Shown here: positions 1 to 64,000 of the stretch, one piece after another
Numbering within the stretch: position 1 is the stretch's first letter
Layout of the letters: each line of letters opens with the position of its first letter
Translations under genes and position numbers: made by a program
Origin: an uncultured Dorea sp.
GTDB taxonomy: Bacteria; Bacillota; Clostridia; Lachnospirales; Lachnospiraceae
Direction: 5' to 3'
NCBI GenBank assembly: GCA_934307335.1
Contig: CAKRCL010000001.1
Coordinates: forward strand, 1-64,000
DNA: 64,000 nucleotides
The notes under the pieces: generated by a model
What the model was told of the DNA's origin: nothing
Database searches by the model: none
Seen by the model: only the letters and a program-made list of their open reading frames with translations

Positions 1-1191
1 GTAGGCCAGGTGAATGCTTACATCAAGAACATGTTTACTCAGGATTACATGTTGAACCGTATCTATGTGAAGGGCGAAGTGTCCAATTGTAAGTATCATA
101 CTTCAGGACATATATATTTTTCTCTGAAAGATGAGTCTGGAACGATTGCCTGCGTAATGTTCGCTGGGCAACGCGGCGGACTCTCTTTTCGTATATGTGA
201 CGGTCAGCAGATTGTAGTGTTCGGACAGGTAAATGTCTATGAAAGAGGCGGCTCTTATCAGCTATATGCAAGAGAAATTCGTTTGGATGGGGAAGGTGTT
301 CTTTATGAGCGTTTTCAGGCTCTTAAGCGTGAATTAGAAGAGATGGGAATGTTTGCACCGGAATATAAGAGACCGATTCCGGCATATGCCAGAAGAATTG
401 GTATTGTGACTGCGCCGACCGGAGCAGCAGTCAGAGATATTATGAACATTTCCAGACGGAGAAATCCGTATGTACAGTTGATACTTTATCCGGCACTTGT
501 ACAGGGAGCCGGAGCAAAGGAGAGCATAGTGCAGGGAATCCGTCTTTTAGACCAGCAGAATGTAGACGTAATTATTGTAGGACGTGGCGGAGGCTCAATA
601 GAAGATCTTTGGGCTTTTAATGAAGAAGAAGTTGCCAGGGCGATTTTTTATTGTAAAACACCGATTATTTCTGCAGTCGGACATGAGACTGATACGACAA
701 TTGCGGATTATGTGGCGGATTTACGGGCACCGACACCTTCTGCCGCCGCAGAACTGGCTGTTTATGATTACTGGCAGGTTCAGGAATATCTGGACACCGG
801 CAGACGAAAATTACTGACAAATCTACATGCAAAATTAGAAATCGCCAGGCTTCGAACTGAAAAGTATGAGACGAAATTAAAATACATGCATCCGGAATAT
901 AAACTTCAGAATTACAGACAGAGACTTGCGGAAGTGGAAGAAAAGATGCATGTACTGATGGATCGAAAGATAGAACAGAACAGACATAAGCTGGCTGTCT
1001 ATATGGAACAGATGAAAGGGCTGTCACCACTTCTGAAATTGAATCAGGGATATGCTTATATTGAAAATTTAGATGCAAAAGCAATCCGAAGTATCAATCA
1101 GGTAGAATGTGGTGAAAGTCTGTCGGCATATGTAACAGATGGGGTGATCCGGATGACGGTCGAGAGTGTAAAGGAGGAGAACCATGGCTAA
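1..1191 (+). CDS. xseA: Exodeoxyribonuclease VII large subunit (5' end cut by window)
   Basis: Large, catalytic subunit of exonuclease VII, which degrades single-stranded DNA to oligonucleotides in repair. The reading frame is open from base 1 (VGQVNAYIKN), matching the family N-terminus just after its first residues, so the true start lies a few codons upstream of the window and the GTG at 10 is not a real start. An N-terminal OB-fold (GEVSN...GHIYFSLKD) is followed by the catalytic region with GRGGGSIEDLWAFN and SAVGHETDTTIADYVAD, then a helical C-terminus. It overlaps xseB by 8 bp, indicating translational coupling. Identification is by conserved motifs and gene order. Confidence 0.95.
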   Translation, partial: VGQVNAYIKNMFTQDYMLNRIYVKGEVSNCKYHTSGHIYFSLKDESGTIACVMFAGQRGGLSFRICDGQQIVVFGQVNVYERGGSYQLYAREIRLDGEGVLYERFQALKRELEEMGMFAPEYKRPIPAYARRIGIVTAPTGAAVRDIMNISRRRNPYVQLILYPALVQGAGAKESIVQGIRLLDQQNVDVIIVGRGGGSIEDLWAFNEEEVARAIFYCKTPIISAVGHETDTTIADYVADLRAPTPSAAAELAVYDYWQVQEYLDTGRRKLLTNLHAKLEIARLRTEKYETKLKYMHPEYKLQNYRQRLAEVEEKMHVLMDRKIEQNRHKLAVYMEQMKGLSPLLKLNQGYAYIENLDAKAIRSINQVECGESLSAYVTDGVIRMTVESVKEENHG

Positions 1192-1399
1192 GGAAGAAAA
1201 AACATTAGATGAGATGTTTCAGGAATTGGATTTATTGATTCAGGCTATGGAGAAGCCAGATGTATCTCTGGAGGATTCTTTTCAGATGTATCATCAGGGA
1301 ATTGATATGCTGAAAGCATGTAATGATAAGATGGATAAGATAGAAAAGCAGATGCTGGTTTTAGATAATGAAGGAGAAACACATGAGTTTGAATCTTGA
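1184..1399 (+). CDS. xseB: Exodeoxyribonuclease VII small subunit
   Basis: A 71-residue, mostly helical protein that binds the XseA C-terminus and completes exonuclease VII. The start ATG sits inside the xseA stop region (8-bp overlap) behind the ribosome binding site AAAGGAGGA. Length and the pattern LDEMFQELDLLIQAME...LEDSFQMYHQG are typical of the family. Its end overlaps the start of ispA by 17 bp, so xseA-xseB-ispA are one translationally coupled unit. Confidence 0.95.
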   Translation: MAKEEKTLDEMFQELDLLIQAMEKPDVSLEDSFQMYHQGIDMLKACNDKMDKIEKQMLVLDNEGETHEFES

Positions 1400-2285
1400 T
1401 TTTAAGGCACAAAGAGAAGAAAAGGTCAGGGAAATCGAGAACTCCCTGCAAAGTTATCTGCCTGAGCAAAAAGGTTATCAGAAGATAATTATGGAAGCGA
1501 TGGAATATAGTCTTCTGGCCGGAGGAAAAAGACTTCGTCCGATGTTGATGAAGGAAACATATACTTTATTTGGCGGTCATTCAAAAGCAATCGAGCCTTT
1601 CATGGCTGCGATAGAGATGATTCATACATATTCTCTTGTGCATGATGATCTTCCGGCAATGGATAATGATGAGTATCGAAGAGGTCGTAAGACGACCAAT
1701 GTTGTATATGGAGAAGACATGGCAATCCTTGCAGGAGATGCCTTATTAAATTATGCATTTGAAACAGCAGTCAAAGCATTTTCACTGGAGCCGTCAGACA
1801 GCCTGATAATCGGCAGTGCGATCCGTGTACTTGGCGAAAAAGCAGGAATCCACGGAATGCTTGGCGGTCAGGTTATTGATGTAAAAGAGACCGGACATGC
1901 AGTGTCAAAGGACATCCTGGATACAATTTATGAATTAAAGACAGGAGCACTGATTGAGGCTTCTATGATGATAGGTGCGATTCTTGGTGAAGCTGGTCAG
2001 GAAGATGTAGAGAAAGTTGAAAAGATTGCCGGACTTGTAGGACTGGCATTTCAGGTGCAGGATGATATTTTAGATGTTACCAGTACTCAGGAAGAACTGG
2101 GAAAACCAACACATAGCGATGAAAAGAATGAAAAGACTACTTATGTAACACTTCTTGGCATTGAAGAGGCAGAAAAAGTGGTCGAAGAAAAGTCAGAAGA
2201 GGCAATTCGCCTTCTTCGAACACTTCCGAATGAAAATCCATATCTGGAAGAATTACTTATGAATCTGATCCATAGGAAAAAGTAG
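1383..2285 (+). CDS. ispA: Farnesyl/geranyl diphosphate synthase
   Basis: Short-chain trans-prenyl diphosphate synthase that condenses isopentenyl diphosphate with allylic diphosphates in the cytoplasm, supplying undecaprenyl and other isoprenoids. It carries the first Asp-rich motif (DDLPAMDND) and the second (DDILD). An ATG at 1368 extends the frame by five codons, but the ATG at 1383 (MSLNLDF) has AAGGAG seven bases upstream and fits the family start, so I use it (300 aa). It lies directly before dxs, coupling precursor supply and chain elongation. Exact chain length of the product cannot be read from the sequence. Confidence 0.93.
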   Translation: MSLNLDFKAQREEKVREIENSLQSYLPEQKGYQKIIMEAMEYSLLAGGKRLRPMLMKETYTLFGGHSKAIEPFMAAIEMIHTYSLVHDDLPAMDNDEYRRGRKTTNVVYGEDMAILAGDALLNYAFETAVKAFSLEPSDSLIIGSAIRVLGEKAGIHGMLGGQVIDVKETGHAVSKDILDTIYELKTGALIEASMMIGAILGEAGQEDVEKVEKIAGLVGLAFQVQDDILDVTSTQEELGKPTHSDEKNEKTTYVTLLGIEEAEKVVEEKSEEAIRLLRTLPNENPYLEELLMNLIHRKK

Positions 2286-2297
2286 AGGGGGACCAGG

Positions 2298-4160
2298 ATG
2301 CTGGAACGTATACAAAAAGAAAATGACATAAAAAAACTAAACAGTGAGGAGCTTTTTGAACTGGCCGGAGAGATCCGGGAGTTTCTTGTAGAAAAAGTAA
2401 GTAAGACAGGAGGACATCTGGCGTCTAATCTTGGAGTAGTGGAACTTACGATGGCACTTCATCTAACGTGTGATCTTCCGGAAGATAAGATTATCTGGGA
2501 TGTCGGACACCAGTCTTACACACACAAATTGTTGACCGGCCGCAAGAATGGATTCGAAGATCTTCGCAGCTATGGAGGAATGAGTGGATTTCCGAAGAGA
2601 AAGGAAAGCTTATGCGATGCATTTGATACTGGACATAGTTCTACATCCATCTCAGCAGGACTTGGCTATGTAAGAGCGCGGGATTTGAAGCAGGAAAATT
2701 ACAGTGTGATCTCAGTCATCGGAGATGGTTCTCTGACTGGCGGAATGGCTTATGAAGCCTTGAATAATGCATCAAATCTGAAAACCAATTTTATTGTTGT
2801 GTTGAATGACAATCATATGTCGATTTCAGAAAATGTAGGAGGAATGTCCAGATATCTGGCAAATTTAAGAACAGCAGATATTTATACCGGATTAAAAAAA
2901 GGTGTAACGAATGTACTGCAGCAGGTTCCTGTTATGGGAGATCGTATGATCGAGCATATCCGTAAGACGAAGAGCAGTATCAAGCAGCTTGTGGTGCCTG
3001 GAATGTTTTTTGAAGATATGGGGATTACTTATCTTGGACCAATTCCGGGACATAATCTGCCGATGCTTTGTAAGGCGTTAAAAGAGGCGAAGAAAGTGGA
3101 AGGCCCGGTATTGCTTCATGTCATGACGACAAAAGGAAAAGGTTATAAACCAGCAGAGATCGCACCGGATAAATTCCATGGCATAGGACCATTTGACGTA
3201 GAAAGCGGAAAGGTGCTTGCAAAAAAGGATGGAGATACTTATACAGATGTATTTGGAAAAGTACTCTGTGATGAGGCATCAAAAAATCCGGATATTGTGG
3301 CAATTACAGCTGCTATGGCAGACGGAACCGGACTTGCAAGGTTTAAAAAATATCATCCGGATCGTTTTTTTGATGTTGGAATTGCTGAAGAACATGGCGT
3401 GACTTTTGCGGCGGGGCTTGCAGCAGGTGGGTTAAAACCAGTATTTGCGGTATATTCTTCATTTTTGCAGAGAGGATATGATCAGTTGATCCATGATGTG
3501 GCACTTCAAAATCTGCCGGTGGTATTCGGTGTGGATCGTGCGGGTCTTGTCGGAAGTGACGGAGAGACTCATCAGGGAATATTCGATCTGTCATATTTAT
3601 CGAATATCCCGAATATGACAGTTATGTCTCCGAAGAATAAGTGGGAACTGGCGGATATGCTTCGATTTGCACTTCAGATGAATGCGCCGGTCGCAATTCG
3701 TTATCCGAGAGGAAAGGCTTATGATGGATACGAAGGATGCAGAGAAGAAATCCGTTATGGAAAGAGTGAACGTATTTATGCGGGGAAAGAGATTGCAATT
3801 TTGAGTGTGGGACATATGTTTGAAGAAGCTGTGAAGACAAGAGAAAAACTTGTAGTACAGGGATTTGAACCTACACTTATTAATATGCGGTTCATAAAGC
3901 CGATAGATGAGGCAATGATAGACGAAGCCTGTCAGACACATAAATTGATTGCTGTTATTGAGGAGAATGTTCAGACAGGAGCATGTGGAGAGCATGTGTC
4001 AGAATATGTAATGCGAAAGCGGCTCCCGGCTCATGTACTGACATTGGCATTACCGGATGATTATGTTGAGCATGGAAGCGTGGAAGTTCTTCGAAGAATG
4101 ACAGGAATTGACAGCGAAAGTATGTCTGAAAAAATCATAGAGACGTATAAGGAGTTATAG
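2298..4160 (+). CDS. dxs: 1-deoxy-D-xylulose-5-phosphate synthase
   Basis: Thiamine diphosphate enzyme that condenses pyruvate and glyceraldehyde 3-phosphate, the entry step of the methylerythritol phosphate pathway to isoprenoids. The 620-residue protein shows the thiamine-binding GDGSLTGG, the transketolase-type pyrimidine-binding domain and the VDRAGLVGSDGETHQG motif. It starts 12 bp after ispA behind GAGGGGG. Length and motifs are normal for the family. Confidence 0.96.
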   Translation: MLERIQKENDIKKLNSEELFELAGEIREFLVEKVSKTGGHLASNLGVVELTMALHLTCDLPEDKIIWDVGHQSYTHKLLTGRKNGFEDLRSYGGMSGFPKRKESLCDAFDTGHSSTSISAGLGYVRARDLKQENYSVISVIGDGSLTGGMAYEALNNASNLKTNFIVVLNDNHMSISENVGGMSRYLANLRTADIYTGLKKGVTNVLQQVPVMGDRMIEHIRKTKSSIKQLVVPGMFFEDMGITYLGPIPGHNLPMLCKALKEAKKVEGPVLLHVMTTKGKGYKPAEIAPDKFHGIGPFDVESGKVLAKKDGDTYTDVFGKVLCDEASKNPDIVAITAAMADGTGLARFKKYHPDRFFDVGIAEEHGVTFAAGLAAGGLKPVFAVYSSFLQRGYDQLIHDVALQNLPVVFGVDRAGLVGSDGETHQGIFDLSYLSNIPNMTVMSPKNKWELADMLRFALQMNAPVAIRYPRGKAYDGYEGCREEIRYGKSERIYAGKEIAILSVGHMFEEAVKTREKLVVQGFEPTLINMRFIKPIDEAMIDEACQTHKLIAVIEENVQTGACGEHVSEYVMRKRLPAHVLTLALPDDYVEHGSVEVLRRMTGIDSESMSEKIIETYKEL

Positions 4161-4163
4161 AAG

Positions 4164-4976
4164 ATGAAAGAACGTTTGGATGTGTTACTGGTAAAAAGAA
4201 ATCTTGCAGCGTCCAGAGAGAAAGCAAAAGCAATTATTATGTCTGGAAATGTATACGTAGATAACCAGAAAGAAGATAAACCAGGCACTACATTTCCAGA
4301 GGAATCTAAGATAGAAGTGCGAGGACATACACTGCCGTATGTCAGTCGTGGCGGACTGAAGTTAGAAAAAGCTATGAAAGAATTTCAGGTGTCTGTAGAG
4401 GGCAAGGTCTGTACGGATGTAGGATCATCTACAGGGGGATTTACAGACTGCATGCTTCAAAATGGTGCAGTGAAGGTATTTGCTATAGATGTAGGACATG
4501 GACAACTGGACTGGAAACTGCGTCAGGATGAACGGGTCGTATGTATGGAGAAGACGAATATCCGCTATGTGACGCCGGAAGATATTGGAGAACCTGTAGA
4601 TTTTTCATCCATAGATGTATCTTTTATATCACTGACGAAGGTTCTGATGCCGATCCGTGATTATCTGACACCACATGGACAGATTGTTGCACTGATCAAA
4701 CCGCAATTTGAGGCGGGGAGAGAAAAGGTCGGAAAAAAAGGTGTTGTACGTGAAAAGAGTACGCACTTAGAAGTAGTGAATATGATTTTAGATTATGCAT
4801 CCACACATGGATTCCATGTGCTTGATCTTACATTTTCTCCAATTAAGGGACCGGAAGGGAATATTGAATATCTGGTTCATTTAGAGAAATGTGAAGAACC
4901 AGGAGATGTAGATGAAAAAATTCAAATAGAGAAAATTGTAGACGAGGCTTTTGGAAACCTCGCAAAAAAGGAATAA
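4164..4976 (+). CDS. tlyA: TlyA-family 2'-O-methyltransferase (S4 + RrmJ/FtsJ fold)
   Basis: Predicted rRNA 2'-O-ribose methyltransferase of the TlyA/hemolysin A family. An N-terminal S4 RNA-binding domain (about residues 3-65, RLDVLLVKRNLAASREKAKA) is joined to an FtsJ-like SAM-binding domain (DVGSSTGGFTDCMLQNGA). In Firmicutes this gene lies between dxs and nadK, as here, with a 3-bp gap from dxs and AAGGAG ahead of the ATG. The family name 'hemolysin' is historical; a lytic role is not implied. Confidence 0.9.
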   Translation: MKERLDVLLVKRNLAASREKAKAIIMSGNVYVDNQKEDKPGTTFPEESKIEVRGHTLPYVSRGGLKLEKAMKEFQVSVEGKVCTDVGSSTGGFTDCMLQNGAVKVFAIDVGHGQLDWKLRQDERVVCMEKTNIRYVTPEDIGEPVDFSSIDVSFISLTKVLMPIRDYLTPHGQIVALIKPQFEAGREKVGKKGVVREKSTHLEVVNMILDYASTHGFHVLDLTFSPIKGPEGNIEYLVHLEKCEEPGDVDEKIQIEKIVDEAFGNLAKKE

Positions 4977-4980
4977 AGTT

Positions 4981-5817
4981 ATGGCAGAGAGAGTGTTGAT
5001 TGTAACAAATGATGGCAAGGATCCCGAGCATTTGGTGACGGATCGAGTAAAGGCTTATCTTACGAAAGCAGGAAAAATATGTCTGCAATGTCCGAAAGAT
5101 AATAACAATGCTATTGTTTCAGAACAGATACCACCGGATTTGGATTATGCAATCGTCATTGGGGGTGACGGAAGCTTTATCGAGGTGGCGCGAGCACTTC
5201 GGGGAAGGGATGTTCCGATTCTGGGAGTTAATATGGGAACATTGGGATACCTGACAGAGGTGGAACTGACGAATATTGAAAGTGCCCTTGACAGGGTTAT
5301 AAAAGGGAGATATACCGTTGAAAAGCGAATGATGCTGGAAGGAAGTTTTGACGGAGAGAGGATGGATCTTGCGTTAAACGATATTGTTGTTGCCAGAAAA
5401 GGTGCGGTGCGCGTGATTCATTTCCATCTGTTTGTTAATGGAGAATTATTAAATTCTTACGGTGCAGATGGAGTTATTATTTCTACACCTACAGGCTCGA
5501 CAGCATATAACCTTGCAGCCGGAGGTCCGATTGTTGAACCAACGGCTTCCATGATCGTGATCACGCCTATTTGTCCGCATGCATTAAATACAAGCAGTAT
5601 TGTGCTTTCTTCGGATGATGAAATTGTAATACAGATTGGAGAAGGAAAGCATGGGATACCAGATGAAGCATATGTAGCATTTGATGGTGTAGATGAGGTA
5701 GAGCTGACTTCCGGAGATATGGTCGAAATTCGAAAGGCAGAAGCACAGACGAGAATTATCAAATTAAACCAGGATAGTTTTCTGGAAACTCTTCGCAGAA
5801 AGATGAAAGGGAATTAG
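4981..5817 (+). CDS. nadK: NAD kinase
   Basis: Phosphorylates NAD to NADP. The GGDGSFIEVARAL motif and the later NDIVVARKG and TPTGSTAYNLAAGGPIV segments are diagnostic. The open frame extends upstream to 4951 inside tlyA, but the ATG at 4981 follows the ribosome binding site AAAAAGGA and gives the normal family N-terminus (MAERVLIVTN), 278 aa. It lies between tlyA and argR, the classical Firmicute order. Confidence 0.95.
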   Translation: MAERVLIVTNDGKDPEHLVTDRVKAYLTKAGKICLQCPKDNNNAIVSEQIPPDLDYAIVIGGDGSFIEVARALRGRDVPILGVNMGTLGYLTEVELTNIESALDRVIKGRYTVEKRMMLEGSFDGERMDLALNDIVVARKGAVRVIHFHLFVNGELLNSYGADGVIISTPTGSTAYNLAAGGPIVEPTASMIVITPICPHALNTSSIVLSSDDEIVIQIGEGKHGIPDEAYVAFDGVDEVELTSGDMVEIRKAEAQTRIIKLNQDSFLETLRRKMKGN

Positions 5818-5821
5818 TATT

Positions 5822-6280
5822 ATGAAAGTGAACAGACATGCCAAGATTATAGAGTTGATTGGTAAATATCATATTGAAACCCAGGAAGAACTGGCTGACT
5901 ATCTGAATAAAGAAGGATTTAAAGTAACTCAGGCAACGGTATCTCGTGATATCCGTGATTTAAAATTGACAAAGATTCCGGCTGAGAATGGAAAGCAGAA
6001 ATATGCACTTCATCAGGAAAATACGAATGGCATGAGTGAAAAATATATCCGTGTCTTAAGAGATGGATATCTGTCTATGGATATGGCACAGAATATTCTT
6101 GTTATTAAAACAGTATCCGGAATGGCGATGGCCGTCTGCCTGGCAATTGACGCAATGAACTGGAGCGAGGTTGTTGGCAGCATTGCAGGAGATGACACGA
6201 TTATGTGTGCAATCCGAACAACTGAAGATACTCCGAAAGTAATGGACAATATTCGGAAGATCGTTCGACAGGAGGAATAG
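5822..6280 (+). CDS. argR: Arginine repressor
   Basis: DNA-binding regulator of arginine metabolism; arginine promotes hexamer formation and operator binding. The N-terminal winged helix (residues about 1-70, with QEELADYLNKEGFKVTQATVSRDIRDL) and C-terminal oligomerisation/arginine-binding domain (GDDTIMCAIRT) are both present at the usual 152-residue length. Its stop codon abuts the recN start. The argR-recN pair is conserved in Firmicutes. Confidence 0.95.
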   Translation: MKVNRHAKIIELIGKYHIETQEELADYLNKEGFKVTQATVSRDIRDLKLTKIPAENGKQKYALHQENTNGMSEKYIRVLRDGYLSMDMAQNILVIKTVSGMAMAVCLAIDAMNWSEVVGSIAGDDTIMCAIRTTEDTPKVMDNIRKIVRQEE

Positions 6281-7957
6281 ATGTTACAGAGTTTACATGT
6301 AAAAAATCTGGCATTGATTGATGAGATTGAGGTAGAATTTTCAGAAGGTTTAAATATTCTGACAGGAGAAACGGGAGCCGGAAAGTCAATTATTCTCGGT
6401 TCTGTGAACCTGGCTCTTGGAGGAAGATATACAAAAGACTTGATCCGGCAAGGTGAGAAGTATGCCCTTGTGGAGCTGGTTTTTTCTGTTACAGAAAAAA
6501 GCCGTCTGGAAGCACTGGAAAAGCTGGATATTTATCCGGAAGACGGACTTTTGATTTTAAGTCGAAAATTAATGGATGGCAGAAGTGTAAGCCGAATTAA
6601 TGGGGAAACCGTAACGATTGCTGTTTTAAAAGAAGTTGCAGGGATACTGATCGATATTCATGGACAACATGAACATCAGTCTTTACTGTATAAAAAGAAT
6701 CACCTCGGATTTGTTGATGCATTTGCATGGGAATATCTTGCAGATGTAAAAAAGCAAGTAAAATGTGCTTATCAGGAATATCAGTCGAGTAAGAAGTGCC
6801 TTGAAGAAGCAGATATGGATGAGGCAAGCCGTGTGAAGGAACTGGATTTTCTCAGATTTGAAGTTTCGGAAATTGAAGATGCAATGCTGAAAGAAGGAGA
6901 GGATGAAGAACTCGAAAGTGCTTTCAAACGCATGGAAAATGGACGGAAAATTCAAGAGGGAATACGGGGGGCTTATGCATATACAGGCAATGAAGATGGG
7001 AATGCAAGCGAAAGTATCAGTCGTGCAATTCGTGAATTGGCTTCTGTCGGTAATCTGGATGACAAAGCAGGAAATCTTTATAATCAGCTTATGGAGATTG
7101 ATGCGTTATTAAATGATTTTAATCATGACCTGGCTGAATATCAGGAGAGTCTGGAATTTTCAGAGGAAGATTACGTGACAACGACAGAACGTTTGAACGA
7201 AATTAATCGTTTGAAGACGAAATATGGGACAGATATTCAGGGAATTCTTTCTTATTGTGAGAATCAGCAAGAAAAGATACAAAAACTGGAAGACTATGAA
7301 AATTATATTGATGGTCTGAAAAAAGAACTGAAGGATAAAGAGTCACGGCTTGAAAAGACGAGCCGAGAGCTTACAAAGATTCGTAAGAATCAGGCTCAGA
7401 TTATGGAACAGGCTATTACAGATGGGCTGATGGATCTGAATTTTGAAGATGTGAAATTTGCTATTGCATTTGAAAAAGCGGCGTCTTATTCATTTCATGG
7501 AGCAGATGATGTGGAATTTATGATTTCGTTGAATCCTGGACAACCTGTACGACCTTTGACAGAAGTTGCATCGGGTGGTGAACTGTCCAGAATTATGCTT
7601 GTTATCAAGAGTGTCATGGCGGACCGCGATGAAATTCCGACACTGATTTTTGATGAAATTGATGTTGGAATCAGTGGAAGAACTGCACAAAAAGTATCTG
7701 AAAAAATGGCGCTGATCGGAAAGAAACATCAAGTTATCTGTATTACACATCTGGCGCAGATTGCAGCTATGGCAGATCACCATTTTATGATTGAAAAGAA
7801 AGTGTCAGATGGTCAGACACAGACGTCTATTCGTGAGCTGAAAGCAGATGAATCAACAAACGAACTGGCTAGGATCCTAGGTGGAGCAAAAATTACAGAA
7901 ACTGTACTGGAAAATGCAAAAGAAATGCAGGAACTGGCAAGACAGATTAAAAAATAA
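6281..7957 (+). CDS. recN: DNA repair protein RecN
   Basis: SMC-like ATPase acting early in double-strand-break repair. Walker A (GETGAGKSI, near residue 30), a long coiled-coil middle, the ABC signature ASGGELSRIML and Walker B LIFDEIDVGISG are visible over 558 residues. The ATG directly follows the argR stop, with AGGAGGA as ribosome binding site. A hairpin terminator follows at 7989. Confidence 0.96.
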   Translation: MLQSLHVKNLALIDEIEVEFSEGLNILTGETGAGKSIILGSVNLALGGRYTKDLIRQGEKYALVELVFSVTEKSRLEALEKLDIYPEDGLLILSRKLMDGRSVSRINGETVTIAVLKEVAGILIDIHGQHEHQSLLYKKNHLGFVDAFAWEYLADVKKQVKCAYQEYQSSKKCLEEADMDEASRVKELDFLRFEVSEIEDAMLKEGEDEELESAFKRMENGRKIQEGIRGAYAYTGNEDGNASESISRAIRELASVGNLDDKAGNLYNQLMEIDALLNDFNHDLAEYQESLEFSEEDYVTTTERLNEINRLKTKYGTDIQGILSYCENQQEKIQKLEDYENYIDGLKKELKDKESRLEKTSRELTKIRKNQAQIMEQAITDGLMDLNFEDVKFAIAFEKAASYSFHGADDVEFMISLNPGQPVRPLTEVASGGELSRIMLVIKSVMADRDEIPTLIFDEIDVGISGRTAQKVSEKMALIGKKHQVICITHLAQIAAMADHHFMIEKKVSDGQTQTSIRELKADESTNELARILGGAKITETVLENAKEMQELARQIKK

Positions 7958-7988
7958 AAGAATTGAAAATTTTATAATATCACATACT

Positions 7989-8025
7989 AAGACAGGTGTT
8001 CGAAGATAAGAATATCTGTCTTTTT
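7989..8025 (+). terminator. Terminator after recN
   Basis: Arms AAGACAG and CTGTCTT followed by a T-run; an inner alternative hairpin AGATA/TATCT also exists. It closes the xseA-recN unit and separates it from spoIVB. Confidence 0.7.
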
Positions 8026-8047
8026 AATTACATTTGGGGAGGGAACA

Positions 8048-9112
8048 ATGAAAAAGTATTGGTATCGTAGAATTTTAATTATGGTTCTTGTGTTTTTTAC
8101 TTCAGTGGGCGGAAGTTATTTACTGATTGAGCAGAAAAAAAGTGTGATGAAGTATGAAGTGAGTGCTCAGGCTTCAGAAGAAAATTTAGTGATTCCGGGA
8201 GGAATGCCGGTAGGAATTTACATGAAGACGAAAGGGGTCATGGTTCTGGATACACAAAAAATGAAAGGAGCGGATGGTGTAGAACATGAACCGGCACTCC
8301 ATATTGTAAAGGCAGGAGATTATATTATGGGATTTGATGGTAAAAAAATCCATACGAAAAATGAACTGGTAGAAGCGGTCAGTTCTTTTAAGAAACAAAA
8401 AGCGATGCTGGACATTCGAAGAGATGGTGAAAATATTCAAGTGAAAATGAATACGATTTCCTGTGAAGACGGTTCAAAAAAGCTTGGGATCTGGGTCAGA
8501 GACAATGCACAGGGGCTTGGAACAGTTACGTATTTGGATGCTGAAAGTCATTTTGGGGCATTGGGACATGGGATTCACGATGTAGATACAGGTGGACTTT
8601 TGGATATTTCGGATGGAACATTGTATCAGACCAGTATCAAAGAAATTCAAAAGGGTACAAGCGGTTCACCTGGAGGTATGGAAGGGATTATTGTATACAA
8701 CAATTACAACGTGCTTGGAAAAATAAGAAAAAATACAGAGGCAGGTATATTTGGAACAATTGACCGGGTCGATATACTTTTTGCAAATCAGACACCTGTT
8801 CAAATTGCTAAAAAAGAAGAAGTCCAGAAAGGGCCGGCTGTTATTCGATGTGCAGTGGACGGAGAAATTAAAGAGTATGACATCAAAATCTGTCAGGTGA
8901 ATCTCTGGGCAGGTGAGGTGAATAAAAGTATGACAATTGAAGTAACAGATCAGGAGCTGCTAGAAGAGACCGGAGGAATTATTCAAGGAATGAGTGGTAG
9001 TCCAATATTACAAAATGGGAAGCTGGTCGGAGCAGTTACACATGTTTTTATTAATAATCCGACAAAAGGTTATGGCATTTTTGCAGAATCGATGATAAAT
9101 GAGTCGGAATAA
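8048..9112 (+). CDS. spoIVB: SpoIVB sporulation signalling serine peptidase
   Basis: Family S55 peptidase secreted by the forespore; by established knowledge it cleaves SpoIVFA and so triggers pro-sigma-K processing in the mother cell. There is an N-terminal signal anchor (residues about 5-27), a PDZ domain (about 95-140) and a C-terminal peptidase domain with the GHGIHDVDTGG histidine region and the serine motif GMSGSP. The ATG follows GGGGAGGG. The next gene is spo0A, the standard order in endospore formers, so this gene marks the organism as a probable spore former. Confidence 0.95.
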   Translation: MKKYWYRRILIMVLVFFTSVGGSYLLIEQKKSVMKYEVSAQASEENLVIPGGMPVGIYMKTKGVMVLDTQKMKGADGVEHEPALHIVKAGDYIMGFDGKKIHTKNELVEAVSSFKKQKAMLDIRRDGENIQVKMNTISCEDGSKKLGIWVRDNAQGLGTVTYLDAESHFGALGHGIHDVDTGGLLDISDGTLYQTSIKEIQKGTSGSPGGMEGIIVYNNYNVLGKIRKNTEAGIFGTIDRVDILFANQTPVQIAKKEEVQKGPAVIRCAVDGEIKEYDIKICQVNLWAGEVNKSMTIEVTDQELLEETGGIIQGMSGSPILQNGKLVGAVTHVFINNPTKGYGIFAESMINESE

Positions 9113-9121
9113 AAAATACCG

Positions 9122-9149
9122 TGTCGAGAAGTGATAAAACTTTCCGACA
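9122..9149. promoter_or_regulatory. Possible pair of 0A boxes upstream of spo0A
   Basis: TGTCGAG (9122-9128) and the inverted TCCGACA (9143-9149) each differ by one base from the Spo0A box TGTCGAA and lie about 80 bp before spo0A. Autoregulation of spo0A is known in Bacillus; here it is inference from two imperfect boxes. Confidence 0.35.
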
Positions 9150-9228
9150 GCAATTTCTTGATTCGAAAAAAGGAGAAAATTATAATAAAATCCAGTGAGT
9201 TCACAAAAAGTGAGGAGGATTTTGGAAT

Positions 9229-10014
9229 ATGGGAGAAATAGCTGTTGCAATCGCAGACGATAATGAGAGAATTCTGGATCTGCTTGGCGAAATGATTGAA
9301 AATAACAGAGAGATGAAATTGGTTGGCAAAGCTAATAATGGGGAAGATGTATATACTTTGATTAAGGAAAAACAGCCAGATGTTGTATTATTAGATTTGA
9401 TTATGCCGAAAATGGACGGACTGAGTGTTATGGAGCATGTGAATCGTGATAATGATATAAAGAAACATCCAAGTTTTATTATTATCACTGCCGTGGGACA
9501 GGAACGAATTACAGAAGATGCATTTCGAAAAGGAGCATCTTACTATATTTTAAAACCATTTAGTAATCAGATGATATTGGATAAGATACGAGAAGCAGGA
9601 AAATATCGCATACCAGAATCAAAAGCATTTACACATGTGGAAAGTGTAAATAAACCAGAAGTGAATCTGGAGAACCGGGTGACAGATATGATACATGAAA
9701 TCGGGATTCCGGCACATATCAAAGGGTATCATTATCTGCGAGATGCGATTTTGATGGCGATAGAAGATATGGATGTTTTAAATGCTGTGACAAAAGTTCT
9801 ATATCCGACAGTTGCAAAGATGCATCAGACAACGGCAAGCAGAGTGGAAAGAGCAATAAGGCATGCAATTGAAGTGGCATGGAGCAGAGGGAAATTGGAT
9901 ACACTTGATGAATTGTTTGGATATACGGTAAATGGAGGAAAAGGGAAGCCGACAAATTCTGAATTTATTGCGTTGATTGCAGATACAATACGATTAGAAT
10001 GTAAACACAGATAA
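9229..10014 (+). CDS. spo0A: Spo0A sporulation master response regulator
   Basis: Transcription factor that commits the cell to sporulation when phosphorylated. The receiver domain has the acidic pocket DDNERI and phosphoacceptor region [14 protein letters not shown]. The C-terminal effector domain carries the characteristic Spo0A helix-turn-helix ([21 protein letters not shown]). Length of 261 residues is typical. The ATG follows GTGAGGAGG. It follows spoIVB with a 116-bp gap that holds imperfect 0A boxes. Confidence 0.97.
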
Positions 10015-10083
10015 AAATACTTTTCTTCTGAAAAAAAATACGGTATAATAATTTATATATCGTGGAATCGGGAGGAAATTACT

Positions 10084-11520
10084 ATGAAAAAAATACTCTT
10101 TGCCACTTCGGAAGCAGTTCCGTTTATTAAGACAGGAGGTCTGGCAGATGTGGCAGGTTCTTTACCGAAATTCTTTGATAAAGAAAAATATGATGTTAGA
10201 GTCATGCTTCCTAAGTATATGTGCATGAAAGAGTCGTGGAAGGAAACACTCCATTATAAGACTCATTTTTATATGGATCTGGGATGGCGTACACAGTACG
10301 TTGGAGTTCTGGAGACAGAATATGAAGGAATTACCTTCTATTTTATTGATAATGAATTCTATTTTAATGGGTTTGCACCATATGGAGAGATGTATACAGA
10401 TGTTGAAAAGTTCTCATTTTTCTCCAAAGCGGTATTAAGCGCACTTCCGGTGATTGATTTCAGACCGGATATTATTCATTGCCATGACTGGCAGACCGGA
10501 TTGATTCCGATATTTTTGGATAATTTCCGTTATTCAAATGAATATTATCGTGGCATTAAGACGATTATGACGATACATAATCTGAAATTCCAGGGTATGT
10601 GGGACGCAAAAAAAGTGCGTGACATTACTGGACTTCCGGAGTATTATTTTGTACCGGATAAACTTACAACTTATGATGATGCCAATATGTTAAAAGGTGG
10701 AATTGTATATGCAGATAAGGTGACAACTGTCAGCAATTCGTATGCGGAAGAGATTAAAACACCGTTTTACGGGGAAAAGCTTGAGGGACTTATGGTAGCT
10801 AAATCAGCAAGTCTTTCCGGTATTGTGAATGGAATTGATTATGATGTTTACAATCCGAAGACAGATCCGGACATCTATAAGAATTATAGTGTGGACAATT
10901 TCCGCAGAGAGAAGATCAAGAATAAGATTGAATTGCAGAAAGAACTCGGACTGGCCCAGGACCATAAAGAGATGATGATCGGTATTGTATCCAGACTGAC
11001 GGATCAGAAAGGATTCGACCTGATTTCCTGTGTGATGGATGAGCTGTGTCAGGATGCGATTCAGATTGTGGCACTTGGAACCGGAGAAGAACAGTATGAG
11101 AATATGTTCCGTCATTATGCATGGAAATATCCGGACAAAGTATCTGCCAATATTTATTATTCAGAAGCAATGTCTCACAAGGTCTATGCGGCCTGTGATG
11201 CATTCTTGATGCCGTCATTATTTGAGCCATGCGGTTTGAGTCAGTTGATGAGCCTGCGATATGGAACAGTTCCGATTGTCAGGGAGACAGGTGGACTTAA
11301 GGATACCGTAGAGCCTTACAATGAGTATGAAAAGATTGGTACAGGCTTTAGTTTTGCTAATTACAATGCACACGAGATGATGGCAACAGTGCGTTATGCA
11401 GAAAAAATTTATTACGACAAGAAGAGAGACTGGAATAAGATTGTAGAGCGAGGCATGAAGAAAGATTTTTCATGGAAGAGTTCTGCAAAACAATATGAGG
11501 AATTATACGATGACATGTAA
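10084..11520 (+). CDS. glgA: Glycogen synthase (ADP-glucose type, GT5)
   Basis: Transfers glucose from ADP-glucose to growing alpha-1,4-glucan. The N-terminal KTGGLADVAGSLPK motif binds the nucleotide sugar, and the GT-B C-terminal half has PSLFEPCGLSQLMSLRYG. It is 478 residues, normal for bacterial GlgA. No other glycogen gene is adjacent; it sits between spo0A and metF and overlaps metF's start, an arrangement without an obvious functional link. Confidence 0.95.
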   Translation: MKKILFATSEAVPFIKTGGLADVAGSLPKFFDKEKYDVRVMLPKYMCMKESWKETLHYKTHFYMDLGWRTQYVGVLETEYEGITFYFIDNEFYFNGFAPYGEMYTDVEKFSFFSKAVLSALPVIDFRPDIIHCHDWQTGLIPIFLDNFRYSNEYYRGIKTIMTIHNLKFQGMWDAKKVRDITGLPEYYFVPDKLTTYDDANMLKGGIVYADKVTTVSNSYAEEIKTPFYGEKLEGLMVAKSASLSGIVNGIDYDVYNPKTDPDIYKNYSVDNFRREKIKNKIELQKELGLAQDHKEMMIGIVSRLTDQKGFDLISCVMDELCQDAIQIVALGTGEEQYENMFRHYAWKYPDKVSANIYYSEAMSHKVYAACDAFLMPSLFEPCGLSQLMSLRYGTVPIVRETGGLKDTVEPYNEYEKIGTGFSFANYNAHEMMATVRYAEKIYYDKKRDWNKIVERGMKKDFSWKSSAKQYEELYDDM

Positions 11521-12391
11521 GATTAAAGACATTTTAAAAGACCAGACACCACAGATTTCATTTGAAATCTTTCCACCAAAGACAGATGCAGGATATGACA
11601 GCGTGCTTTCCGCTGCTGAACAGATTGCCGGATTAAAACCGTCATTTATCAGCGTAACTTACGGAGCAGGCGGTGGAACAAGCAAGAATACAGTCAGTAT
11701 TGCATCCCATATCAAAGATGATTTTGGAGTAACAAGCCTGGCACATCTGACTTGTGTATCATCTACACGAGAAGAAGTGCATCAGGTTATTGATAAGTTA
11801 AAAGAAAAGAATATTGAGAATATACTTGCTCTTCGAGGGGACATACCGAAAGACGGAGCTTTTCCGCTTCCGAATCAGTACCGTTATGCATGTGAATTGA
11901 TCGAGGATATCAAGCAGCAAGGTGAATTTTGTATTGGCGCTGCGTGCTATCCGGAAGGACATGTAGAGACAGAGCATAAAAAAGACGATATTCAGAATTT
12001 GAAGACAAAAGTAGATTGTGGCGTAGATTTTCTTACGACACAGATGTTCTTCGACAATAATATTTTTTACAATTTCTTATATCGAATTCGTGAAAAGGGC
12101 ATTTTGGTTCCTGTACTCCCGGGAATCATGCCAATCACGAATAAGAAACAACTCAGACGTTCTATGGAATTATCTGGAACAGCAGTTCCGCAGAGATTTC
12201 TGGCTATTATTGACCGGTTCGGAGATGATCCGGAGGCAATGAAACAGGCCGGAATAGCTTATGCGACAGATCAGATCATTGATTTGATCGCGAATGGAAT
12301 TAACCATATTCATGTATATTCCATGAATAAACCGGATGTGGCTGCTGCAATCATGAATAATCTGTCAGCTATTTTAAAAGTAGAAGATTAG
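11510..12391 (+). CDS. metF: 5,10-methylenetetrahydrofolate reductase
   Basis: FAD enzyme producing 5-methyl-tetrahydrofolate for methionine synthesis (or, in acetogens, the methyl branch). FEIFPPK near the N-terminus, TYGAGGG, and the LRGDIP region are family hallmarks. The frame is open from 11495, but the ATG at 11510 has GAGGAA seven bases upstream and yields MTCKIKDIL, the usual start (293 aa). It overlaps glgA by 11 bp and is followed by the two halves of methionine synthase, giving a coherent methyl-transfer operon. Confidence 0.93.
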   Translation: MTCKIKDILKDQTPQISFEIFPPKTDAGYDSVLSAAEQIAGLKPSFISVTYGAGGGTSKNTVSIASHIKDDFGVTSLAHLTCVSSTREEVHQVIDKLKEKNIENILALRGDIPKDGAFPLPNQYRYACELIEDIKQQGEFCIGAACYPEGHVETEHKKDDIQNLKTKVDCGVDFLTTQMFFDNNIFYNFLYRIREKGILVPVLPGIMPITNKKQLRRSMELSGTAVPQRFLAIIDRFGDDPEAMKQAGIAYATDQIIDLIANGINHIHVYSMNKPDVAAAIMNNLSAILKVED

Positions 12392-12396
12392 ACTGG

Positions 12397-13050
12397 ATGT
12401 TGAACATGGATAAAAGGACATTAGAAGCAGTCCGTTATCTGGGATATGGAAGACATGCGGTAGACGCTCAGACATTGGCACTGATTCAGGCTTCTTTTGA
12501 AGAACTGGATCAGATAGCCAAGAAGAGAATCGTCTATCGCATCTTTGGGTTAAAGGTAATGGACGAAGAATGGTTAGAGATTGAAGGGCTTGAGATTGCA
12601 AGTAAGAACCTTGCTAAGAACATGAAAGGTTGTACACAGGTTGTGATGCTAGGTGCGACACTTGGAATTGAAGTGGACATGTTAATGAAACGCTATTCTG
12701 TTACAGAGATGTCGAGAACAGTTGTATTGCAAGCTTGTGCAGCAGCGATGTTGGAAGAGTATCTGAATGACTGGCAGAAAGAATTAAAAGAAGAGATGAT
12801 GGAACAAGGGTATTTTTTACGGCCTAGATTTAGTCCGGGATATGGAGATTTTAGTATTTTGCATCAGAAAGATATTCTTAGAATGCTGGATTGTGCGAAA
12901 AAAATCGGACTTACTATGACAGACAGCAGCATGCTGACACCGACAAAATCCGTGACAGCAGTTATAGGTCTTGGCAGGGAAGAGGTACACTGCCATGAAG
13001 AAGGATGTGAATCCTGTAATAAAAAAGATTGTATTTACCGGAGGAATTGA
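12397..13050 (+). CDS. Stand-alone MetH reactivation (SAM-binding activation) domain protein
   Basis: A 217-residue protein resembling the C-terminal activation domain of cobalamin-dependent MetH, which reductively remethylates oxidised cobalamin with SAM. The region RPRFSPGYGDFSILHQKDI carries the conserved RxxPGYG-type SAM-binding signature, and MLTPTKSVTAVIG follows as in the family. The C-terminus is Cys-rich (CHEEGCESCNKKDC), an unusual tail that could bind a metal or Fe-S cluster; that is inference. It lies four bases before the metH gene that lacks this domain, so the two are expected to work together. An alternative ATG is at 12406. Confidence 0.88.
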   Translation: MLNMDKRTLEAVRYLGYGRHAVDAQTLALIQASFEELDQIAKKRIVYRIFGLKVMDEEWLEIEGLEIASKNLAKNMKGCTQVVMLGATLGIEVDMLMKRYSVTEMSRTVVLQACAAAMLEEYLNDWQKELKEEMMEQGYFLRPRFSPGYGDFSILHQKDILRMLDCAKKIGLTMTDSSMLTPTKSVTAVIGLGREEVHCHEEGCESCNKKDCIYRRN

Positions 13051-13053
13051 CGA

Positions 13054-15459
13054 ATGATACTAGACAGAATAGGAAAAGAATTAATATATTTTGATGGGGG
13101 AACCGGGACCCTGTTACAGGAGAGAGGTTTAAAACCGGGAGAACTTCCGGAGACCTGGAGTTTAGAACATGCAGATGATATGATCGATATAGCAAGACAG
13201 TATTATGAAGCTGGCAGTGATATCGTTTTAAGTAATACATTTGGGGCAAATGCATTAAAGTTTCATGATTCCAGATATAAGTTGGAGGAGATTGTAAAAG
13301 CATCCATTGAAAATGTGAGAAAAGGTGCCGCACTTGGCGTGAAAGATGGAAGAGAGATATATGTAGGTCTTGACATTGGACCGACAGGAAAGCTTTTAAA
13401 GCCAATGGGAGATCTGGATTTTGAAGATGCTTATCAGGCATTTGCAGAAGTAGCACGACTTGGAGAAGAAGCCGGAGCAGATTTGATTCACATCGAGACG
13501 ATGAGTGATTCTTATGAAGTAAAAGCAGCCGTTCTTGCTGCAAAGGAAAATACATCACTTCCGGTGTTTGCAACAATGATCTTTGATGAAAAAGGAAAGC
13601 TTCTGACAGGTGGAGATGTACCGTCAGTTGTAGCAATGCTGGAAGGGCTTCGTGTAGATGCGCTTGGTATTAACTGTGGTATGGGTCCAAAGCAGATGAT
13701 GCCAATTTTAGATGAAATTTTACAGTATGCATCAGTTCCTGTTATTGTAAAACCAAATGCAGGATTGCCGAAACAGAAAGACGGAGAGGTCTATTATGAT
13801 GTAGAACCGGAAGAATTTGGTGACTTAATGGCTGACATCTTAAAAAGAGGTGCAAGTCTGATCGGTGGCTGTTGTGGTACAACGCCGGACCATATCCGTG
13901 CGATGGTAGAGGCGACAAAGGAGCATAAAGACATTACAGATCGACCGGGAAAAGAGTTTAAAAACCGGACAATCGTATCTTCTTATGGACGAGCAGTAGA
14001 GCTTGGCGGGAAACCAATGATCATCGGAGAGAGAATCAATCCGACAGGTAAGAAGAAATTCAAACAGGCGCTTAAAGATCATGATATTGATTATATTTTA
14101 AGAGAAGCAATTTCACAGCAGGATGCAGGGGCAGACATTTTGGATGTCAATGTAGGATTGCCGGATATTGATGAACCTGCTTTGATGAGGGAAGTGGTAC
14201 AGGAACTTCAAAGTGTTACGAGCCTTCCGCTTCAGATTGATACGGTAGATATCAAGGCACTGGAAGCTGCAATGCGAATATATAATGGAAAACCGATGGT
14301 CAATTCAGTTAATGGAAAGCAGAGCTCGATGGATGCAGTATTTCCGTTGATCCAAAAATACGGTGGAGTTGTTGTCGGACTGACTTTGGATGAAGATGGA
14401 ATTCCGGCTACAGCAGAGGGCAGAGTAAAGGTTGCCGGAAAGATTATAGAAGAAGCAAAGAAATATGGAATTGATAAAAAAGATATTGTCATCGATGTAC
14501 TTTGTATGACGATCAGTTCTGAACCGACGGGAGCTATGACGACGCTGGAAGCATTGCGGCAGGTAAGAGAAAAATATGGAGTATGCACAGTGCTTGGTGT
14601 TTCTAATATTTCCTTTGGACTTCCATACAGACCTGCAGTTAATTCTAATTTCTATACAATGGCTATGCAGTCCGGTTTGAGCGCAGGAATTATCAATCCA
14701 TTATCAGAAGACATGATGCGTTCCTATTATTCATTTTGTGCATTGATGAATCAGGATGAAAATTGTGAGAAATATATTGAAAAATATGGAAGCCAGACTG
14801 CCCGGACAAATGTACCGGCAGTGAAGGCAGAGATGACACTGAAGGCAGCGATTGAAAAAGGTCTGAAAGAAGAAGCACATCATATAGCTGTGCAGATGGT
14901 GAAGGAAAAAGCACCGTTAGAAATTATCAATGAAGAGATGATCCCGGCCCTTGACCAGGTCGGAAAAGGATTTGAAAAGGGGACGGTGTTCCTACCACAG
15001 CTTCTGATGAGTGCAGATGCAGCAAAAATTGCATTTGCGGTATTGAAAGATGAACTTGCCAAAAGTGGCGAGAGTGAACAGGAGAAAGATAAGATAATTC
15101 TTGCTACAGTAAAAGGAGATATTCATGATATCGGCAAGAATATCGTAAAGGTCCTTCTTGAAAATTACAGCTTTGATGTGATCGATCTTGGAAAAGATGT
15201 TCCACCGGAGGAGATTGTCGAGACAGCAATAAAGGAAGATGTCAGACTGGTGGGCTTAAGCGCTCTGATGACGACAACAGTAGTAAGTATGGAACAGACG
15301 ATCCAAGAGCTTCGCAAGAGAAAACCGGATTGTAAGGTTATGGTCGGGGGAGCAGTTCTAAATCAGGATTATGCAGATATGATCGGAGCAGATTTCTATG
15401 GAAAAGATGCAATGCAGTCTGTTTATTATGCACAACAATTATTTGGAGGAGAGAAGTAG
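13054..15459 (+). CDS. metH: Cobalamin-dependent methionine synthase lacking the reactivation domain
   Basis: Transfers a methyl group from methyl-THF via cobalamin to homocysteine. Domains in order: homocysteine-binding barrel (about 1-290, zinc ligands in GGCCGTTP), pterin-binding DHPS-like barrel (about 310-570), four-helix cap and cobalamin-binding Rossmann domain (GDIHDIGKN with the His that ligates cobalt). At 801 residues it ends after the cobalamin domain, whereas the E. coli enzyme is about 1,227; the missing activation domain is encoded by the preceding gene. This split layout is known in Clostridia. Confidence 0.94.
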
Positions 15460-15461
15460 AC

Positions 15462-16469
15462 ATGAGTTTGATATTACCAGAAAATTATGATTCACATATG
15501 ACCGTGCGCGAGACACAGGAAGCAATCAAGTACATCCGTGATACTTTCCAGAGAGAGTTTGGAAAAGAAATGAATCTGGAACGTATTTCGGCTCCGCTTT
15601 TCGTAGAAAAAAGCAGTGGATTGAACGATGATCTGAACGGAGTAGAAAGACCGGTTCAGTTTGATGTTTCCGGTATTCCGGGAGAGACTGTGGAAGTTGT
15701 GCATTCTCTTGCAAAATGGAAACGTATGGCTTTGAAAAAATATGGATTTAATCCGGGAGAAGGTCTCTATACCAATATGAATGCAATCCGCCGCGATGAA
15801 GAATTAGACAATCTTCATTCCTGTTATGTTGATCAGTGGGACTGGGAAAAAGTAATCCGCAAAGCAGACAGAACGGAAGAAACATTAAAAGCAACTGTGC
15901 GTCATATTTTTAAAATTATTAAACATATGGAGCATGAAGTATGGTACAAATATCCACAGGCCGTGAAACATTTGCCGGATGATGTGATATTTGTGACGAC
16001 TCAGGAACTTGAGGATCGTTATCCGGATAAGACGCCGAAGGAGAGAGAAAATCTCATCACAAAAGAGCATGGATGCGTGTTCTTGATGAAAATCGGTGAT
16101 AAACTTGCAAGCGGTGAGCCGCATGACGGGCGTGCACCGGATTATGATGACTGGCAGTTGAATGGAGATATTTTATTCTGGCATGATACCTTGGATTGTG
16201 CACTGGAAATTTCAAGTATGGGAATTCGTGTAGATGAAAAATCACTGGCTTCACAGCTTAAGAAAGCCGGATGCGAAGAAAGAAGAGAACTTCCATATCA
16301 TAAGATGCTTCTTCACGGAGAACTTCCATATACAATCGGAGGAGGTATCGGACAGTCCAGACTTTGCATGCTGCTTCTCGACCGCGCTCATGTCGGTGAG
16401 GTGCAGGCAAGTCTTTGGCCGGAAGAGATGAGACAGACTTGTAGGGAGCATGATATTATATTATTGTAG
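15462..16469 (+). CDS. asnA: Aspartate-ammonia ligase (asparagine synthetase A)
   Basis: Makes asparagine from aspartate, ammonia and ATP. AsnA is a paralog of class II aspartyl/asparaginyl-tRNA synthetases without anticodon domain. The 335 residues show the expected N-terminal [25 protein letters not shown], the middle [11 protein letters not shown] and the C-terminal [14 protein letters not shown] motif 3. It is encoded two bases after metH and abuts the hydrogenase gene. Confidence 0.95.
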
Positions 16470-16478
16470 GTGAAGCTT

Positions 16479-17987
16479 ATGATACGAGGATTAGATACAA
16501 CAGTAAAGGTAATTAGACGTGAAGTGTTCAAGGAAGTTTCAAAATTAGGATTTCAATGTAATACAGATACTTTGTGCAATGATATTGAAGCAATTCCTTA
16601 TAAACTGGTAAATGATGAAAACCAATACAGAGACAGTATTTATCGTTCCAGAGAAGTTGTCAGCGAGCGTGTAAGACTTGCGATGGGACTTTCACTCAGA
16701 CCTGAGAATCATCCGGTTCATTTGACAGAAGGAGTATTGGCAAGTAATATCTCTGAAAAATACTATGAGCCACCGCTTATGCAGGTGATTCCGTCCGGTT
16801 GTATGGAATGTGAAGAGAAGGAATACGAGGTCAGCAATATGTGTAAAGGGTGTGTTGCGCATCCTTGCAGAGAAGTCTGTCCGAGAGGCGCAATTTCTAT
16901 GGTTCACGGGAAATCCTATATTGATCAGGAAAAGTGTATCAAATGTGGAAGATGCAAGGAGGCCTGTCCATATGATGCGATAGCGAAAAAAGAAAGACCT
17001 TGCCAGCAGGCTTGCGGAGTTGGAGCAATTGTATCGGATGAATATGGAAGAGCCTATATTGATAGCGATAAGTGTGTTTCCTGTGGAATGTGTATGGTGA
17101 ACTGTCCGTTTGGAGCAATCTCAGACAAATCTCAGATATTTCAGCTTGCGAGAGCATTGTCAGAGGGAGAAGAAATTGTGGCAGAACTTGCACCGGCATT
17201 TATCGGACAGTTCGGAGATAAGATTACAGCGAAAAATTTAAAGGCAGCACTTCGTGAAATGGGATTTCAAGAGGTGTATGAGGTTGCATTAGGAGCGGAT
17301 ATCGGAGCGGTCACGGAAGCGAATGAATATGTTGAAGAAGTGGCGACAGGGCATTTACCTTTCCTTTTGACATCATGTTGTCCATCATGGACAATGCTGG
17401 CTAAAAAGTATTTTCCGGATCTTGTTGATAAAGTTTCGCAGGAATTAACGCCTATGGTTGCTACAGCCAGAACAATTAAAAAAGAACATCCGAATGCGAA
17501 AGTAGTATTTATAGGACCTTGCGCCGCAAAGAAGCTGGAAGCAATGAGAAAATCTGTGAAAAGTGATGTTGATTTTGTAATTACTTTCGAGGAGTTACGG
17601 GCGATGTTTGATGCAAAAGACATTGATCTGGCTGAGTATGAAGCTGAATCATCGCTTCATGATGCTACAGGAGTGGGACGAGGATATGCTGTGGCAGGAG
17701 GCGTGGCTGACGCAATCGAAAAATGTGTGAAAGCCTATTATCCGAACGTTGATGTTAAAATAGAACATGCGGAGGGACTTGCAGACTGTAAAAAAGCACT
17801 TATCCTTGCGAAAGCTGGAAAAATGAATGGATGTCTGATTGAAGGAATGGGATGCCCTGGAGGCTGTGTAGCAGGAGCCGGTACGATCATTCCAATTCAG
17901 AAAGCGCAAAAGAATGTAAAAGAATTTGTAAAAGATTCAACGAAAAAGCTTCCGCCTAAAGAACTGGAAGAAATTGAATTGAAATAG
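16479..17987 (+). CDS. Monomeric [FeFe] hydrogenase with N-terminal 4Fe-4S clusters
   Basis: Predicted H2-evolving or H2-sensing [FeFe] hydrogenase. The N-terminal part has several Cys motifs, including CIKCGRCKEACP and CVSCGMCMVNCP for 4Fe-4S clusters, plus an upstream CMECEE/CKGCVAHPCREVCP segment. H-cluster signatures: L1 TSCCPSW, L2 GPCAAKKLEA (usual form MPCxxKxxE) and L3 EGMGCPGGCVAGAG. The deviation in L2 and the absence of an NADH-binding partner resemble the group B monomeric enzymes, whose role is less certain. The frame opens at a GTG (16470) but the ATG at 16479 sits after AGGTGA and is preferred (502 aa). Confidence 0.88.
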   Translation: MIRGLDTTVKVIRREVFKEVSKLGFQCNTDTLCNDIEAIPYKLVNDENQYRDSIYRSREVVSERVRLAMGLSLRPENHPVHLTEGVLASNISEKYYEPPLMQVIPSGCMECEEKEYEVSNMCKGCVAHPCREVCPRGAISMVHGKSYIDQEKCIKCGRCKEACPYDAIAKKERPCQQACGVGAIVSDEYGRAYIDSDKCVSCGMCMVNCPFGAISDKSQIFQLARALSEGEEIVAELAPAFIGQFGDKITAKNLKAALREMGFQEVYEVALGADIGAVTEANEYVEEVATGHLPFLLTSCCPSWTMLAKKYFPDLVDKVSQELTPMVATARTIKKEHPNAKVVFIGPCAAKKLEAMRKSVKSDVDFVITFEELRAMFDAKDIDLAEYEAESSLHDATGVGRGYAVAGGVADAIEKCVKAYYPNVDVKIEHAEGLADCKKALILAKAGKMNGCLIEGMGCPGGCVAGAGTIIPIQKAQKNVKEFVKDSTKKLPPKELEEIELK

Positions 17988-17999
17988 CTTTTCAGAAAG

Positions 18000-18028
18000 T
18001 TGACAAATACAAGACTTCTACATATAAT
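18000..18028 (+). promoter_or_regulatory. Sigma-A type promoter of alaS
   Basis: TTGACA (18000-18005), 17-bp spacer, TATAAT (18023-18028): a perfect consensus. The leader to alaS is only about 25 bases, which leaves no room for a T-box. Confidence 0.85.
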
Positions 18029-18059
18029 TATATGTTAGTGAATTTTTGAGGAGGAAATT

Positions 18060-20696
18060 ATGCAGAAATACGGAGTTAATGAATTAAGAAGAATGTTCCT
18101 TGAATTCTTTGAAAGCAAGGATCACCTGGCACTTAAAAGTTTTTCACTGGTGCCACATAATGATAAAAGTTTATTGTTGATCAATTCCGGTATGGCACCA
18201 ATGAAGCCATACTTTACAGGACAGGAGATTCCACCGAGAAGAAGAGTGACAACCTGTCAGAAGTGTATCCGTACAGGAGATATCGAGAATGTAGGTAAGA
18301 CAGCTCGTCATGGTACATTTTTCGAGATGCTTGGTAACTTTTCTTTTGGAGATTATTTCAAGACAGAGGCAATCCACTGGACATGGGAGTTCCTTACTGA
18401 GGTTGTAGGACTTGATCCGGAGAGATTATATCCTTCTGTATATGAGAATGATGATGAGGCATGGGAAATCTGGAATAAAGAAATCGGTATTCCTGCAGAG
18501 CGTATCTTCCGTTTTGGAAAAGAAGATAACTTCTGGGAGCATGGTTCAGGTCCTTGCGGTCCATGTTCAGAGGTTTATTATGACCGTGGTGAGAAATATG
18601 GCTGCGGAAAACCAGGATGTACGGTAGGATGTGAATGCGATCGTTATATGGAGATTTGGAATGACGTATTTTCACAGTTTAATAACGATGGGCATGGAAA
18701 CTATTCAGATTTAGAGCAGAAGAATATTGATACAGGTATGGGACTGGAGCGTCTGGCTTGTGTCGTACAGGATGTAGATTCTATGTTCGATATTGACACA
18801 ATGAAAGCATTGCGTGACCATGTATGTTCTATGTCTGGAAAACACTATGGTATTGATCATGAGACAGATGTATCCCTTCGTGTTGTGACAGACCATATCC
18901 GTTCTGTAACATTTATGATCTCAGATGGTATTATGCCTTCTAACAGTGGACGTGGATATGTACTTCGTCGTCTGCTTCGTCGTGCATGCCGTCATGGAAG
19001 ACTTCTTGGTATCGAGGGAGCTTTCCTTGTGGAACTTGCACAGACAGTTATTGATGGTTCAAAAGATGGATATCCAGAGCTTGAAGAGAAGAAAGACTTT
19101 ATCTTCAATGTAATTGCAAAAGAAGAGGCTCAGTTCAATAAGACAATTGATCAGGGACTTTCTATTCTTGCAGATATGGAAGCAGAGATGAAGAAAAATG
19201 GTGAGACAGTTCTTTCCGGAGAAAATGCATTTAAACTTTATGATACTTACGGATTCCCAATCGATCTGACAAGTGAGATTCTGGAAGAGAAGGGTCTGAC
19301 TTATGACAAGGAAGGATTCGAAAAAGCTCAGAAAGAGCAGCGTGCGAAATCAGAGGGAACATTTGGTACTCACAGCTACACTGGAAAAGACGCTACAGTT
19401 TATGATGAACTGGATGCAGAGCTTGCAACAGAATTCGCAGGATACGGGAATCTTGTATGTGATGCAAAAGTGACAGCACTTACAAGCGAAGAGGAGATTG
19501 TAGACGCATTATCTGATGGCGAGAAAGGTACAGTTATTGTTGACAAGACTACATTCTATGGAACAATGGGTGGTCAGGAAGGTGACATTGGTGTCATCAA
19601 GACTGCTGATGGAGAGTTCGTAGTAGAGACTACAATTCACCTTGCCGGAACAAAGATCGGACATGTGGGATATGTCAGACACGGTATGATTAAAGTCGGT
19701 GATACAGTATCTATGGAAGTAGATAAAGAGAACCGTAATCTGTCAGCAAGAAACCACAGTGCAACACATCTTCTTCAAGCAGCTCTTCGTCAGGTTCTCG
19801 GAACACATGTCGAGCAGGCTGGTTCTTATGTAGATGCAGAAAGACTTCGTTTTGACTTTACACATTTTTCCGCAATGTCAAAAGAAGAGTTAAAGCAGGT
19901 AGAAGCTATTGTAAATGAAAAGATTGCAGAGTGCTTACCGGTTGTAGCTAAGAACATGCCAATCGAGGAAGCGAGAAAAACTGGAGCAGCAGCTCTCTTC
20001 GGTGAAAAATATGGAGATGTGGTACGCGTTGTAAATATGGGAGACTTTTCAGTTGAGTTCTGTGGTGGTACACATGTATCTAATACAGGAGTGATCACAG
20101 CTCTTAAGATTATTTCTGAGACAGGTGTCGCTGCCGGAGTCAGACGTATTGAAGCATTGACATCAAAAGGACTTTTGAAATATTATGATGAGATGGAGAA
20201 GAAATTACAGGAGGCCGCAGCCCTTGTGAAAGCTACTCCAAATCAACTCTCTGACAAGATTCGTCATCTTCAGGCTGAGAATAAAGAGCTTCACAGTGAG
20301 CTTGAGAGCGTGAAGAGCAAGATGGCAAAAGAGGCAATGGGAGATGTATCTGATCAGGTCACAGAAGTGAAAGGTGTAAAACTTATTGCTGCAAAAGTAG
20401 ATGATGTAGATATGAACGGTCTTCGTGATCTTGGAGATCAGTTGAAAGAAAAACTGGGTGAAGGTGTGATCGTTCTTGCATCAGCAGCAGGCGGAAAAGT
20501 AAGTCTTGTTGCAATGGCAACAGATGATGCTGTGAAGAAAGGTGCTCATGCCGGAAATCTGATCAAAGGCATCGCCGGTCTTGTTGGCGGCGGCGGTGGT
20601 GGACGTCCGAATATGGCACAGGCTGGTGGAAAGAACCCAGACGGAATTGACGCTGCAATTGCAAAAGTAAGCGAAGTCCTGGAGAGCCAGTTATAG
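18060..20696 (+). CDS. alaS: Alanyl-tRNA synthetase
   Basis: Charges tRNA-Ala and edits mischarged Ser/Gly. The 878-residue protein has the class II aminoacylation core (about 1-440), the editing domain with zinc ligands HSATH and CGGTH, a coiled coil (about 715-760) and the C-Ala domain with the Gly-rich GGGGGGRPNMAQAGG. The ATG follows GAGGAGG. It has its own consensus promoter and no T-box leader. Confidence 0.97.
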   Translation: MQKYGVNELRRMFLEFFESKDHLALKSFSLVPHNDKSLLLINSGMAPMKPYFTGQEIPPRRRVTTCQKCIRTGDIENVGKTARHGTFFEMLGNFSFGDYFKTEAIHWTWEFLTEVVGLDPERLYPSVYENDDEAWEIWNKEIGIPAERIFRFGKEDNFWEHGSGPCGPCSEVYYDRGEKYGCGKPGCTVGCECDRYMEIWNDVFSQFNNDGHGNYSDLEQKNIDTGMGLERLACVVQDVDSMFDIDTMKALRDHVCSMSGKHYGIDHETDVSLRVVTDHIRSVTFMISDGIMPSNSGRGYVLRRLLRRACRHGRLLGIEGAFLVELAQTVIDGSKDGYPELEEKKDFIFNVIAKEEAQFNKTIDQGLSILADMEAEMKKNGETVLSGENAFKLYDTYGFPIDLTSEILEEKGLTYDKEGFEKAQKEQRAKSEGTFGTHSYTGKDATVYDELDAELATEFAGYGNLVCDAKVTALTSEEEIVDALSDGEKGTVIVDKTTFYGTMGGQEGDIGVIKTADGEFVVETTIHLAGTKIGHVGYVRHGMIKVGDTVSMEVDKENRNLSARNHSATHLLQAALRQVLGTHVEQAGSYVDAERLRFDFTHFSAMSKEELKQVEAIVNEKIAECLPVVAKNMPIEEARKTGAAALFGEKYGDVVRVVNMGDFSVEFCGGTHVSNTGVITALKIISETGVAAGVRRIEALTSKGLLKYYDEMEKKLQEAAALVKATPNQLSDKIRHLQAENKELHSELESVKSKMAKEAMGDVSDQVTEVKGVKLIAAKVDDVDMNGLRDLGDQLKEKLGEGVIVLASAAGGKVSLVAMATDDAVKKGAHAGNLIKGIAGLVGGGGGGRPNMAQAGGKNPDGIDAAIAKVSEVLESQL

Positions 20697-20726
20697 ACAT
20701 TTGATCAGACTTTTCAGGGGTAGTTT

Positions 20727-22061
20727 ATGGAGCAGAAAAAAGAAGAAAAGCATGAATTAAAAAAGAATTTAGGAGCAGTAACAGCTATGGCAACCGTAGT
20801 TGGCTGCGTGATCGGATCTGGGGTTTTCTTTAAACCCCAGGCCATTTATACTGCGACAGGAGGCGCACCGGGGCTTGGAATGGTGGCATGGCTTATCACT
20901 GGCATTGTCAGCATTGCAGCAGCATTGACGTTTTCTGAGGTCGCGATCATGATTCCGAAAACAGGCGGAATCGTGACTTATTTAGAAGAAATTTATAATC
21001 CTATGGTTGGTTTTTTGGCAGGTTGGGTTCAAATTTTACTTTTTTATCCAGCTATGATATCTGCACTGGCAGTAGCCGGAGGACAGCAAATGACATTTTT
21101 TATTGGCGACGGTTATGTGGCTCCGGTTGCAGTTTGTATGATTATAGTAATTATCGGTCTGAATTGCATGGGTTCTAAAATTGGTGGAGGAGTGCAGGTT
21201 GTTTTTACAATCTGTAAGATGATTCCATTGATTCTTCTTATGATATTTGGCTTTGTAAAAGGAACAGGAACAAATCCAATCTTTTCACCAATGGTTGGAG
21301 ATGGGTTAAATCCAATGGTCGTTCTTGGTCAATTGATGATTGCTGTATTATTTGCATTTGAGGGTTGGACGAATGTTGGAGCAATTGCGGGAGAGATAAA
21401 GAATCCGGGAAAGAATCTTCCGATTGCTATTGTAGGAGGAGTTTCTCTGATCATGGCAATTTATTTTATTATTAATCTCGCATATCTCTGGGTGCTCCCG
21501 GCATCAGAACTTGCAGGTATGACAGCACCAGCATCAGCAGTTGCTGTAAAGATTCTGGGCAATCTTGGAGGACAGATTGTATCAGTTGGAATTATCGTAT
21601 CGGTATTTGGAAGCTGTAATGGTTTCATTCTTTCCGGATCACGTGTTGCATATTCCCTTGCAGTAGAAGGAAAATTTCCATTTCATAAAACATTTGCAAA
21701 ATTAAACGGCGCACAAGTGCCGGCCAATGCAATTATTTTTGTAGGAGGAATTGGCGCATTCTATGCACTGAGTGGTCAGTTTAATTTACTAACAGATCTT
21801 GCGGTATTTTCAAGCTGGACATTTTACACACTGACATTTGCCGGTGTGATCAAATTAAGAAAAGAACGGCCGGATGCCATAAGAACTTATAAAGTGCCAT
21901 TATATCCAGTTGTTCCGATTATTGCAATTGCCAGTGGAGTGTTCGTGGTTGTGAATCAAATCTTTCTGGCAGGCCACAGATCGACTGTAATTTCCATAGC
22001 AAGCATTATAGTAATGCTGCTTGGATTGCCGGTGTACATGATTATTAAAAAAAGATTGTAA
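20727..22061 (+). CDS. APC-superfamily amino acid permease (LAT/SteT-like)
   Basis: Inner-membrane amino acid transporter with about 12 hydrophobic segments over 444 residues. The first segment contains GCVIGSGVFFKP, the substrate/Na+-site unwound helix typical of APC permeases, and TM6 carries FAFEGWTNVGAIAGEIKNP. The closest families by pattern are the serine/threonine exchanger SteT and related LAT transporters. It follows alaS by 30 bp without a terminator, so co-transcription and an alanine/serine substrate are possible, but the substrate is inference. Confidence 0.88.
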   Translation: MEQKKEEKHELKKNLGAVTAMATVVGCVIGSGVFFKPQAIYTATGGAPGLGMVAWLITGIVSIAAALTFSEVAIMIPKTGGIVTYLEEIYNPMVGFLAGWVQILLFYPAMISALAVAGGQQMTFFIGDGYVAPVAVCMIIVIIGLNCMGSKIGGGVQVVFTICKMIPLILLMIFGFVKGTGTNPIFSPMVGDGLNPMVVLGQLMIAVLFAFEGWTNVGAIAGEIKNPGKNLPIAIVGGVSLIMAIYFIINLAYLWVLPASELAGMTAPASAVAVKILGNLGGQIVSVGIIVSVFGSCNGFILSGSRVAYSLAVEGKFPFHKTFAKLNGAQVPANAIIFVGGIGAFYALSGQFNLLTDLAVFSSWTFYTLTFAGVIKLRKERPDAIRTYKVPLYPVVPIIAIASGVFVVVNQIFLAGHRSTVISIASIIVMLLGLPVYMIIKKRL

Positions 22062-22068
22062 AAAGATA

Positions 22069-22096
22069 TTGACGTAATGAAAATTTATGTTATAAT
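22069..22096 (+). promoter_or_regulatory. Promoter of rpsU
   Basis: TTGACG, 16-bp spacer, TATAAT, about 80 bp before the rpsU start. Confidence 0.7.
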
Positions 22097-22174
22097 TTTA
22101 CTTGTGCAAAAAATATACCCGATCAGTCGTATAATGCACAATATAGGGCTGGAGGGGAGGTTAGGTGTGAGACT

Positions 22175-22351
22175 ATGTCAAATGTAATCGTAAAAGAGAA
22201 CGAGACGTTAGATAGCGCTTTACGCAGATTCAAAAGAAACTGTGCAAAGGCTGGAATTCAGCAGGAGATTCGTAAAAGAGAGCATTACGAGAAACCAAGC
22301 GTAAGACGTAAAAAGAAATCTGAAGCTGCTAGAAAACGTAAGTATAACTAA
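22175..22351 (+). CDS. rpsU: 30S ribosomal protein S21
   Basis: A 58-residue basic protein ([20 protein letters not shown] at the start; [14 protein letters not shown] at the end) of the bS21 family, which sits near the 3' end of 16S rRNA and helps initiation. It is preceded by a very purine-rich ribosome binding region (GGAGGGGAGG) and its own promoter, and followed by a strong terminator, so it is monocistronic. Confidence 0.96.
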
Positions 22352-22360
22352 TATGTGCAA

Positions 22361-22390
22361 AAAACGGAGTGTCGAATGACACTCCGTTTT
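22361..22390. terminator. Bidirectional terminator after rpsU
   Basis: Thirteen-base perfect inverted repeat (AAAACGGAGTGTC / GACACTCCGTTTT) with loop GAAT; T-runs on both strands. Confidence 0.88.
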
Positions 22391-22516
22391 ATAGTATAAT
22401 AGAAAATTGCATTTTCTATTATACTATAAGCCTCCGGCAGGATGCACACTTACGCGAATAAGAATTATGTCGCAAAAGCGACCCCGCCTCTATATGAGAA
22501 TAAAAGTGGGGCGCAA
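22390..22516. repeat. Structured intergenic repeat, copy A
   Basis: An 18-bp perfect inverted repeat (22390-22407 / 22411-22428, loop TGC) ending in TATA is followed by the header GCCTCCGGCAGGAT (22430-22443), then hairpin GTCGC-AAAA-GCGAC (22469-22482), and a longer stem CCCC/GGGG (22482-22485 / 22508-22511). The same 14-base header and the same order (inverted repeat, header, RAAKWATGTC-type hairpin) recurs at 26261-26437. It lies between rpsU and maf and has no open frame. Confidence 0.7.
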
Positions 22517-23086
22517 TTATAAAGATTTCAGTTCCTGATAGACTCTTCCGATCGGAAGTCCGACTACATTGTTATAATCACCTTTGATTTCTTTTACATG
22601 AATTGCAAAATCCCCTTGAATGCCATAGGCTCCGGCTTTATCCATAGGGTCTTTGGATTCTACATAACGGTGCAAATCTTCCTTATCAATTGGATAGAGA
22701 GTGACATCCGTCTGTACAAAAAAGGTTTTTGTCTTCTTTTTACCATTTTTTTTCTGAATCAGTGAAACACCTGTATAGACTTGATGAGTGCGGTCTGCAA
22801 GCATAGACAGCATGTCATAGGCTTCCTGTTTGTCGACAGGTTTTCCAAGAATTTCATCGCGATAGACTACAATAGTATCAGAACCGATGACCGTGTAATC
22901 GTTCAAATCAGTAATTTTTCCGTAAACATTTTCAGCTTTTTGGTGTGCCAGTTCCATGACAACATCAGAAGGGGTTTCTTTTGTAATCTTTTCATCAACG
23001 TCAGAAGGAATTACTTCAAATTCAAGTCCGGTGCGTGCAAGAAGTTCACGTCTTCTCGGAGACTGGGATGCCAGAATATATTTCAT
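22517..23086 (-). CDS. maf: Maf-family nucleoside triphosphate pyrophosphatase
   Basis: House-cleaning pyrophosphatase acting on non-canonical or modified dTTP/UTP-type nucleotides; historically linked to septum inhibition. The 189-residue protein begins MKYILASQSPRRRELLARTG (SxSPRR substrate motif) and has GSDTIV and the ILGKPVDKQEAYDML metal/phosphate region. On the minus strand, ribosome binding site GAGAGG precedes the ATG. It is divergent from the YbaK-type gene. Confidence 0.92.
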   Translation of the reverse strand: MKYILASQSPRRRELLARTGLEFEVIPSDVDEKITKETPSDVVMELAHQKAENVYGKITDLNDYTVIGSDTIVVYRDEILGKPVDKQEAYDMLSMLADRTHQVYTGVSLIQKKNGKKKTKTFFVQTDVTLYPIDKEDLHRYVESKDPMDKAGAYGIQGDFAIHVKEIKGDYNNVVGLPIGRVYQELKSL

Positions 23087-23211
23087 AATGAATACCTCTC
23101 TTTTCTGTAAAAATCAATACTTTTATGGTAAACTGAAATGAGTGAACTTGCAAGAGAAAACTTGTCTGTGATGCAGGTGAGGGATTCTTGAATAATCGAG
23201 GAGGAAAAATG

Positions 23212-23748
23212 ATGTATATTAGTGAACTTATGACTGGTGCACCGACGGATGAGAGATGTCCATTGGAGCGGCGGATGTATGAAACATTAGATAAATTACA
23301 GATACCATATGAGCGCGTAGATAACGATCCGGCAGCCAGTATGGAGGAGTGTGCGGAGGTTGATAAAGTATTAGGAACTCAAATTCGGAAAAATGTATTC
23401 TTATGTAATCGGAAAAAGACTACGTATTTCTTACTTGTTATGCCGGCAGATAAATCGTTTGATACGGCTTCGTTTAGTAAGAAACTCGGAGTGTCTCATA
23501 TGTCTTTTGCTCCACCTGAGAAGATGCTTAAGCATCTTGGTACAACGCCTGAATCAGCCAGTGTGGCCGGGCTTCTTATGGATGAAGATGATTATGTTCA
23601 GGTAATTGTAGACAAAGAGGTTGCAGAAAGTGAATGGTTTGGCTGTAACCCGGGAATTAATACCAGCCACTTAAAATTTAAGACACAAGATTTATTGCAG
23701 AAATTTTTGCCTAAAATTCATCACCGGGCAAGAATTGTAGATTTATAA
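23212..23748 (+). CDS. YbaK/ProX-type aminoacyl-tRNA deacylase
   Basis: A stand-alone editing domain homologous to the ProRS insertion domain, expected to hydrolyse mischarged aminoacyl-tRNA (Ala-tRNA-Pro for ProX). Visible features include KNVFLCNRKKTTYFLLVMPADKSFD and the VAGLLMDEDDYVQVIVDKEV stretch. The frame opens at a TTG (23188); the ATG at 23212 is seven bases after AGGAGG and is preferred over the ATG at 23209. Substrate is assigned by family only. Confidence 0.85.
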   Translation: MYISELMTGAPTDERCPLERRMYETLDKLQIPYERVDNDPAASMEECAEVDKVLGTQIRKNVFLCNRKKTTYFLLVMPADKSFDTASFSKKLGVSHMSFAPPEKMLKHLGTTPESASVAGLLMDEDDYVQVIVDKEVAESEWFGCNPGINTSHLKFKTQDLLQKFLPKIHHRARIVDL

Positions 23749-23775
23749 ATTTCAAATAAAGAAGGAAGAAATGGC

Positions 23776-25479
23776 ATGAAGTCAGCAGACGATTTAAGAC
23801 ATTTATTACAAAATATTGATAGAAAAAGTTATCCGGCTTATAAGGGTACGAAAGGAGTATATCGATTTGGCAAATATACATTGGGAATCGATCATGTACA
23901 GGGAGATCCATTTGCGGCACCGTCTGGTCTTCATATTGAAGTTGCAGGAAAAGTTGCGGCCTTTCCTGAATATCTTTATGACAAAAAATGGAAACGGATT
24001 GCATTACAGGATTATCTTCTGCGACAGTTTGGACAGGCAATTGGCAAATATTCTTTTCAGGCGAAAGGTTCTGGAAAAAGCGGAATTTTATCAGTAAGCA
24101 GATGTGGGCAAGAGATTTTGGAACGGAGTGCCTGTGAGATAAATCCGGCAAACGGAAACATTTGCATGAGATTCGAGGCAGGATTTCCGGCAAATGGAAG
24201 AACGATCAATGCAAGAGAACTGTCAAAAATCTTGTTTGATTATCTTCCGGAGTGTGTAGAACGCTCTCTTTTTTATGCACGCCAGGACAAGAAAAAAGTA
24301 GAAAAAGTTATGGAGCTTTCTGTAGATCAGCATTTTATACAAGAACAGTTAAAAGAACGAGGAATGGTGGCATTTGTTGCGGATGGAGCAATTCTTCCGA
24401 GAGAATCAGGGGTATCTGAGAAACCGATGAAAGATGCTGTCCCATTTATATCGCCGGAATCTATGAAAGTAATTATGAAACTTCCGTATGCGGGAGAGAT
24501 TTCCGGAATGGGTATCAAAAAAGGGATTACATTGATTGTCGGAGGTGGCTATCACGGAAAATCTACCCTTTTAAAAGCGCTGGAAATGGGTGTATATCCG
24601 CACATTGCAGGAGACGGCAGGGAATATGTCATTACAGCGTCAGATGCAGTAAAAATCCGCGCTGAGGACGGCAGAAGTATCAAGAACACAGACATTTCTA
24701 TGTTCATCAATGACCTGCCAAATGGGAAGGATACAAAAGCATTTTCTACGGAAGATGCCAGCGGAAGCACATCCCAGGCAGCAAACGTAGTAGAAGCTAT
24801 GGCAGCTGGAGCAAAGACACTTTTGATTGATGAAGATACGTCTGCGACGAACTTTATGGTGCGTGATGAACTGATGCAAAGAGTGATTCACCGGGATATG
24901 GAACCGATTACGCCATTTATTGAAAGAATGCGTGATTTATACGAAAATCAGGGCATTTCCACGATTCTCGTTGCCGGAAGCTCAGGAGCTTATTTTCAGG
25001 TGGCAGATATCGTGATACAGATGGACAGATATATTCCAAAAGAGATTACAAAGTGCGCGAAAGATGCAGCAAGTGCATATCCGGCGTTGGATTTTCCACG
25101 AGGAAATGTAACATTACCGGAATCCAGGCGGTGTCCAAAGAAAAATACAGGACTGATCCACAAAGGGCGTATTAAGATTAAAACCATGGGAAGAGACGGA
25201 GTAGTCCTGAACCATGAAAATGTTGATCTTCGGTATGTGGAACAGCTTGCAGATTCCGAACAACTTACCTGCCTGGGGTATCTTCTACGTTATATGGAAG
25301 AACAGGAATTTGACGGTAGAAAGGAAGCTGGACAGATCATCGAACGATTGATGAAGAAACTGGAAGCGGAAGGATTGGAAGCAGTCTGTGAAAGTGGAAG
25401 TGTTCCGGGAAATCTGGCAATGCCGAGAAAACAGGAGGTGTATGCATGCGTGAACCGGTATCGGGGCATGAAGCTGTAG
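23776..25479 (+). CDS. ABC-class P-loop ATPase of the COG3044 type
   Basis: A 567-residue soluble protein of the 'predicted ATPase of the ABC class' family, whose function is not established. The Walker A-like motif GGGYHGKSTLLKALEMGVY lies near residue 260; a signature-like DASGSTSQAANVVEAMAAGAKTLLIDEDTSATNFM combines ABC signature and Walker B near 330-360. No membrane segments are present. It is followed, with a 34-bp overlap, by trmO, and preceded by a tRNA deacylase, so a role around tRNA quality or modification is conceivable but unproven. Confidence 0.82.
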   Translation: MKSADDLRHLLQNIDRKSYPAYKGTKGVYRFGKYTLGIDHVQGDPFAAPSGLHIEVAGKVAAFPEYLYDKKWKRIALQDYLLRQFGQAIGKYSFQAKGSGKSGILSVSRCGQEILERSACEINPANGNICMRFEAGFPANGRTINARELSKILFDYLPECVERSLFYARQDKKKVEKVMELSVDQHFIQEQLKERGMVAFVADGAILPRESGVSEKPMKDAVPFISPESMKVIMKLPYAGEISGMGIKKGITLIVGGGYHGKSTLLKALEMGVYPHIAGDGREYVITASDAVKIRAEDGRSIKNTDISMFINDLPNGKDTKAFSTEDASGSTSQAANVVEAMAAGAKTLLIDEDTSATNFMVRDELMQRVIHRDMEPITPFIERMRDLYENQGISTILVAGSSGAYFQVADIVIQMDRYIPKEITKCAKDAASAYPALDFPRGNVTLPESRRCPKKNTGLIHKGRIKIKTMGRDGVVLNHENVDLRYVEQLADSEQLTCLGYLLRYMEEQEFDGRKEAGQIIERLMKKLEAEGLEAVCESGSVPGNLAMPRKQEVYACVNRYRGMKL

Positions 25480-26180
25480 TTCATAAAGGGATGAAAGTGA
25501 AGACAATTGCGATAATTCACACAGATTTTCCGACTAAATTTGGAGTTCCAAGACAGAGCGGGCTTTCAGATGCGACGGGACTTGTTATATTTGAGCCGGA
25601 GTTTCGCCAGCCGGATGCTCTGAGAGGAATTGAAGAATATACACACCTGTGGCTTCTGTGGGGATTTTCGGAAGTAAGACAAGAATCCGGTACATGGAAA
25701 GCGACTGTGCGGCCTCCAAGACTTGGAGGAAATGAACGAGTCGGAGTATTCGCCTGCCGTTCTCCTTACCGCCCGAATCCGATTGGACTATCGTGCGTAA
25801 AGTTGGAACGAATCATTTCTCATGAAAAGTACGGAATGTGCCTGCTTGTATCAGGAGTAGATATGATGGACCAAACACCAATTTACGATATCAAGCCGTA
25901 TCTGCCTTATGTGGATGCGCATCCGGAGGCCAGTGGAGGATTCGCCCATGAGAAGCAAGAATATCATCTGGAAGTTCACGTATCTGATGAAAGGATAGAA
26001 AAGATTCCGGAAGAAAAAAGAGAGACTCTTATACAGATATTGAGTCAGGATCCAAGACCTTCCTACCAGAATGACCCAGAGAGGGTATATGGCATGGAAT
26101 TTGCAGGATTTGAGGTGAAGTTCCGGGTAGAAGAAAGCACACTTTACGTGGTAAGTGTGACGAAAAAGCAAAAAGAATGA
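25446..26180 (+). CDS. trmO: TrmO-like tRNA t6A37 N6-methyltransferase
   Basis: Member of the TsaA/YaeB (UPF0066) family that methylates N6-threonylcarbamoyladenosine at tRNA position 37. Core features: IAIIHTDFPTKFGVPRQSGL, the RPPRLGGNERVGVFACRSPYRPNPIGLS motif and DQTPIYDIKPYLPYVD. The start at 25446 is supported by AGGAGGTG five to eight bases upstream, although the conserved domain begins at an internal ATG (25491). It overlaps the preceding ATPase by 34 bp and ends at a terminator. Confidence 0.9.
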   Translation: MREPVSGHEAVVHKGMKVKTIAIIHTDFPTKFGVPRQSGLSDATGLVIFEPEFRQPDALRGIEEYTHLWLLWGFSEVRQESGTWKATVRPPRLGGNERVGVFACRSPYRPNPIGLSCVKLERIISHEKYGMCLLVSGVDMMDQTPIYDIKPYLPYVDAHPEASGGFAHEKQEYHLEVHVSDERIEKIPEEKRETLIQILSQDPRPSYQNDPERVYGMEFAGFEVKFRVEESTLYVVSVTKKQKE

Positions 26181-26201
26181 TATAAGATAAATATTAACAT
26201 T

Positions 26202-26239
26202 AAAAAGATCATTTACGAAAAAGCGTAGATGGTCTTTTT
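26202..26239 (+). terminator. Terminator after trmO
   Basis: A 16-bp stem with two G-U pairs (AAAAAGATCATTTACG / CGTAGATGGTCTTTTT) ending in a T-run. Confidence 0.8.
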
Positions 26240-26260
26240 AAGTGCATTTTATAAAAGAAG

Positions 26261-26437
26261 TATATCAGATGTGAGATGACTCCCACCTCTGTAGGTGGTG
26301 AGTAACAAATCAGTATCAGTGGTGGAAGTCAATCCCCCATCTGATATAGCCTCCGGCAGGATTGCAGAGATGCGCAGAAGAAGTATGTCATGCATTGCAT
26401 GACGCGCATCTCGCAGCAAGAATGCAGAGGCATTCTT
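26261..26437. repeat. Structured intergenic element, copy B, with alternative pairings
   Basis: This non-coding stretch between trmO and csoR holds, in order: arm TATATCAGATG (26261-26271); hairpin ACTCCCACCT-CTGT-AGGTGGTGAGT; arm TATCAGTGGTGG; CCCCCATCTGATATA, which can pair with either earlier TATCAG arm; header GCCTCCGGCAGGAT (26349-26362); a nested stem GAGATGCGC / GCGCATCTC enclosing GTCATGCA-T-TGCATGAC; and hairpin AAGAATGC-AGAG-GCATTCTT (26418-26437). The header is shared with copy A at 22430. The first 90 bases could be a remnant of an IS200/IS605-type end or its RNA; no transposase is present. Confidence 0.65.
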
Positions 26438-26479
26438 GAACTTGATTTCTTTACTGAGAAAAATTCATGAAAAAAGCAC

Positions 26480-26508
26480 TTGCAATATACCACATAGGGG
26501 TATATACT
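26480..26508 (+). promoter_or_regulatory. csoR-copA promoter with embedded CsoR operator
   Basis: TTGCAA (26480-26485), 17-bp spacer, TATACT (26503-26508). The palindrome ATATACC-ACATAG-GGGTATAT (26485-26505) fills the spacer and matches the G/C-flanked TATACC/GGGTATA form of CsoR operators, implying derepression by Cu(I). Confidence 0.85.
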
Positions 26509-26543
26509 GTCACTGTAATCAAGAAAAGAAAGGTGCGCATACT

Positions 26544-26849
26544 ATGGAAGAAAAGAAGGAATGTTGTTGTCATAAGAAAAAGGAGCGGACGGAGAAAGAG
26601 TATAAGGATCTTCTGAACCGCTTAAGCCGGATTGAGGGCCAGGTACGAGGAATTAAGCGTATGGTGGAAGAGGACGCATACTGTACGGATATCCTGATTC
26701 AGGTATCTGCGGTAAATGCAGCACTGAATAGCTTTAACAAGGTGCTTCTCGCTAATCATATCCGTACTTGCGTAGCGGAAGATATCCGTGCAGGGAAAGA
26801 AGAGACGATTGATGAACTGGTTGCTACGCTCCAGAAGCTTATGAAGTAA
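26544..26849 (+). CDS. csoR: CsoR-family copper-sensing repressor
   Basis: Small helical-bundle repressor (101 aa from ATG 26544) that releases its operator on binding Cu(I). The Cu-site pattern is visible as a Cys in EEDAYCTDIL, followed by HIRTC (His and Cys). The N-terminus has an extra CCCH. The open frame extends to 26436, but the ATG at 26544 follows AAAGG and the operator-promoter lies inside the longer frame, so that extension is not coding. It precedes copA by 25 bp. Confidence 0.92.
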   Translation: MEEKKECCCHKKKERTEKEYKDLLNRLSRIEGQVRGIKRMVEEDAYCTDILIQVSAVNAALNSFNKVLLANHIRTCVAEDIRAGKEETIDELVATLQKLMK

Positions 26850-26874
26850 GAATTTAGACAGGCAGGTGTAAAAA

Positions 26875-29421
26875 ATGGAACAATATACAGTGACTGGAAT
26901 GAGCTGTGCAGCCTGCAGTTCCAGAGTAGAGAAGGCTGTGTCAAAAGTGCCGGGGGTTACATCTTGCTCGGTCAGCCTTCTGACAAATTCTATGGGAGTT
27001 GAAGGAACGGCAACGTCAGCTCAGATTATAGAAGCAGTGGAAAATGCCGGATATGGTGCATCACTGAAAGGTGCAGCAAATGAAAAGACAGACAGCGCTG
27101 CCGGAAACAATGATGATTTTTTGAAGGACAGAGATACACCGGTATTAAAACGCAGGCTGATCGCGTCTTTGTGCTTCCTTATACCACTTATGTATCTGTC
27201 CATGGGACATATGATGTGGAACTGGCCATTGCCAGGATTTATGGCGGACAATCATGTGGCAATGGGACTGGCACAGTTACTTCTGACCACGATTGTTATG
27301 GTCATCAACCAGAAGTTTTTTATCAATGGATTTAAAGGACTGATTCACAGAGCTCCGAACATGGACACATTGGTTGCCCTTGGCTCTACAGCTTCCTATG
27401 GATACAGTGTTTATGCGCTGTTTGCTATGACAGATGCGCAGATGCGCATGGATATGGATGCAGTTATGTCATATATGCATGAATTCTATTTTGAGTCTGC
27501 TGCCATGATTTTGACACTGATCACTGTCGGAAAGATGCTGGAGGCACATTCCAAAGGTAAGACGACAGACGCACTTAAGAGTCTGATGAAACTGGCTCCG
27601 AAGACGGCAGTACTGCTCCGCAATGGAAAAGAAGAAACAGTTTCCATTGATCAGGTGAAAAAAGGAGACATTTTCATAGTAAGACCAGGTGAAAATATAC
27701 CGGTAGACGGTATCGTTCTGGAAGGAAACAGTGCGGTCAATGAGGCAGCTCTGACCGGCGAGAGTATTCCGGTGGATAAGGCGCCAAATGATACGGTATC
27801 GGCAGCGACGGTCAATCAGTCTGGTTTTTTAAAATGTGAGGCATCAAGAGTCGGGGAGGACACAACACTGTCTCAGATTATTCAGATGGTCAGCGATGCG
27901 GCGGCAACAAAAGCACCGATTGCAAAGATTGCAGACCGGGTATCCGGTGTATTTGTACCGACTGTTATTACAATTGCAGTGATTACGATTGTTGTGTGGC
28001 TCTTAGCTGGACAGAGTGTTGGATTTGCCCTTGCAAGAGGAATATCCGTACTTGTTATCAGTTGTCCTTGTGCTCTTGGACTTGCTACTCCGGTCGCAAT
28101 TATGGTCGGAAATGGTATGGGAGCCAAACATGGAATTATGTTCAAGACAGCCGTTTCTCTGGAAGAAACAGGGAAAATGGAAATTGTTGCTCTTGATAAA
28201 ACCGGAACTATAACAAGTGGCGAACCTCAGGTCACAGATATTCTCCCTGCAAATGGAGTAAGTGAATCTGAATTATTGATTCTTGCATATATTTTGGAGA
28301 AGAAAAGTGAACACCCACTTGCAAAAGCAATCACAGGGCGTGTAGAATCAGAAGTAAAGCAGTCTGAACGAGACAAGCTGATGGAAGTATCCGACTTCCA
28401 GGCAGTGCCGGGAAATGGACTTTCCGGTAAAATAGGTGGCGCAGAAGTTCTTGGTGGAAACTTGAAATATATCGGACAGTATTCTGAAGTATCTGAAGAA
28501 ATGAAGCGTCAGGCAGAACATTTGTCCGAACAGGGAAAAACACCACTATTCTTCAGCCAGAATGAAACATTTATGGGAATCATTGCTGTGGCTGATGTTA
28601 TTAAGGAAGACAGCCCAAGAGCCGTAAAAGAGCTCCAGAACATGGGAATCCATGTTGTTATGCTGACGGGAGATAATGAGCGTACGGCAAAGGCAATCGG
28701 TGCACAGGCAGGCGTTGACGAGGTGATCGCAGGCGTACTTCCGGAAGGAAAAGAAAGCGTGATCCGAAGACTTAAGACAAAAGGAAAGGTTGCCATGGTC
28801 GGTGACGGTATCAACGATGCACCGGCACTTACAAGAGCAGACATGGGAATCGCAATCGGAGCCGGAACAGACATTGCCATTGATGCAGCAGACGTTGTAC
28901 TGATGAAGAGCCGTTTAAGCGATGTACCGGCAGCAATCCGTATGAGCCGTGCAACACTCCGGAACATTCATGAAAATCTGTTCTGGGCGTTCTTCTACAA
29001 TGTTATCGGAATTCCGCTGGCAGCAGGTATCTGGTATCCGTTATTTGGACTGAAACTGAATCCGATGTTCGGTGCGGCAGCTATGAGCTTGTCCAGCTTC
29101 TGCGTTGTAACCAATGCACTGAGACTGAATCTCTTCAAAATGTATGACGCAAGCAAAGATAAAAAAGTAAAACATAAAAAAGAAAGTAAAAAGAAACAGG
29201 AGGAATCAACCATGACAAAGACAATGAAAATCGAAGGAATGATGTGCGGACACTGTGAGGCAAGAGTAAAGAAGACTCTGGAAGCAATTGACGGTGTCAA
29301 AGAGGCAGTTGTAAGCCACGAAGCAGGAACAGCCGTAGTGACACTGGAAAAAGAGGTTGCTGATGAAGTGCTTAAAAATGCAGTAGAAGCACAGGATTAT
29401 CCGGTAAAAGGAATCGAGTAG
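26875..29421 (+). CDS. copA: Cu(I)-exporting P1B-type ATPase with N- and C-terminal HMA domains
   Basis: Membrane pump exporting Cu(I). Domains: N-terminal heavy-metal-associated domain (MSCAACSSRV, residues about 1-65), transmembrane helices, the actuator TGES, the CPC metal site (SCPCALGLATP), the phosphorylation site DKTGTIT (Asp 441), the SEHPLAKAI nucleotide motif, and GDGINDAPAL. Unusually, a second HMA domain (MMCGHCEARV) is fused at the C-terminus after a Lys-rich linker. That domain has its own ribosome binding site and ATG (see the internal CDS). Regulated by CsoR. Confidence 0.95.
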   Translation: MEQYTVTGMSCAACSSRVEKAVSKVPGVTSCSVSLLTNSMGVEGTATSAQIIEAVENAGYGASLKGAANEKTDSAAGNNDDFLKDRDTPVLKRRLIASLCFLIPLMYLSMGHMMWNWPLPGFMADNHVAMGLAQLLLTTIVMVINQKFFINGFKGLIHRAPNMDTLVALGSTASYGYSVYALFAMTDAQMRMDMDAVMSYMHEFYFESAAMILTLITVGKMLEAHSKGKTTDALKSLMKLAPKTAVLLRNGKEETVSIDQVKKGDIFIVRPGENIPVDGIVLEGNSAVNEAALTGESIPVDKAPNDTVSAATVNQSGFLKCEASRVGEDTTLSQIIQMVSDAAATKAPIAKIADRVSGVFVPTVITIAVITIVVWLLAGQSVGFALARGISVLVISCPCALGLATPVAIMVGNGMGAKHGIMFKTAVSLEETGKMEIVALDKTGTITSGEPQVTDILPANGVSESELLILAYILEKKSEHPLAKAITGRVESEVKQSERDKLMEVSDFQAVPGNGLSGKIGGAEVLGGNLKYIGQYSEVSEEMKRQAEHLSEQGKTPLFFSQNETFMGIIAVADVIKEDSPRAVKELQNMGIHVVMLTGDNERTAKAIGAQAGVDEVIAGVLPEGKESVIRRLKTKGKVAMVGDGINDAPALTRADMGIAIGAGTDIAIDAADVVLMKSRLSDVPAAIRMSRATLRNIHENLFWAFFYNVIGIPLAAGIWYPLFGLKLNPMFGAAAMSLSSFCVVTNALRLNLFKMYDASKDKKVKHKKESKKKQEESTMTKTMKIEGMMCGHCEARVKKTLEAIDGVKEAVVSHEAGTAVVTLEKEVADEVLKNAVEAQDYPVKGIE
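29212..29421 (+). CDS. copZ: Probable internally initiated CopZ-like copper chaperone (same frame as copA)
   Basis: The ATG at 29212 (residue 780 of CopA) is preceded by a near-perfect ribosome binding site AGGAGGA (29198-29204) with a seven-base spacer. Initiation there would yield a 69-residue HMA protein, MTKTMKIEGMMCGHCEARV..., the size of a free CopZ. The upstream linker (KDKKVKHKKESKKKQEEST) looks like a non-structural tail. So either the locus makes both a fusion and a free chaperone from one frame, or copA and copZ were once separate and lost a stop codon. Independent translation is inferred from the site alone. Confidence 0.65.
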   Translation: MTKTMKIEGMMCGHCEARVKKTLEAIDGVKEAVVSHEAGTAVVTLEKEVADEVLKNAVEAQDYPVKGIE

Positions 29422-29444
29422 AAAATATTTTTGTGAAAGTATAG

Positions 29445-29479
29445 CAGGCGGTGTGGTAGTATTCATACCGCCTGTTTTT
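29445..29479 (+). terminator. Terminator after copA
   Basis: Eleven-bp stem CAGGCGGTGTG / CATACCGCCTG with one G-U pair, loop GTAGTATT, then TTTTT. Confidence 0.88.
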
Positions 29480-29491
29480 ATATAATTATGC

Positions 29492-29519
29492 TTGAAGTAA
29501 CAGAAAACTATGTTATACT
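29492..29519 (+). promoter_or_regulatory. Promoter of the Uma2-family gene
   Basis: TTGAAG, 16-bp spacer, TATACT, about 70 bp before the start codon. Confidence 0.55.
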
Positions 29520-29591
29520 ATATATAACAAATGGAGATACGCTTAGAAATTATATGTGAATATAAATGAAAAAGGACGGTGAGATCTTGTT

Positions 29592-30149
29592 ATGCCAATG
29601 TTGAAAGATGATTACCAGAAGACAGAAAAGATTAATGGTGTAATTTATAATATGTCTCCGGCAGCCAATTTCAGACATGGAATTGTAAATGGAAACATTT
29701 ATGGAAAAGTGAGAGAAGGATTAAAGGACAGTTTATGTCTTGTATTTATGGAAAACCTGGATTATAAATATCACCCGGAGGTAAACGATGACTATGTTGT
29801 ACCTGATATTATGCTTGTCTGTGATCGGAAAGGTCTGAAACATAGTGCATATCATGGAACACCAAAGTTTATTGTAGAGACATTGAGCCCGGCGACAGCA
29901 CTTAGAGACAAGACGGAGAAGAAAGAGATTTATGAGCAGGCAGGAGTAAGTGAATATTGGATTGTCTCACCAAGGGAGCATGCAGTAGAGATATATTATC
30001 TTGAAGAAGGAAAATATAAATTAGTGTACAGTTATATTCTTCAGGAGGATAAGGACGAAAAAGATTATAATGCCGATACGATTATTACCTTGCGGGAGTT
30101 CCCGCATATAGCAATGACATTGGGAGAGATTTTTGATAAGGTAGATTAA
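29592..30149 (+). CDS. Uma2-family (DUF820) PD-(D/E)XK nuclease-fold protein
   Basis: A 185-residue soluble protein of the Uma2 family. The conserved core reads DYVVPDIMLVCDRKG followed by GTPKFIVETLSPATALRDKTEKKEIYEQAGVSEYWIV, giving the Asp...Glu-x... pattern of the nuclease-like fold. Biological function of the family is not established; members are often found near mobile DNA. It is monocistronic here, between copA and a cell-wall carboxypeptidase. Confidence 0.85.
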   Translation: MPMLKDDYQKTEKINGVIYNMSPAANFRHGIVNGNIYGKVREGLKDSLCLVFMENLDYKYHPEVNDDYVVPDIMLVCDRKGLKHSAYHGTPKFIVETLSPATALRDKTEKKEIYEQAGVSEYWIVSPREHAVEIYYLEEGKYKLVYSYILQEDKDEKDYNADTIITLREFPHIAMTLGEIFDKVD

Positions 30150-30216
30150 AAATGAAGTTATAAAACAATCCTTCCATCATATATTTACTACAAAAGTATG
30201 TGTTGGAGCATGGATT

Positions 30217-31500
30217 GTGAAAAAGTTTCTAGTGTGGTTATTCTGCTTGGTTCTACTGACACAGCCAGTTTTTGCGCAGCCTGAAAATCTGATCATTCTA
30301 AATACGAATACGGGACTGGATACAGATGCAGACACGGACGACGGGCAAAGTGCCGGGACAGAGCAGAATTCATCGAATACAACAGAAAATACAGATAATA
30401 CGAATACGCAGCAGACGGAAAATGTGGACATATCCGCACCGTCTGCTCTTTTAATGGAAGCATCTACAGGACAGGTAATTTATGAAAAAGATGCAGATTC
30501 CAAGAGACCGCCGGCAAGTGTCACAAAAATCATGACACTGTTATTGATTTTTGATGCCTTACATGATGGAAAGATACATTTAGAGGACGAGGTGACAACG
30601 TCGGAATATGCGGCTTCTATGGGTGGCTCCCAGGTGTTCCTGGAACCTGGGGAGGTACAGACAGTAGAGACACTGATAAAATGTATTTCCGTAGCCAGTG
30701 CCAACGATGCGTGTGTGTGCATGGCCGAGTATATTTGTGGAAACGAACAGGAATTCGTGAACCGGATGAATGAGCGGGCGAAAGGCCTTGACATGGAGAA
30801 TACGCATTTTGTCAACTGTAACGGACTGGATGCGGATGGACATGTGACGACAGCCAGGGACATTGCGCTTATGTCCAGAGAGCTGATCAATACATATCCG
30901 CAGATTTTCGATTATTGTAATATCTGGATGGAAGATATTACGCATACGACGAAAAAAGGCTCTACGCAGTTTGGTCTTACGAATACAAACAAAATGATCC
31001 GGCAATATGAGTATGCGACTGGATTAAAAACGGGTTCGACCAGTCAGGCAAAGTTCTGTATTTCAGCGACAGCAAGAAAAGATAATACAGATATGATTGC
31101 TGTAATTATGGGAGCGGACGATAGTAAAGCCAGAATGCGAGACGCGATTGGCTTGTTGAATTATGGATTTGGAAAATGTCAGAAATATCAGGAAAAACAG
31201 ATAAAAAAAATACCGGATGTGCCTGTAAATCATGGTGTAGAGAAAGAGGTTGGTGCCGCACAACTAGAAGCTTTTTCTTATGTAGATGTAACAGGTGCAG
31301 ATTTGACTACTATAAAGAGAAAAGTGAAATTAAAAGCAAATGTGACAGCTCCGGTCAGACAGGGGGATAAAGTAGGAGAGTTGATTTATTCATTAGATGG
31401 AAAAGAGATTGGCAAAATAGATATTTTAGCAACGGAAGATGTAGAAGAAATCAGCTACGGCAGTGCAATGAAAGAAGTTGTCCGTGGATGGATGTTATAA
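30217..31500 (+). CDS. D-alanyl-D-alanine carboxypeptidase (DacF-like, S11)
   Basis: Secreted or membrane-attached penicillin-binding carboxypeptidase trimming peptidoglycan pentapeptides. It starts with GTG, followed by a signal peptide (KKFLVWLFCLVLLTQPVFAQ). An Asn/Thr/Asp-rich linker (residues about 30-70) precedes the catalytic domain: SxxK as SVTK, SxN as SAN, and KTG. The C-terminal S11-associated beta domain is present. A paralog lies at 42,686. DacF-type enzymes can act in sporulation or vegetative growth; which applies here is not clear. Confidence 0.92.
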   Translation: MKKFLVWLFCLVLLTQPVFAQPENLIILNTNTGLDTDADTDDGQSAGTEQNSSNTTENTDNTNTQQTENVDISAPSALLMEASTGQVIYEKDADSKRPPASVTKIMTLLLIFDALHDGKIHLEDEVTTSEYAASMGGSQVFLEPGEVQTVETLIKCISVASANDACVCMAEYICGNEQEFVNRMNERAKGLDMENTHFVNCNGLDADGHVTTARDIALMSRELINTYPQIFDYCNIWMEDITHTTKKGSTQFGLTNTNKMIRQYEYATGLKTGSTSQAKFCISATARKDNTDMIAVIMGADDSKARMRDAIGLLNYGFGKCQKYQEKQIKKIPDVPVNHGVEKEVGAAQLEAFSYVDVTGADLTTIKRKVKLKANVTAPVRQGDKVGELIYSLDGKEIGKIDILATEDVEEISYGSAMKEVVRGWML

Positions 31501-31676
31501 TAAATAAAAGCAACATTTTTTATTCGATTAAGAGAGCTTAGAAATTTTTATAATAAGACAAGAAGTTTGGGTAGTATGTCTTGGATTTTTGTGAATGTGT
31601 GAGAATGGAACAGTATTGGACTTGAAAAATAAATTTTGATGTAAAATACATATGAAATATTTGGAATTAAAAATAT

Positions 31677-31753
31677 AAAAAGTCCACTTGGGGACGGCAA
31701 ACATACGTAACTGATGGCAGTAAGGTATAGAATGCATCTCAAGTGGACTTTTT
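31677..31753. terminator. Bidirectional terminator with a 49-base loop
   Basis: Perfect 14-bp arms AAAAAGTCCACTTG (31677-31690) and CAAGTGGACTTTTT (31740-31753). It separates the convergent carboxypeptidase (+) and SDR (-) genes and gives a T-run on both strands. The 49-base loop is long for a simple terminator. The remaining intergenic bases 31501-31676 are AT-rich with no frame I would call. Confidence 0.7.
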
Positions 31754-31770
31754 AGGTGATTATTTAAAAT

Positions 31771-32754
31771 TTACCAGCCATATGTCTTTCCAGGGGCAGC
31801 GTAGTCAGGACCGGTCAGATCTGTTTTGACTTTTTCTTTCAGAACATCGACGTCCCAAGGATTTCCGTCATTAAAGAGCATAGGTCCGCATTGCGGGTAG
31901 GAGTACATCTTTACTTTTCCGGCCGAAGTAATCGAGAAAATGGAACCGTTAATATAAGCACCATCTTCTTCACACAAAACGGTAACAAATGGAGCCATAT
32001 TTGCAGGATCGCCATGGTCGGCGGCTACGGAAGCTAATACTTTAGGATTCGGGGCATGTCCGGCAGCTGAGATTTCACGAATCAGTTTATTGTATTCAAC
32101 CGCATGAGCAGGTGATGCACCTTGTGGACAGATACAGTTGACCGTAATACCGAATTGGTCTAATTCTTTTGAAGTTGCATAGGTAAGTCCGACCATACCA
32201 GCAGTAGAGCAGGAATATCCGGAATTACCCGCAAGACCTACCCAGGCATCGCTTGCAATATTAATGATTCGGCCAAATCCCTGTTCTTTCATATATGGAA
32301 ATGCGAAATGCATAAGAGCAATGGCAGCTTTTGTCCGCTCGGTATTGAAGTGATCCCAGTTTTCTTCTGTCATAGCTTCTACAGAACCAGTGCCGGTTCC
32401 AGCGGCGTTATTGACGATGATATCAATATGTCCCCATTCCCTGATGGCGGTTTCAATCATTTCTTTTGCTGTATTCCAGTCGGAGCAGTCTCCATAAAAT
32501 GGAATGGCTTCCCCGCCCTCTTCTTTAATGAGTGCAGCGGTAGTTTCCGCATCACCTTTTAGCTTGCATAATTCATTCCAGTCTTCTTCCGGCATATCCT
32601 CTTTGCGGAATGTGGAAGCACTGAGTCCGTTTGGTTTCCGATTGTTTGTAATGACTTTTGCGCCTTCGAGGGCTAAACCAACAGCCAGACCTTTTCCGAT
32701 TCCTTGTCCGGAACCTGTAACAATTGCAACTTTTCCTTCCAAATGTTTTTTCAT
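31771..32754 (-). CDS. Short-chain dehydrogenase/reductase with Thr in place of the YxxxK lysine
   Basis: A 327-residue classical-fold SDR. The cofactor motif TGSGQGIG (residues 13-20) and NNAAG (115-119) are intact, and Ser 168 is a candidate for the catalytic serine. The active-site segment is Y180-S-C-S-T184, where the canonical YxxxK lysine should be; the codon is ACT (minus strand, 32203-32205), so this is a real substitution. About 60 C-terminal residues extend beyond the usual fold (NDGNPWDVDVLKEK...). It is the second gene of a minus-strand operon, 39 bp after the PheRS-like gene. Substrate unknown; it may be a non-canonical oxidoreductase or a pseudo-enzyme. Confidence 0.88.
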   Translation of the reverse strand: MKKHLEGKVAIVTGSGQGIGKGLAVGLALEGAKVITNNRKPNGLSASTFRKEDMPEEDWNELCKLKGDAETTAALIKEEGGEAIPFYGDCSDWNTAKEMIETAIREWGHIDIIVNNAAGTGTGSVEAMTEENWDHFNTERTKAAIALMHFAFPYMKEQGFGRIINIASDAWVGLAGNSGYSCSTAGMVGLTYATSKELDQFGITVNCICPQGASPAHAVEYNKLIREISAAGHAPNPKVLASVAADHGDPANMAPFVTVLCEEDGAYINGSIFSITSAGKVKMYSYPQCGPMLFNDGNPWDVDVLKEKVKTDLTGPDYAAPGKTYGW

Positions 32755-32793
32755 AGAATAAACTCCTTTCGATTCATTGATCCGTATTCATTT

Positions 32794-34104
32794 TTATCTT
32801 AATTCCGGAGGAATGAAATTAAATTCTTCCTCGTGTTTCTTTTCAATCGCATTTAACTCCAGATTTGCCATGAAACAGTGGACATGGATGTCGTGATTTT
32901 TTTCTGCAATATCACTGATACCGCCGAAATTGCTTTCCAGATAGTGGAGCTTTTCATCGAGAATAAGCCATGTATCACTTGTGTCGTAAGCAATTGCCAT
33001 ATCCGTAGAAAAGAAGAAATGATTCTGTACTCCAAGGTCAGTAAAGAGATGATCTACCTCTTCTTTAAAAGATTTCGAGCAGACTTCATTTCCATAGCAG
33101 CCAAGAGAGACTGTTATCTTTTCGACAGGGGCATTTCCATTTTTACCTGGAAGGAAAATGTGTGCGATATCGTATATTTTTACAGCTTCGCTTCCAGAGG
33201 CATAGCAGATAGAAAGGGCATCTTCTAATGCCGGAGTCAACACAGTAGGAATGGATGCATGCATTTCAGAACAATCCGCAATAGGGATTCCTTTATTATT
33301 GGCGTCCCAGCTTTCCTGAATCATATTCATTTTCCGGTAACAATTTTCCGGATAAATTTTTTTTGAAATAAACCGGTGGTATCCATAAGATCTCAGCAGA
33401 TTATCTACTTTACAGGCAAAATTATTTCCAACGGCTGCGGTCATATCAGAAAGTGTGGTTAAATTTTCAAATTTATTATTATATAATGCAGCACGGTCTT
33501 GATAGCCGAAGATATGCATGGCAATGGTATCTAAATCCAACGCGAATATCCAGGTGCCGATGTCCGGCGCATCTGTATTTAACAGGGCTCTGGCAAGCCA
33601 TGTCGCAGGGCTGGTACAGCCGATAATGAAAGAATCTGAACCATTTATGGTCACTTTAATATCGTAACTGTTTTTATTTTTCTCAAGTTCGCAGGATGCT
33701 GTAATTCCATATGTAGAGTTGACAATATTTTTCCATAAATATAAATAGTCTTTGAAAGTAATCCCTTTGTCTGCATAAATTCCTTCGATTCGCAGATGGG
33801 CAGGCAGATCTTTATCGGAGTTATCAAAAATATTTCCACAACAAATACATCTGACAGGAAGAGTACCGCGTAAATGATTTAAATGTGTAGAAATTTGTTC
33901 GGGACGGAGCATATAAGCTCCGTTGTCCAGTAATAAAGGCTCAACAGAGAATTCTTCTGTTTCGGAAAAACAGGCAACCTCTTTTTCTGTAGATACAAGT
34001 TCAGGAGCCTCTCCATTATCGAGAAGCGTAAAACCATTTAAAAGAAACCCCTTCTTAAAAGAATCTGCAACTGAGTAAAGAGGGTGTTTGGTAATTGAAT
34101 TCAT
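32794..34104 (-). CDS. Single-chain PheS/PheT-like phenylalanyl-tRNA synthetase paralog with degenerate ATP motifs
   Basis: I read this 436-residue protein as a PheS catalytic-core homolog (about 6-215) joined to a PheT C-terminal-core homolog (about 232-425). Evidence: HPL...V near the start, PVRCICCGNIF...LRIEGIYADKGITFKDY aligning with PheS motif 2 (VKIICPG...QIEGLVVDKNIS), and WIFALDLDTIAMHIFGYQD aligning with motif 3 (GMGVERIAMLKYGIDD); then RSYGYHRFISKK, PALEDALSICYASGSEAVKIYDIAHIF and a terminal LNAI as in PheT. The motif 2 and motif 3 arginines are missing (residues 92-95 IFDN; 191-195 LDTIA), as are anticodon and editing domains. So tRNA charging is unlikely. The start ATG 34104 has GAGGTGA nine bases upstream; a GTG at 34116 overlaps that site. 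Confidence 0.75.
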   Translation of the reverse strand: MNSITKHPLYSVADSFKKGFLLNGFTLLDNGEAPELVSTEKEVACFSETEEFSVEPLLLDNGAYMLRPEQISTHLNHLRGTLPVRCICCGNIFDNSDKDLPAHLRIEGIYADKGITFKDYLYLWKNIVNSTYGITASCELEKNKNSYDIKVTINGSDSFIIGCTSPATWLARALLNTDAPDIGTWIFALDLDTIAMHIFGYQDRAALYNNKFENLTTLSDMTAAVGNNFACKVDNLLRSYGYHRFISKKIYPENCYRKMNMIQESWDANNKGIPIADCSEMHASIPTVLTPALEDALSICYASGSEAVKIYDIAHIFLPGKNGNAPVEKITVSLGCYGNEVCSKSFKEEVDHLFTDLGVQNHFFFSTDMAIAYDTSDTWLILDEKLHYLESNFGGISDIAEKNHDIHVHCFMANLELNAIEKKHEEEFNFIPPELR

Positions 34105-34134
34105 AAATATATTCACCTCACGTTAATATTTGGA

Positions 34135-34163
34135 TTGACAGTAAATGTGGATGGCATTATAAA
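34135..34163 (+). promoter_or_regulatory. Additional plus-strand promoter-like sequence in the divergent region
   Basis: TTGACA (34135-34140), 17-bp spacer, TATAAA (34158-34163). If active it would give the reductase mRNA a leader of about 180 bases running through both operators. Confidence 0.4.
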
Positions 34164-34194
34164 TTGTATTTTTTTAAGTACATAAATTAATTAT

Positions 34195-34223
34195 AATTTA
34201 ATTCAATAAATTGAATATGTCAA
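34195..34223 (-). promoter_or_regulatory. Minus-strand promoter of the PheRS-like/SDR operon with operator 1 in its spacer
   Basis: Read on the minus strand: TTGACA (34223-34218), 17-bp spacer, TAAATT (34200-34195). The palindrome ATTCAAT-AA-ATTGAAT (34201-34216) occupies the spacer almost exactly, a typical repressor position. Confidence 0.6.
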
Positions 34224-34271
34224 TGATAAATGTAAAGAAAATTCTAAAAATAGAAAATAATTATAATATAA

Positions 34272-34309
34272 ATTCAATATATTGACTTTTGTGACGGCGG
34301 ATGTATAAT
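34272..34309 (+). promoter_or_regulatory. Promoter of the enoate-reductase-type gene with operator 2 over its -35
   Basis: TTGACT (34282-34287), 16-bp spacer, TATAAT (34304-34309). A second copy of the palindrome, ATTCAAT-AT-ATTGACT (34272-34287), covers the -35 box. Two matching operators, one per divergent promoter, indicate shared control. Confidence 0.75.
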
Positions 34310-34346
34310 AAAATTGGATGGCATGTGAAAAGGAGGTTCTTTTCAG

Positions 34347-36359
34347 ATGAAAAAAGATTATATGTTCCCATTGCTTATGAAGCCGGGGAAAATGGGAACG
34401 CTTGAACTGGATAATCGAATTATTATGGCGCCTATGGGCTCCCTGAATGGTGGAGTAGATGGATATGTGACGGACCGTGGACTACAGTTTTATAAGGATA
34501 TCGCACAGGGCGGAGTCAGTATGATGGTTGTTGAATGTACAGCAATTGATGATGACCTGAGTATCGGGGAAGACAATCTGATGCGTATGACAGATAATTC
34601 CCATATTACAGGACATGCAAGACTTGTCTCTATTTTACATGATTATGGAGTAAAAGCAGTTTTGCAGTTGTGTCATATCGGACAACAGATTTCACTGGCA
34701 GATAAAAAGGATTCGCTTGGACCGTCAACAATAATTGAAATGCAGGGAGGAATTCAGCCGTTTCCGATTCGCGGTATGACAAAAGCGGAAATAAAAGAAT
34801 GTGAAGAAAATTTTGGCAAGGCAGCGTGGCGTGCCAAGATGGCCGGTTATGATGCTGTTGAGATTCATGGTGCAATCGGACATCTGATCAATATGTTCTG
34901 TTCACCGGCATATAATAAGCGGACAGATGAATATGGCGGAAGCCCGGAGAACAGAGTTCGGTTCTTTAAAGAGATTGTAGAGGCCTGTCAGGAAAAATGT
35001 GGGAAAACTTATCCGATTATTGTCCGGGTATGCGGGGATGAATTTGACGGCGAAGGTGGTCTTACTTTAAAAGAGAGTATTGAACAGGCCAAAATACTTG
35101 AGAGTTTGAAACCGGCTGCTTTGCATCTTGTGGCAGGTTCCAATAACAATGTGCGCACGATTAATTTCCAGTATGACAAGCGCGGAGATTACATAGAGAC
35201 AGCAAAAGCATTTAAAGAGGCAGGAATCAAATTACCGATTATATTAGACGGTGGATTTTCCACTCCGGATCTTGCAGAAAAGGCATTGCAGGAGGGAGTC
35301 TGTGATTTTATTGGAATCGGGCGTCCAATTTTGGCAGATCCGTGTTATGCAAAAAAGGTCAAAGAAAACCGTCCGGAGGATATTACACCGTGTATCCGGT
35401 GCTGTATGGGCTGTGTTGGAACCATTGCAAAATTTAATGCAGCGGTGGGACTTCGCTGTTCCGTGAATCCACAATGTAACATGGGAGGATTCCGCGACTT
35501 AAATCCGATTGAATACAAAAAGAATGTATGTGTAGTCGGAGGAGGCCCGGCAGGTATGGAAGCGGCTCTTATACTGGATAAGCGTGGACATAATGTCACA
35601 CTGTATGAGAAACGCCGTCTTGGCGGAACTATGAACGAGGCTGCATTTGATGAAAAATTAAAAGGTGATATACGGATTCTGATTCATTATTATGAAGAAC
35701 AGCTTCGAAAATCGAGTGTGAAAGTCATTGAAAAAGAGGCTGGAAAAGAAGAGATTCTGGCTGGAAACTATGATGCAGTCGTGCTGGCGACCGGTGCGCC
35801 TGCGATTGATGTGAAAGTAAAAGGTGTTGAGAAAAATCCAAATGTTATGACAGTTTTTGACTATGCATCGCGGGCAGAAACAATCGAACTGGGGGATCAT
35901 GTTCTGATTGTCGGAGGGTGTTTTATGAACCTGGAGATGGCATATGGACTTGCCTTAAAAGGAAAACATGTAACCATTTCGTCCAGAAGAGGAAAAGGCA
36001 TGATGGGAATTATGGAGTTGGGCGATGACAACAGTTCACCGGGACAACAGCGTTTGAAGATTCTTATGAACGAACAGAAAGATAAGATTGAGTGGCTGCT
36101 CGGTAAAAATCTGGTTGAAATTAATGAAAAAGGTGCAATTCTTCAAGATGTAAAAACAAAAGAAAAATGTCAGGTGGAATGTGATAATCTGATTGTCTGC
36201 AGAGGATATCACGGAAGACCGAAACTTTATGATGAGATATATGATGAAGTCGAGGATGTGTACATGGCAGGAGATGCAGTGATGAAACTGCGCTGTACGG
36301 ATAAACGAGTCATAGGAAATGCAATCGAAGACGGATTCGGAGTCGGAAACAGAATATAG
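34347..36359 (+). CDS. Enoate reductase/2,4-dienoyl-CoA reductase-type FMN-FAD-[4Fe-4S] enzyme with altered active site
   Basis: Three-part NAD(P)H-dependent C=C reductase of the family that includes 2-enoate reductase, FadH and BaiCD/BaiH. An N-terminal OYE-like FMN barrel (RIIMAPMGS at the start), a Cys cluster CIRCCMGC...C near residues 350-375 for [4Fe-4S], and a C-terminal FAD/NAD domain (VVGGGPAGMEAALILDKRG) make 670 residues, the normal length. The usual barrel motif HGAHGYL reads HGAIGHL (His 174, Ile 177, His 179): the second His and the proton-donating Tyr are replaced. AAGGAGGT precedes the ATG. It is divergent from the SDR/PheRS-like operon. Substrate cannot be inferred; an aromatic or alicyclic enoate is one possibility. 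Confidence 0.87.
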   Translation: MKKDYMFPLLMKPGKMGTLELDNRIIMAPMGSLNGGVDGYVTDRGLQFYKDIAQGGVSMMVVECTAIDDDLSIGEDNLMRMTDNSHITGHARLVSILHDYGVKAVLQLCHIGQQISLADKKDSLGPSTIIEMQGGIQPFPIRGMTKAEIKECEENFGKAAWRAKMAGYDAVEIHGAIGHLINMFCSPAYNKRTDEYGGSPENRVRFFKEIVEACQEKCGKTYPIIVRVCGDEFDGEGGLTLKESIEQAKILESLKPAALHLVAGSNNNVRTINFQYDKRGDYIETAKAFKEAGIKLPIILDGGFSTPDLAEKALQEGVCDFIGIGRPILADPCYAKKVKENRPEDITPCIRCCMGCVGTIAKFNAAVGLRCSVNPQCNMGGFRDLNPIEYKKNVCVVGGGPAGMEAALILDKRGHNVTLYEKRRLGGTMNEAAFDEKLKGDIRILIHYYEEQLRKSSVKVIEKEAGKEEILAGNYDAVVLATGAPAIDVKVKGVEKNPNVMTVFDYASRAETIELGDHVLIVGGCFMNLEMAYGLALKGKHVTISSRRGKGMMGIMELGDDNSSPGQQRLKILMNEQKDKIEWLLGKNLVEINEKGAILQDVKTKEKCQVECDNLIVCRGYHGRPKLYDEIYDEVEDVYMAGDAVMKLRCTDKRVIGNAIEDGFGVGNRI

Positions 36360-36401
36360 TTATGGCAAGCTGAAAATGTAATATTTTCCTGTTCAACAAA
36401 T

Positions 36402-36450
36402 AAAAAGTCACAGATATATGAAAGAGAAAAAATATATCTGTGGCTTTTTT
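36402..36450. terminator. Bidirectional terminator between reductase and regulator genes
   Basis: Long stem AAAAAGTCACAGATATAT / ATATATCTGTGGCTTTTTT with one G-U pair; separates convergent genes. Confidence 0.85.
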
Positions 36451-36499
36451 ATACTGTCAGACAGACCTGAGAAAAAGTGGTTGAAAGCACTTTTAAGTC

Positions 36500-37531
36500 T
36501 TAGTATTGTTCCAGTTGTTTTTCGAGGTCAGGGATATTTTTATATTTGTCCAACAGTGCTGTGATTTCAGTTAATAATTCTTTTTTTAAATGAAAACTCA
36601 TATTGCCGAGTTTATAAAAATCAAGATCCAGTATTTTTAAAGTAAAAGCGGGATCCCAATCCAGATTATAGTGCAAGGTGTCCATAGCAGTTACAGAGCC
36701 AAGCTCGCTGTTTTGAACCGCTTCCTGAAGATCAAGTAACTGTTGACTGATCTGGCTGGCTGTGTCTGATGCATATAGCTTTTTCATGTCAAATATAGAT
36801 TCATGCAGTTCCTGTGGTGTTGGAAGAAAACAATTATACACCAGAGGAGTGAGCTTATAGCTTTGCAGAAAGGATACAGTATGGTCCAAAATGACAGTTT
36901 CGATGGAATCATTCATAGCTTTGTCCGGAAAGAGTTCTTCCCGGTAAAGTTGGAAAATAACACGAAACAAATCACTCTGGCAGACAGTTCCAGTACCTTG
37001 ACTTAATAAATCTTCCCACTTTTGTATGTCAAGCACAAAATGAATAAACAAGCTCTTTTTATCGTGATAAGTGCTCTCGATGACTTCATTTTCAGGCAGT
37101 GATTTTAAATACAAAAAATCAACACTTTCATTGATTCGTTCGATAAAATCACGAGGAGTTGTATGAAGTTTGTTTAAACGGTCTGAAATGTCCTCGATGA
37201 GTTGTTCAGGTACAGAAATCAAACGTAAAAAAGCTTCATAGTGGACAAGCCAGACCTGGTGGATCATTTCGTCCGGATCAATAAAAGATGCAAGCATCTG
37301 GATAATAACAGGGAATTTATCATCAAAAAAATCGTCACCCGGAATGATGTAAGACAAAATCTTTGTTAATTCAGGCTCAGGAATTGATTTTATCTGCCAG
37401 CTTTCCAGTTTTGAAATATAGGAAATGCTCTTTCCTATATAAAGTGAAAGATTTTTTGCAGTGATATGATTCTGTGTGCGTAACATTTTGATTAAGGTTG
37501 ATAATTCCTGGGTAACCTGAAATTTTACCAT
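36500..37531 (-). CDS. XRE-type helix-turn-helix regulator with a large C-terminal domain
   Basis: A 343-residue protein whose N-terminus (about 8-65: LIKMLRTQNHITAKNLSLYIGKSISYISKLE) is an XRE/Cro-type helix-turn-helix. The remaining 270 residues are predicted mostly helical and are not a domain I recognise; they could bind a ligand or mediate dimerisation. It lies 24 bp after the aminopeptidase P gene (same strand) and behind AAAGGAGACC. Being next to the divergent reductase locus it is the nearest candidate to bind the two ATTCAAT palindromes there, which is inference. Confidence 0.8.
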   Translation of the reverse strand: MVKFQVTQELSTLIKMLRTQNHITAKNLSLYIGKSISYISKLESWQIKSIPEPELTKILSYIIPGDDFFDDKFPVIIQMLASFIDPDEMIHQVWLVHYEAFLRLISVPEQLIEDISDRLNKLHTTPRDFIERINESVDFLYLKSLPENEVIESTYHDKKSLFIHFVLDIQKWEDLLSQGTGTVCQSDLFRVIFQLYREELFPDKAMNDSIETVILDHTVSFLQSYKLTPLVYNCFLPTPQELHESIFDMKKLYASDTASQISQQLLDLQEAVQNSELGSVTAMDTLHYNLDWDPAFTLKILDLDFYKLGNMSFHLKKELLTEITALLDKYKNIPDLEKQLEQY

Positions 37532-37555
37532 AATTTTGGTCTCCTTTGGTTGTTT

Positions 37556-39361
37556 TTAAATGGCTCTTGTATATTCTTTTAACCACTCACGTTCATCATT
37601 GTTCAAATGTGGCGCAATTGCTTCATATACACGTTTGTGATATGTATTAAGTAATTCCTTATCTTCGACAGTCATCATCTCTGGAATAATTGCGTCCAAG
37701 TCAATTGGTACAAGAGTGATTGGTTTAAAATACAGGAAACGTCCGCAGGCAGTTGTTTCTCCTTCGCAGACCATAAGTTCATTTTCAATGCGGATTCCGT
37801 GAGAGCCGGTAATGTAGACACCAGGTTCATCAGTGATGATCATACCAGGCTCTAAAGCAACATCTTGGATTGGATTGTTGCTTAGATAGCGTCGGAATCT
37901 TGCAGGTTCTTCGTGAATATTCATAAGATATCCGACTCCGTGTCCGGTACCGTGATTGAAGTCCAGACCGCGTTTCCAAAGAGGAATTCTGCCGATAACA
38001 TCCAGACTTCCGCCAGTAGTACCATATAAGAACACTACATTTGCCAGATGTAAATTACACAAAAGGACAGAGGTGAAATCTTCTTTCATCTGTTGCGGCA
38101 CATTTCCAAATGCCAGAGTTCTTGTGATATCGGTAGAACCTTCCAGGTAGCCGCCACCGGTGTCTGTAAGGAAAAGTCCATTTTCTGTAATAGGAACATT
38201 GCTTTCTTCGGAAGCGCTGTAGTGAACGATTGCAGCATGTGCACCAGAAGCACAGATCGGACCAAAGCTCTGCCAGAGATAACCGTCTTGCTCTTTTCGG
38301 AGTTCTTCCAGTTTTGCGGCGGCACTAAGTTCAGTCACAGGTCCATCCGGAGAATCTTTGCCGACATGGGTCTTTAGCCAGTACATAAAGCGTGTAACAG
38401 CTATTCCATCCTTGATATGAGCCTGCTCAATATTATGAAGTTCTGTTTCATTTTTTACAGATTTCATAAGAACAGTAGGGTTTTCTTTTTCTACAACAGA
38501 AGTATTCGCCGGAATACAACTGCGGAGTGCATAATTGATTCTTGAAGGATCAAGAAGAACGGTCTCCTTTGGATCCAATTGTTTTAAATCGTCATAAATA
38601 GCATTGTATGGGAGTATAGTAATCCCTGCAGTTTCTAGATTGTGACACATTTCAGCGGTCAGTTTTTTAGAATCAACATATAATTTCATTTCATCCATCG
38701 TAATGATTGCGTAGGAGAGAAGGAGGGGATAATAGTCAATATCTCTTCCACGTAGATTCGTGATCCAGCAGATGTCATCCAAAGATGCAATTACATGAAC
38801 GGTTGCATGATTCTTTTTCATGGCTTCACGGACACGTACAAGCTTCTCTTTGGTGGATGCTCCGGTATATTTCAAATCCAGTGCAAAAGCGGGTTTTGTA
38901 GAAATTGCCGGGCGATCTTCCCAGATAAGATCAATCAGATCTTCGGAATCGCAGATGTGTCCATGTTTTTTTTCTGCGATTTTTTGATATTTATTTCCGT
39001 TATTCATAGAGATGACGCGACCGTCAAAACCAATCGTTCCATTTTCCGGGAGATGTTCCTCCAAGAATTCGAAAATTGTTGGAACGTTCGGTTCAAGCAT
39101 GCGGTAGAGTGTGACCGGTGATCCGGAAAGTTGGTTTTCTGCCTGTAAAAAATAACGACCGTCAGTCCAAAGCCCTGCGTGATCTAATGTGATAACTGCG
39201 GTTCCGGCAGAACCGGTAAAACCGGTAATAAATGCTCTTGCCTGAAAATAAGTTCCGGCATTTTCACTTTGATGAAAGTCGTCTGTCGGAACGATGTAAA
39301 TGTCGTAACCACGCTCTTTCATAAGTCCCCGAAGTGCGCTGATACGTTCTGTCACTGTCAT
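37556..39361 (-). CDS. Xaa-Pro aminopeptidase (aminopeptidase P family, M24B)
   Basis: Dinuclear-metal peptidase removing N-terminal residues before proline; cytoplasmic. The 601-residue form has two creatinase-like N-terminal domains and the C-terminal pita-bread domain. Metal ligands are visible: DTGGGYLEGSTDITRT, HGTGHGVGYLMNIHE, IITDEPGVY and GIRIENEL. The ATG follows GAGGAGG with a nine-base gap. Regulator gene 36500 is downstream in the same transcription unit. Confidence 0.92.
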   Translation of the reverse strand: MTVTERISALRGLMKERGYDIYIVPTDDFHQSENAGTYFQARAFITGFTGSAGTAVITLDHAGLWTDGRYFLQAENQLSGSPVTLYRMLEPNVPTIFEFLEEHLPENGTIGFDGRVISMNNGNKYQKIAEKKHGHICDSEDLIDLIWEDRPAISTKPAFALDLKYTGASTKEKLVRVREAMKKNHATVHVIASLDDICWITNLRGRDIDYYPLLLSYAIITMDEMKLYVDSKKLTAEMCHNLETAGITILPYNAIYDDLKQLDPKETVLLDPSRINYALRSCIPANTSVVEKENPTVLMKSVKNETELHNIEQAHIKDGIAVTRFMYWLKTHVGKDSPDGPVTELSAAAKLEELRKEQDGYLWQSFGPICASGAHAAIVHYSASEESNVPITENGLFLTDTGGGYLEGSTDITRTLAFGNVPQQMKEDFTSVLLCNLHLANVVFLYGTTGGSLDVIGRIPLWKRGLDFNHGTGHGVGYLMNIHEEPARFRRYLSNNPIQDVALEPGMIITDEPGVYITGSHGIRIENELMVCEGETTACGRFLYFKPITLVPIDLDAIIPEMMTVEDKELLNTYHKRVYEAIAPHLNNDEREWLKEYTRAI

Positions 39362-39384
39362 AATGAAAAACCTCCTCGATATGG

Positions 39385-39414
39385 TTTACAAATTTGCTAG
39401 AACAATTATATAAT
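39385..39414 (+). promoter_or_regulatory. Promoter of the HAD phosphatase gene
   Basis: TTTACA, 18-bp spacer, TATAAT; about 37 bp before the start codon. Confidence 0.55.
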
Positions 39415-39450
39415 GATTCATAGAAAAAATCCAGTGAGGAGTATTAGAAG

Positions 39451-40284
39451 ATGTTGAGTGGAAAAAATTTAGGCGATAAAAAATATTTTTTGTTTGATAT
39501 AGATGGAACACTGGCCATAGACGATACGATTTATGACGGCAGCCGGGAATTGCTTTCTTATATTGAAAGTATTGGTGGACAGTCATATTATATTACAAAT
39601 AATTCGGTGAAGAGCCGGAAGGACTATATAGAAAAATTTAGGAGATGGAACATTTCTACAAAAGAGGAACAATTTGTGACAGCTTCCTATGCGACATGCA
39701 GATATTTAAAGGAACATTATCAGGGAAAGAAACTCCTGGTAGTCGGAACGCCGTCTTTTGAAGAAGAACTTCGAAGTTTTGGACTGGAACTGACACATAC
39801 GGCAAAAGACGATGTGGCATGCGTAGTTGTTGGATTTGACAGAACACTTGTCTACGAAAAAGTCGAAGAAGCATGTAAGGCATTGTTTCGTCCGGAGGTG
39901 GATTTTGTTGGGACGAATCCAGATTACAGATGCCCGACTGCATTTGGCTTTGTGCCGGATTGTGGCGGGATTTGTGAGATGCTTCGTGTAACGACTGACC
40001 GGACGCCTTATTACGCCGGAAAACCGAATGCGCAGATTGTAAAAATGTGTATGGAGCAGGCAGGGGCTAAGCCAGAGGAGGTTCTTGTGGTCGGGGATCG
40101 ACTCTATACAGATATTGCATGCGGAATTCATGCAGGTGTGGAGACAGCACTTGTATATACAGGAGAGGCAAGAGAAGAAGATCTGGCACAGACAGAATAT
40201 ATGCCGGATTATGCTTTTGAAAATATTTATACGCTTTATGAAGCCTTTCGAAAAGCCAGAGGAGAGAGTTTATGTCGACAATAA
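39451..40284 (+). CDS. HAD-superfamily IIA phosphatase (NagD-like)
   Basis: A 277-residue HAD hydrolase with motif I FDIDGTLAIDD, motif II TNNS, and the motif III/IV region KPNAQIVKMC...GDRLYTDIACG; the cap is of the type IIA class seen in NagD/pNPPase-like proteins. Substrates are probably sugar or nucleotide phosphates. It overlaps the next gene by 13 bp. Confidence 0.88.
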   Translation: MLSGKNLGDKKYFLFDIDGTLAIDDTIYDGSRELLSYIESIGGQSYYITNNSVKSRKDYIEKFRRWNISTKEEQFVTASYATCRYLKEHYQGKKLLVVGTPSFEEELRSFGLELTHTAKDDVACVVVGFDRTLVYEKVEEACKALFRPEVDFVGTNPDYRCPTAFGFVPDCGGICEMLRVTTDRTPYYAGKPNAQIVKMCMEQAGAKPEEVLVVGDRLYTDIACGIHAGVETALVYTGEAREEDLAQTEYMPDYAFENIYTLYEAFRKARGESLCRQ

Positions 40285-41165
40285 GAATTGTAATTGTAAT
40301 ACTGGCAGCGATGATACTTCTTGTGTCCGTGGAAATGTATCGGGAACTTCATACATTTCAGATGACCAGATATCAGCTGGTTTCGTCGAAAATCAGCGGT
40401 GAGAATACTTGGATTTTTCTGAGTGATCTGCACAATCAGGTATATGGTAAGAATAATGAAAAATTGATTGCTGCAGTAGAAAAGGAAAAACCAGATCTGA
40501 TTTTGATTGGTGGAGATATGCTGGTTGGGAAGAATGGTCATTCTTATGAACCGGCTCTCGCCTGCATAGAGAAGCTTGTAAATATTGCACCGGTGTATTG
40601 TGCCAACGGGAATCACGAAGAACGTTTAAAGCTAAAACCAGAAAAATATGATCAGTCCTATGCTTTGTATCGAGAGCGATTGGTGAAACTGGGAGTTCAT
40701 ATGCTGGAAAATGATTCGGTGATTCTGGAAAATGATTCTCAAAATGAAAAGGGGACAGATAGTAAAGATAAAATCAGACTGACGGGGCTTGAGATTCCTT
40801 TGGAGTGTTATACACATTTAAAACGAAAAGAGATGCCCGAAGGCGCAATCGAAGAACGAATTGGTATGCCAGATTCAGATGCATTTCAAGTTTTGCTTGC
40901 ACACAATCCATCTTATATGGATGAATATCTTGACTGGGGTGCAGATTTGATCTTAAGTGGACATTTACATGGTGGTATGGTGCGGCTTCCGGGAGTCGGC
41001 GGAGTGATCGGTCCGGATTTTGTAGTGTTTCCGAAATATTCCGGAGAGATGCAAAAAGTTGGAGATCAGACAGTGATTGTCAGCAAGGGGCTGGGAACGC
41101 ATACAATTCATATCCGGCTTTTTAATCCGGCAGAAATTGTTGTCATTGAGATGAATAATTCTTGA
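40272..41165 (+). CDS. Membrane-anchored metallophosphoesterase
   Basis: N-terminal hydrophobic anchor (residues about 3-22, IRIVIVILAAMILLVSVEMY) followed by a calcineurin-like phosphoesterase domain: SDLHNQ, GGDM, GNHEE and GHLHGG supply the metal ligands. The catalytic domain probably faces outward or lies at the membrane. YkuE/YaeI-type lipid phosphatases have this layout; the substrate is not certain. Confidence 0.88.
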   Translation: MSTIRIVIVILAAMILLVSVEMYRELHTFQMTRYQLVSSKISGENTWIFLSDLHNQVYGKNNEKLIAAVEKEKPDLILIGGDMLVGKNGHSYEPALACIEKLVNIAPVYCANGNHEERLKLKPEKYDQSYALYRERLVKLGVHMLENDSVILENDSQNEKGTDSKDKIRLTGLEIPLECYTHLKRKEMPEGAIEERIGMPDSDAFQVLLAHNPSYMDEYLDWGADLILSGHLHGGMVRLPGVGGVIGPDFVVFPKYSGEMQKVGDQTVIVSKGLGTHTIHIRLFNPAEIVVIEMNNS

Positions 41166-41190
41166 GAAATATATGGAAATCAAGTATAAT
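41162..41190 (+). promoter_or_regulatory. Promoter of scpA-scpB
   Basis: TTGAGA, 17-bp spacer, TATAAT; the -35 overlaps the stop codon of the preceding gene. Confidence 0.65.
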
Positions 41191-41237
41191 ATATTGTCAG
41201 GCCAAAGTTCTGTACAAAGATATAGGAGTAATGAAAC

Positions 41238-41981
41238 ATGGGAATTCCGGTAAAACTACAGGTGTTCGAGGGACCATTAGATCTTTTGTTACATCTGATC
41301 GATAAAAATAAAATAGATATTTACGATATTCCTATTGTGGAGATTACGAATCAGTACATGGAATATATCAAAGCTATGGAAAGAGAAGATCTCAATGTGA
41401 TGAGTGAATTTCTTGTTATGGCTGCGACGCTTTTGGATATCAAGTGTAAGATGCTGCTTCCAAAAGAAGTAACAGAAGACGGAGAAGAGGAAGATCCGAG
41501 ACAGGAACTTGTGGAACAGCTGCTACAATATAAGATGTACAAATTTATGTCTTATGAGCTTCGAGACCGGGAATTGGAAGGAGAACAGACGATGTATAAA
41601 GATCCGACGATTCCGGAAGAAGTTATGGATTATGTGGAACCGGTAGACCTGGATGAGCTTTTGGGTGATCTGACACTTGCGACACTCAACCGTGTCTTCC
41701 AGGATGTGATGAAGCGACAGGCAGATAAGATTGATCCGGTGAGAAGTAAATTCGGCAAGCTGGAGAAGGAAGAAGTTACAGTTGAGGAAAAGCTTGAGTC
41801 GGTAACGGATTATGCGAGAGAGCATAAGCATTTTAGTTTTCGTACATTACTGGGGCATCAAAAGTCTAAGATGCAGACGGTTGTAACATTTTTGGCAGTA
41901 TTGCAGTTGATCAAAGAGGGAATCTTGATCGTACAGCAGGAACATGCATTTGATGATATTATGATTACTGCGAATTTATAA
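41238..41981 (+). CDS. scpA: Segregation and condensation protein A (kleisin)
   Basis: Kleisin subunit that bridges SMC heads in the chromosome-condensing SMC-ScpAB complex. The N-terminus (VKLQVFEGPLDLLLHLIDKNKIDIYDIPIVEIT) is diagnostic. Length 247 is normal. scpB follows. Confidence 0.95.
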   Translation: MGIPVKLQVFEGPLDLLLHLIDKNKIDIYDIPIVEITNQYMEYIKAMEREDLNVMSEFLVMAATLLDIKCKMLLPKEVTEDGEEEDPRQELVEQLLQYKMYKFMSYELRDRELEGEQTMYKDPTIPEEVMDYVEPVDLDELLGDLTLATLNRVFQDVMKRQADKIDPVRSKFGKLEKEEVTVEEKLESVTDYAREHKHFSFRTLLGHQKSKMQTVVTFLAVLQLIKEGILIVQQEHAFDDIMITANL

Positions 41982-42022
41982 GATCTTTAAATGTAAGACA
42001 GATGGAGTGACTAAGAAGTTAT

Positions 42023-42604
42023 ATGGGTAAAAAGACGGAGATAGGTAAGATGGAAGCTGTGATAGAAGCCATTTTATTTACAATGGGCGAATCAGTGGAA
42101 CTTAAAAAGATTGCGGCGGCGATTGAGCATGATGAAGTGACAACAAGAAAGATCATACATCGGCTGCAGGATAAATATGAAGCAGAAGACAGGGGACTTC
42201 GTATTATAGAACTGGAGGATTCTTTTCAGTTATGTACAAAGCGGGAGATGTATGATTATCTCATTCGTATTGCAAAGCAGCCAAAGAAATGTGTGCTGAC
42301 AGATGTACTGCTGGAGACGTTGTCGATCATTGCATATCGCCAGCCGGTTACAAAGCTTGAAATCGAAAAAATCCGAGGGGTAAAATCTGACCATGCGGTC
42401 AACAAATTAGTAGAATTTAATCTTGCCTGCGAAGTGGGGAGAATGGATGCGCCGGGAAGGCCGATTTTATTTGGTACGACAGAAGAATTCCTGAGACGAT
42501 TTAGTATACAATCTATTGAAGAACTTCCGAGCATGCAGCCTGAGCAAGTTGAGACATTTAAAGAAGAGGCAGAAGAAGAGGCTCAGCTGAAATTAAATAT
42601 TTAA
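42023..42604 (+). CDS. scpB: Segregation and condensation protein B
   Basis: Winged-helix partner of ScpA in the SMC complex. The pattern LLETLSIIAYRQPVTKLEIEKIRGV is characteristic. Length is 193 residues and it lies 41 bp after scpA, as in most Firmicutes. A small hairpin terminator follows. Confidence 0.95.
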   Translation: MGKKTEIGKMEAVIEAILFTMGESVELKKIAAAIEHDEVTTRKIIHRLQDKYEAEDRGLRIIELEDSFQLCTKREMYDYLIRIAKQPKKCVLTDVLLETLSIIAYRQPVTKLEIEKIRGVKSDHAVNKLVEFNLACEVGRMDAPGRPILFGTTEEFLRRFSIQSIEELPSMQPEQVETFKEEAEEEAQLKLNI

Positions 42605-42619
42605 AGACTGAAAGGATTG

Positions 42620-42639
42620 AATACATATCTGTATTTTTT
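42620..42639 (+). terminator. Small terminator after scpB
   Basis: AATACA-TATC-TGTATT followed by TTTT; a weak six-bp stem. Confidence 0.5.
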
Positions 42640-42685
42640 CTGTCATAGACTGTAAGGAAAATGTGACTATGATGGAATAGCAGCT

Positions 42686-43957
42686 ATGAAAAAAGAGAGA
42701 ATAAAAATTGTGTCAGTCATATTATTATTGTGTATAGGTGCGATATGGTTGGCACAATGTGATGATGGAATAGAATATAGTGATCAGAAGATTATAGATG
42801 TTGCAAAAATGACGGAGAATCTTTCAGACGAGCCAGAACAGTTATACGCCCGGTCTGCAGTCCTTATGGACGCGGATAGTGGGCGTGTTTTAGTTGGAAA
42901 GGATGAAAAGACACCGCGCCCGATGGCGAGCACAACAAAAATAATGACGTGTATTCTGGCACTTGAAGATATGTTTCCGGATCAGGTCGTGGTGGCATCA
43001 AAGGAAGCTGCAAGTCAGCCGAAAGTGCATCTTAAAGTTACCGAGGGGCAGCAGTTTTATCTGTTGGATCTGTTATATTCGCTGATGCTGGAATCTCATA
43101 ACGACAGCGCTGTTATGGTAGCAGAGGGAATTGCCGGAAGTGTAGATAAATTTACAGATTTAATGAATACGAAGGCAAAAGAGCTTGGTCTTATCAATAC
43201 ACATTTTGTAACACCAAATGGTCTGGATGCAAGGGATGAAGGTGGCATTCATGCCACAACTGCAGAGGAACTGGCAAAAATAATGAAATATTGCATCTAT
43301 GATTCTCCGAAAAAAGAGCAGTTTCTTGAAATTACGGGAGCGAAGGAATATCAATTTGAGGACGTAGAAAGAAAAAACAGTTATACCTGTTATAACCATA
43401 ATACATTTTTGACTATGATGGATGGTGCGCTATCTGGAAAAACTGGATTTACTGCGGATGCGGGTTATTGTTATGTCGGGGCATTAAGACAAGATGAACG
43501 AACATTTATTGTTGCATTGCTTGCCTGCGGATGGCCGAATCATAAAGGATATAAATGGAGTGATACAAAGAGACTTATGGAATATGGAATTGAGAATTAT
43601 ACATATCAAAATGTGTGGAAGAAATTTCCTGTGCAGGAAATGAAAGTAAAAGAAAGTGGAGATACCAAGAATATATATAAGAAAAATTCAGTGGTGGAAA
43701 TCGGGATCGATCGTGCACCGGAGAAATTGAATATATTATTAAAACAAGGTGAAAAAGTGGATACAGTTATCAGGATGAAAGCGTCGGTGACCGCACCTGT
43801 CAGAAAGGGAGAAAAAGTGGGGAATATCAGTTATATGATTGGAAAGAGTCAGATAGCAAAATATGAGATCGTGACTAAAAAAGAAGTACAAAAACGGACA
43901 TTTCAGTGGTGCTTAAAAAGGATGGAAAGGCGGTTTTTATTCACAAATCTGGATTGA
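42686..43957 (+). CDS. D-alanyl-D-alanine carboxypeptidase (second S11 paralog)
   Basis: Secreted or anchored S11 penicillin-binding protein with an N-terminal hydrophobic signal (IVSVILLLCIGAIWLAQC; the Cys could be a lipobox residue, LAQC). Catalytic motifs STTK, SHN and KTG are present and the C-terminal beta domain follows. DacF often lies near scpAB/recA in Clostridia. The C-terminus (RTFQWCLKRMERRFLFTNLD) lacks an obvious amphipathic anchor. Confidence 0.9.
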   Translation: MKKERIKIVSVILLLCIGAIWLAQCDDGIEYSDQKIIDVAKMTENLSDEPEQLYARSAVLMDADSGRVLVGKDEKTPRPMASTTKIMTCILALEDMFPDQVVVASKEAASQPKVHLKVTEGQQFYLLDLLYSLMLESHNDSAVMVAEGIAGSVDKFTDLMNTKAKELGLINTHFVTPNGLDARDEGGIHATTAEELAKIMKYCIYDSPKKEQFLEITGAKEYQFEDVERKNSYTCYNHNTFLTMMDGALSGKTGFTADAGYCYVGALRQDERTFIVALLACGWPNHKGYKWSDTKRLMEYGIENYTYQNVWKKFPVQEMKVKESGDTKNIYKKNSVVEIGIDRAPEKLNILLKQGEKVDTVIRMKASVTAPVRKGEKVGNISYMIGKSQIAKYEIVTKKEVQKRTFQWCLKRMERRFLFTNLD

Positions 43958-44032
43958 CGGAGTTTACAAACCATGATACAGTAAAAAATGTCAGAGGAAA
44001 CAATTCTTACACACTTTTTCAAATTTTTTCTA

Positions 44033-44061
44033 TTGACAATTTGCGGCGGTTATAATACTAT
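44033..44061 (+). promoter_or_regulatory. recA promoter
   Basis: TTGACA (44033-44038), 17-bp spacer, TACTAT (44056-44061); the SOS box lies just downstream. Confidence 0.6.
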
Positions 44062-44074
44062 ATTAATCAGACAC

Positions 44075-44088
44075 CGAACATTCGTTCG
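44075..44088. promoter_or_regulatory. LexA (SOS) box of recA
   Basis: CGAACATTCGTTCG matches the Gram-positive LexA box CGAAC-N4-GTTCG exactly, about 24 bp before the recA start. Confidence 0.92.
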
Positions 44089-44111
44089 GGAAACAGCGAG
44101 GAGAATTAATT

Positions 44112-45179
44112 ATGGCGAATAATGAAGATAAGAAAAAGGCCTTGGATGCGGCTATTGCTAAGTTAGAGAAAGATTTTGGTAAGGGTACGGTCATGAAGCT
44201 TGGAGATCCGGCAGCACAGGTTTCTGTTGAGACGATTCCGACTGGATCACTGAGTCTGGATATAGCACTTGGACTTGGCGGAGTGCCAAGAGGACGTGTG
44301 GTAGAGATTTATGGACCGGAATCCAGTGGTAAGACGACGGTTGCGCTCCATATGATCTCAGAGGTTCAAAAGAGAGGTGGAATCGCAGGATTTATTGATG
44401 CTGAGCATGCGTTGGATCCGGTCTATGCACGTAATATCGGAGTAGATATTGATGAGTTATATATTTCTCAGCCGGATAGTGGAGATCAGGCACTTGAGAT
44501 TGCAGAGACTATGGCACGTTCCGGAGCGATGGATATTATTGTCATTGACTCTGTTGCAGCTCTTGTACCAAAGCAGGAGATCGAAGGAGATATGGGAGAT
44601 TCCCATGTGGGTCTTCAGGCAAGACTGATGTCTCAGGCTTTACGTAAACTGACACCGGTAATCAGTAAGTCTAACTGTGTGGTTATTTTCATCAATCAGT
44701 TACGTGAAAAAGTTGGTATCATGTTCGGCAATCCGGAGACAACAACTGGTGGTCGTGCACTGAAGTTCTATGCGTCTGTACGTATGGATGTCAGAAGAAT
44801 CGAGACACTTAAGCAGGGGGGAGAGATGATTGGTAACCGAACTCGTGTGAAGATTGTAAAGAATAAGATCGCACCTCCGTTTAAAGAAGCGGAATTTGAT
44901 ATTATGTTTGGAAAAGGAATTTCAAAAGAGGGGGATATTCTTGACCTGGCCGTAAATCTTGGACTGGTTGGTAAGAGTGGTTCCTGGTTCTCTTATAATG
45001 GAGATAAGATTGGACAGGGACGAGAGAATGCCAAGATTTACCTGACAGAGCATCCGGATGTTATGGATACGCTGGATAAGCAGATCCGTGCACATTATGA
45101 CTTTGAAGGGGCACAGACGGAAGAAGACGGTAAAGCAGGAAAGGCTGACACAGCAGCAAAGACAGAAAAAGAGGACTAA
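44112..45179 (+). CDS. recA: Recombinase RecA
   Basis: Strand-exchange ATPase and SOS coprotease. Walker [10 protein letters not shown], Walker B region [12 protein letters not shown] and the L2 loop area ([28 protein letters not shown]) are all present in 355 residues, with the acidic C-terminal tail. Preceded by a perfect LexA box and followed by recX. Confidence 0.98.
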
Positions 45180-45186
45180 TACTAAG

Positions 45187-45792
45187 ATGATTGTCACGAA
45201 GATAGAAGCTGTGACAAAGACAAAGTATAAGGTATATGTAGACGGACAGTTCGCTTTTGTATTGTACAAGGGAGAACTGTCCCGTTTTCATATTGCCGAA
45301 GAACAAGAATTGTCGCAGGAGATTTATGAGAAGATACGAACTGAAGTGATTTTGAAAAGGGCGAAGCTTCGTGCGATGCATCTGTTGAATGATATGTGGC
45401 GTACAGAATCTCAGCTCAGAGAAAAATTGACGAGGAATGATTATCCGGCAGATATTGTAGAAGAAGCAATCCGATATGTGAAATCTTTCGGTTATATTAA
45501 TGATTATAATTATGCAAAAAGTTTTATAGAGACGCGAAAAGACCGCAAGAGCAGGCGGGAGATTTATATGCAACTTATCGGGAAAGGAGTTTCCAAGAAT
45601 TTGATTGAAGAAGCGTTCGAAGAGTGCTATGAACGAACAGACTCAAAGGAAGCGATTCAACGACTTCTGGAAAAGAAGCATTATGATCCGAAAACTGCTA
45701 CGTCAGATGAAAAAAGAAAGCTGATGGGGTATTTAGTCAGAAAGGGTTTTAGTTACGAAGATGTTCTTGACATCTTTCACAAAACAGTATAG
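45187..45792 (+). CDS. recX: Regulatory protein RecX
   Basis: Modulator that binds RecA filaments. Three-helix repeat units (KRAKLRAMHLLNDMWRTESQLREKL, IVEEAIRYVKSFGYINDYNYAKSFIE) are typical. The frame is open upstream inside recA, but the ATG at 45187 (MIVTKIEAVTKTKYKV) fits the family start and gives 201 aa. The ribosome binding site is weak, consistent with coupling to recA. Confidence 0.9.
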   Translation: MIVTKIEAVTKTKYKVYVDGQFAFVLYKGELSRFHIAEEQELSQEIYEKIRTEVILKRAKLRAMHLLNDMWRTESQLREKLTRNDYPADIVEEAIRYVKSFGYINDYNYAKSFIETRKDRKSRREIYMQLIGKGVSKNLIEEAFEECYERTDSKEAIQRLLEKKHYDPKTATSDEKRKLMGYLVRKGFSYEDVLDIFHKTV

Positions 45793-45842
45793 AATTTAAC
45801 TGTTGTATTTGTACAATGAAAACTAAATAAGGAGGTGCTCCT

Positions 45843-47396
45843 GTGCCGATAGGAATATTAATTGCTGTTGCAGTTGTGCTTATCATCGCATCTGCGGTCA
45901 TCAGCCACTTTATAACAGTTTCCAATCTGAAGAAGAATGCAGATTCTAAGATTGGTAATGCTGAGAGCAAAGCGCGTGAGATTATCGATGATGCAGTGAA
46001 GACAGCCGAGGCTAAGAAAAAGGAGTCTCTCTTGGAAATTAAAGAGGAATCAATCAAGAACAAGAACGAGCTTGAGAGAGAGTCAAAGGAACGCAGATCT
46101 GAATTACAGAGATATGAGAAGCGTGTACTTTCCAAGGAAGAAGCTTTAGATAAACGGTCTGAGGCAATTGAGAAGCGTGAAGCAAGCTTTACAGCGAAAG
46201 AAGAACAGTTGAAACAGCGCGAAAAGAAAGTTGACGAGTTGAATCAACAGCGTGTACAGGAACTAGAAAGAATCTCAGGACTTACCTCCGAACAGGCAAA
46301 AGAATATTTGTTAAAAACTGTTGAAGAAGATGTGAAACATGACACTGCGAAGATGATCAAAGAGATGGAAGCGCAGGCTAAGGAAGAGGCAGATAAGAAG
46401 GCAAAAGAATATGTTGTCACTGCTATTCAAAGATGCGCCGCAGATCATGTAGCTGAAACCACAATTTCTGTAGTTCAGCTTCCGAATGATGAGATGAAGG
46501 GAAGAATTATTGGTAGAGAAGGACGTAATATCCGTACTCTGGAGACACTGACAGGTGTAGAACTGATTATCGATGATACCCCGGAAGCTGTTGTATTATC
46601 AGGCTTCGATCCAATCAGACGAGAGGTTGCAAGAATTGCGCTTGAGAAGTTGATCGTCGATGGACGTATTCATCCGGCAAGAATCGAGGAGATGGTTGAA
46701 AAGGCGCAGAAAGAAGTTGACACTATGATTCGCGAGGAAGGAGAATCTGCGGCACTGGAAGTTGGTGTTCACGGAATTCATCCGGAACTTATCAAGCTTC
46801 TCGGTAGAATGAAGTTCAGAACAAGCTACGGACAGAATGCATTAAAGCACTCTATGGAAGTGGCACAATTATCAGGGCTTCTGGCTGGAGAAATCGGTCT
46901 TGATGTCAGAGTGGCAAAGAGAGCCGGTCTTTTACATGATATCGGTAAATCTATCGACCATGATGTAGAAGGATCACATATCCAGATTGGTGTTGACCTT
47001 TGTAGAAAATACAAAGAGTCAGCAGTTGTTATCAATGCGGTAGAAGCTCATCACGGCGATGTAGAGCCGGAGACTTTGATTGCATGTGTTGTACAGGCTG
47101 CAGATACAATTTCCGCAGCAAGACCAGGTGCAAGAAGAGAGACATTAGAAACATACACAAACAGGTTAAAACAATTAGAAGATATCGCCAATCAGTTTAA
47201 AGGCGTTGAAAAATCTTTTGCAATTCAAGCAGGTAGAGAGATTCGTATCATGGTAGTTCCAGAACAAGTATCTGATGCAGACATGGTATTGCTGGCCAGA
47301 GATATTGCGAAACAAGTTGAATTTGAACTTGAATATCCGGGTCAGATTAAGGTAAATGTAATTCGTGAATCAAGAGTTACAGATTATGCCAAGTAG
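45843..47396 (+). CDS. rny: Ribonuclease Y
   Basis: Membrane-anchored endoribonuclease that starts mRNA decay in Firmicutes. It begins with GTG after AAGGAGG; an N-terminal transmembrane helix ([21 protein letters not shown]), a long coiled coil (about 30-190), a KH domain ([15 protein letters not shown]) and an HD domain (LLHDIGK...) follow. 517 residues is standard. Confidence 0.96.
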
Positions 47397-47418
47397 AATT
47401 AGATGAAATAAAAATTCG

Positions 47419-47464
47419 GAGAAAGTATTGATAGATTTAGCAAATTCAGTACTTTCTCTTTTTT
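47419..47464 (+). terminator. Terminator after rny
   Basis: GAGAAAGTA / TACTTTCTC stem followed by a run of six T. Confidence 0.8.
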
Positions 47465-47530
47465 ATTCTATTTACTATAATGACTTGTAAGAGTTACAGA
47501 AGAAAAGTTGAAAGTAAGGAGAGCTATATA

Positions 47531-47830
47531 ATGGATTTAAAAGAATATATTGTACAAAGAATCGAAGAGATGCCACTTGTTACATTGGCACCGGAGCAAA
47601 AAGAAGGAGCTGTCTGCATGGATTTTGCAAAAGTCGATGAAAAGATGTATAATGGGGTCTTGATTGAAAATGCAACAAATGCGGCAAAGATTTTGACAGA
47701 GGAATATATGACTGCTGTAACGCCCGATTTGGAAAAAGACCAATTACTGTGGTTTTCTTATGAAGGTATGACGGAGAAAGCAATCAAGAAGAAAATGAAT
47801 ATGATTGAAGCATTTGTATCATCTATATAA
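47531..47830 (+). CDS. Small conserved-looking hypothetical protein
   Basis: A 99-residue soluble protein (MDLKEYIVQRIEEMPLVTLAPE...) that I do not recognise. The ATG at 47531 follows AAGGAG; an upstream in-frame ATG at 47480 lies in the terminator tail of rny and is less likely. It ends 19 bp before the Nudix gene, so both are probably one transcript. No membrane segment or metal motif is visible. Confidence 0.7.
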   Translation: MDLKEYIVQRIEEMPLVTLAPEQKEGAVCMDFAKVDEKMYNGVLIENATNAAKILTEEYMTAVTPDLEKDQLLWFSYEGMTEKAIKKKMNMIEAFVSSI

Positions 47831-47849
47831 GAATGGAAAGGCGGTTATT

Positions 47850-48389
47850 ATGAGCGAAGAAGTGAAACGTGTCGGAAGAGAACTGGCATATGAAGGAACT
47901 GTAATCAATGTGTATAAGGATCATATGAAATTTGCAAATGGCAATACAGCCGACTGGGATTTTATCCATCATGACGGTGCGGCAGCAGTAGTTCCTGTCA
48001 TGGATGACGGGAAGATTCTTATGGTGACACAGTATCGTAATGCTCTTGAGAGAAATACACTCGAAGTACCGGCCGGAAAACTGGATGCACCGGGAGAACC
48101 GGGAATAGAATGTGCATCAAGAGAACTGGAAGAAGAGACAGGATATCGATCAGAGAATTTAGAATGGCTTATAACATTACGTACGACGGTGGCATTTTGT
48201 GATGAGAAGATTGATATTTATGTTGCCAGAAATTTGATCCCATCACATCAGCATTTGGATGAGGACGAGTTTATCAATGTGGAAGCTTATACAATTGATG
48301 AATTGAGAAAAAAGATTTACGCCGGTGAGATTGAAGATGCTAAGACTGTCGCCGCACTTTTGGCGTATGCAGATAAATATGGAAAATAA
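47850..48389 (+). CDS. Nudix hydrolase, ADP-ribose pyrophosphatase type (NudF-like)
   Basis: Hydrolyses ADP-ribose or related nucleoside diphosphates. The Nudix box GKLDAPGEPGIECASRELEEETGYRSENLE carries the REx2ExE core. The open frame reaches 47805 but the ATG at 47850 (MSEEVKRVGREL) follows AAAGGCGG and matches the family (179 aa). Confidence 0.92.
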   Translation: MSEEVKRVGRELAYEGTVINVYKDHMKFANGNTADWDFIHHDGAAAVVPVMDDGKILMVTQYRNALERNTLEVPAGKLDAPGEPGIECASRELEEETGYRSENLEWLITLRTTVAFCDEKIDIYVARNLIPSHQHLDEDEFINVEAYTIDELRKKIYAGEIEDAKTVAALLAYADKYGK

Positions 48390-48509
48390 ATTAAATGTCG
48401 AAACTGGTGAATATTAAAAAAGCCCAGGCATATAATAGAGCGAGGTTAAAATTTGCATCAAGACGAAAGTAGGAGTCTTGAAAAAATATCTTGACAGGGG
48501 GTAGTACGT

Positions 48510-49049
48510 GTGAAGATATACATAAGAGCAAAATATCCTTTTCTCGTTTATATGCTGGGTTTTTTTCTTGGAATTTTATATTTGAATCTGGCTGCATCAG
48601 AATATATTCTTACAAATGGAATATGGGGGGAATGGTTTAGAAGCTGTTATCTGGATTATGATCTTCGAAGTTTCGATTATTTGTGGTACATAGTTAAGGT
48701 GCGGGTTTTGCCTGCCGGAGTTCTTGCAGTTCTGGGTGGGACAAAGTTGCGAAAAATATCAGCATACCTTTTTATCGGGTGGATTGGGATGAGTTGTGGA
48801 TTAATTATGACCTTGGCAGTAATGACACTTGGTATAAAAGGGATTGTTTTGTGTATCGTCTGCATGCTTCCGCATTATTTGTGCTATGTGCCTGCGTATA
48901 TTATGTTGCTGATTTATTTACTGCATTTTCCGGAAAGTGTATGGAATATAACAAAATGGAGCAGTTTTTTGCTTTTTATGACGATGGGAATGGCATTGGA
49001 GTGTATTGTGAATCCGGTATTATTAAAGGCATTTCTTAGAATAATATAA
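48510..49049 (+). CDS. SpoIIM-like sporulation membrane protein (tentative)
   Basis: A 179-residue integral membrane protein with about five hydrophobic helices. It starts with GTG after AGGGGG. Size, topology and position after a NudF-type gene agree with SpoIIM of endospore formers, which works in the DMP peptidoglycan hydrolase complex during engulfment, but sequence identity is not obvious by eye. It could also be an unrelated five-helix protein. Confidence 0.55.
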   Translation: MKIYIRAKYPFLVYMLGFFLGILYLNLAASEYILTNGIWGEWFRSCYLDYDLRSFDYLWYIVKVRVLPAGVLAVLGGTKLRKISAYLFIGWIGMSCGLIMTLAVMTLGIKGIVLCIVCMLPHYLCYVPAYIMLLIYLLHFPESVWNITKWSSFLLFMTMGMALECIVNPVLLKAFLRII

Positions 49050-49094
49050 ACAAAAGTCTTATTTAAGAACCTATTCGAGATTCTAAGGAAAGAC

Positions 49095-49123
49095 TTGACA
49101 GAACGAAAAAGGGGTGTTATTCT
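49095..49123 (+). promoter_or_regulatory. Promoter of the Rrf2-isc cluster
   Basis: TTGACA (49095-49100), 17-bp spacer, TATTCT (49118-49123). The palindromic operator lies 10 bp downstream. Confidence 0.8.
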
Positions 49124-49133
49124 ACTTAAAGTA

Positions 49134-49158
49134 AATCCCCAGTGATTCACTAGGGATT
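49134..49158. promoter_or_regulatory. Palindromic operator before the Rrf2-type regulator
   Basis: Arms AATCCCCAGTGA (49134-49145) and TCACTAGGGATT (49147-49158) with one mismatch and a one-base centre, located between the promoter and the regulator's start codon. This is the likely autoregulatory site. Confidence 0.75.
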
Positions 49159-49177
49159 GGAAAAGAAGGTGAGAAAA

Positions 49178-49636
49178 TTGAAACTGTCGACAAAAGGAAA
49201 GTATGGACTTCGGGCAATTATCGATTTGGCAAGATTTAGCGAGAAGGCTCCGGTGTCTATAAATTGTATAGCCGAGAGACAGAGATTGTCTGAACGATAT
49301 CTGGAACAGCTTTTTGCATTATTAAAAAAAGCAGGACTTGTAAAGAGTATCCGAGGGGCATCCGGAGGTTATGTTCTTGCAAAAAGTGCAGAAGAGATAT
49401 CTGTAGGTGATGTACTTCGTGCTTTGGAAGGTAATTTGGAACCGGTAAGGTGTGCGGCGTTCTATTCAGAAGAAGGCTGTGTGGCTTCAGATGAGTGTGT
49501 TACAAAGTATGTATGGCAGAAGATTAACGACAGTATTAATAAGACCGTAAATGAAATCAAACTTGATGAGCTTGTAAAAGAAAGCAAAGTACTGAATCCG
49601 GAGGGCGTTATCCACGGAGAATGCAGTCAACAATAG
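49178..49636 (+). CDS. Rrf2-family transcriptional regulator (IscR/CymR-like)
   Basis: Winged-helix regulator controlling Fe-S assembly or cysteine metabolism. The N-terminus is the family hallmark MKLSTKGKYGLRAIIDLA from a TTG start at 49178, five bases after AGGTGA; GTG 49169 and TTG 49157 are in-frame alternatives. Three Cys (C93-like CAAFYSEEGCVASDEC spacing) in the effector loop suggest an Fe-S or redox ligand. It heads the cluster with iscS, nifU and mnmA, and has a self-operator. Confidence 0.9.
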   Translation: MKLSTKGKYGLRAIIDLARFSEKAPVSINCIAERQRLSERYLEQLFALLKKAGLVKSIRGASGGYVLAKSAEEISVGDVLRALEGNLEPVRCAAFYSEEGCVASDECVTKYVWQKINDSINKTVNEIKLDELVKESKVLNPEGVIHGECSQQ

Positions 49637-49656
49637 AGAAAGAAGGGTAATGTAAG

Positions 49657-50838
49657 ATGTCTAAATTAATTTATCTTGATAATGCAGCAACAACAAAGAC
49701 CGCTCCAGAGGTCGTAGAGGCTATGCTTCCATATTTTACAGAGTTTTATGGAAATCCTTCCAGCGTGTATAGTTTTGCAGCGCAGAATAAAGAGGTTATT
49801 ACTCAGAACAGAGAAATTATTGCAAATGCGCTTGGAGCAAAGACTGAGGAGATATATTTTACTGCAGGCGGTTCAGAGTCTGACAACTGGGCTTTAAAAG
49901 CAACAGCTGAGGCTTATGAGAAAAAAGGAAAGCATATCATTACAACTAAGATTGAGCATCATGCGATTCTTCACAGTGCCCAGTATCTTGAAAAGAGAGG
50001 ATATGAAGTTACTTATCTGGATGTAGATGAGAATGGAGTTGTAAAGTTAGATGATCTTAAGGCGGCTATTCGTCCGGATACTATTTTGATTTCAGTAATG
50101 TTCGCAAATAATGAGATCGGAACACTTCAGCCAATCAAAGAGATCGGAGAGATTGCTCATGAGCATGGAATTTTGTTCCACACAGATGCTGTGCAGGCGT
50201 TTGGACAAGTCCCAATTAATGTAGACGAGTGCCAGATTGATATGTTAAGTGCCAGTGGTCATAAATTGAATGGTCCAAAGGGAATCGGATTCCTTTATAT
50301 TCGAAAAGGTGTAAAGATCCGTTCTTTTGTTCATGGTGGTGCACAGGAAAGAAAACGTCGTGCCGGAACGGAGAATGTGCCGGGAATCGTTGGAATTGGA
50401 ACAGCAACTGCGCGTGCAATCCGCACGATGGACGAGCGTACAAAAAAAGAAATAGAGCTTCGAGATTATCTGATTAAGCGTGTATTAGATGAGATTCCGT
50501 ATACAAGATTAAATGGACATCCAACGAAGAGACTTCCGAATAATGCAAACTTTAGTTTTAAGTTTATCGAGGGAGAATCTCTTTTGATTCGATTGGATAT
50601 GAAAGGAATCTGCGGATCAAGTGGATCAGCATGTACATCTGGATCATTAGATCCGTCACATGTACTGCTTGCAATTGGACTGCCACATGAGATTGCACAT
50701 GGATCACTTAGACTGACTTTAAGTGAAGAAATTACGAAAGAGGACATCGATTATGTAGTGGACAATTTAAAAGAAATTGTTGCATATATTCGTCAGATGT
50801 CACCGCTTTATGAAGATTTTTTGAAAAAACAAAAATAA
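49657..50838 (+). CDS. iscS: Cysteine desulfurase
   Basis: PLP enzyme providing sulfur for Fe-S clusters and thiolation. SASGHKLNGPKG contains the PLP lysine; GSSGSACTSGS carries the persulfide Cys; DNAATT at the N-terminus. 393 residues. Located before nifU and the thiouridylase mnmA, its two likely sulfur acceptors. Confidence 0.95.
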   Translation: MSKLIYLDNAATTKTAPEVVEAMLPYFTEFYGNPSSVYSFAAQNKEVITQNREIIANALGAKTEEIYFTAGGSESDNWALKATAEAYEKKGKHIITTKIEHHAILHSAQYLEKRGYEVTYLDVDENGVVKLDDLKAAIRPDTILISVMFANNEIGTLQPIKEIGEIAHEHGILFHTDAVQAFGQVPINVDECQIDMLSASGHKLNGPKGIGFLYIRKGVKIRSFVHGGAQERKRRAGTENVPGIVGIGTATARAIRTMDERTKKEIELRDYLIKRVLDEIPYTRLNGHPTKRLPNNANFSFKFIEGESLLIRLDMKGICGSSGSACTSGSLDPSHVLLAIGLPHEIAHGSLRLTLSEEITKEDIDYVVDNLKEIVAYIRQMSPLYEDFLKKQK

Positions 50839-50876
50839 TAATCAACCGACAAAATGTTACGACAGGAGGAAATATA

Positions 50877-51320
50877 ATGTATTCAGCAAAAGTTATGGAT
50901 CATTTTGAACATCCAAGAAATGTAGGAGAGATTGAGGATGCCAGTGGAGTAGGAACTGTTGGAAATGCAAAATGTGGAGATATCATGAGAATTTATCTGG
51001 ATATCGATGAGAGCCAGATTATCAGAGATGTAAAATTTAAGACATTCGGCTGTGGAGCAGCTGTTGCGACAAGCAGTATGGCTACGGAAATGGTAAAAGG
51101 AAAGAGTGTTCAGGAAGCTATGCAGGTCACAAATAGAGCAGTTATGGAAGCACTTGATGGACTTCCACCGGTAAAAGTACATTGCTCTCTTCTTGCAGAG
51201 GAGGCAATCCACGCAGCACTGTGGGATTATGCACAGAAGAATGGTATTACAATTGAAGGACTTCAGAAACCAAAGTCAGATATTCACGAAGGTGAAGAAG
51301 ATGAGGAAGAAGAATATTAG
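50877..51320 (+). CDS. nifU: Fe-S scaffold protein (NifU/IscU N-terminal type)
   Basis: Scaffold for Fe-S cluster assembly with the three conserved Cys: GNAKCGD, FGCGAAVATSS and KVHCSLLAEEAI. 147 residues, ending in an acidic tail (GEEDEEEEY). SD AGGAGG. Directly follows iscS. Confidence 0.94.
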   Translation: MYSAKVMDHFEHPRNVGEIEDASGVGTVGNAKCGDIMRIYLDIDESQIIRDVKFKTFGCGAAVATSSMATEMVKGKSVQEAMQVTNRAVMEALDGLPPVKVHCSLLAEEAIHAALWDYAQKNGITIEGLQKPKSDIHEGEEDEEEEY

Positions 51321-51338
51321 ACCGAAAAGGTAGATGAG

Positions 51339-52430
51339 ATGGAGAAGAAAAAGGTTGTAGTAGGAATGTCTGGTGGCGTAGATTCATCAGTAGCTGCCTG
51401 GCTTTTGAAAGAACAAGGGTATGATGTGATCGGTGTCACCATGCAGATCTGGCAGGATGAGGATGAATTTAAACAGCAGGAGGAAGGCGGTTGCTGCGGA
51501 CTGAGTGCTGTGGAAGATGCAAGGCGGGTGGCAGCCCGCCTCGGCATTCCTTATTATGTCATGAATTTTAAAAATGAATTTAAAAAATATGTCATCGATT
51601 ACTTTATCGATGATTATTTGAACGGAAGAACTCCAAATCCGTGTATTGCTTGTAATCGTTATGTAAAATGGGAGTCGCTTCTTACAAGATCTATGGAGAT
51701 TGGAGCAGATTATATTGCAACTGGTCATTATGCGCAGGTAGAACAGCTTCCGAATGGTCGATATTCTATAAAAACTTCGGTAACAAGTGCAAAAGATCAG
51801 ACATACGCTCTTTATAATCTGACTCAAGAGCAACTTTCACGTACGATTATGCCGGTTGGAAAATATAGCAAAGATGAAATTCGAAAAATAGCTGAGGATA
51901 TTGGATTGCTTGTAGCGCATAAGCCGGATAGTCAGGATATTTGTTTTGTGCCTGACGGAGATTATGCGACATTTATAGAAGAAAATACGACCAATGCAAT
52001 TAAGCCAGGTAATTTTGTGACATCGGATGGAACGATAGTCGGACAGCATAAAGGAATTATTCATTATACAGTTGGGCAACGAAAAGGACTGGGATTATCT
52101 CTTGGACATCCGGCATTTGTACTTGAGATTCGTCCGCAGACGAATGAAGTGGTTGTCGGAACAAATGAAGAATCTATGTCCAGATATGTGCGTGCAGACC
52201 ATGTGAATTTTATGTCGGTCGCAGATATTGAAGGAAAAAAACGTGTCTGGGGAAAAATCCGTTATAACCATAAAGGAGCATGGTGTACAGTTGAACGCAC
52301 AGGAGAAGATGAGATTTTATGTACATTTGATGAACCGGTGCGGGCAATTACCCCGGGACAGGCTCTTGTTTTGTATGATGGTGAGTATGTACTTGGTGGC
52401 GGAACAATCTTACCTCCAAGTGAAAAATAA
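51339..52430 (+). CDS. mnmA: tRNA-specific 2-thiouridylase MnmA
   Basis: Adds sulfur to U34 of tRNA-Lys/Glu/Gln using persulfide from IscS. PP-loop GMSGGVDSS, catalytic Cys in [14 protein letters not shown] and second Cys in [11 protein letters not shown] are visible; 363 residues. It is in the iscS-nifU cluster, consistent with direct sulfur transfer. Confidence 0.96.
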
Positions 52431-52468
52431 ATGTAATTGATATTTGGCTGAAAAGGAAATGGAACGAT

Positions 52469-53275
52469 ATGAAGACAGATGCTCACATGCACAGCAGTTT
52501 TTCTTATGACGCGCAAGTCTGTCCGGAAGAGATGGTAAAAGCTGCTATAGAAAAAGGATTAAAAGCGGTCTGTTTTACAGATCATTATGATAAAGACGAT
52601 GACCAGTGGGGTGAAGGCGAACAGATTTTTGATGTAGATCAATATTTTCAGGAGATGACCAGGCTCAGAGCTAAGTACCAGAGCCGAATAGAGATTCGAA
52701 TTGGAGTTGAACTTGGCCTTCAGCCTCATCTTGCAGAGTATTATAAAAAATTTGTACCGCAATATCCATTTGATATGGTTATTGGTTCTGTACATTCGGT
52801 ACATGGTATGGATCCGGCGGCAAAAAAATTATTTGAAGGAAAGACAGATGCAGAAGTCTATCGTGAGACATTTGAAGAAACGCTGACAGATATCAGACAT
52901 TTTCATGATTTTGATGTTGTGGGACATCTTGATTATGTGGTAAGATATGGTAAGAGTCGGGAAAAAGAATATTCATATAGAATGTTTGCAGATGAGATTG
53001 ATGCAATTTTAAAAGAAATCATTGCACATGGAAAAGGAATTGAACTCAATATGGCCGGACTCAAATACGGTCTTCCGTTTGCACATCCTCATCCAGATAT
53101 TCTGAAGCGTTACAGAGAACTTGGCGGAGAGATCATTACAATTGGTGCAGATGGTCATAAACCAGAGCATATAGCATGGGAATTTGACCGGGCCGCAGAC
53201 ATTTTAACTGGTTGCAATTTTAAATATTATACAGAATTTAAAGGAAGAAAGCCGATTTTTTTGACACTTCGATAG
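52469..53275 (+). CDS. PHP-family histidinol-phosphatase
   Basis: Metal-dependent phosphatase of the PHP type. The ligand pattern is DAHMHSSFSYDA (HxH), DHYDK, GVELGLQPH, GSVHSVHGMD and DVVGHLDYV; 268 residues. HisK-type histidinol-phosphatase is the usual assignment, but no his operon is adjacent, so another small phosphate ester is possible. Confidence 0.8.
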   Translation: MKTDAHMHSSFSYDAQVCPEEMVKAAIEKGLKAVCFTDHYDKDDDQWGEGEQIFDVDQYFQEMTRLRAKYQSRIEIRIGVELGLQPHLAEYYKKFVPQYPFDMVIGSVHSVHGMDPAAKKLFEGKTDAEVYRETFEETLTDIRHFHDFDVVGHLDYVVRYGKSREKEYSYRMFADEIDAILKEIIAHGKGIELNMAGLKYGLPFAHPHPDILKRYRELGGEIITIGADGHKPEHIAWEFDRAADILTGCNFKYYTEFKGRKPIFLTLR

Positions 53276-53290
53276 AATTCGAAAAGAGAC

Positions 53291-53319
53291 TTGAATTTTT
53301 GTACTTTCTTTAGTACAAT
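53291..53319 (+). promoter_or_regulatory. gap promoter
   Basis: TTGAAT, 17-bp spacer, TACAAT, with an 87-base leader to the gap start. Confidence 0.7.
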
Positions 53320-53406
53320 GTAAGAGGTTGATGAATCTTTAACAAACTTTTGTTGAGGATTTCAGCATAAAAAGAACTAAATTTAAAACTTTAGGAGGAA
53401 TTAATC

Positions 53407-54420
53407 ATGGCAGTAAAAGTAGCGATTAATGGTTTTGGACGTATTGGACGTTTAGCTTTCAGACAGATGTTTGGAGCAGAGGGATATGAGGTAGTTGCAA
53501 TCAACGACCTGACATCTCCTAAGATGCTTGCACATCTGTTAAAGTATGATTCTTCTCAGGGAAGATATGCTTTAGCTGATAAGGTAGAGGCTACAGAGGA
53601 TTCTATCATTGTTGACGGAAAAGAGATCAAAATCTACGCAAAGGCTAATGCTGAGGAACTTCCATGGGGAGAAATCGGTGTAGACGTTGTTCTGGAGTGT
53701 ACAGGATTCTACACATCTAAAGAGAAATCCATGGCACATATCAAAGCAGGAGCTAGAAAAGTTGTTATTTCCGCACCAGCTGGAAAAGACCTGCCAACAA
53801 TCGTATATAATGTAAACCACGATGAGTTAAAACCAGAGGATACAGTTATTTCTGCAGCTTCTTGTACAACAAACTGTCTTGCACCTATGGCTAAGGCACT
53901 GAACGATCTTGCACCGATCAAATCCGGTATCATGAGCACAATTCATGCTTACACAGGAGATCAGATGACTCTTGATGGACCACAGAGAAAAGGTGATTTA
54001 AGAAGATCTCGTGCAGCAGCAGTTAATATCGTACCAAACAGCACAGGTGCTGCAAAAGCAATCGGACTTGTTATTCCTGAACTGAATGGAAAACTTATCG
54101 GTTCCGCACAGCGTGTACCAACTCCTACAGGATCAACAACAATCCTGACAGCAGTTGTAGAGGGTAACGTTACAGTAGAGCAGATTAACGAGGCTATGAA
54201 AGCAGCTTCTAACGAGTCATTCGGATACAATACAGATGAGATCGTATCCAGCGATATCGTAGGTATGAGATATGGTTCTCTGTTTGATGCAACACAGACA
54301 ATGGTTATGCCACTTGACAATGGAACAACACAGGTTCAGGTTGTTTCCTGGTATGACAACGAGAATTCTTACACAAGCCAGATGGTAAGAACAATCAAAT
54401 ACTTCTCAGAGCTTGCATAA
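53407..54420 (+). CDS. gap: Glyceraldehyde-3-phosphate dehydrogenase
   Basis: NAD-dependent glycolytic enzyme. [14 protein letters not shown] and the active-site Cys in [15 protein letters not shown] are present; 337 residues. Strong SD TAGGAGG. A terminator between gap and pgk should lower read-through so gap is made in excess. Confidence 0.97.
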
Positions 54421-54447
54421 GATTTCTGGTATTTTATAAAGACTCAC

Positions 54448-54480
54448 AAAGGGTCCGGTCTAGAATGGGCCGGACTCTTT
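54448..54480 (+). terminator. Terminator between gap and pgk
   Basis: AAAGGGTCCGG / CCGGACTCTTT with one G-U pair. It is followed by only a short T-run, so partial read-through into pgk-tpiA is plausible. Confidence 0.75.
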
Positions 54481-54508
54481 TCAATAAATTTGAAACGGAG
54501 AGAATGTT

Positions 54509-55702
54509 ATGTTAAATAAAAAATCTGTTGATGATATCAATGTAAAAGGAAAAAGAGTTCTTGTAAGATGTGATTTTAATGTTCCGCTTATCGATGGAAA
54601 AATTACAGATGAGAATCGTCTTGTTGCAGCACTTCCTACAATCAAAAAATTGATTGCTGATGGAGGAAAGATTATTCTTTGTTCACATCTTGGAAAGCCT
54701 AAGGGACAGCCGGTACCAGAGTTATCACTTGCACCGGTTGCAGTACGTCTTTCAGAGCTCCTTGGACAGGAGGTAAAATTTGCAGCAGATCCTGAAGTTG
54801 TCGGACCGAATGCAAAGGCAGCAGTTGCAGAGATGAAAGATGGAGATGTTATTCTTCTTGAGAATACACGTTACAGAGCAGAAGAGACAAAGAACGAGGA
54901 TGCGTTCAGCAAAGACCTGGCATCTCTTTGTGATGTGTTTGTAAATGATGCATTTGGAACAGCTCATCGTGCACATTGTTCTAACGTTGGTGTTACAAAA
55001 TATGTAGACACAGCAGTTGTCGGATATCTGATGCAGAAAGAAATCGATTTCCTCGGAAATGCAGTAAACAATCCGGAGAGACCGTTCGTAGCAATTCTTG
55101 GTGGAGCAAAAGTATCCAGTAAGATTTCTGTTATTGAGAACCTGATCGACAAAGTTGATACACTGATCATTGGTGGTGGTATGTCTTACACATTCAGCAA
55201 AGCTCAGGGCGGAACTGTTGGTAACTCTCTTCTTGAGGAAGATTACTGCCAGTATGCTCTTGATATGTTAAAGAAAGCACAGGAGAAGGGCGTAAAATTA
55301 CTGCTTCCGGTAGATACAATCATTGCAGATGATTTCTCCAATGCTGCAAATAGAAAAGTTGTTAAAAGCGGAGAAATTCCGGAGGGCTGGGAAGGACTTG
55401 ATATCGGACCTGAGACAGAAAAGATTTTCTGCGATGCAGTAAAAGATGCGAAGACAGTTGTATGGAACGGACCAATGGGATGCTTTGAGATGCCGAATTT
55501 CGCACATGGAACAGAGGCAGTTGCAAAAGCACTTGCAGATACAGATGCTGTAACAATTATTGGTGGCGGAGATTCTGCAGCAGCAGTTAACCAGCTTGGA
55601 TATGGTGACAAGATGACACACATTTCCACAGGTGGCGGAGCTTCTCTTGAATTCCTTGAAGGAAAAGAACTCCCGGGTGTAGCAGCAGCTAACGATAAAT
55701 AA
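54509..55702 (+). CDS. pgk: Phosphoglycerate kinase
   Basis: Glycolytic ATP-forming kinase. [15 protein letters not shown], and the C-terminal [13 protein letters not shown] nucleotide motif are visible over 397 residues. Second gene of the gap-pgk-tpiA cluster. Confidence 0.97.
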
Positions 55703-55746
55703 GACATAGTGAAATATTCATTATCATATTAAAGGAGATTAATGAT

Positions 55747-56496
55747 ATGGCAAGAAGAAAAATTGTTGCAGGAAACTGGAAGATGAATAAGACTCCAAGT
55801 GAGGCAGTTGCTCTTGTGAATGAGCTGAAACCGTTGGTTGCTAATGATGACGTAGATGTAGTGTTCTGTGTTCCGGCAATTGATATTATTCCAGTTGTTG
55901 AGGCTGTGAAAGGAAGTAATATTCAGGTTGGTGCCGAGAATATGTACTTTGAAGAGAAAGGAGCTTATACTGGTGAGATTTCACCGGAGATGCTCGTAGA
56001 CGCAGGTGTAAAATATGTCGTTCTCGGACATTCTGAGAGAAGAGAATATTTTGGTGAGACAAATGCAGATGTAAATAAAAAAATCCTGAAAGCATTTGAA
56101 CATGGTATTACACCAATCATGTGCTGTGGTGAGACACTTGAGCAGAGAGAGCAGGGTGTGACTGTGGATTTCATCCGTCAGCAGGTTAAGGTTGGTTTCC
56201 AGAATGTGACAGCAGATCAGGCAAAGACAGCAGTGATTGCATACGAGCCAATCTGGGCGATCGGAACTGGAAAAACTGCAACAACAGATCAGGCAGAAGA
56301 AGTATGTGCAGCTATCCGTGCATGTATCGCAGAAATATATGACGAAGCAACTGCTGAGGCTATTCGTATTCAGTATGGTGGATCTGTTAATGCAGGAAAT
56401 GCAGCAGAATTATTCGCACAGGCTGATATCGACGGTGGACTTGTAGGTGGAGCATCTTTAAAGGCAGATTTCGGAAAGATTGTAAACTACAAATAA
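55747..56496 (+). CDS. tpiA: Triosephosphate isomerase
   Basis: Interconverts dihydroxyacetone phosphate and glyceraldehyde 3-phosphate. [18 protein letters not shown] and [12 protein letters not shown] are the Lys, His and Glu catalytic regions; 249 residues. It is the last chromosomal gene before the integrated element. Confidence 0.97.
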
Positions 56497-56535
56497 GCCT
56501 TGAAATTTGTGAAAAGTAAATAAATAAAACGCATC

Positions 56536-56601
56536 AAAACGTCACTAAATGCAATGAAATTTGGCAGTATTGTCCAATTGAAAAGTGTTTGGTGACGTTT
56601 T
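56536..56601 (+). terminator. Terminator-like inverted repeat after tpiA
   Basis: Arms AAAACGTCAC (56536-56545) and GTGACGTTTT (56592-56601) with a 46-base loop that contains a smaller TTGG/CCAA stem. It may end the glycolytic operon or be part of the attachment region. Confidence 0.5.
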
Positions 56602-56614
56602 ATTATATAATCAA

Positions 56615-56672
56615 TATCACTTTTAAGTATCACTTTGGACGGTATGAGAATGTATCACTTGAAAAAGTGATA
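56615..56672. repeat. TATCACTT boxes upstream of the integrase
   Basis: TATCACTT at 56615-56622, 56628-56635 and 56653-56660, and inverted AAGTGATA at 56665-56672; the last two form a perfect hairpin with loop GAAA. Two more AAGTGATA copies lie in the integrase coding region at 57944-57951 and 57962-57969. Arm-type integrase or repressor sites are the likely role. Confidence 0.65.
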
Positions 56673-56696
56673 GTAACGTGGATGGAGGTTATATAT

Positions 56697-58043
56697 ATGG
56701 GCAGAAAAGGTAATGGAGATGGAAGCACTAGACAGCTTGCAGACGGTTCATGGGAATGTTTGGTACAAAGTAAATATCCTAATCCAAAGACAGGAAACCC
56801 GAAACGTATAAAGAGAAAAGCAGCAACAGAGAAAGAAGCAATCGAAAAAGCTAAAATGGCGTTGACTGCATGGGAAAAAGGATTTGAAGAAGGAAAGGAT
56901 ATCAAAGTCAATAAGACTAAAACATTCGGAATGTATATGGAAGAATTTATTGAGTCGAATGTAAAGCCTAATTTAACGGGTAGCGGATATCATTCTTATG
57001 TGTCGGCAATGAAAAATAATTTTTATCCTTTTGCGATTTCAAAAATGCAGTTGTCAATGTTGAACAAGGTCGAGTTTCAAAAATATTTTGATGAGATTCT
57101 TTCTTTGAAAAGCCGAAAAACATGTTCTTTTCCAGTCCAGTTATGCCGGAGATGCTGCAAGTGGCTTGTCAATCAAAGTTTATTGAAAGAAAACTATGCA
57201 GAGCAAGCAGAACTTAAACGGGAAATATCAGATGAATACAACCAAAAGAAAGAAGAAGACATAAAGAATCGAAAAGAAGTCTTCACGCCAGAGGATATTC
57301 AAAAGTTTTATTATGCTTATCAAAATAATATGGGGCAATATCCAGTTGTCGTACTATTCCTCCTGGAAACTGGTATGCGTGCCAGTGAATTCGCTGCGTT
57401 AAGGAATGATAATGTAGACTTAGAAAATAATCGTATTCATATTGTGGAAACACGGGCTATACGATTTAAGGATAATGATAAGGACAAAGGCATTGAGTAT
57501 TATACTAAAGTCCCGAAAAACAAAAAAGCAAGATACATAGTCATGTCTGAACTGTGCCGTGAGTGTGTTCTTTACATGATGGAGCAGACTAAACTAAATT
57601 GTACATGTAATAAAGACAATCTGTTATATCCAACATTCAGAAACGGTCGCAGAAGATCCACAAGTAGCATGGAAGTATGCTTTAAAGAGCTGTGCAATAA
57701 ATTAGAAATTGATCGTGATGTGCATTTGACAGAGAGAGGCAACATGAAAGGCTTATGCTTGCATTCTTTACGACATACAGCCGATACGATGGCGAACACA
57801 GCGAAAGGCGCAAATGTAGTAAATACAGCTCTTATGATGGGACACACGGCTATCAGTGTTGAGAATGTATACACTCATGCGACTGATGAAGCACTTAGCA
57901 GCGTGCGCACACCTTCCCAGGCTGTACTCGATGAATATAAGAAAAGTGATAGTTCTGAAAAAAGTGATAGTAAGAGCCTGGAAGAAAAGGAAAAAGAGCT
58001 GTATGAGATGTACTTAAAGTTGAAAGAAAAATTTGAAGGATAG
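56697..58043 (+). CDS. Tyrosine recombinase (phage-type integrase)
   Basis: Site-specific recombinase of 448 residues. The N-terminal AP2/SAM-like arm-binding region is MGRKGNGDGSTRQLADGSWE and the SAM-like core follows; catalytic residues appear as Arg in TGMRASE, HSLRHT (His-x-x-Arg), and a late His/Tyr in MGHTAISVENVYTHAT. The start is ATG 56697 after GGAGGT; the longer frame from 56589 runs through the TATCACTT boxes. The C-terminus is a low-complexity Ser/Lys/Glu tail encoded over two AAGTGATA repeats. Confidence 0.94.
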   Translation: MGRKGNGDGSTRQLADGSWECLVQSKYPNPKTGNPKRIKRKAATEKEAIEKAKMALTAWEKGFEEGKDIKVNKTKTFGMYMEEFIESNVKPNLTGSGYHSYVSAMKNNFYPFAISKMQLSMLNKVEFQKYFDEILSLKSRKTCSFPVQLCRRCCKWLVNQSLLKENYAEQAELKREISDEYNQKKEEDIKNRKEVFTPEDIQKFYYAYQNNMGQYPVVVLFLLETGMRASEFAALRNDNVDLENNRIHIVETRAIRFKDNDKDKGIEYYTKVPKNKKARYIVMSELCRECVLYMMEQTKLNCTCNKDNLLYPTFRNGRRRSTSSMEVCFKELCNKLEIDRDVHLTERGNMKGLCLHSLRHTADTMANTAKGANVVNTALMMGHTAISVENVYTHATDEALSSVRTPSQAVLDEYKKSDSSEKSDSKSLEEKEKELYEMYLKLKEKFEG

Positions 58044-58101
58044 ATATTATAAGTTGTGTGAAAATAAAAGAAAATATTTTTAAATTATCTGTCAAAAAGC
58101 A

Positions 58102-58129
58102 TTGACAAATTTGGAAAACATGATATGAT
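58102..58129 (+). promoter_or_regulatory. Promoter repeat 1 of the element
   Basis: TTGACA, 16-bp spacer, TATGAT. The 28-base segment is identical to 60236-60263 except for one base. Confidence 0.75.
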
Positions 58130-58138
58130 TACCATGCT

Positions 58139-58236
58139 GAAACAATTAGTTTCACAAAATCATTTTCGTTTATAGACCGACCGCTTGCGGTTCGTCCAAT
58201 AAGTATAAGCCCGTGAGACTCTTCATCTCCGGGCTT
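58139..58236 (+). promoter_or_regulatory. Structured leader before the zinc-ribbon gene
   Basis: Three hairpins in a 193-base leader: GAAAC-AATTA-GTTTC (58139-58153), GACCGACCGC-TT-GCGGTTCGTC (58175-58196, two mismatches) and a bulged stem AAGCCCG/CGGGCTT (58207-58236). The last lacks a clear T-run. They may regulate expression after the promoter at 58102. Confidence 0.5.
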
Positions 58237-58322
58237 CTCCTGTATTATGATGATGTGAAACTCTGTTAGGCGATATAGGGCAAAACGTACTTCAAGATAC
58301 ATGGAGAAAAGGAGTACGAAAA

Positions 58323-59216
58323 ATGATTAAGTGGAACGAAGGAAGAGAAGCAAAAGAAAAATGTGAGAACCATAATTTTGAGTATGGCGAAAAGGATTTA
58401 ACGCTAATATGTAAATATCTGGGAAATGGGGAACAAGACAAAAATGAACTTGAAAATAGACTCTTAGATTTCTGCAGTGATTGCAGACGAGAAGGTAAAA
58501 TTCAGTTTGATCCATTTTACCGTGAGTATATGATTCCGTTTAATAATGCGGTCGAGACAGCCAGCAAAAAAACAATACAAGACAGATTCCCGATCCCGAT
58601 TACTTTGAATGAATGGCGCACAATTAAGCAAATCGACAATGAAGAAATCCAACGATTACTATTTGTCATGTTGGTTGTGGCTAAATACTTTCATATCTTG
58701 ATTAAAAGATATGATCTGCCATACACGACAGACTACCGGGTAGATATGTCAGATGCGAAGATTCGTAAGCTGGCAAAAGTTAAGTTGCATCGGGATTCTG
58801 CTGCCAGTCGAACAAATTACCGTGACTGGTTACGGGACAATGGATATATCAGATTGTCCGGGCGTAATCAAATATATGTTTTATTTGCGGAAGATTCCGG
58901 GGAAGTTATTGAAACAGTGACCGATTACGATCACATGGACTTGCACTTTGACAGGCTGAATGGCGAAAACATTGGAACGTGCGAAAAGTGCGGTCAGTTG
59001 TTCCGGCAAAACAAACAGAATAATCAAAGATTGTGTTCTGATTGCCGAGGATATAAAAAAGCCGAGCCGAGGAATTGCAAATGCCTGGACTGCGGAAAGA
59101 CTTTTATCAGGATGCCAAATAATAGGCGAAAAGTAAGGTGCGAGAAATGCGCCGAGGAACATAAGAAGATGTTAAAAAGAGAAAGAAATGCGAAATACCG
59201 GGGATTGAAGGACTGA
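58323..59216 (+). CDS. Unrecognised element protein with two C-terminal zinc ribbons
   Basis: A 297-residue protein I cannot assign. The C-terminal 75 residues hold two Cys4-type ribbons: CEKCGQLF...LCSDCRG and CKCLDCGKTF...RCEKCAEEH. The N-terminal 200 residues are helical and charged, with a short coiled region at the end (KKMLKRERNAKYRG). The ATG follows AAAGGAG. Zinc-ribbon proteins of this size in elements often bind DNA or RNA; no role is claimed here. It is the first gene behind promoter repeat 1 and its hairpin leader. Confidence 0.75.
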   Translation: MIKWNEGREAKEKCENHNFEYGEKDLTLICKYLGNGEQDKNELENRLLDFCSDCRREGKIQFDPFYREYMIPFNNAVETASKKTIQDRFPIPITLNEWRTIKQIDNEEIQRLLFVMLVVAKYFHILIKRYDLPYTTDYRVDMSDAKIRKLAKVKLHRDSAASRTNYRDWLRDNGYIRLSGRNQIYVLFAEDSGEVIETVTDYDHMDLHFDRLNGENIGTCEKCGQLFRQNKQNNQRLCSDCRGYKKAEPRNCKCLDCGKTFIRMPNNRRKVRCEKCAEEHKKMLKRERNAKYRGLKD

Positions 59217-59824
59217 AAATCAGTCCTTTTTTCTTTTGATTGTGAGCCGTTTTTAATTTTTGAGTTAAAATACCTATAAACTCAGTAAATAAAGGAAAAA
59301 CAGAGAAAGTAAACGAAAAAACGGCTTGAAAATTATTTGTTAATTTACTTATATTTTTTTGAAAAAAATCGTCGGAAATCAGCAATAGGAGCGGATTACA
59401 GACGATGAAAAAATCAGAAAAATTTTTGCACCCTATTATGAATAAGAGAAAAGATAGGATTGACGCTTTTGCTTTTATTTATCTATATATTCCATTGACA
59501 AATGTAGATACAACAGAGAGGTACACATAAACTGTACCTCTCATTAAATGATTTTTAATTTAAACTCATAATTTACTCTTTATGTGAGTTTAAATTAACG
59601 ATTAATTATTTTGTTTTGTGTATGGGGAGGCATTTTTAAAATGCCCTAATTTAATTTACTGGGGAGCTTATCACTCCCCTTTATTAAAATGGTTATTTGC
59701 TTTTATCATTTTTAACATATATTTAGGCAGATGAGAAATCGTTTGTCTACATATGTGTTAATTTTTTTGACGCAATATTTTTACAAAATAATAAATAAAA
59801 AAACACAAAATATAGGAGAATAAC
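59217..59824. other. 608-base AT-rich gap with four perfect inverted repeats (possible origin or regulatory hub)
   Basis: No gene is visible. Four perfect inverted repeats lie within 165 bases: GAGAGGTACA/TGTACCTCTC (59516-59542), TTAATTTAAACTCA/TGAGTTTAAATTAA (59555-59598, 14-bp arms), GGCATTTT/AAAATGCC (59629-59645) and GGGGAG/CTCCCC (59661-59679). The remaining flanks are AT-rich. The cluster just before the small DNA-binding genes is suggestive of an origin, termination or packaging site. Confidence 0.55.
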
Positions 59825-60088
59825 ATGGATGAAAGACTAAATATAAGAGAAATAACAAACGCTTATTTGCTTTACAACGGATTGACAGTATCATACATGA
59901 GCAGAGCTACCAGAATCCCGAACAGCACATTACGGGACTGGCTCAATGGAAAGATTAACATTAGTACGAAAAATCTAAGCAAAGTTAAACAGTTCCTGAA
60001 AGGGGACTTTTTGCTGGATGTAAGTACAATCATCAATGAGCTTTTATTGCAAAAGGAGATTGCAGCAGATGAAAATAGAACTGACTGA
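59825..60088 (+). CDS. Small XRE-like helix-turn-helix protein
   Basis: An 87-residue protein with ITNAYLLYNGLTVSYMSRATRIPNSTLRDWLNGKINISTKNLSKVKQFL, a fold pattern of one XRE-type helix-turn-helix. The ATG follows AGGAGA. A candidate regulator of the element's own promoters. It overlaps the next small gene by 20 bp. Confidence 0.65.
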   Translation: MDERLNIREITNAYLLYNGLTVSYMSRATRIPNSTLRDWLNGKINISTKNLSKVKQFLKGDFLLDVSTIINELLLQKEIAADENRTD

Positions 60089-60239
60089 AAGAGAGACTGA
60101 CAGGCTAACAAAGATTCTAAAGGAAAGATATAACGGATCACTGAATTTATTCGAGATTGCGGACATCAAGGGAATTTTGGAAAAGATGGGCGTTGAGGTC
60201 AAAGACTGGACTCCGACATTTGCAGAGCTGAACAGTTGA
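60069..60239 (+). CDS. Small hypothetical protein
   Basis: A 56-residue protein (MKIELTERETDRLTKILKER...) with AAGGAG about ten bases upstream of ATG 60069. It is charged, helical and unrecognised. Its TGA stop lies inside the -35 box TTGACA of promoter repeat 2. The overlap with the preceding gene and the ribosome binding site argue that it is real, but evidence is limited. Confidence 0.5.
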   Translation: MKIELTERETDRLTKILKERYNGSLNLFEIADIKGILEKMGVEVKDWTPTFAELNS

Positions 60240-60263
60240 CAAATTTGGAAAACGTGATATGAT
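60236..60263 (+). promoter_or_regulatory. Promoter repeat 2 of the element
   Basis: TTGACA, 16-bp spacer, TATGAT; 27 of 28 bases identical to 58102-58129. Drives the replication-like gene through the nested hairpin leader. Confidence 0.75.
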
Positions 60264-60300
60264 AGGCGTGTCAAAGAAGACAATTGAATATAGACTTTTT

Positions 60301-60382
60301 TAGATCATATAAAAAAACGCAATTTGAATATTACTTTTTTGAGAGTATGTAATATTCGGCGGTTTTTGTATGATCTTTTTTT
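60301..60382 (+). promoter_or_regulatory. Three-tier nested hairpin ending in a T-run in the leader of the replication-like gene
   Basis: Outer arms AGATCATA / TATGATCT, middle arms AAAACGC / GCGGTTTT (one bulge) and inner GAATATTAC / GTAATATTC enclose a 14-base loop; the outer arm is followed by TTTTTTTG. It ends about 25 bp before the start codon. It has the shape of a transcriptional attenuator or antisense target controlling replication protein synthesis. Confidence 0.65.
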
Positions 60383-60406
60383 GTGCATAAAAAGGAGCAA
60401 TAAGAG

Positions 60407-61486
60407 ATGATAAAAGAAGAAATAATGAATGATGTTGATACATCAAGAATTGAAGAAGGGCAAATTGTAAAAAACTATCGTCAATTATGCGAGTTACTGG
60501 GCGAAGAAAGAACCACGGGTAACGCAAAAAAAGCACAGATGGCAAACTGGGAAAGATTCTTTTCTATCACAAAAATAAAAGGCACGCAAAAGATGAGAAT
60601 AGATGAAATCTATATTGAGCCACTGGAAAGAGTTGACGGTAGAGCCAAAGGTGGCAGAAGTATATATGTTCAGTCTGTTGAAGTGGTACTGTTGAACTAT
60701 CTGAGCCATCAGAAAGGATATTCGGCTACTTTCACAAAAAATAAGCTGTATACAAGGCTTGGAATGACGAATAACAGATATGCTGTTGCAACCAACAAAG
60801 AACTGAAAAATGAAAATCCGGCATTAACAGACTTTGATATCAATAGATTCAAGACAAGAGCAAGTGGCAGATTAAACAGTATTCTTATGTCGGCACTTGG
60901 AAATCTGAAAAACAGATTCTTAATTGACGTTATAGAGCAAGTAGTATTAGTAGATAAAGATGGGCATTATACCCTTGCCGATGAAAGGATGATAAGCAAT
61001 ATTACAAGTATCAAATTTACTGTAAGGAAAGAAATGGGATTTGAGACAGAGCAAGCAATATATCTTTCAGGAAAGATGAGAGAATTTTATAAAGGCGTTA
61101 ATTATTACCTATCTAAATTGTATGGATATACAAGAGCATATACACAGTTCAAGATTCTTTTTAATAAAGAGCATGTGTGCCAGGAGATGCCCAAACTTGC
61201 GCAAAGAGTAATAGACAGATTGCAAGAAATTGAAGGAATGGGCGATGAAAGGATTAGGCAAGAGCTGATTTCTATGAACAGTCTTGTTGTTGACGCATTT
61301 TACAAAAGTGCTGAAAAAGATTACTCAAACACGATCCAAACCGGGAAGTATCAGCTTGCATATGACTTTGTGGATAGACAGAAGTATTTGACGGATGCAC
61401 TTATAAGGATAGCAGATAATGAGAAAGAGATTGACTATGATACTTCGGATATTGATGAATTATTTGCCGGTTTGATGGTAAATTAA
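60407..61486 (+). CDS. Probable replication or DNA-binding protein of the element
   Basis: A 359-residue protein; I do not recognise the fold with certainty. The N-terminus (KNYRQLCELLGEERTTGNAKKAQMANWERFF) resembles the start of hypothetical initiator-like proteins of Gram-positive prophages and plasmids. The middle is charged and helical (residues 90-250) and the C-terminus ends in an acidic tail (YDTSDIDELFAG). No Walker or nickase motif is visible. Its promoter, hairpin leader and adjacent hairpin cluster suggest replication control. Confidence 0.55.
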   Translation: MIKEEIMNDVDTSRIEEGQIVKNYRQLCELLGEERTTGNAKKAQMANWERFFSITKIKGTQKMRIDEIYIEPLERVDGRAKGGRSIYVQSVEVVLLNYLSHQKGYSATFTKNKLYTRLGMTNNRYAVATNKELKNENPALTDFDINRFKTRASGRLNSILMSALGNLKNRFLIDVIEQVVLVDKDGHYTLADERMISNITSIKFTVRKEMGFETEQAIYLSGKMREFYKGVNYYLSKLYGYTRAYTQFKILFNKEHVCQEMPKLAQRVIDRLQEIEGMGDERIRQELISMNSLVVDAFYKSAEKDYSNTIQTGKYQLAYDFVDRQKYLTDALIRIADNEKEIDYDTSDIDELFAGLMVN

Positions 61487-61552
61487 AAAACTTGTCCATA
61501 TTAGCGTGTAATAATAAACAGTATATATTACATATTAAAATGGACAACTTTT
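61487..61552 (+). terminator. Terminator-like nested hairpin after the replication-like gene
   Basis: Outer arms AAAACTTGTCCAT (61487-61499) and ATGGACAACTTTT (61540-61552) with one mismatch; inner TGTAATA/TATTACA. It starts one base after the stop codon. Confidence 0.6.
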
Positions 61553-61681
61553 ATATAAAAGAATATAAAATAGTTAAATATTAAAGTGTATGTATATAAT
61601 ATTTATTCAATCTATTCAAGATAAATATATAATACTGTATTTTATATTCTATGATTCGTGCTTTGCACTCACATAAATTTC

Positions 61682-61742
61682 CCGACCAAAGAAAAAGAAG
61701 AAGTAATGGCAAAATTGCACCTTACTTTTTTCATTTGGTTGG
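61682..61742 (+). promoter_or_regulatory. Two-layer hairpin in the leader of the following operon
   Basis: Outer arms CCGACCAAA (61682-61690) and TTTGGTTGG (61734-61742) with one G-U pair enclose AAGTAA...TTACTTTTTT, an imperfect terminator-like stem. It ends 15 bp before the next start codon. The rest of 61553-61757 is AT-rich without other visible signals. Confidence 0.5.
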
Positions 61743-61757
61743 TTTTAAGGAGAAACA

Positions 61758-62171
61758 ATGAGATATTCAATACTAACATATGAAGAAGGCACTATAACAC
61801 CGATCATGCCCTTTATTTACGATGGAAAAGTGACAGCCGAAGGAATTGACGAAGCAATAAAGAAACGGCGAAAAGAGCGTTATCCGCTGCCGTGTGGCTA
61901 CAATCCATTACCGGCGAATGCAGAGTGTATATTGCTTGCGGAATATGCCGACTATGATACATTCGAGCCGAAACCAATACAGCATATTAAGCAAATGATA
62001 ATGGGTTATTCCGGCTGTATTGCAGCCTTTAAGATGGCAGATAGAACGCTTACAGATATGCGTGATCCTACGGATGAGGAAAAAGACGCATGTAAAAAGG
62101 CGCATACATTTATATTCATGCCGAAATTGAAAAAATACAGAAAAAAGGAAAAGGAAAAAAATGAAGAATAA
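61758..62171 (+). CDS. Unrecognised element protein
   Basis: A 137-residue soluble protein (MRYSILTYEEGTITPIMPFIYDGK...) ending in a Lys-rich tail (KLKKYRKKEKEKNEE). ATG after AAGGAG. Its end overlaps the next start, so it is the first gene of an operon running to the edge of the window. No known motif is visible. Confidence 0.65.
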   Translation: MRYSILTYEEGTITPIMPFIYDGKVTAEGIDEAIKKRRKERYPLPCGYNPLPANAECILLAEYADYDTFEPKPIQHIKQMIMGYSGCIAAFKMADRTLTDMRDPTDEEKDACKKAHTFIFMPKLKKYRKKEKEKNEE

Positions 62172-62571
62172 AAGTTTAAATGAAGTTCTTAGCGAGCTTT
62201 CAAAAAATTGGAAAACATTAGATGAAATTGAGAAAGAATATATTGCATTTAGATTACTGAATGACAGTTCAGAAGACTTTATGTATTTAATGAATGTGAT
62301 ATGTGCAGCAGTTGAATTTGTTAATGATATGGATTTTGCTGCAAAACATTGTACAAATGATATTGAGGTAAAAGACCGCAATGAATATGGTAAATCTGAC
62401 ATGCTTGGTGTGCCGGACAATGACTATTTAGACCGCATAAAAGCTCGTAGAGAGCAGATTTACAAAGAGATAAGAGAATTGTCGGGCGATAACATCCCGG
62501 CTCAATTAAAGGCATTACAGGAGCGTCTGAGAGACAACTGTGAGGCTATGAAAGCCGTGTTGGAGGTATAG
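62161..62571 (+). CDS. Unrecognised helical element protein, weakly tape-measure-like N-terminus
   Basis: A 136-residue protein. The N-terminal LNEVLSELSKNWKTLDEIEKEYIAFRLLNDSSEDFMYLM has the cadence of a repeated segment in phage tape-measure proteins (LxxLxxxWxxLxxxxxxxxAxxxAG...FxxLM), but the length is far too short for a tape measure. The rest is helical. This is a resemblance by eye only. It is between 61758 and the HU-like gene. Confidence 0.6.
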   Translation: MKNKSLNEVLSELSKNWKTLDEIEKEYIAFRLLNDSSEDFMYLMNVICAAVEFVNDMDFAAKHCTNDIEVKDRNEYGKSDMLGVPDNDYLDRIKARREQIYKEIRELSGDNIPAQLKALQERLRDNCEAMKAVLEV

Positions 62572-62573
62572 CT

Positions 62574-62885
62574 ATGACAAAGAAAGAGTTAGCGAAAAAG
62601 CTGTCAAAAGAGCTTGATTGCACATATGCGAAAGCAAGATACATCACGGATGCCTTTATTGAGATAGTAGGTGATGCAATCGTAAATGAGCGAGAAGTTA
62701 AGCTGCAAGGACTGGGTACTTGGCGTGTTCGATTGAAAAAGGGATATGCACGCACAAATAAAGTCACAAAAAAGCCGGAGTACATGCCACCAGTACCATA
62801 TTGCCGATTCCATGCAAGTAAACAAATTAAAGATAGACTGCAACGTATGACCTTACCGATGTCTAAAGGTCAGTTGGCGCAGTAA
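62574..62885 (+). CDS. HU/IHF-family DNA-binding protein
   Basis: Histone-like protein of 103 residues: KKELAKKLSKELDCTYAKARYITDAFIEIVGDAIVNEREVKLQGLGTWRVRLKKGYARTNK contains the HU fold, with the arm region after GTWRV and a short C-terminal extension. The ATG follows GGAGG. HU-like proteins in phages and elements can help replication or packaging. It lies three bases after the previous gene. Confidence 0.85.
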   Translation: MTKKELAKKLSKELDCTYAKARYITDAFIEIVGDAIVNEREVKLQGLGTWRVRLKKGYARTNKVTKKPEYMPPVPYCRFHASKQIKDRLQRMTLPMSKGQLAQ

Positions 62886-62897
62886 AGGAGCGAATAA

Positions 62898-63698
62898 ATG
62901 AATATACTTGAATTTTGCCAGGATATAACTGGACGGCGCAAATTAAAAATTGCGCTTCATGAAATTTATCCAGATGAAACACACTGGAATATTAACGGTA
63001 TTACATATCTTGAACAGTATACGAGGGATAATGCTGATACGGTAAAGGGAATGCCGTTATGTGCAGAATTTTTAGATGACAGCAAAGAAATTCCATATGG
63101 TCACGGAGTAACAGGAACGTTGGGAAATTTGCCAGTGTTTGAAGATTCTGTGCAAATTGGATCGTTTGAAGAATGGACGATTGAAGATATTGAGATTGAC
63201 GGAGTAGTACATAGATGCTTGTGCGGTGTCGGCTATATCAATGAGAGCAGATATCCTAAATTTTGCGAATGGATTGATCGACAGATAGCAGAAGGAAATA
63301 AAGTGTTTGGCAGCGTTGAATTTGTCGGAACGCCGGAGAATGACGGAGAAATCATGTACCGTGATGGATGGAAAGAAACAGGGCGTATACCTACAGTTTA
63401 TGATTATAGCGGATTTTGTATTATAACGATTAAACCGGCAGACGATACGGCTATGCTTTTAGAATTTGATAAGGCAAAAGAAGACAAGCCGGAAAATGAG
63501 TTTGATTCTGTATTTGGTAGTAGCGAAAGAAACACGGTACAAGATAAAGAGTTTGATGATGTTTTTCTTGCCACAATCGGCACAATGTACGACGATGAAG
63601 AGCCGGAAAAATATGATAATTTTGACGATGTTTTTGAAAATGGATTTCACGGGAAATCTGTTACAAAGATTGAAGATATGATTGATGTATTTGAATAA
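62898..63698 (+). CDS. Element protein with acidic tail of repeated FD(D/S)VF motifs; possible maturation-protease-like
   Basis: A 266-residue protein. Residues 1-190 have mixed fold with VFGSVEFVG, reminiscent of serine in phage prohead proteases, but no full family pattern is visible. The last 75 residues are acidic and carry the repeated motif: EFDSVF, EFDDVF, NFDDVF, and a final IDVFE, spaced by roughly 25-30 residues. Such spaced short motifs suggest docking to a partner protein. ATG after AAAGGAG. Confidence 0.6.
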   Translation: MNILEFCQDITGRRKLKIALHEIYPDETHWNINGITYLEQYTRDNADTVKGMPLCAEFLDDSKEIPYGHGVTGTLGNLPVFEDSVQIGSFEEWTIEDIEIDGVVHRCLCGVGYINESRYPKFCEWIDRQIAEGNKVFGSVEFVGTPENDGEIMYRDGWKETGRIPTVYDYSGFCIITIKPADDTAMLLEFDKAKEDKPENEFDSVFGSSERNTVQDKEFDDVFLATIGTMYDDEEPEKYDNFDDVFENGFHGKSVTKIEDMIDVFE

Positions 63699-63714
63699 CG
63701 AAGGAGAATGAAAG

Positions 63715-64000
63715 ATGAATAATGTAATTGATACCAAAACTGAATACCGTGATAGAACACGAGTAGAAATTGAAAACCTTGTACCGTGGAGTGTCGGATT
63801 TCAAGCCCGTACAATTCAGGGCAGCAGATTTGAGGGTGTGATTGTTCCGGGATGTGCATATAACGAGGATGGAACATACCATCCGTCAGTTTATCGCCAG
63901 CTTACACTAGAGGAAGTAATTACACAAATTTCTATTGAAAATAAAGCGTTTTGCGGAACTGATGGAAAAGGTTCACATGCTTGTTTCCGTATTCGTGATT
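63715..64000 (+). CDS. Unrecognised element protein, cut by the right edge
   Basis: Starts at ATG 63715 (MNNVIDTKTEYRDRTRVEIEN), eight bases after AAGGAGA, and is open to base 64000 (95 codons seen). No motif recognised. It follows the FDDVF-repeat gene by 16 bp in the same operon. Its function might become clear from the missing part. Confidence 0.7.
   Translation, partial: MNNVIDTKTEYRDRTRVEIENLVPWSVGFQARTIQGSRFEGVIVPGCAYNEDGTYHPSVYRQLTLEEVITQISIENKAFCGTDGKGSHACFRIRD

Follow-up and report, generated by a model that had tools for sequence, protein, structure and literature searches.

Class II synthetase folds have been reused as ligases. HisZ, a paralogue of HisRS, is described in PMC9437257 as devoid of adenylation activity. 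Fused reductases with an Old Yellow Enzyme-type (OYE) domain occur in gut anaerobes, as in the account of the equol pathway given in PMC11574389, and the related BilR is stated to require an HGDR motif (PMC10769871). Among the SDRs of family TIGR03971, a loop after strand 2 is reported to bury NAD (PMC5264612). Here, we compare with these systems a locus in the window, that is, the whole 64-kb stretch of uncultured Dorea sp. DNA that was analysed.

The original prediction recognized a three-gene locus encoding an SDR oxidoreductase, a PheRS-like fusion protein and an enoate-reductase-type enzyme, here termed the Fe-S flavoenzyme, and the three open reading frames are indeed full length (Table 1). 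The prediction overlooked, however, a fourth linked gene, which encodes an HTH protein. This protein scores 19.5 bits against HTH_3, below the Pfam cut-off of 23, and is a candidate regulator of the cassette. For the PheRS-like protein, the ATG start is more likely than the GTG at 34116 (440 aa), because relatives also begin with MNSITKHPL.

Table 1. Genes and putative regulatory sites of the cassette (positions in the window)
Feature	Position	Strand	Remarks
SDR oxidoreductase, 327 aa	31771..32754	-	TGSGQGIG intact; Ser168, Tyr180, Arg140, Thr184
PheRS-like fusion, 436 aa from ATG 34104	32794..34104	-	PF01409 + PF17759
Promoter-like TTGACA-17-TAAATT, PheRS-like/SDR pair	34195..34223	-	10/12, consensus match only
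Palindrome TTCAATAAATTGAA, candidate operator	34202..34215	.	Divergent promoter region
Second palindrome copy TTCAATATATTGAC	34273..34286	.	Overlaps -35 box of flavoenzyme promoter
Promoter-like TTGACT-16-TATAAT, flavoenzyme	34282..34309	+	11/12 matches
Fe-S flavoenzyme, OYE/2,4-dienoyl-CoA reductase class, 670 aa	34347..36359	+	HGAIxHL; Cys 349/352/356/371
HTH_3/XRE-like regulator candidate, 343 aa	36500..37531	-	HTH_3 below cut-off; homologues at related loci

The cassette is scattered among gut bacteria of two phyla, with 19 related loci in Lachnospiraceae, Erysipelotrichaceae, Coriobacteriia and others, the comparison loci being labelled MAG or uncultured. In each of the 19 loci, the flavoenzyme gene is linked to the PheRS-like gene, as is the SDR gene in all 15 whose contig extends far enough, and all four genes are present at three further loci found via the flavoenzyme (L026, L027 and L134). 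A homologue of the HTH regulator was identified at 9/19 loci and at each of the three further ones; in another branch, an AraC-type regulator takes its place. Inter-gene distances are correlated (r 0.65–0.89, Mantel p <= 0.0005), as shared descent would also predict, and dN/dS was 0.006–0.15 in the unsaturated pairs, four of seven per gene, both window-containing pairs being saturated. By these sequence comparisons, the cassette genes are linked, co-vary and, where measurable, evolve under purifying selection among relatives, and their active-site changes extend across whole subfamilies.

Decay of the locus was rejected because of this purifying selection and because the departing residues are subfamily-wide. 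The proposal of a dedicated pathway rather than decay thus gains support from the linkage in two phyla, the shared departures, the dN/dS values and the distance correlations; the departures at key residues had, if anything, been understated, and they mark conserved subfamilies. Cassette relatives combining canonical residues with unlinked genes were not encountered, the partial exception being a flavoenzyme paralogue (L135, 54% identical) located beside a different SDR with a canonical YxxxK and without a PheRS-like gene. No recurrent operon-embedded transporter was found across the 19 loci. Four of them have a MATE-family cluster in their flanks, ~1.4–3.7 kb from the closest cassette gene.

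The flavoenzyme shows the features of its class, namely, an OYE domain, a four-cysteine motif and an FAD/NAD(P) domain, with a last-cysteine spacing of 14 residues, one above the 11–13 given in a published review; the cofactor motifs of both redox enzymes are intact, as predicted. The proposed change of HGAHGYL to HGAIGHL (residues 174–180) is present, but the replacement of the second His by Ile is unremarkable in itself, because this position is Glu in E. coli FadH and Val in 2-naphthoyl-CoA reductase; the marked change is that of the catalytic Tyr to His. Among the best 120 of 4029 matches, His174, Ile177 and His179, the last in place of the catalytic Tyr, occupy their columns in 121/121 rows, and three relatives at 34–36% identity carry HGAHGYL or HAAHGYL. 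Among solved structures, the best sequence match is to NCR (6qkg), which we take to be 2-naphthoyl-CoA reductase.

The fused architecture is shared with BaiCD and BilR, and the NCBIfam relatives of the flavoenzyme include the long form of bilirubin reductase, at 329 bits, and the BaiCD equivalog, at 308 bits, as would be expected if the cassette served to reduce bile acids, steroids or bilirubin. Nevertheless, these scores are far below the respective cut-offs of 750 and 825, the flavoenzyme stays below the cut-offs of all 25 NCBIfam models listed, the window has HGAI instead of the HGDR motif, and no bai-type gene was recognized among the scanned neighbours (39 chosen ORFs, mostly flanking). 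We know of no PheRS-like gene in either the BaiCD or the BilR system. Such a system is therefore very improbable here; the suggested link to BaiCD is unsupported, and bile acids are not supported as the substrate.

In the SDR, the Rossmann TGxxxGxG, Ser and Tyr of the superfamily are present, and the Lys of YxxxK is replaced by Thr184 next to a retained Tyr180, as originally noted. Among the best 120 of 6782 matches, Tyr and Ser are found in 121/121 rows and position 184 is Asn or Thr in 121/121 (Thr in 55), whereas position 140, the column of the tetrad Asn, is Lys or Arg in all 120 rows with a letter (Arg in 68). The pairs at 140/184 are Lys+Asn (52), Arg+Asn (14), Arg+Thr (54, including the window) and gap+Thr (1). 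The classical pattern of YxxxK plus tetrad Asn is thus lost in this set, with Lys in 0/121 rows and a basic residue for Asn in 120/120. The solved polyketide synthase (PKS) ketoreductase AmphB, the Ser column of which is offset in the control alignment, has Lys and Asn at these two columns, and 7tzp has Asn and Lys. Judging from the alignment, the basic and amide residues of the tetrad appear to be exchanged, as in polyketide ketoreductases, and the idea of an SDR without a catalytic basic residue is not supported, one having appeared at position 140. As a control, two of eight same-genome SDR loci passed a filter that itself demanded YxxxK, so that only the Asn column is informative; it holds Asn in one and Asp in the other. 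The match of all 20 SDRs to Pfam KR says little, because ordinary same-genome SDRs also match KR, and do so better; the best score of the cassette SDR is to the classical adh_short. On this evidence, a free-standing metabolic SDR may also carry the swap of the ketoreductase type.

The cofactor of the SDR is probably NADP(H), considering the conserved NNR after strand 2 (residues 37–39). An insertion of ~25 residues follows NNR and is conserved among the best 120 of 6782 matches (Pro55 in 120/121 rows, Gly67 in 119/121, Asp68 in 120/121). It occupies the same place as the NAD-burying loop of the TIGR03971 SDRs, and the TIGR03971 model aligns as one stretch (5–276), whereas 17 of the 25 listed models are split in two. 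The SDR could accordingly be imagined as a nicotinoprotein with a captive cofactor, in the style of mycofactocin-linked SDRs, with the flavoenzyme or another carrier as its redox partner. We regard this as unlikely, given that TIGR03971 scores only 115 bits against a cut-off of 300, that no mycofactocin gene was recognized among the scanned neighbours and that the MFE-2 enzyme 2et6 also fills part of the insertion. A link to mycofactocin was likewise rejected for a radical SAM gene near one related locus (L018), whose MftC score is 53 where the cut-off is 265; the best matches of this gene are haem-type models, below cut-off. At another locus (L010), a radical SAM gene of the coproporphyrinogen-III-oxidase family lies 68 bp downstream, so that a connection with haem is conceivable.

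The PheRS-like protein matches PF01409 (5.8e-8) and PF17759 (2.1e-6), each match exceeding its gathering score, and consists of a PheS-like core (~1–222) followed by a PheT CLM-like core (~223–436), with the conserved motifs YxKMNMIQExWDxNN and LPTVLTPALE. A Pfam scan of the 440-aa form gave no further domain, in particular no tRNA-binding, B3/B4 editing or anticodon-binding domain. The family profile matches a PheS chain at 7e-15; its C-terminal half matches PylRS chains only (5e-4 and weaker), with no PheT chain at E <= 0.01. A separate PheS- or PheT-like match is present in 10/12 host genomes.

Homologues were aligned in two sets (A1, 36 of 70; A2, all 70). The predicted loss of the motif 2 and motif 3 arginines mostly stands: the motif 2 position is Asp in 62/69 rows with a letter and Arg in two, while that of motif 3 shows no conservation (Arg in 5/71). 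Conceivably, the protein still activates a carboxylic acid, as an amino-acid or aryl-acid adenylate or ligase, ahead of reduction by the other two enzymes, given that the PheS 'EG' motif keeps its Glu in 66/69 rows with a letter and that there are precedents for ligases on this fold. With both arginines so rarely kept and no alternative ATP signature detected by eye in the CLM half, we consider this quite unlikely.

Conservation is concentrated in the PheT-like half. All 21 invariant columns fall in the CLM half and none in the PheS half (71 rows); without four gapped rows (67 kept), the numbers are 21 and 3. Column entropy is 1.27 in the CLM half versus 2.03 in the PheS half. Across four host genomes, the more identical half is the PheS core in 6/6 pairs of housekeeping PheRS and the CLM half in 6/6 pairs of the fusion. 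The PheS and PheT segments for this analysis were taken at fixed lengths from the C-terminus. The invariant polar residues are Tyr256, Asp267, Asn269, Asn270, Tyr373, Tyr388, Asn392 and Glu416. It is possible, if less than an even bet, that in this class II synthetase descendant the working role has moved from the PheS-like to the PheT-like, pseudo-catalytic core, which would exert a new non-tRNA activity in an undescribed reductive pathway of the gut. If so, function would have been taken over by a non-catalytic synthetase domain. The conserved half could reflect an interface instead of an active site. Less probably, by analogy with HisZ and HisG, the protein would serve as an allosteric or sensory subunit devoid of catalysis, binding a pathway metabolite or amino acid and controlling the SDR or the flavoenzyme. 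The published HisZ precedent (PMC9437257), the scarcity of the motif arginines and the position beside the redox genes in 19/19 loci agree with such a role, but the eight invariant polar residues seem to exceed what a sensor without any other role would require.

The palindrome pattern of the divergent promoter region occurs at two sites in 64 kb versus 0.01 expected, the pattern having been picked after the sites were seen. The flavoenzyme promoter-like site is the best of 21 in the region, where 18.7 are expected by chance. No Rfam family and no leader RNA were found in the window, and an Rfam search of eight coriobacterial loci with a leader returned tRNA-Sec only.

A plasmid-borne cassette was rejected: 72,556 plasmid records contained no PheRS-like match at E 1e-10, flavoenzyme matches in 16 records were all below 60% identity (ten listed at 28–34%), and the window DNA gave no match. 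A virus-borne cassette was also rejected, as a scan of viral contigs for the SDR with two peptide patterns yielded 79 relatives with only 23–36% identity.

Taken together, this conserved, patchily distributed cassette probably encodes a dedicated reductive small-molecule pathway, in which a repurposed PheRS-fold protein would take on a step of non-redox or sensing type. In this scheme, the flavoenzyme would pass hydride from NAD(P)H via FAD, 4Fe-4S and FMN, the acceptor being an activated C=C bond. Substrate activation or protonation, the job of Tyr in FadH, would presumably fall to His174/His179. The SDR, with a competent swapped tetrad, would act on a carbonyl or alcohol of the same molecule. 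The PheRS-like protein would be no tRNA ligase; its PheS-like half appears degenerate, and its PheT-like half would most likely have a non-redox task, the binding or conversion of an intermediate that resembles an amino acid or an arylpropanoid. Expression may be governed at the divergent promoter by the HTH regulator, or by the AraC-type one in other lineages. The combination of a regulator, a synthetase-derived protein and two redox enzymes whose active sites have been rebuilt looks like an undescribed chemical pathway, and one subfamily thereby gains a fixed partner set, diagnostic residue signatures and a testable pathway.

Compared with known systems, the flavoenzyme joins the OYE barrel with FMN, the four-cysteine cluster motif and the FAD/NAD(P) domain in one chain, like FadH (1ps9), NCR, BilR, BaiCD and daidzein reductase, but has His for the catalytic Tyr and the HGAIxHL signature. 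The SDR resembles the 'complex' (YxxxN) PKS ketoreductases in having a basic residue in the column of the tetrad Asn, Asn/Thr in that of the Lys and a retained Tyr, but is free-standing and single-domain, scoring best as adh_short. With Phe-tRNA synthetase, the PheRS-like protein shares a recognizable PheS core and PheT CLM, in this order; unlike it, the protein is a fused 436-aa chain with no further Pfam domain, in which the ATP arginines are mostly gone and conservation is shifted to the CLM half. As in HisZ, a class II synthetase core is predicted to have been taken into metabolism without ligase activity, although the parent synthetase is another one and the partners are redox enzymes. 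In the equol pathway, a fused OYE reductase, daidzein reductase, likewise operates in gut anaerobes, its partner, dihydrodaidzein reductase, presumably being an SDR; to our knowledge, that pathway includes no PheRS-like gene.

The four cassette genes in the window (a short-chain dehydrogenase/reductase-type SDR, a PheRS-like fusion, an Fe-S flavoenzyme and an HTH regulator candidate) and related features are listed in the Table. No NCBIfam cut-off was reached by the SDR or the flavoenzyme among the models listed (25 of 202 and 25 of 71, respectively), no NCBIfam model was found for the PheRS-like fusion, and homologue names among the matches listed went at most as far as SDR family/3-oxoacyl reductase, FAD-dependent/OYE-type oxidoreductase or hypothetical protein. 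A Uma2-family ORF lies upstream of the cassette.

Table. Features of the window and of related loci (L numbers)
Locus	Feature	Coordinates	Strand	Annotation
Window	Uma2-family ORF	29592-30149		
Window	SDR	31771-32754	-	Pfam adh_short
Window	PheRS-like fusion	32794-34104/34116	-	Pfam PF01409 then PF17759
Window	TTCAATWWATTGAM sites, putative operator	34202-34215, 34273-34286		
Window	Fused Fe-S flavoenzyme	34347-36359	+	Pfam Oxidored_FMN + Pyr_redox_2
Window	HTH protein	36500-37531	-	HTH_3, score under Pfam cut-off
L004	Candidate leader RNA, PheRS-like gene	2771-2853		
L010	Candidate leader RNA, PheRS-like gene	3974-4063		
L012	Candidate leader RNA, PheRS-like gene	4438-4518		
L017	Candidate leader RNA, PheRS-like gene	1694-1780		
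L018	Candidate leader RNA, PheRS-like gene	9912-10000		
L019	Candidate leader RNA, PheRS-like gene	9919-10009		
L026	Candidate leader RNA, PheRS-like gene	12273-12357		
L027	Candidate leader RNA, PheRS-like gene	12268-12349		
L005	MATE-type transporter cluster	15103-16551		
L007	MATE-type transporter cluster	8626-10008		
L008	MATE-type transporter cluster	3282-4715		MatE by Pfam
L010	MATE-type transporter cluster	8175-10304		MatE by Pfam
L009	Genes surrounding SDR	3163-7985		MFS transporter, GltD-like FAD protein, NAD-kinase-like gene
L010	Radical SAM gene and following gene	5443-8171		Coproporphyrinogen-III-oxidase family
L027	tRNA-Sec and adjoining long ORF	5595-7651		GTPase-like start, GHIDHGKS motif
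L135	Second flavoenzyme, then SDR	7335-10498		HGAIDHL; canonical YxxxK

Scanning 84,980 genomes, one per species, with the PheRS-like protein (70 homologues listed, 31-93% identity) yielded 19 loci, in all of which the flavoenzyme adjoins the PheRS-like gene or lies one gene off. The SDR was found in 15 of them; the contigs of L004, L011, L015 and L017 stop inside the flavoenzyme. An HTH homologue is present in nine loci, and nine others carry a gene from a single different cluster instead, assigned to the AraC family in the three members scanned; the L015 contig is too short to judge the regulator gene. Genome searches with the flavoenzyme returned 11 distinct places above 1000 bits, 10 of them inside the cassette, seven of which were already in the PheRS-like scan (one, G1261, being taken as L014). 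Among the four new places, L026, L027 and L134 carry all four genes, and L135 holds a 54% flavoenzyme paralogue adjoined by a different SDR, without a PheRS-like gene. L135 shares a genome (G004) with L005, and its SDR has an extra N-terminal region of ~110 residues. The gene linkage is genuine. The cassette is also rare: within one family, the PheRS-like gene occurs in 1 of 299 genomes, the sample centre itself, and the flavoenzyme (>1000 bits) in 4 of 346 genomes (two already known), 1 of 398 (the sample centre), 3 of 244 and 2 of 397 (sample centre counted in both), the 299- and 397-genome samples overlapping. We have high confidence that the cassette represents a dedicated conserved pathway. 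The literature searched, mostly without subscription journals, revealed no bacterial PheRS paralogue of this kind and no such gene set, plant-organelle papers surfacing instead, and the main text of a flavoenzyme gene-cluster survey (PMC7371122) does not contain the words tRNA, synthetase or short-chain dehydrogenase.

Other genes were observed around some loci. One MATE-type transporter cluster recurs in the flanks of 4 of the 19, with Pfam confirming MatE only for L008 and L010. In L010 the radical SAM gene, which scores above its NCBIfam cut-off, lies downstream of the PheRS-like gene at a distance of 68 bp and is followed by a gene for a 428-aa protein without Pfam or NCBIfam match. The long ORF in L027 is, by eye, probably SelB, and together with the tRNA-Sec it suggests that the host may use selenocysteine.

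The cassette genes evolve together, under constraint. Across 10-19 loci, their pairwise distances are correlated (r 0.65-0.89; Mantel p no higher than 0.0005), a pattern also expected from shared descent alone. In the four of seven pairs per gene that were unsaturated, dN/dS spanned 0.006-0.037 (SDR), 0.031-0.059 (flavoenzyme) and 0.036-0.149 (PheRS-like gene); the two pairs that include the window were saturated. In the PheRS-like tree, the window groups with the Lachnospiraceae-type loci L001 and L002 (support 99/98). One group of Lachnospiraceae loci, L005-L008, falls with Erysipelotrichaceae, away from the window's group, and L003 and L134 group with Actinomycetota in the flavoenzyme tree. 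A single change of phylum label suffices in each of these two gene trees. Horizontal transfer is likely.

The N-terminal half of the PheRS-like fusion matches PheS chains (7e-15); the C-terminal half aligns with the PheT CLM cores of host genomes, and among solved structures it matches PylRS chains, at 5e-4 or weaker. Ten of the 12 host genomes have a further PheS- or PheT-like match besides the fusion; G001 and G009 gave the fusion only. The ATP arginines of class II synthetases are mostly replaced, with Asp in the motif 2 column in 62 of 69 sequences and a non-Arg residue at the motif 3 position in 66 of 71. All 21 invariant columns fall within the PheT-like half, and the N-half has a mean entropy of 2.03, against 1.27 for the C-half (Mann-Whitney p 1.4e-15). 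When four host genomes are compared pairwise, identity is higher for the housekeeping PheS core than for the PheT CLM in 6/6 pairs, by a narrow margin in one (0.66 v 0.65), whereas in the fusion of these genomes the C-half is the more identical in 6/6. Mainly because of this reversal, along with the invariant columns and lower entropy, function appears to have shifted to the PheT-like half, where conservation does not separate catalysis from binding or contact. Enzyme and sensor are about equally likely as roles for the protein.

Between the divergent genes, the window's promoter region contains two near-identical TTCAATWWATTGAM palindromes, which form a candidate operator of the HTH regulator; one of them overlaps the flavoenzyme promoter at its -35 box. 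Shuffling predicts 0.01 such sites in the window, for a pattern written after the sites were noticed. A looser pattern with one mismatch gave 8 matches versus 3.3 expected (6 of 100 shuffles reach 8), and promoter-like sites in the divergent region numbered 21 versus 18.7 expected. Many relatives show, by eye, a related AT-rich motif.

The PheRS-like gene has a leader that can fold into a helix in all eight coriobacterial-type loci examined; the helix is built on an invariant GCAGG/CCTGC core and shows compensatory changes. Its covariation score was 0.179 versus 0.068 shuffled (0/500 shuffles as high); extra pair types were no better than shuffled (374/500), and the outermost pair is unpaired in 5/8. 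A segment 3' of this helix can pair with the ribosome-binding site through 7-10 pairs in five loci, five pairs in L012 and five, from a later segment, in L027; the best helix of L010 sits elsewhere, and L010 and L012 score under their own mismatched means. Equally good permutations numbered 34 of 40320 for the leader helix and 106 of 40320 for the ribosome-binding-site pairing, figures that are not strict probabilities because the rows are related. The two helices interleave in a pseudoknot-like manner. The leader model found one strong copy per genome, at the PheRS-like gene, in the six genomes searched, and three weak matches at other places; it had no match in the window, and the leader matched no Rfam family. 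The leader could be a riboswitch or an autoregulatory element.

Flavoenzyme residues His174, Ile177 and His179 and cysteines 349, 352, 356 and 371 are invariant in 121/121 sequences, the window's own and its 120 closest homologues listed. Three relatives of 34-36% identity have HGAHGYL or HAAHGYL, and FadH has Tyr in the 179 column, where the enzyme described here has His; His179 would be the proton donor. The loop of BilR is also deviant (HGDR), and, as described in PMC10769871, changing its Asp-Arg pair reduced activity, so that loop changes may mark substrate class.

Among the window's SDR and its 120 closest homologues listed (n=121), the YxxxK Lys column never contains Lys (Asn 66, Thr 55), Tyr180 and Ser168 are invariant, and residue 169 is Asp in 108 and Glu in 13. 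Position 140, the tetrad-Asn column, is Arg in 68 and Lys in 52 (gap 1), the combinations with residue 184 being Arg+Thr (54), Lys+Asn (52), Arg+Asn (14) and gap+Thr (1). At these two columns AmphB, a solved polyketide ketoreductase, aligns with Lys and Asn, and 7tzp with Asn and Lys; two same-genome SDRs, chosen for YxxxK, have Asn and Asp in the first. Given these residues and the likeness to AmphB, the basic residue appears to have been relocated, the SDR is probably catalytic, and we consider activity with a swapped tetrad to be predicted with fairly high confidence. The genes surrounding the SDR in L009 are in line with NADP(H) use. YxxxN is a recognised motif of "complex" SDRs (PMC3144213, PMC10864336), and the Arg+Thr form in the window goes one step beyond it. 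Furthermore, a conserved insertion follows NNR of strand 2, at the same place as the NAD-burying loop of mycofactocin-linked SDRs (PMC5264612).
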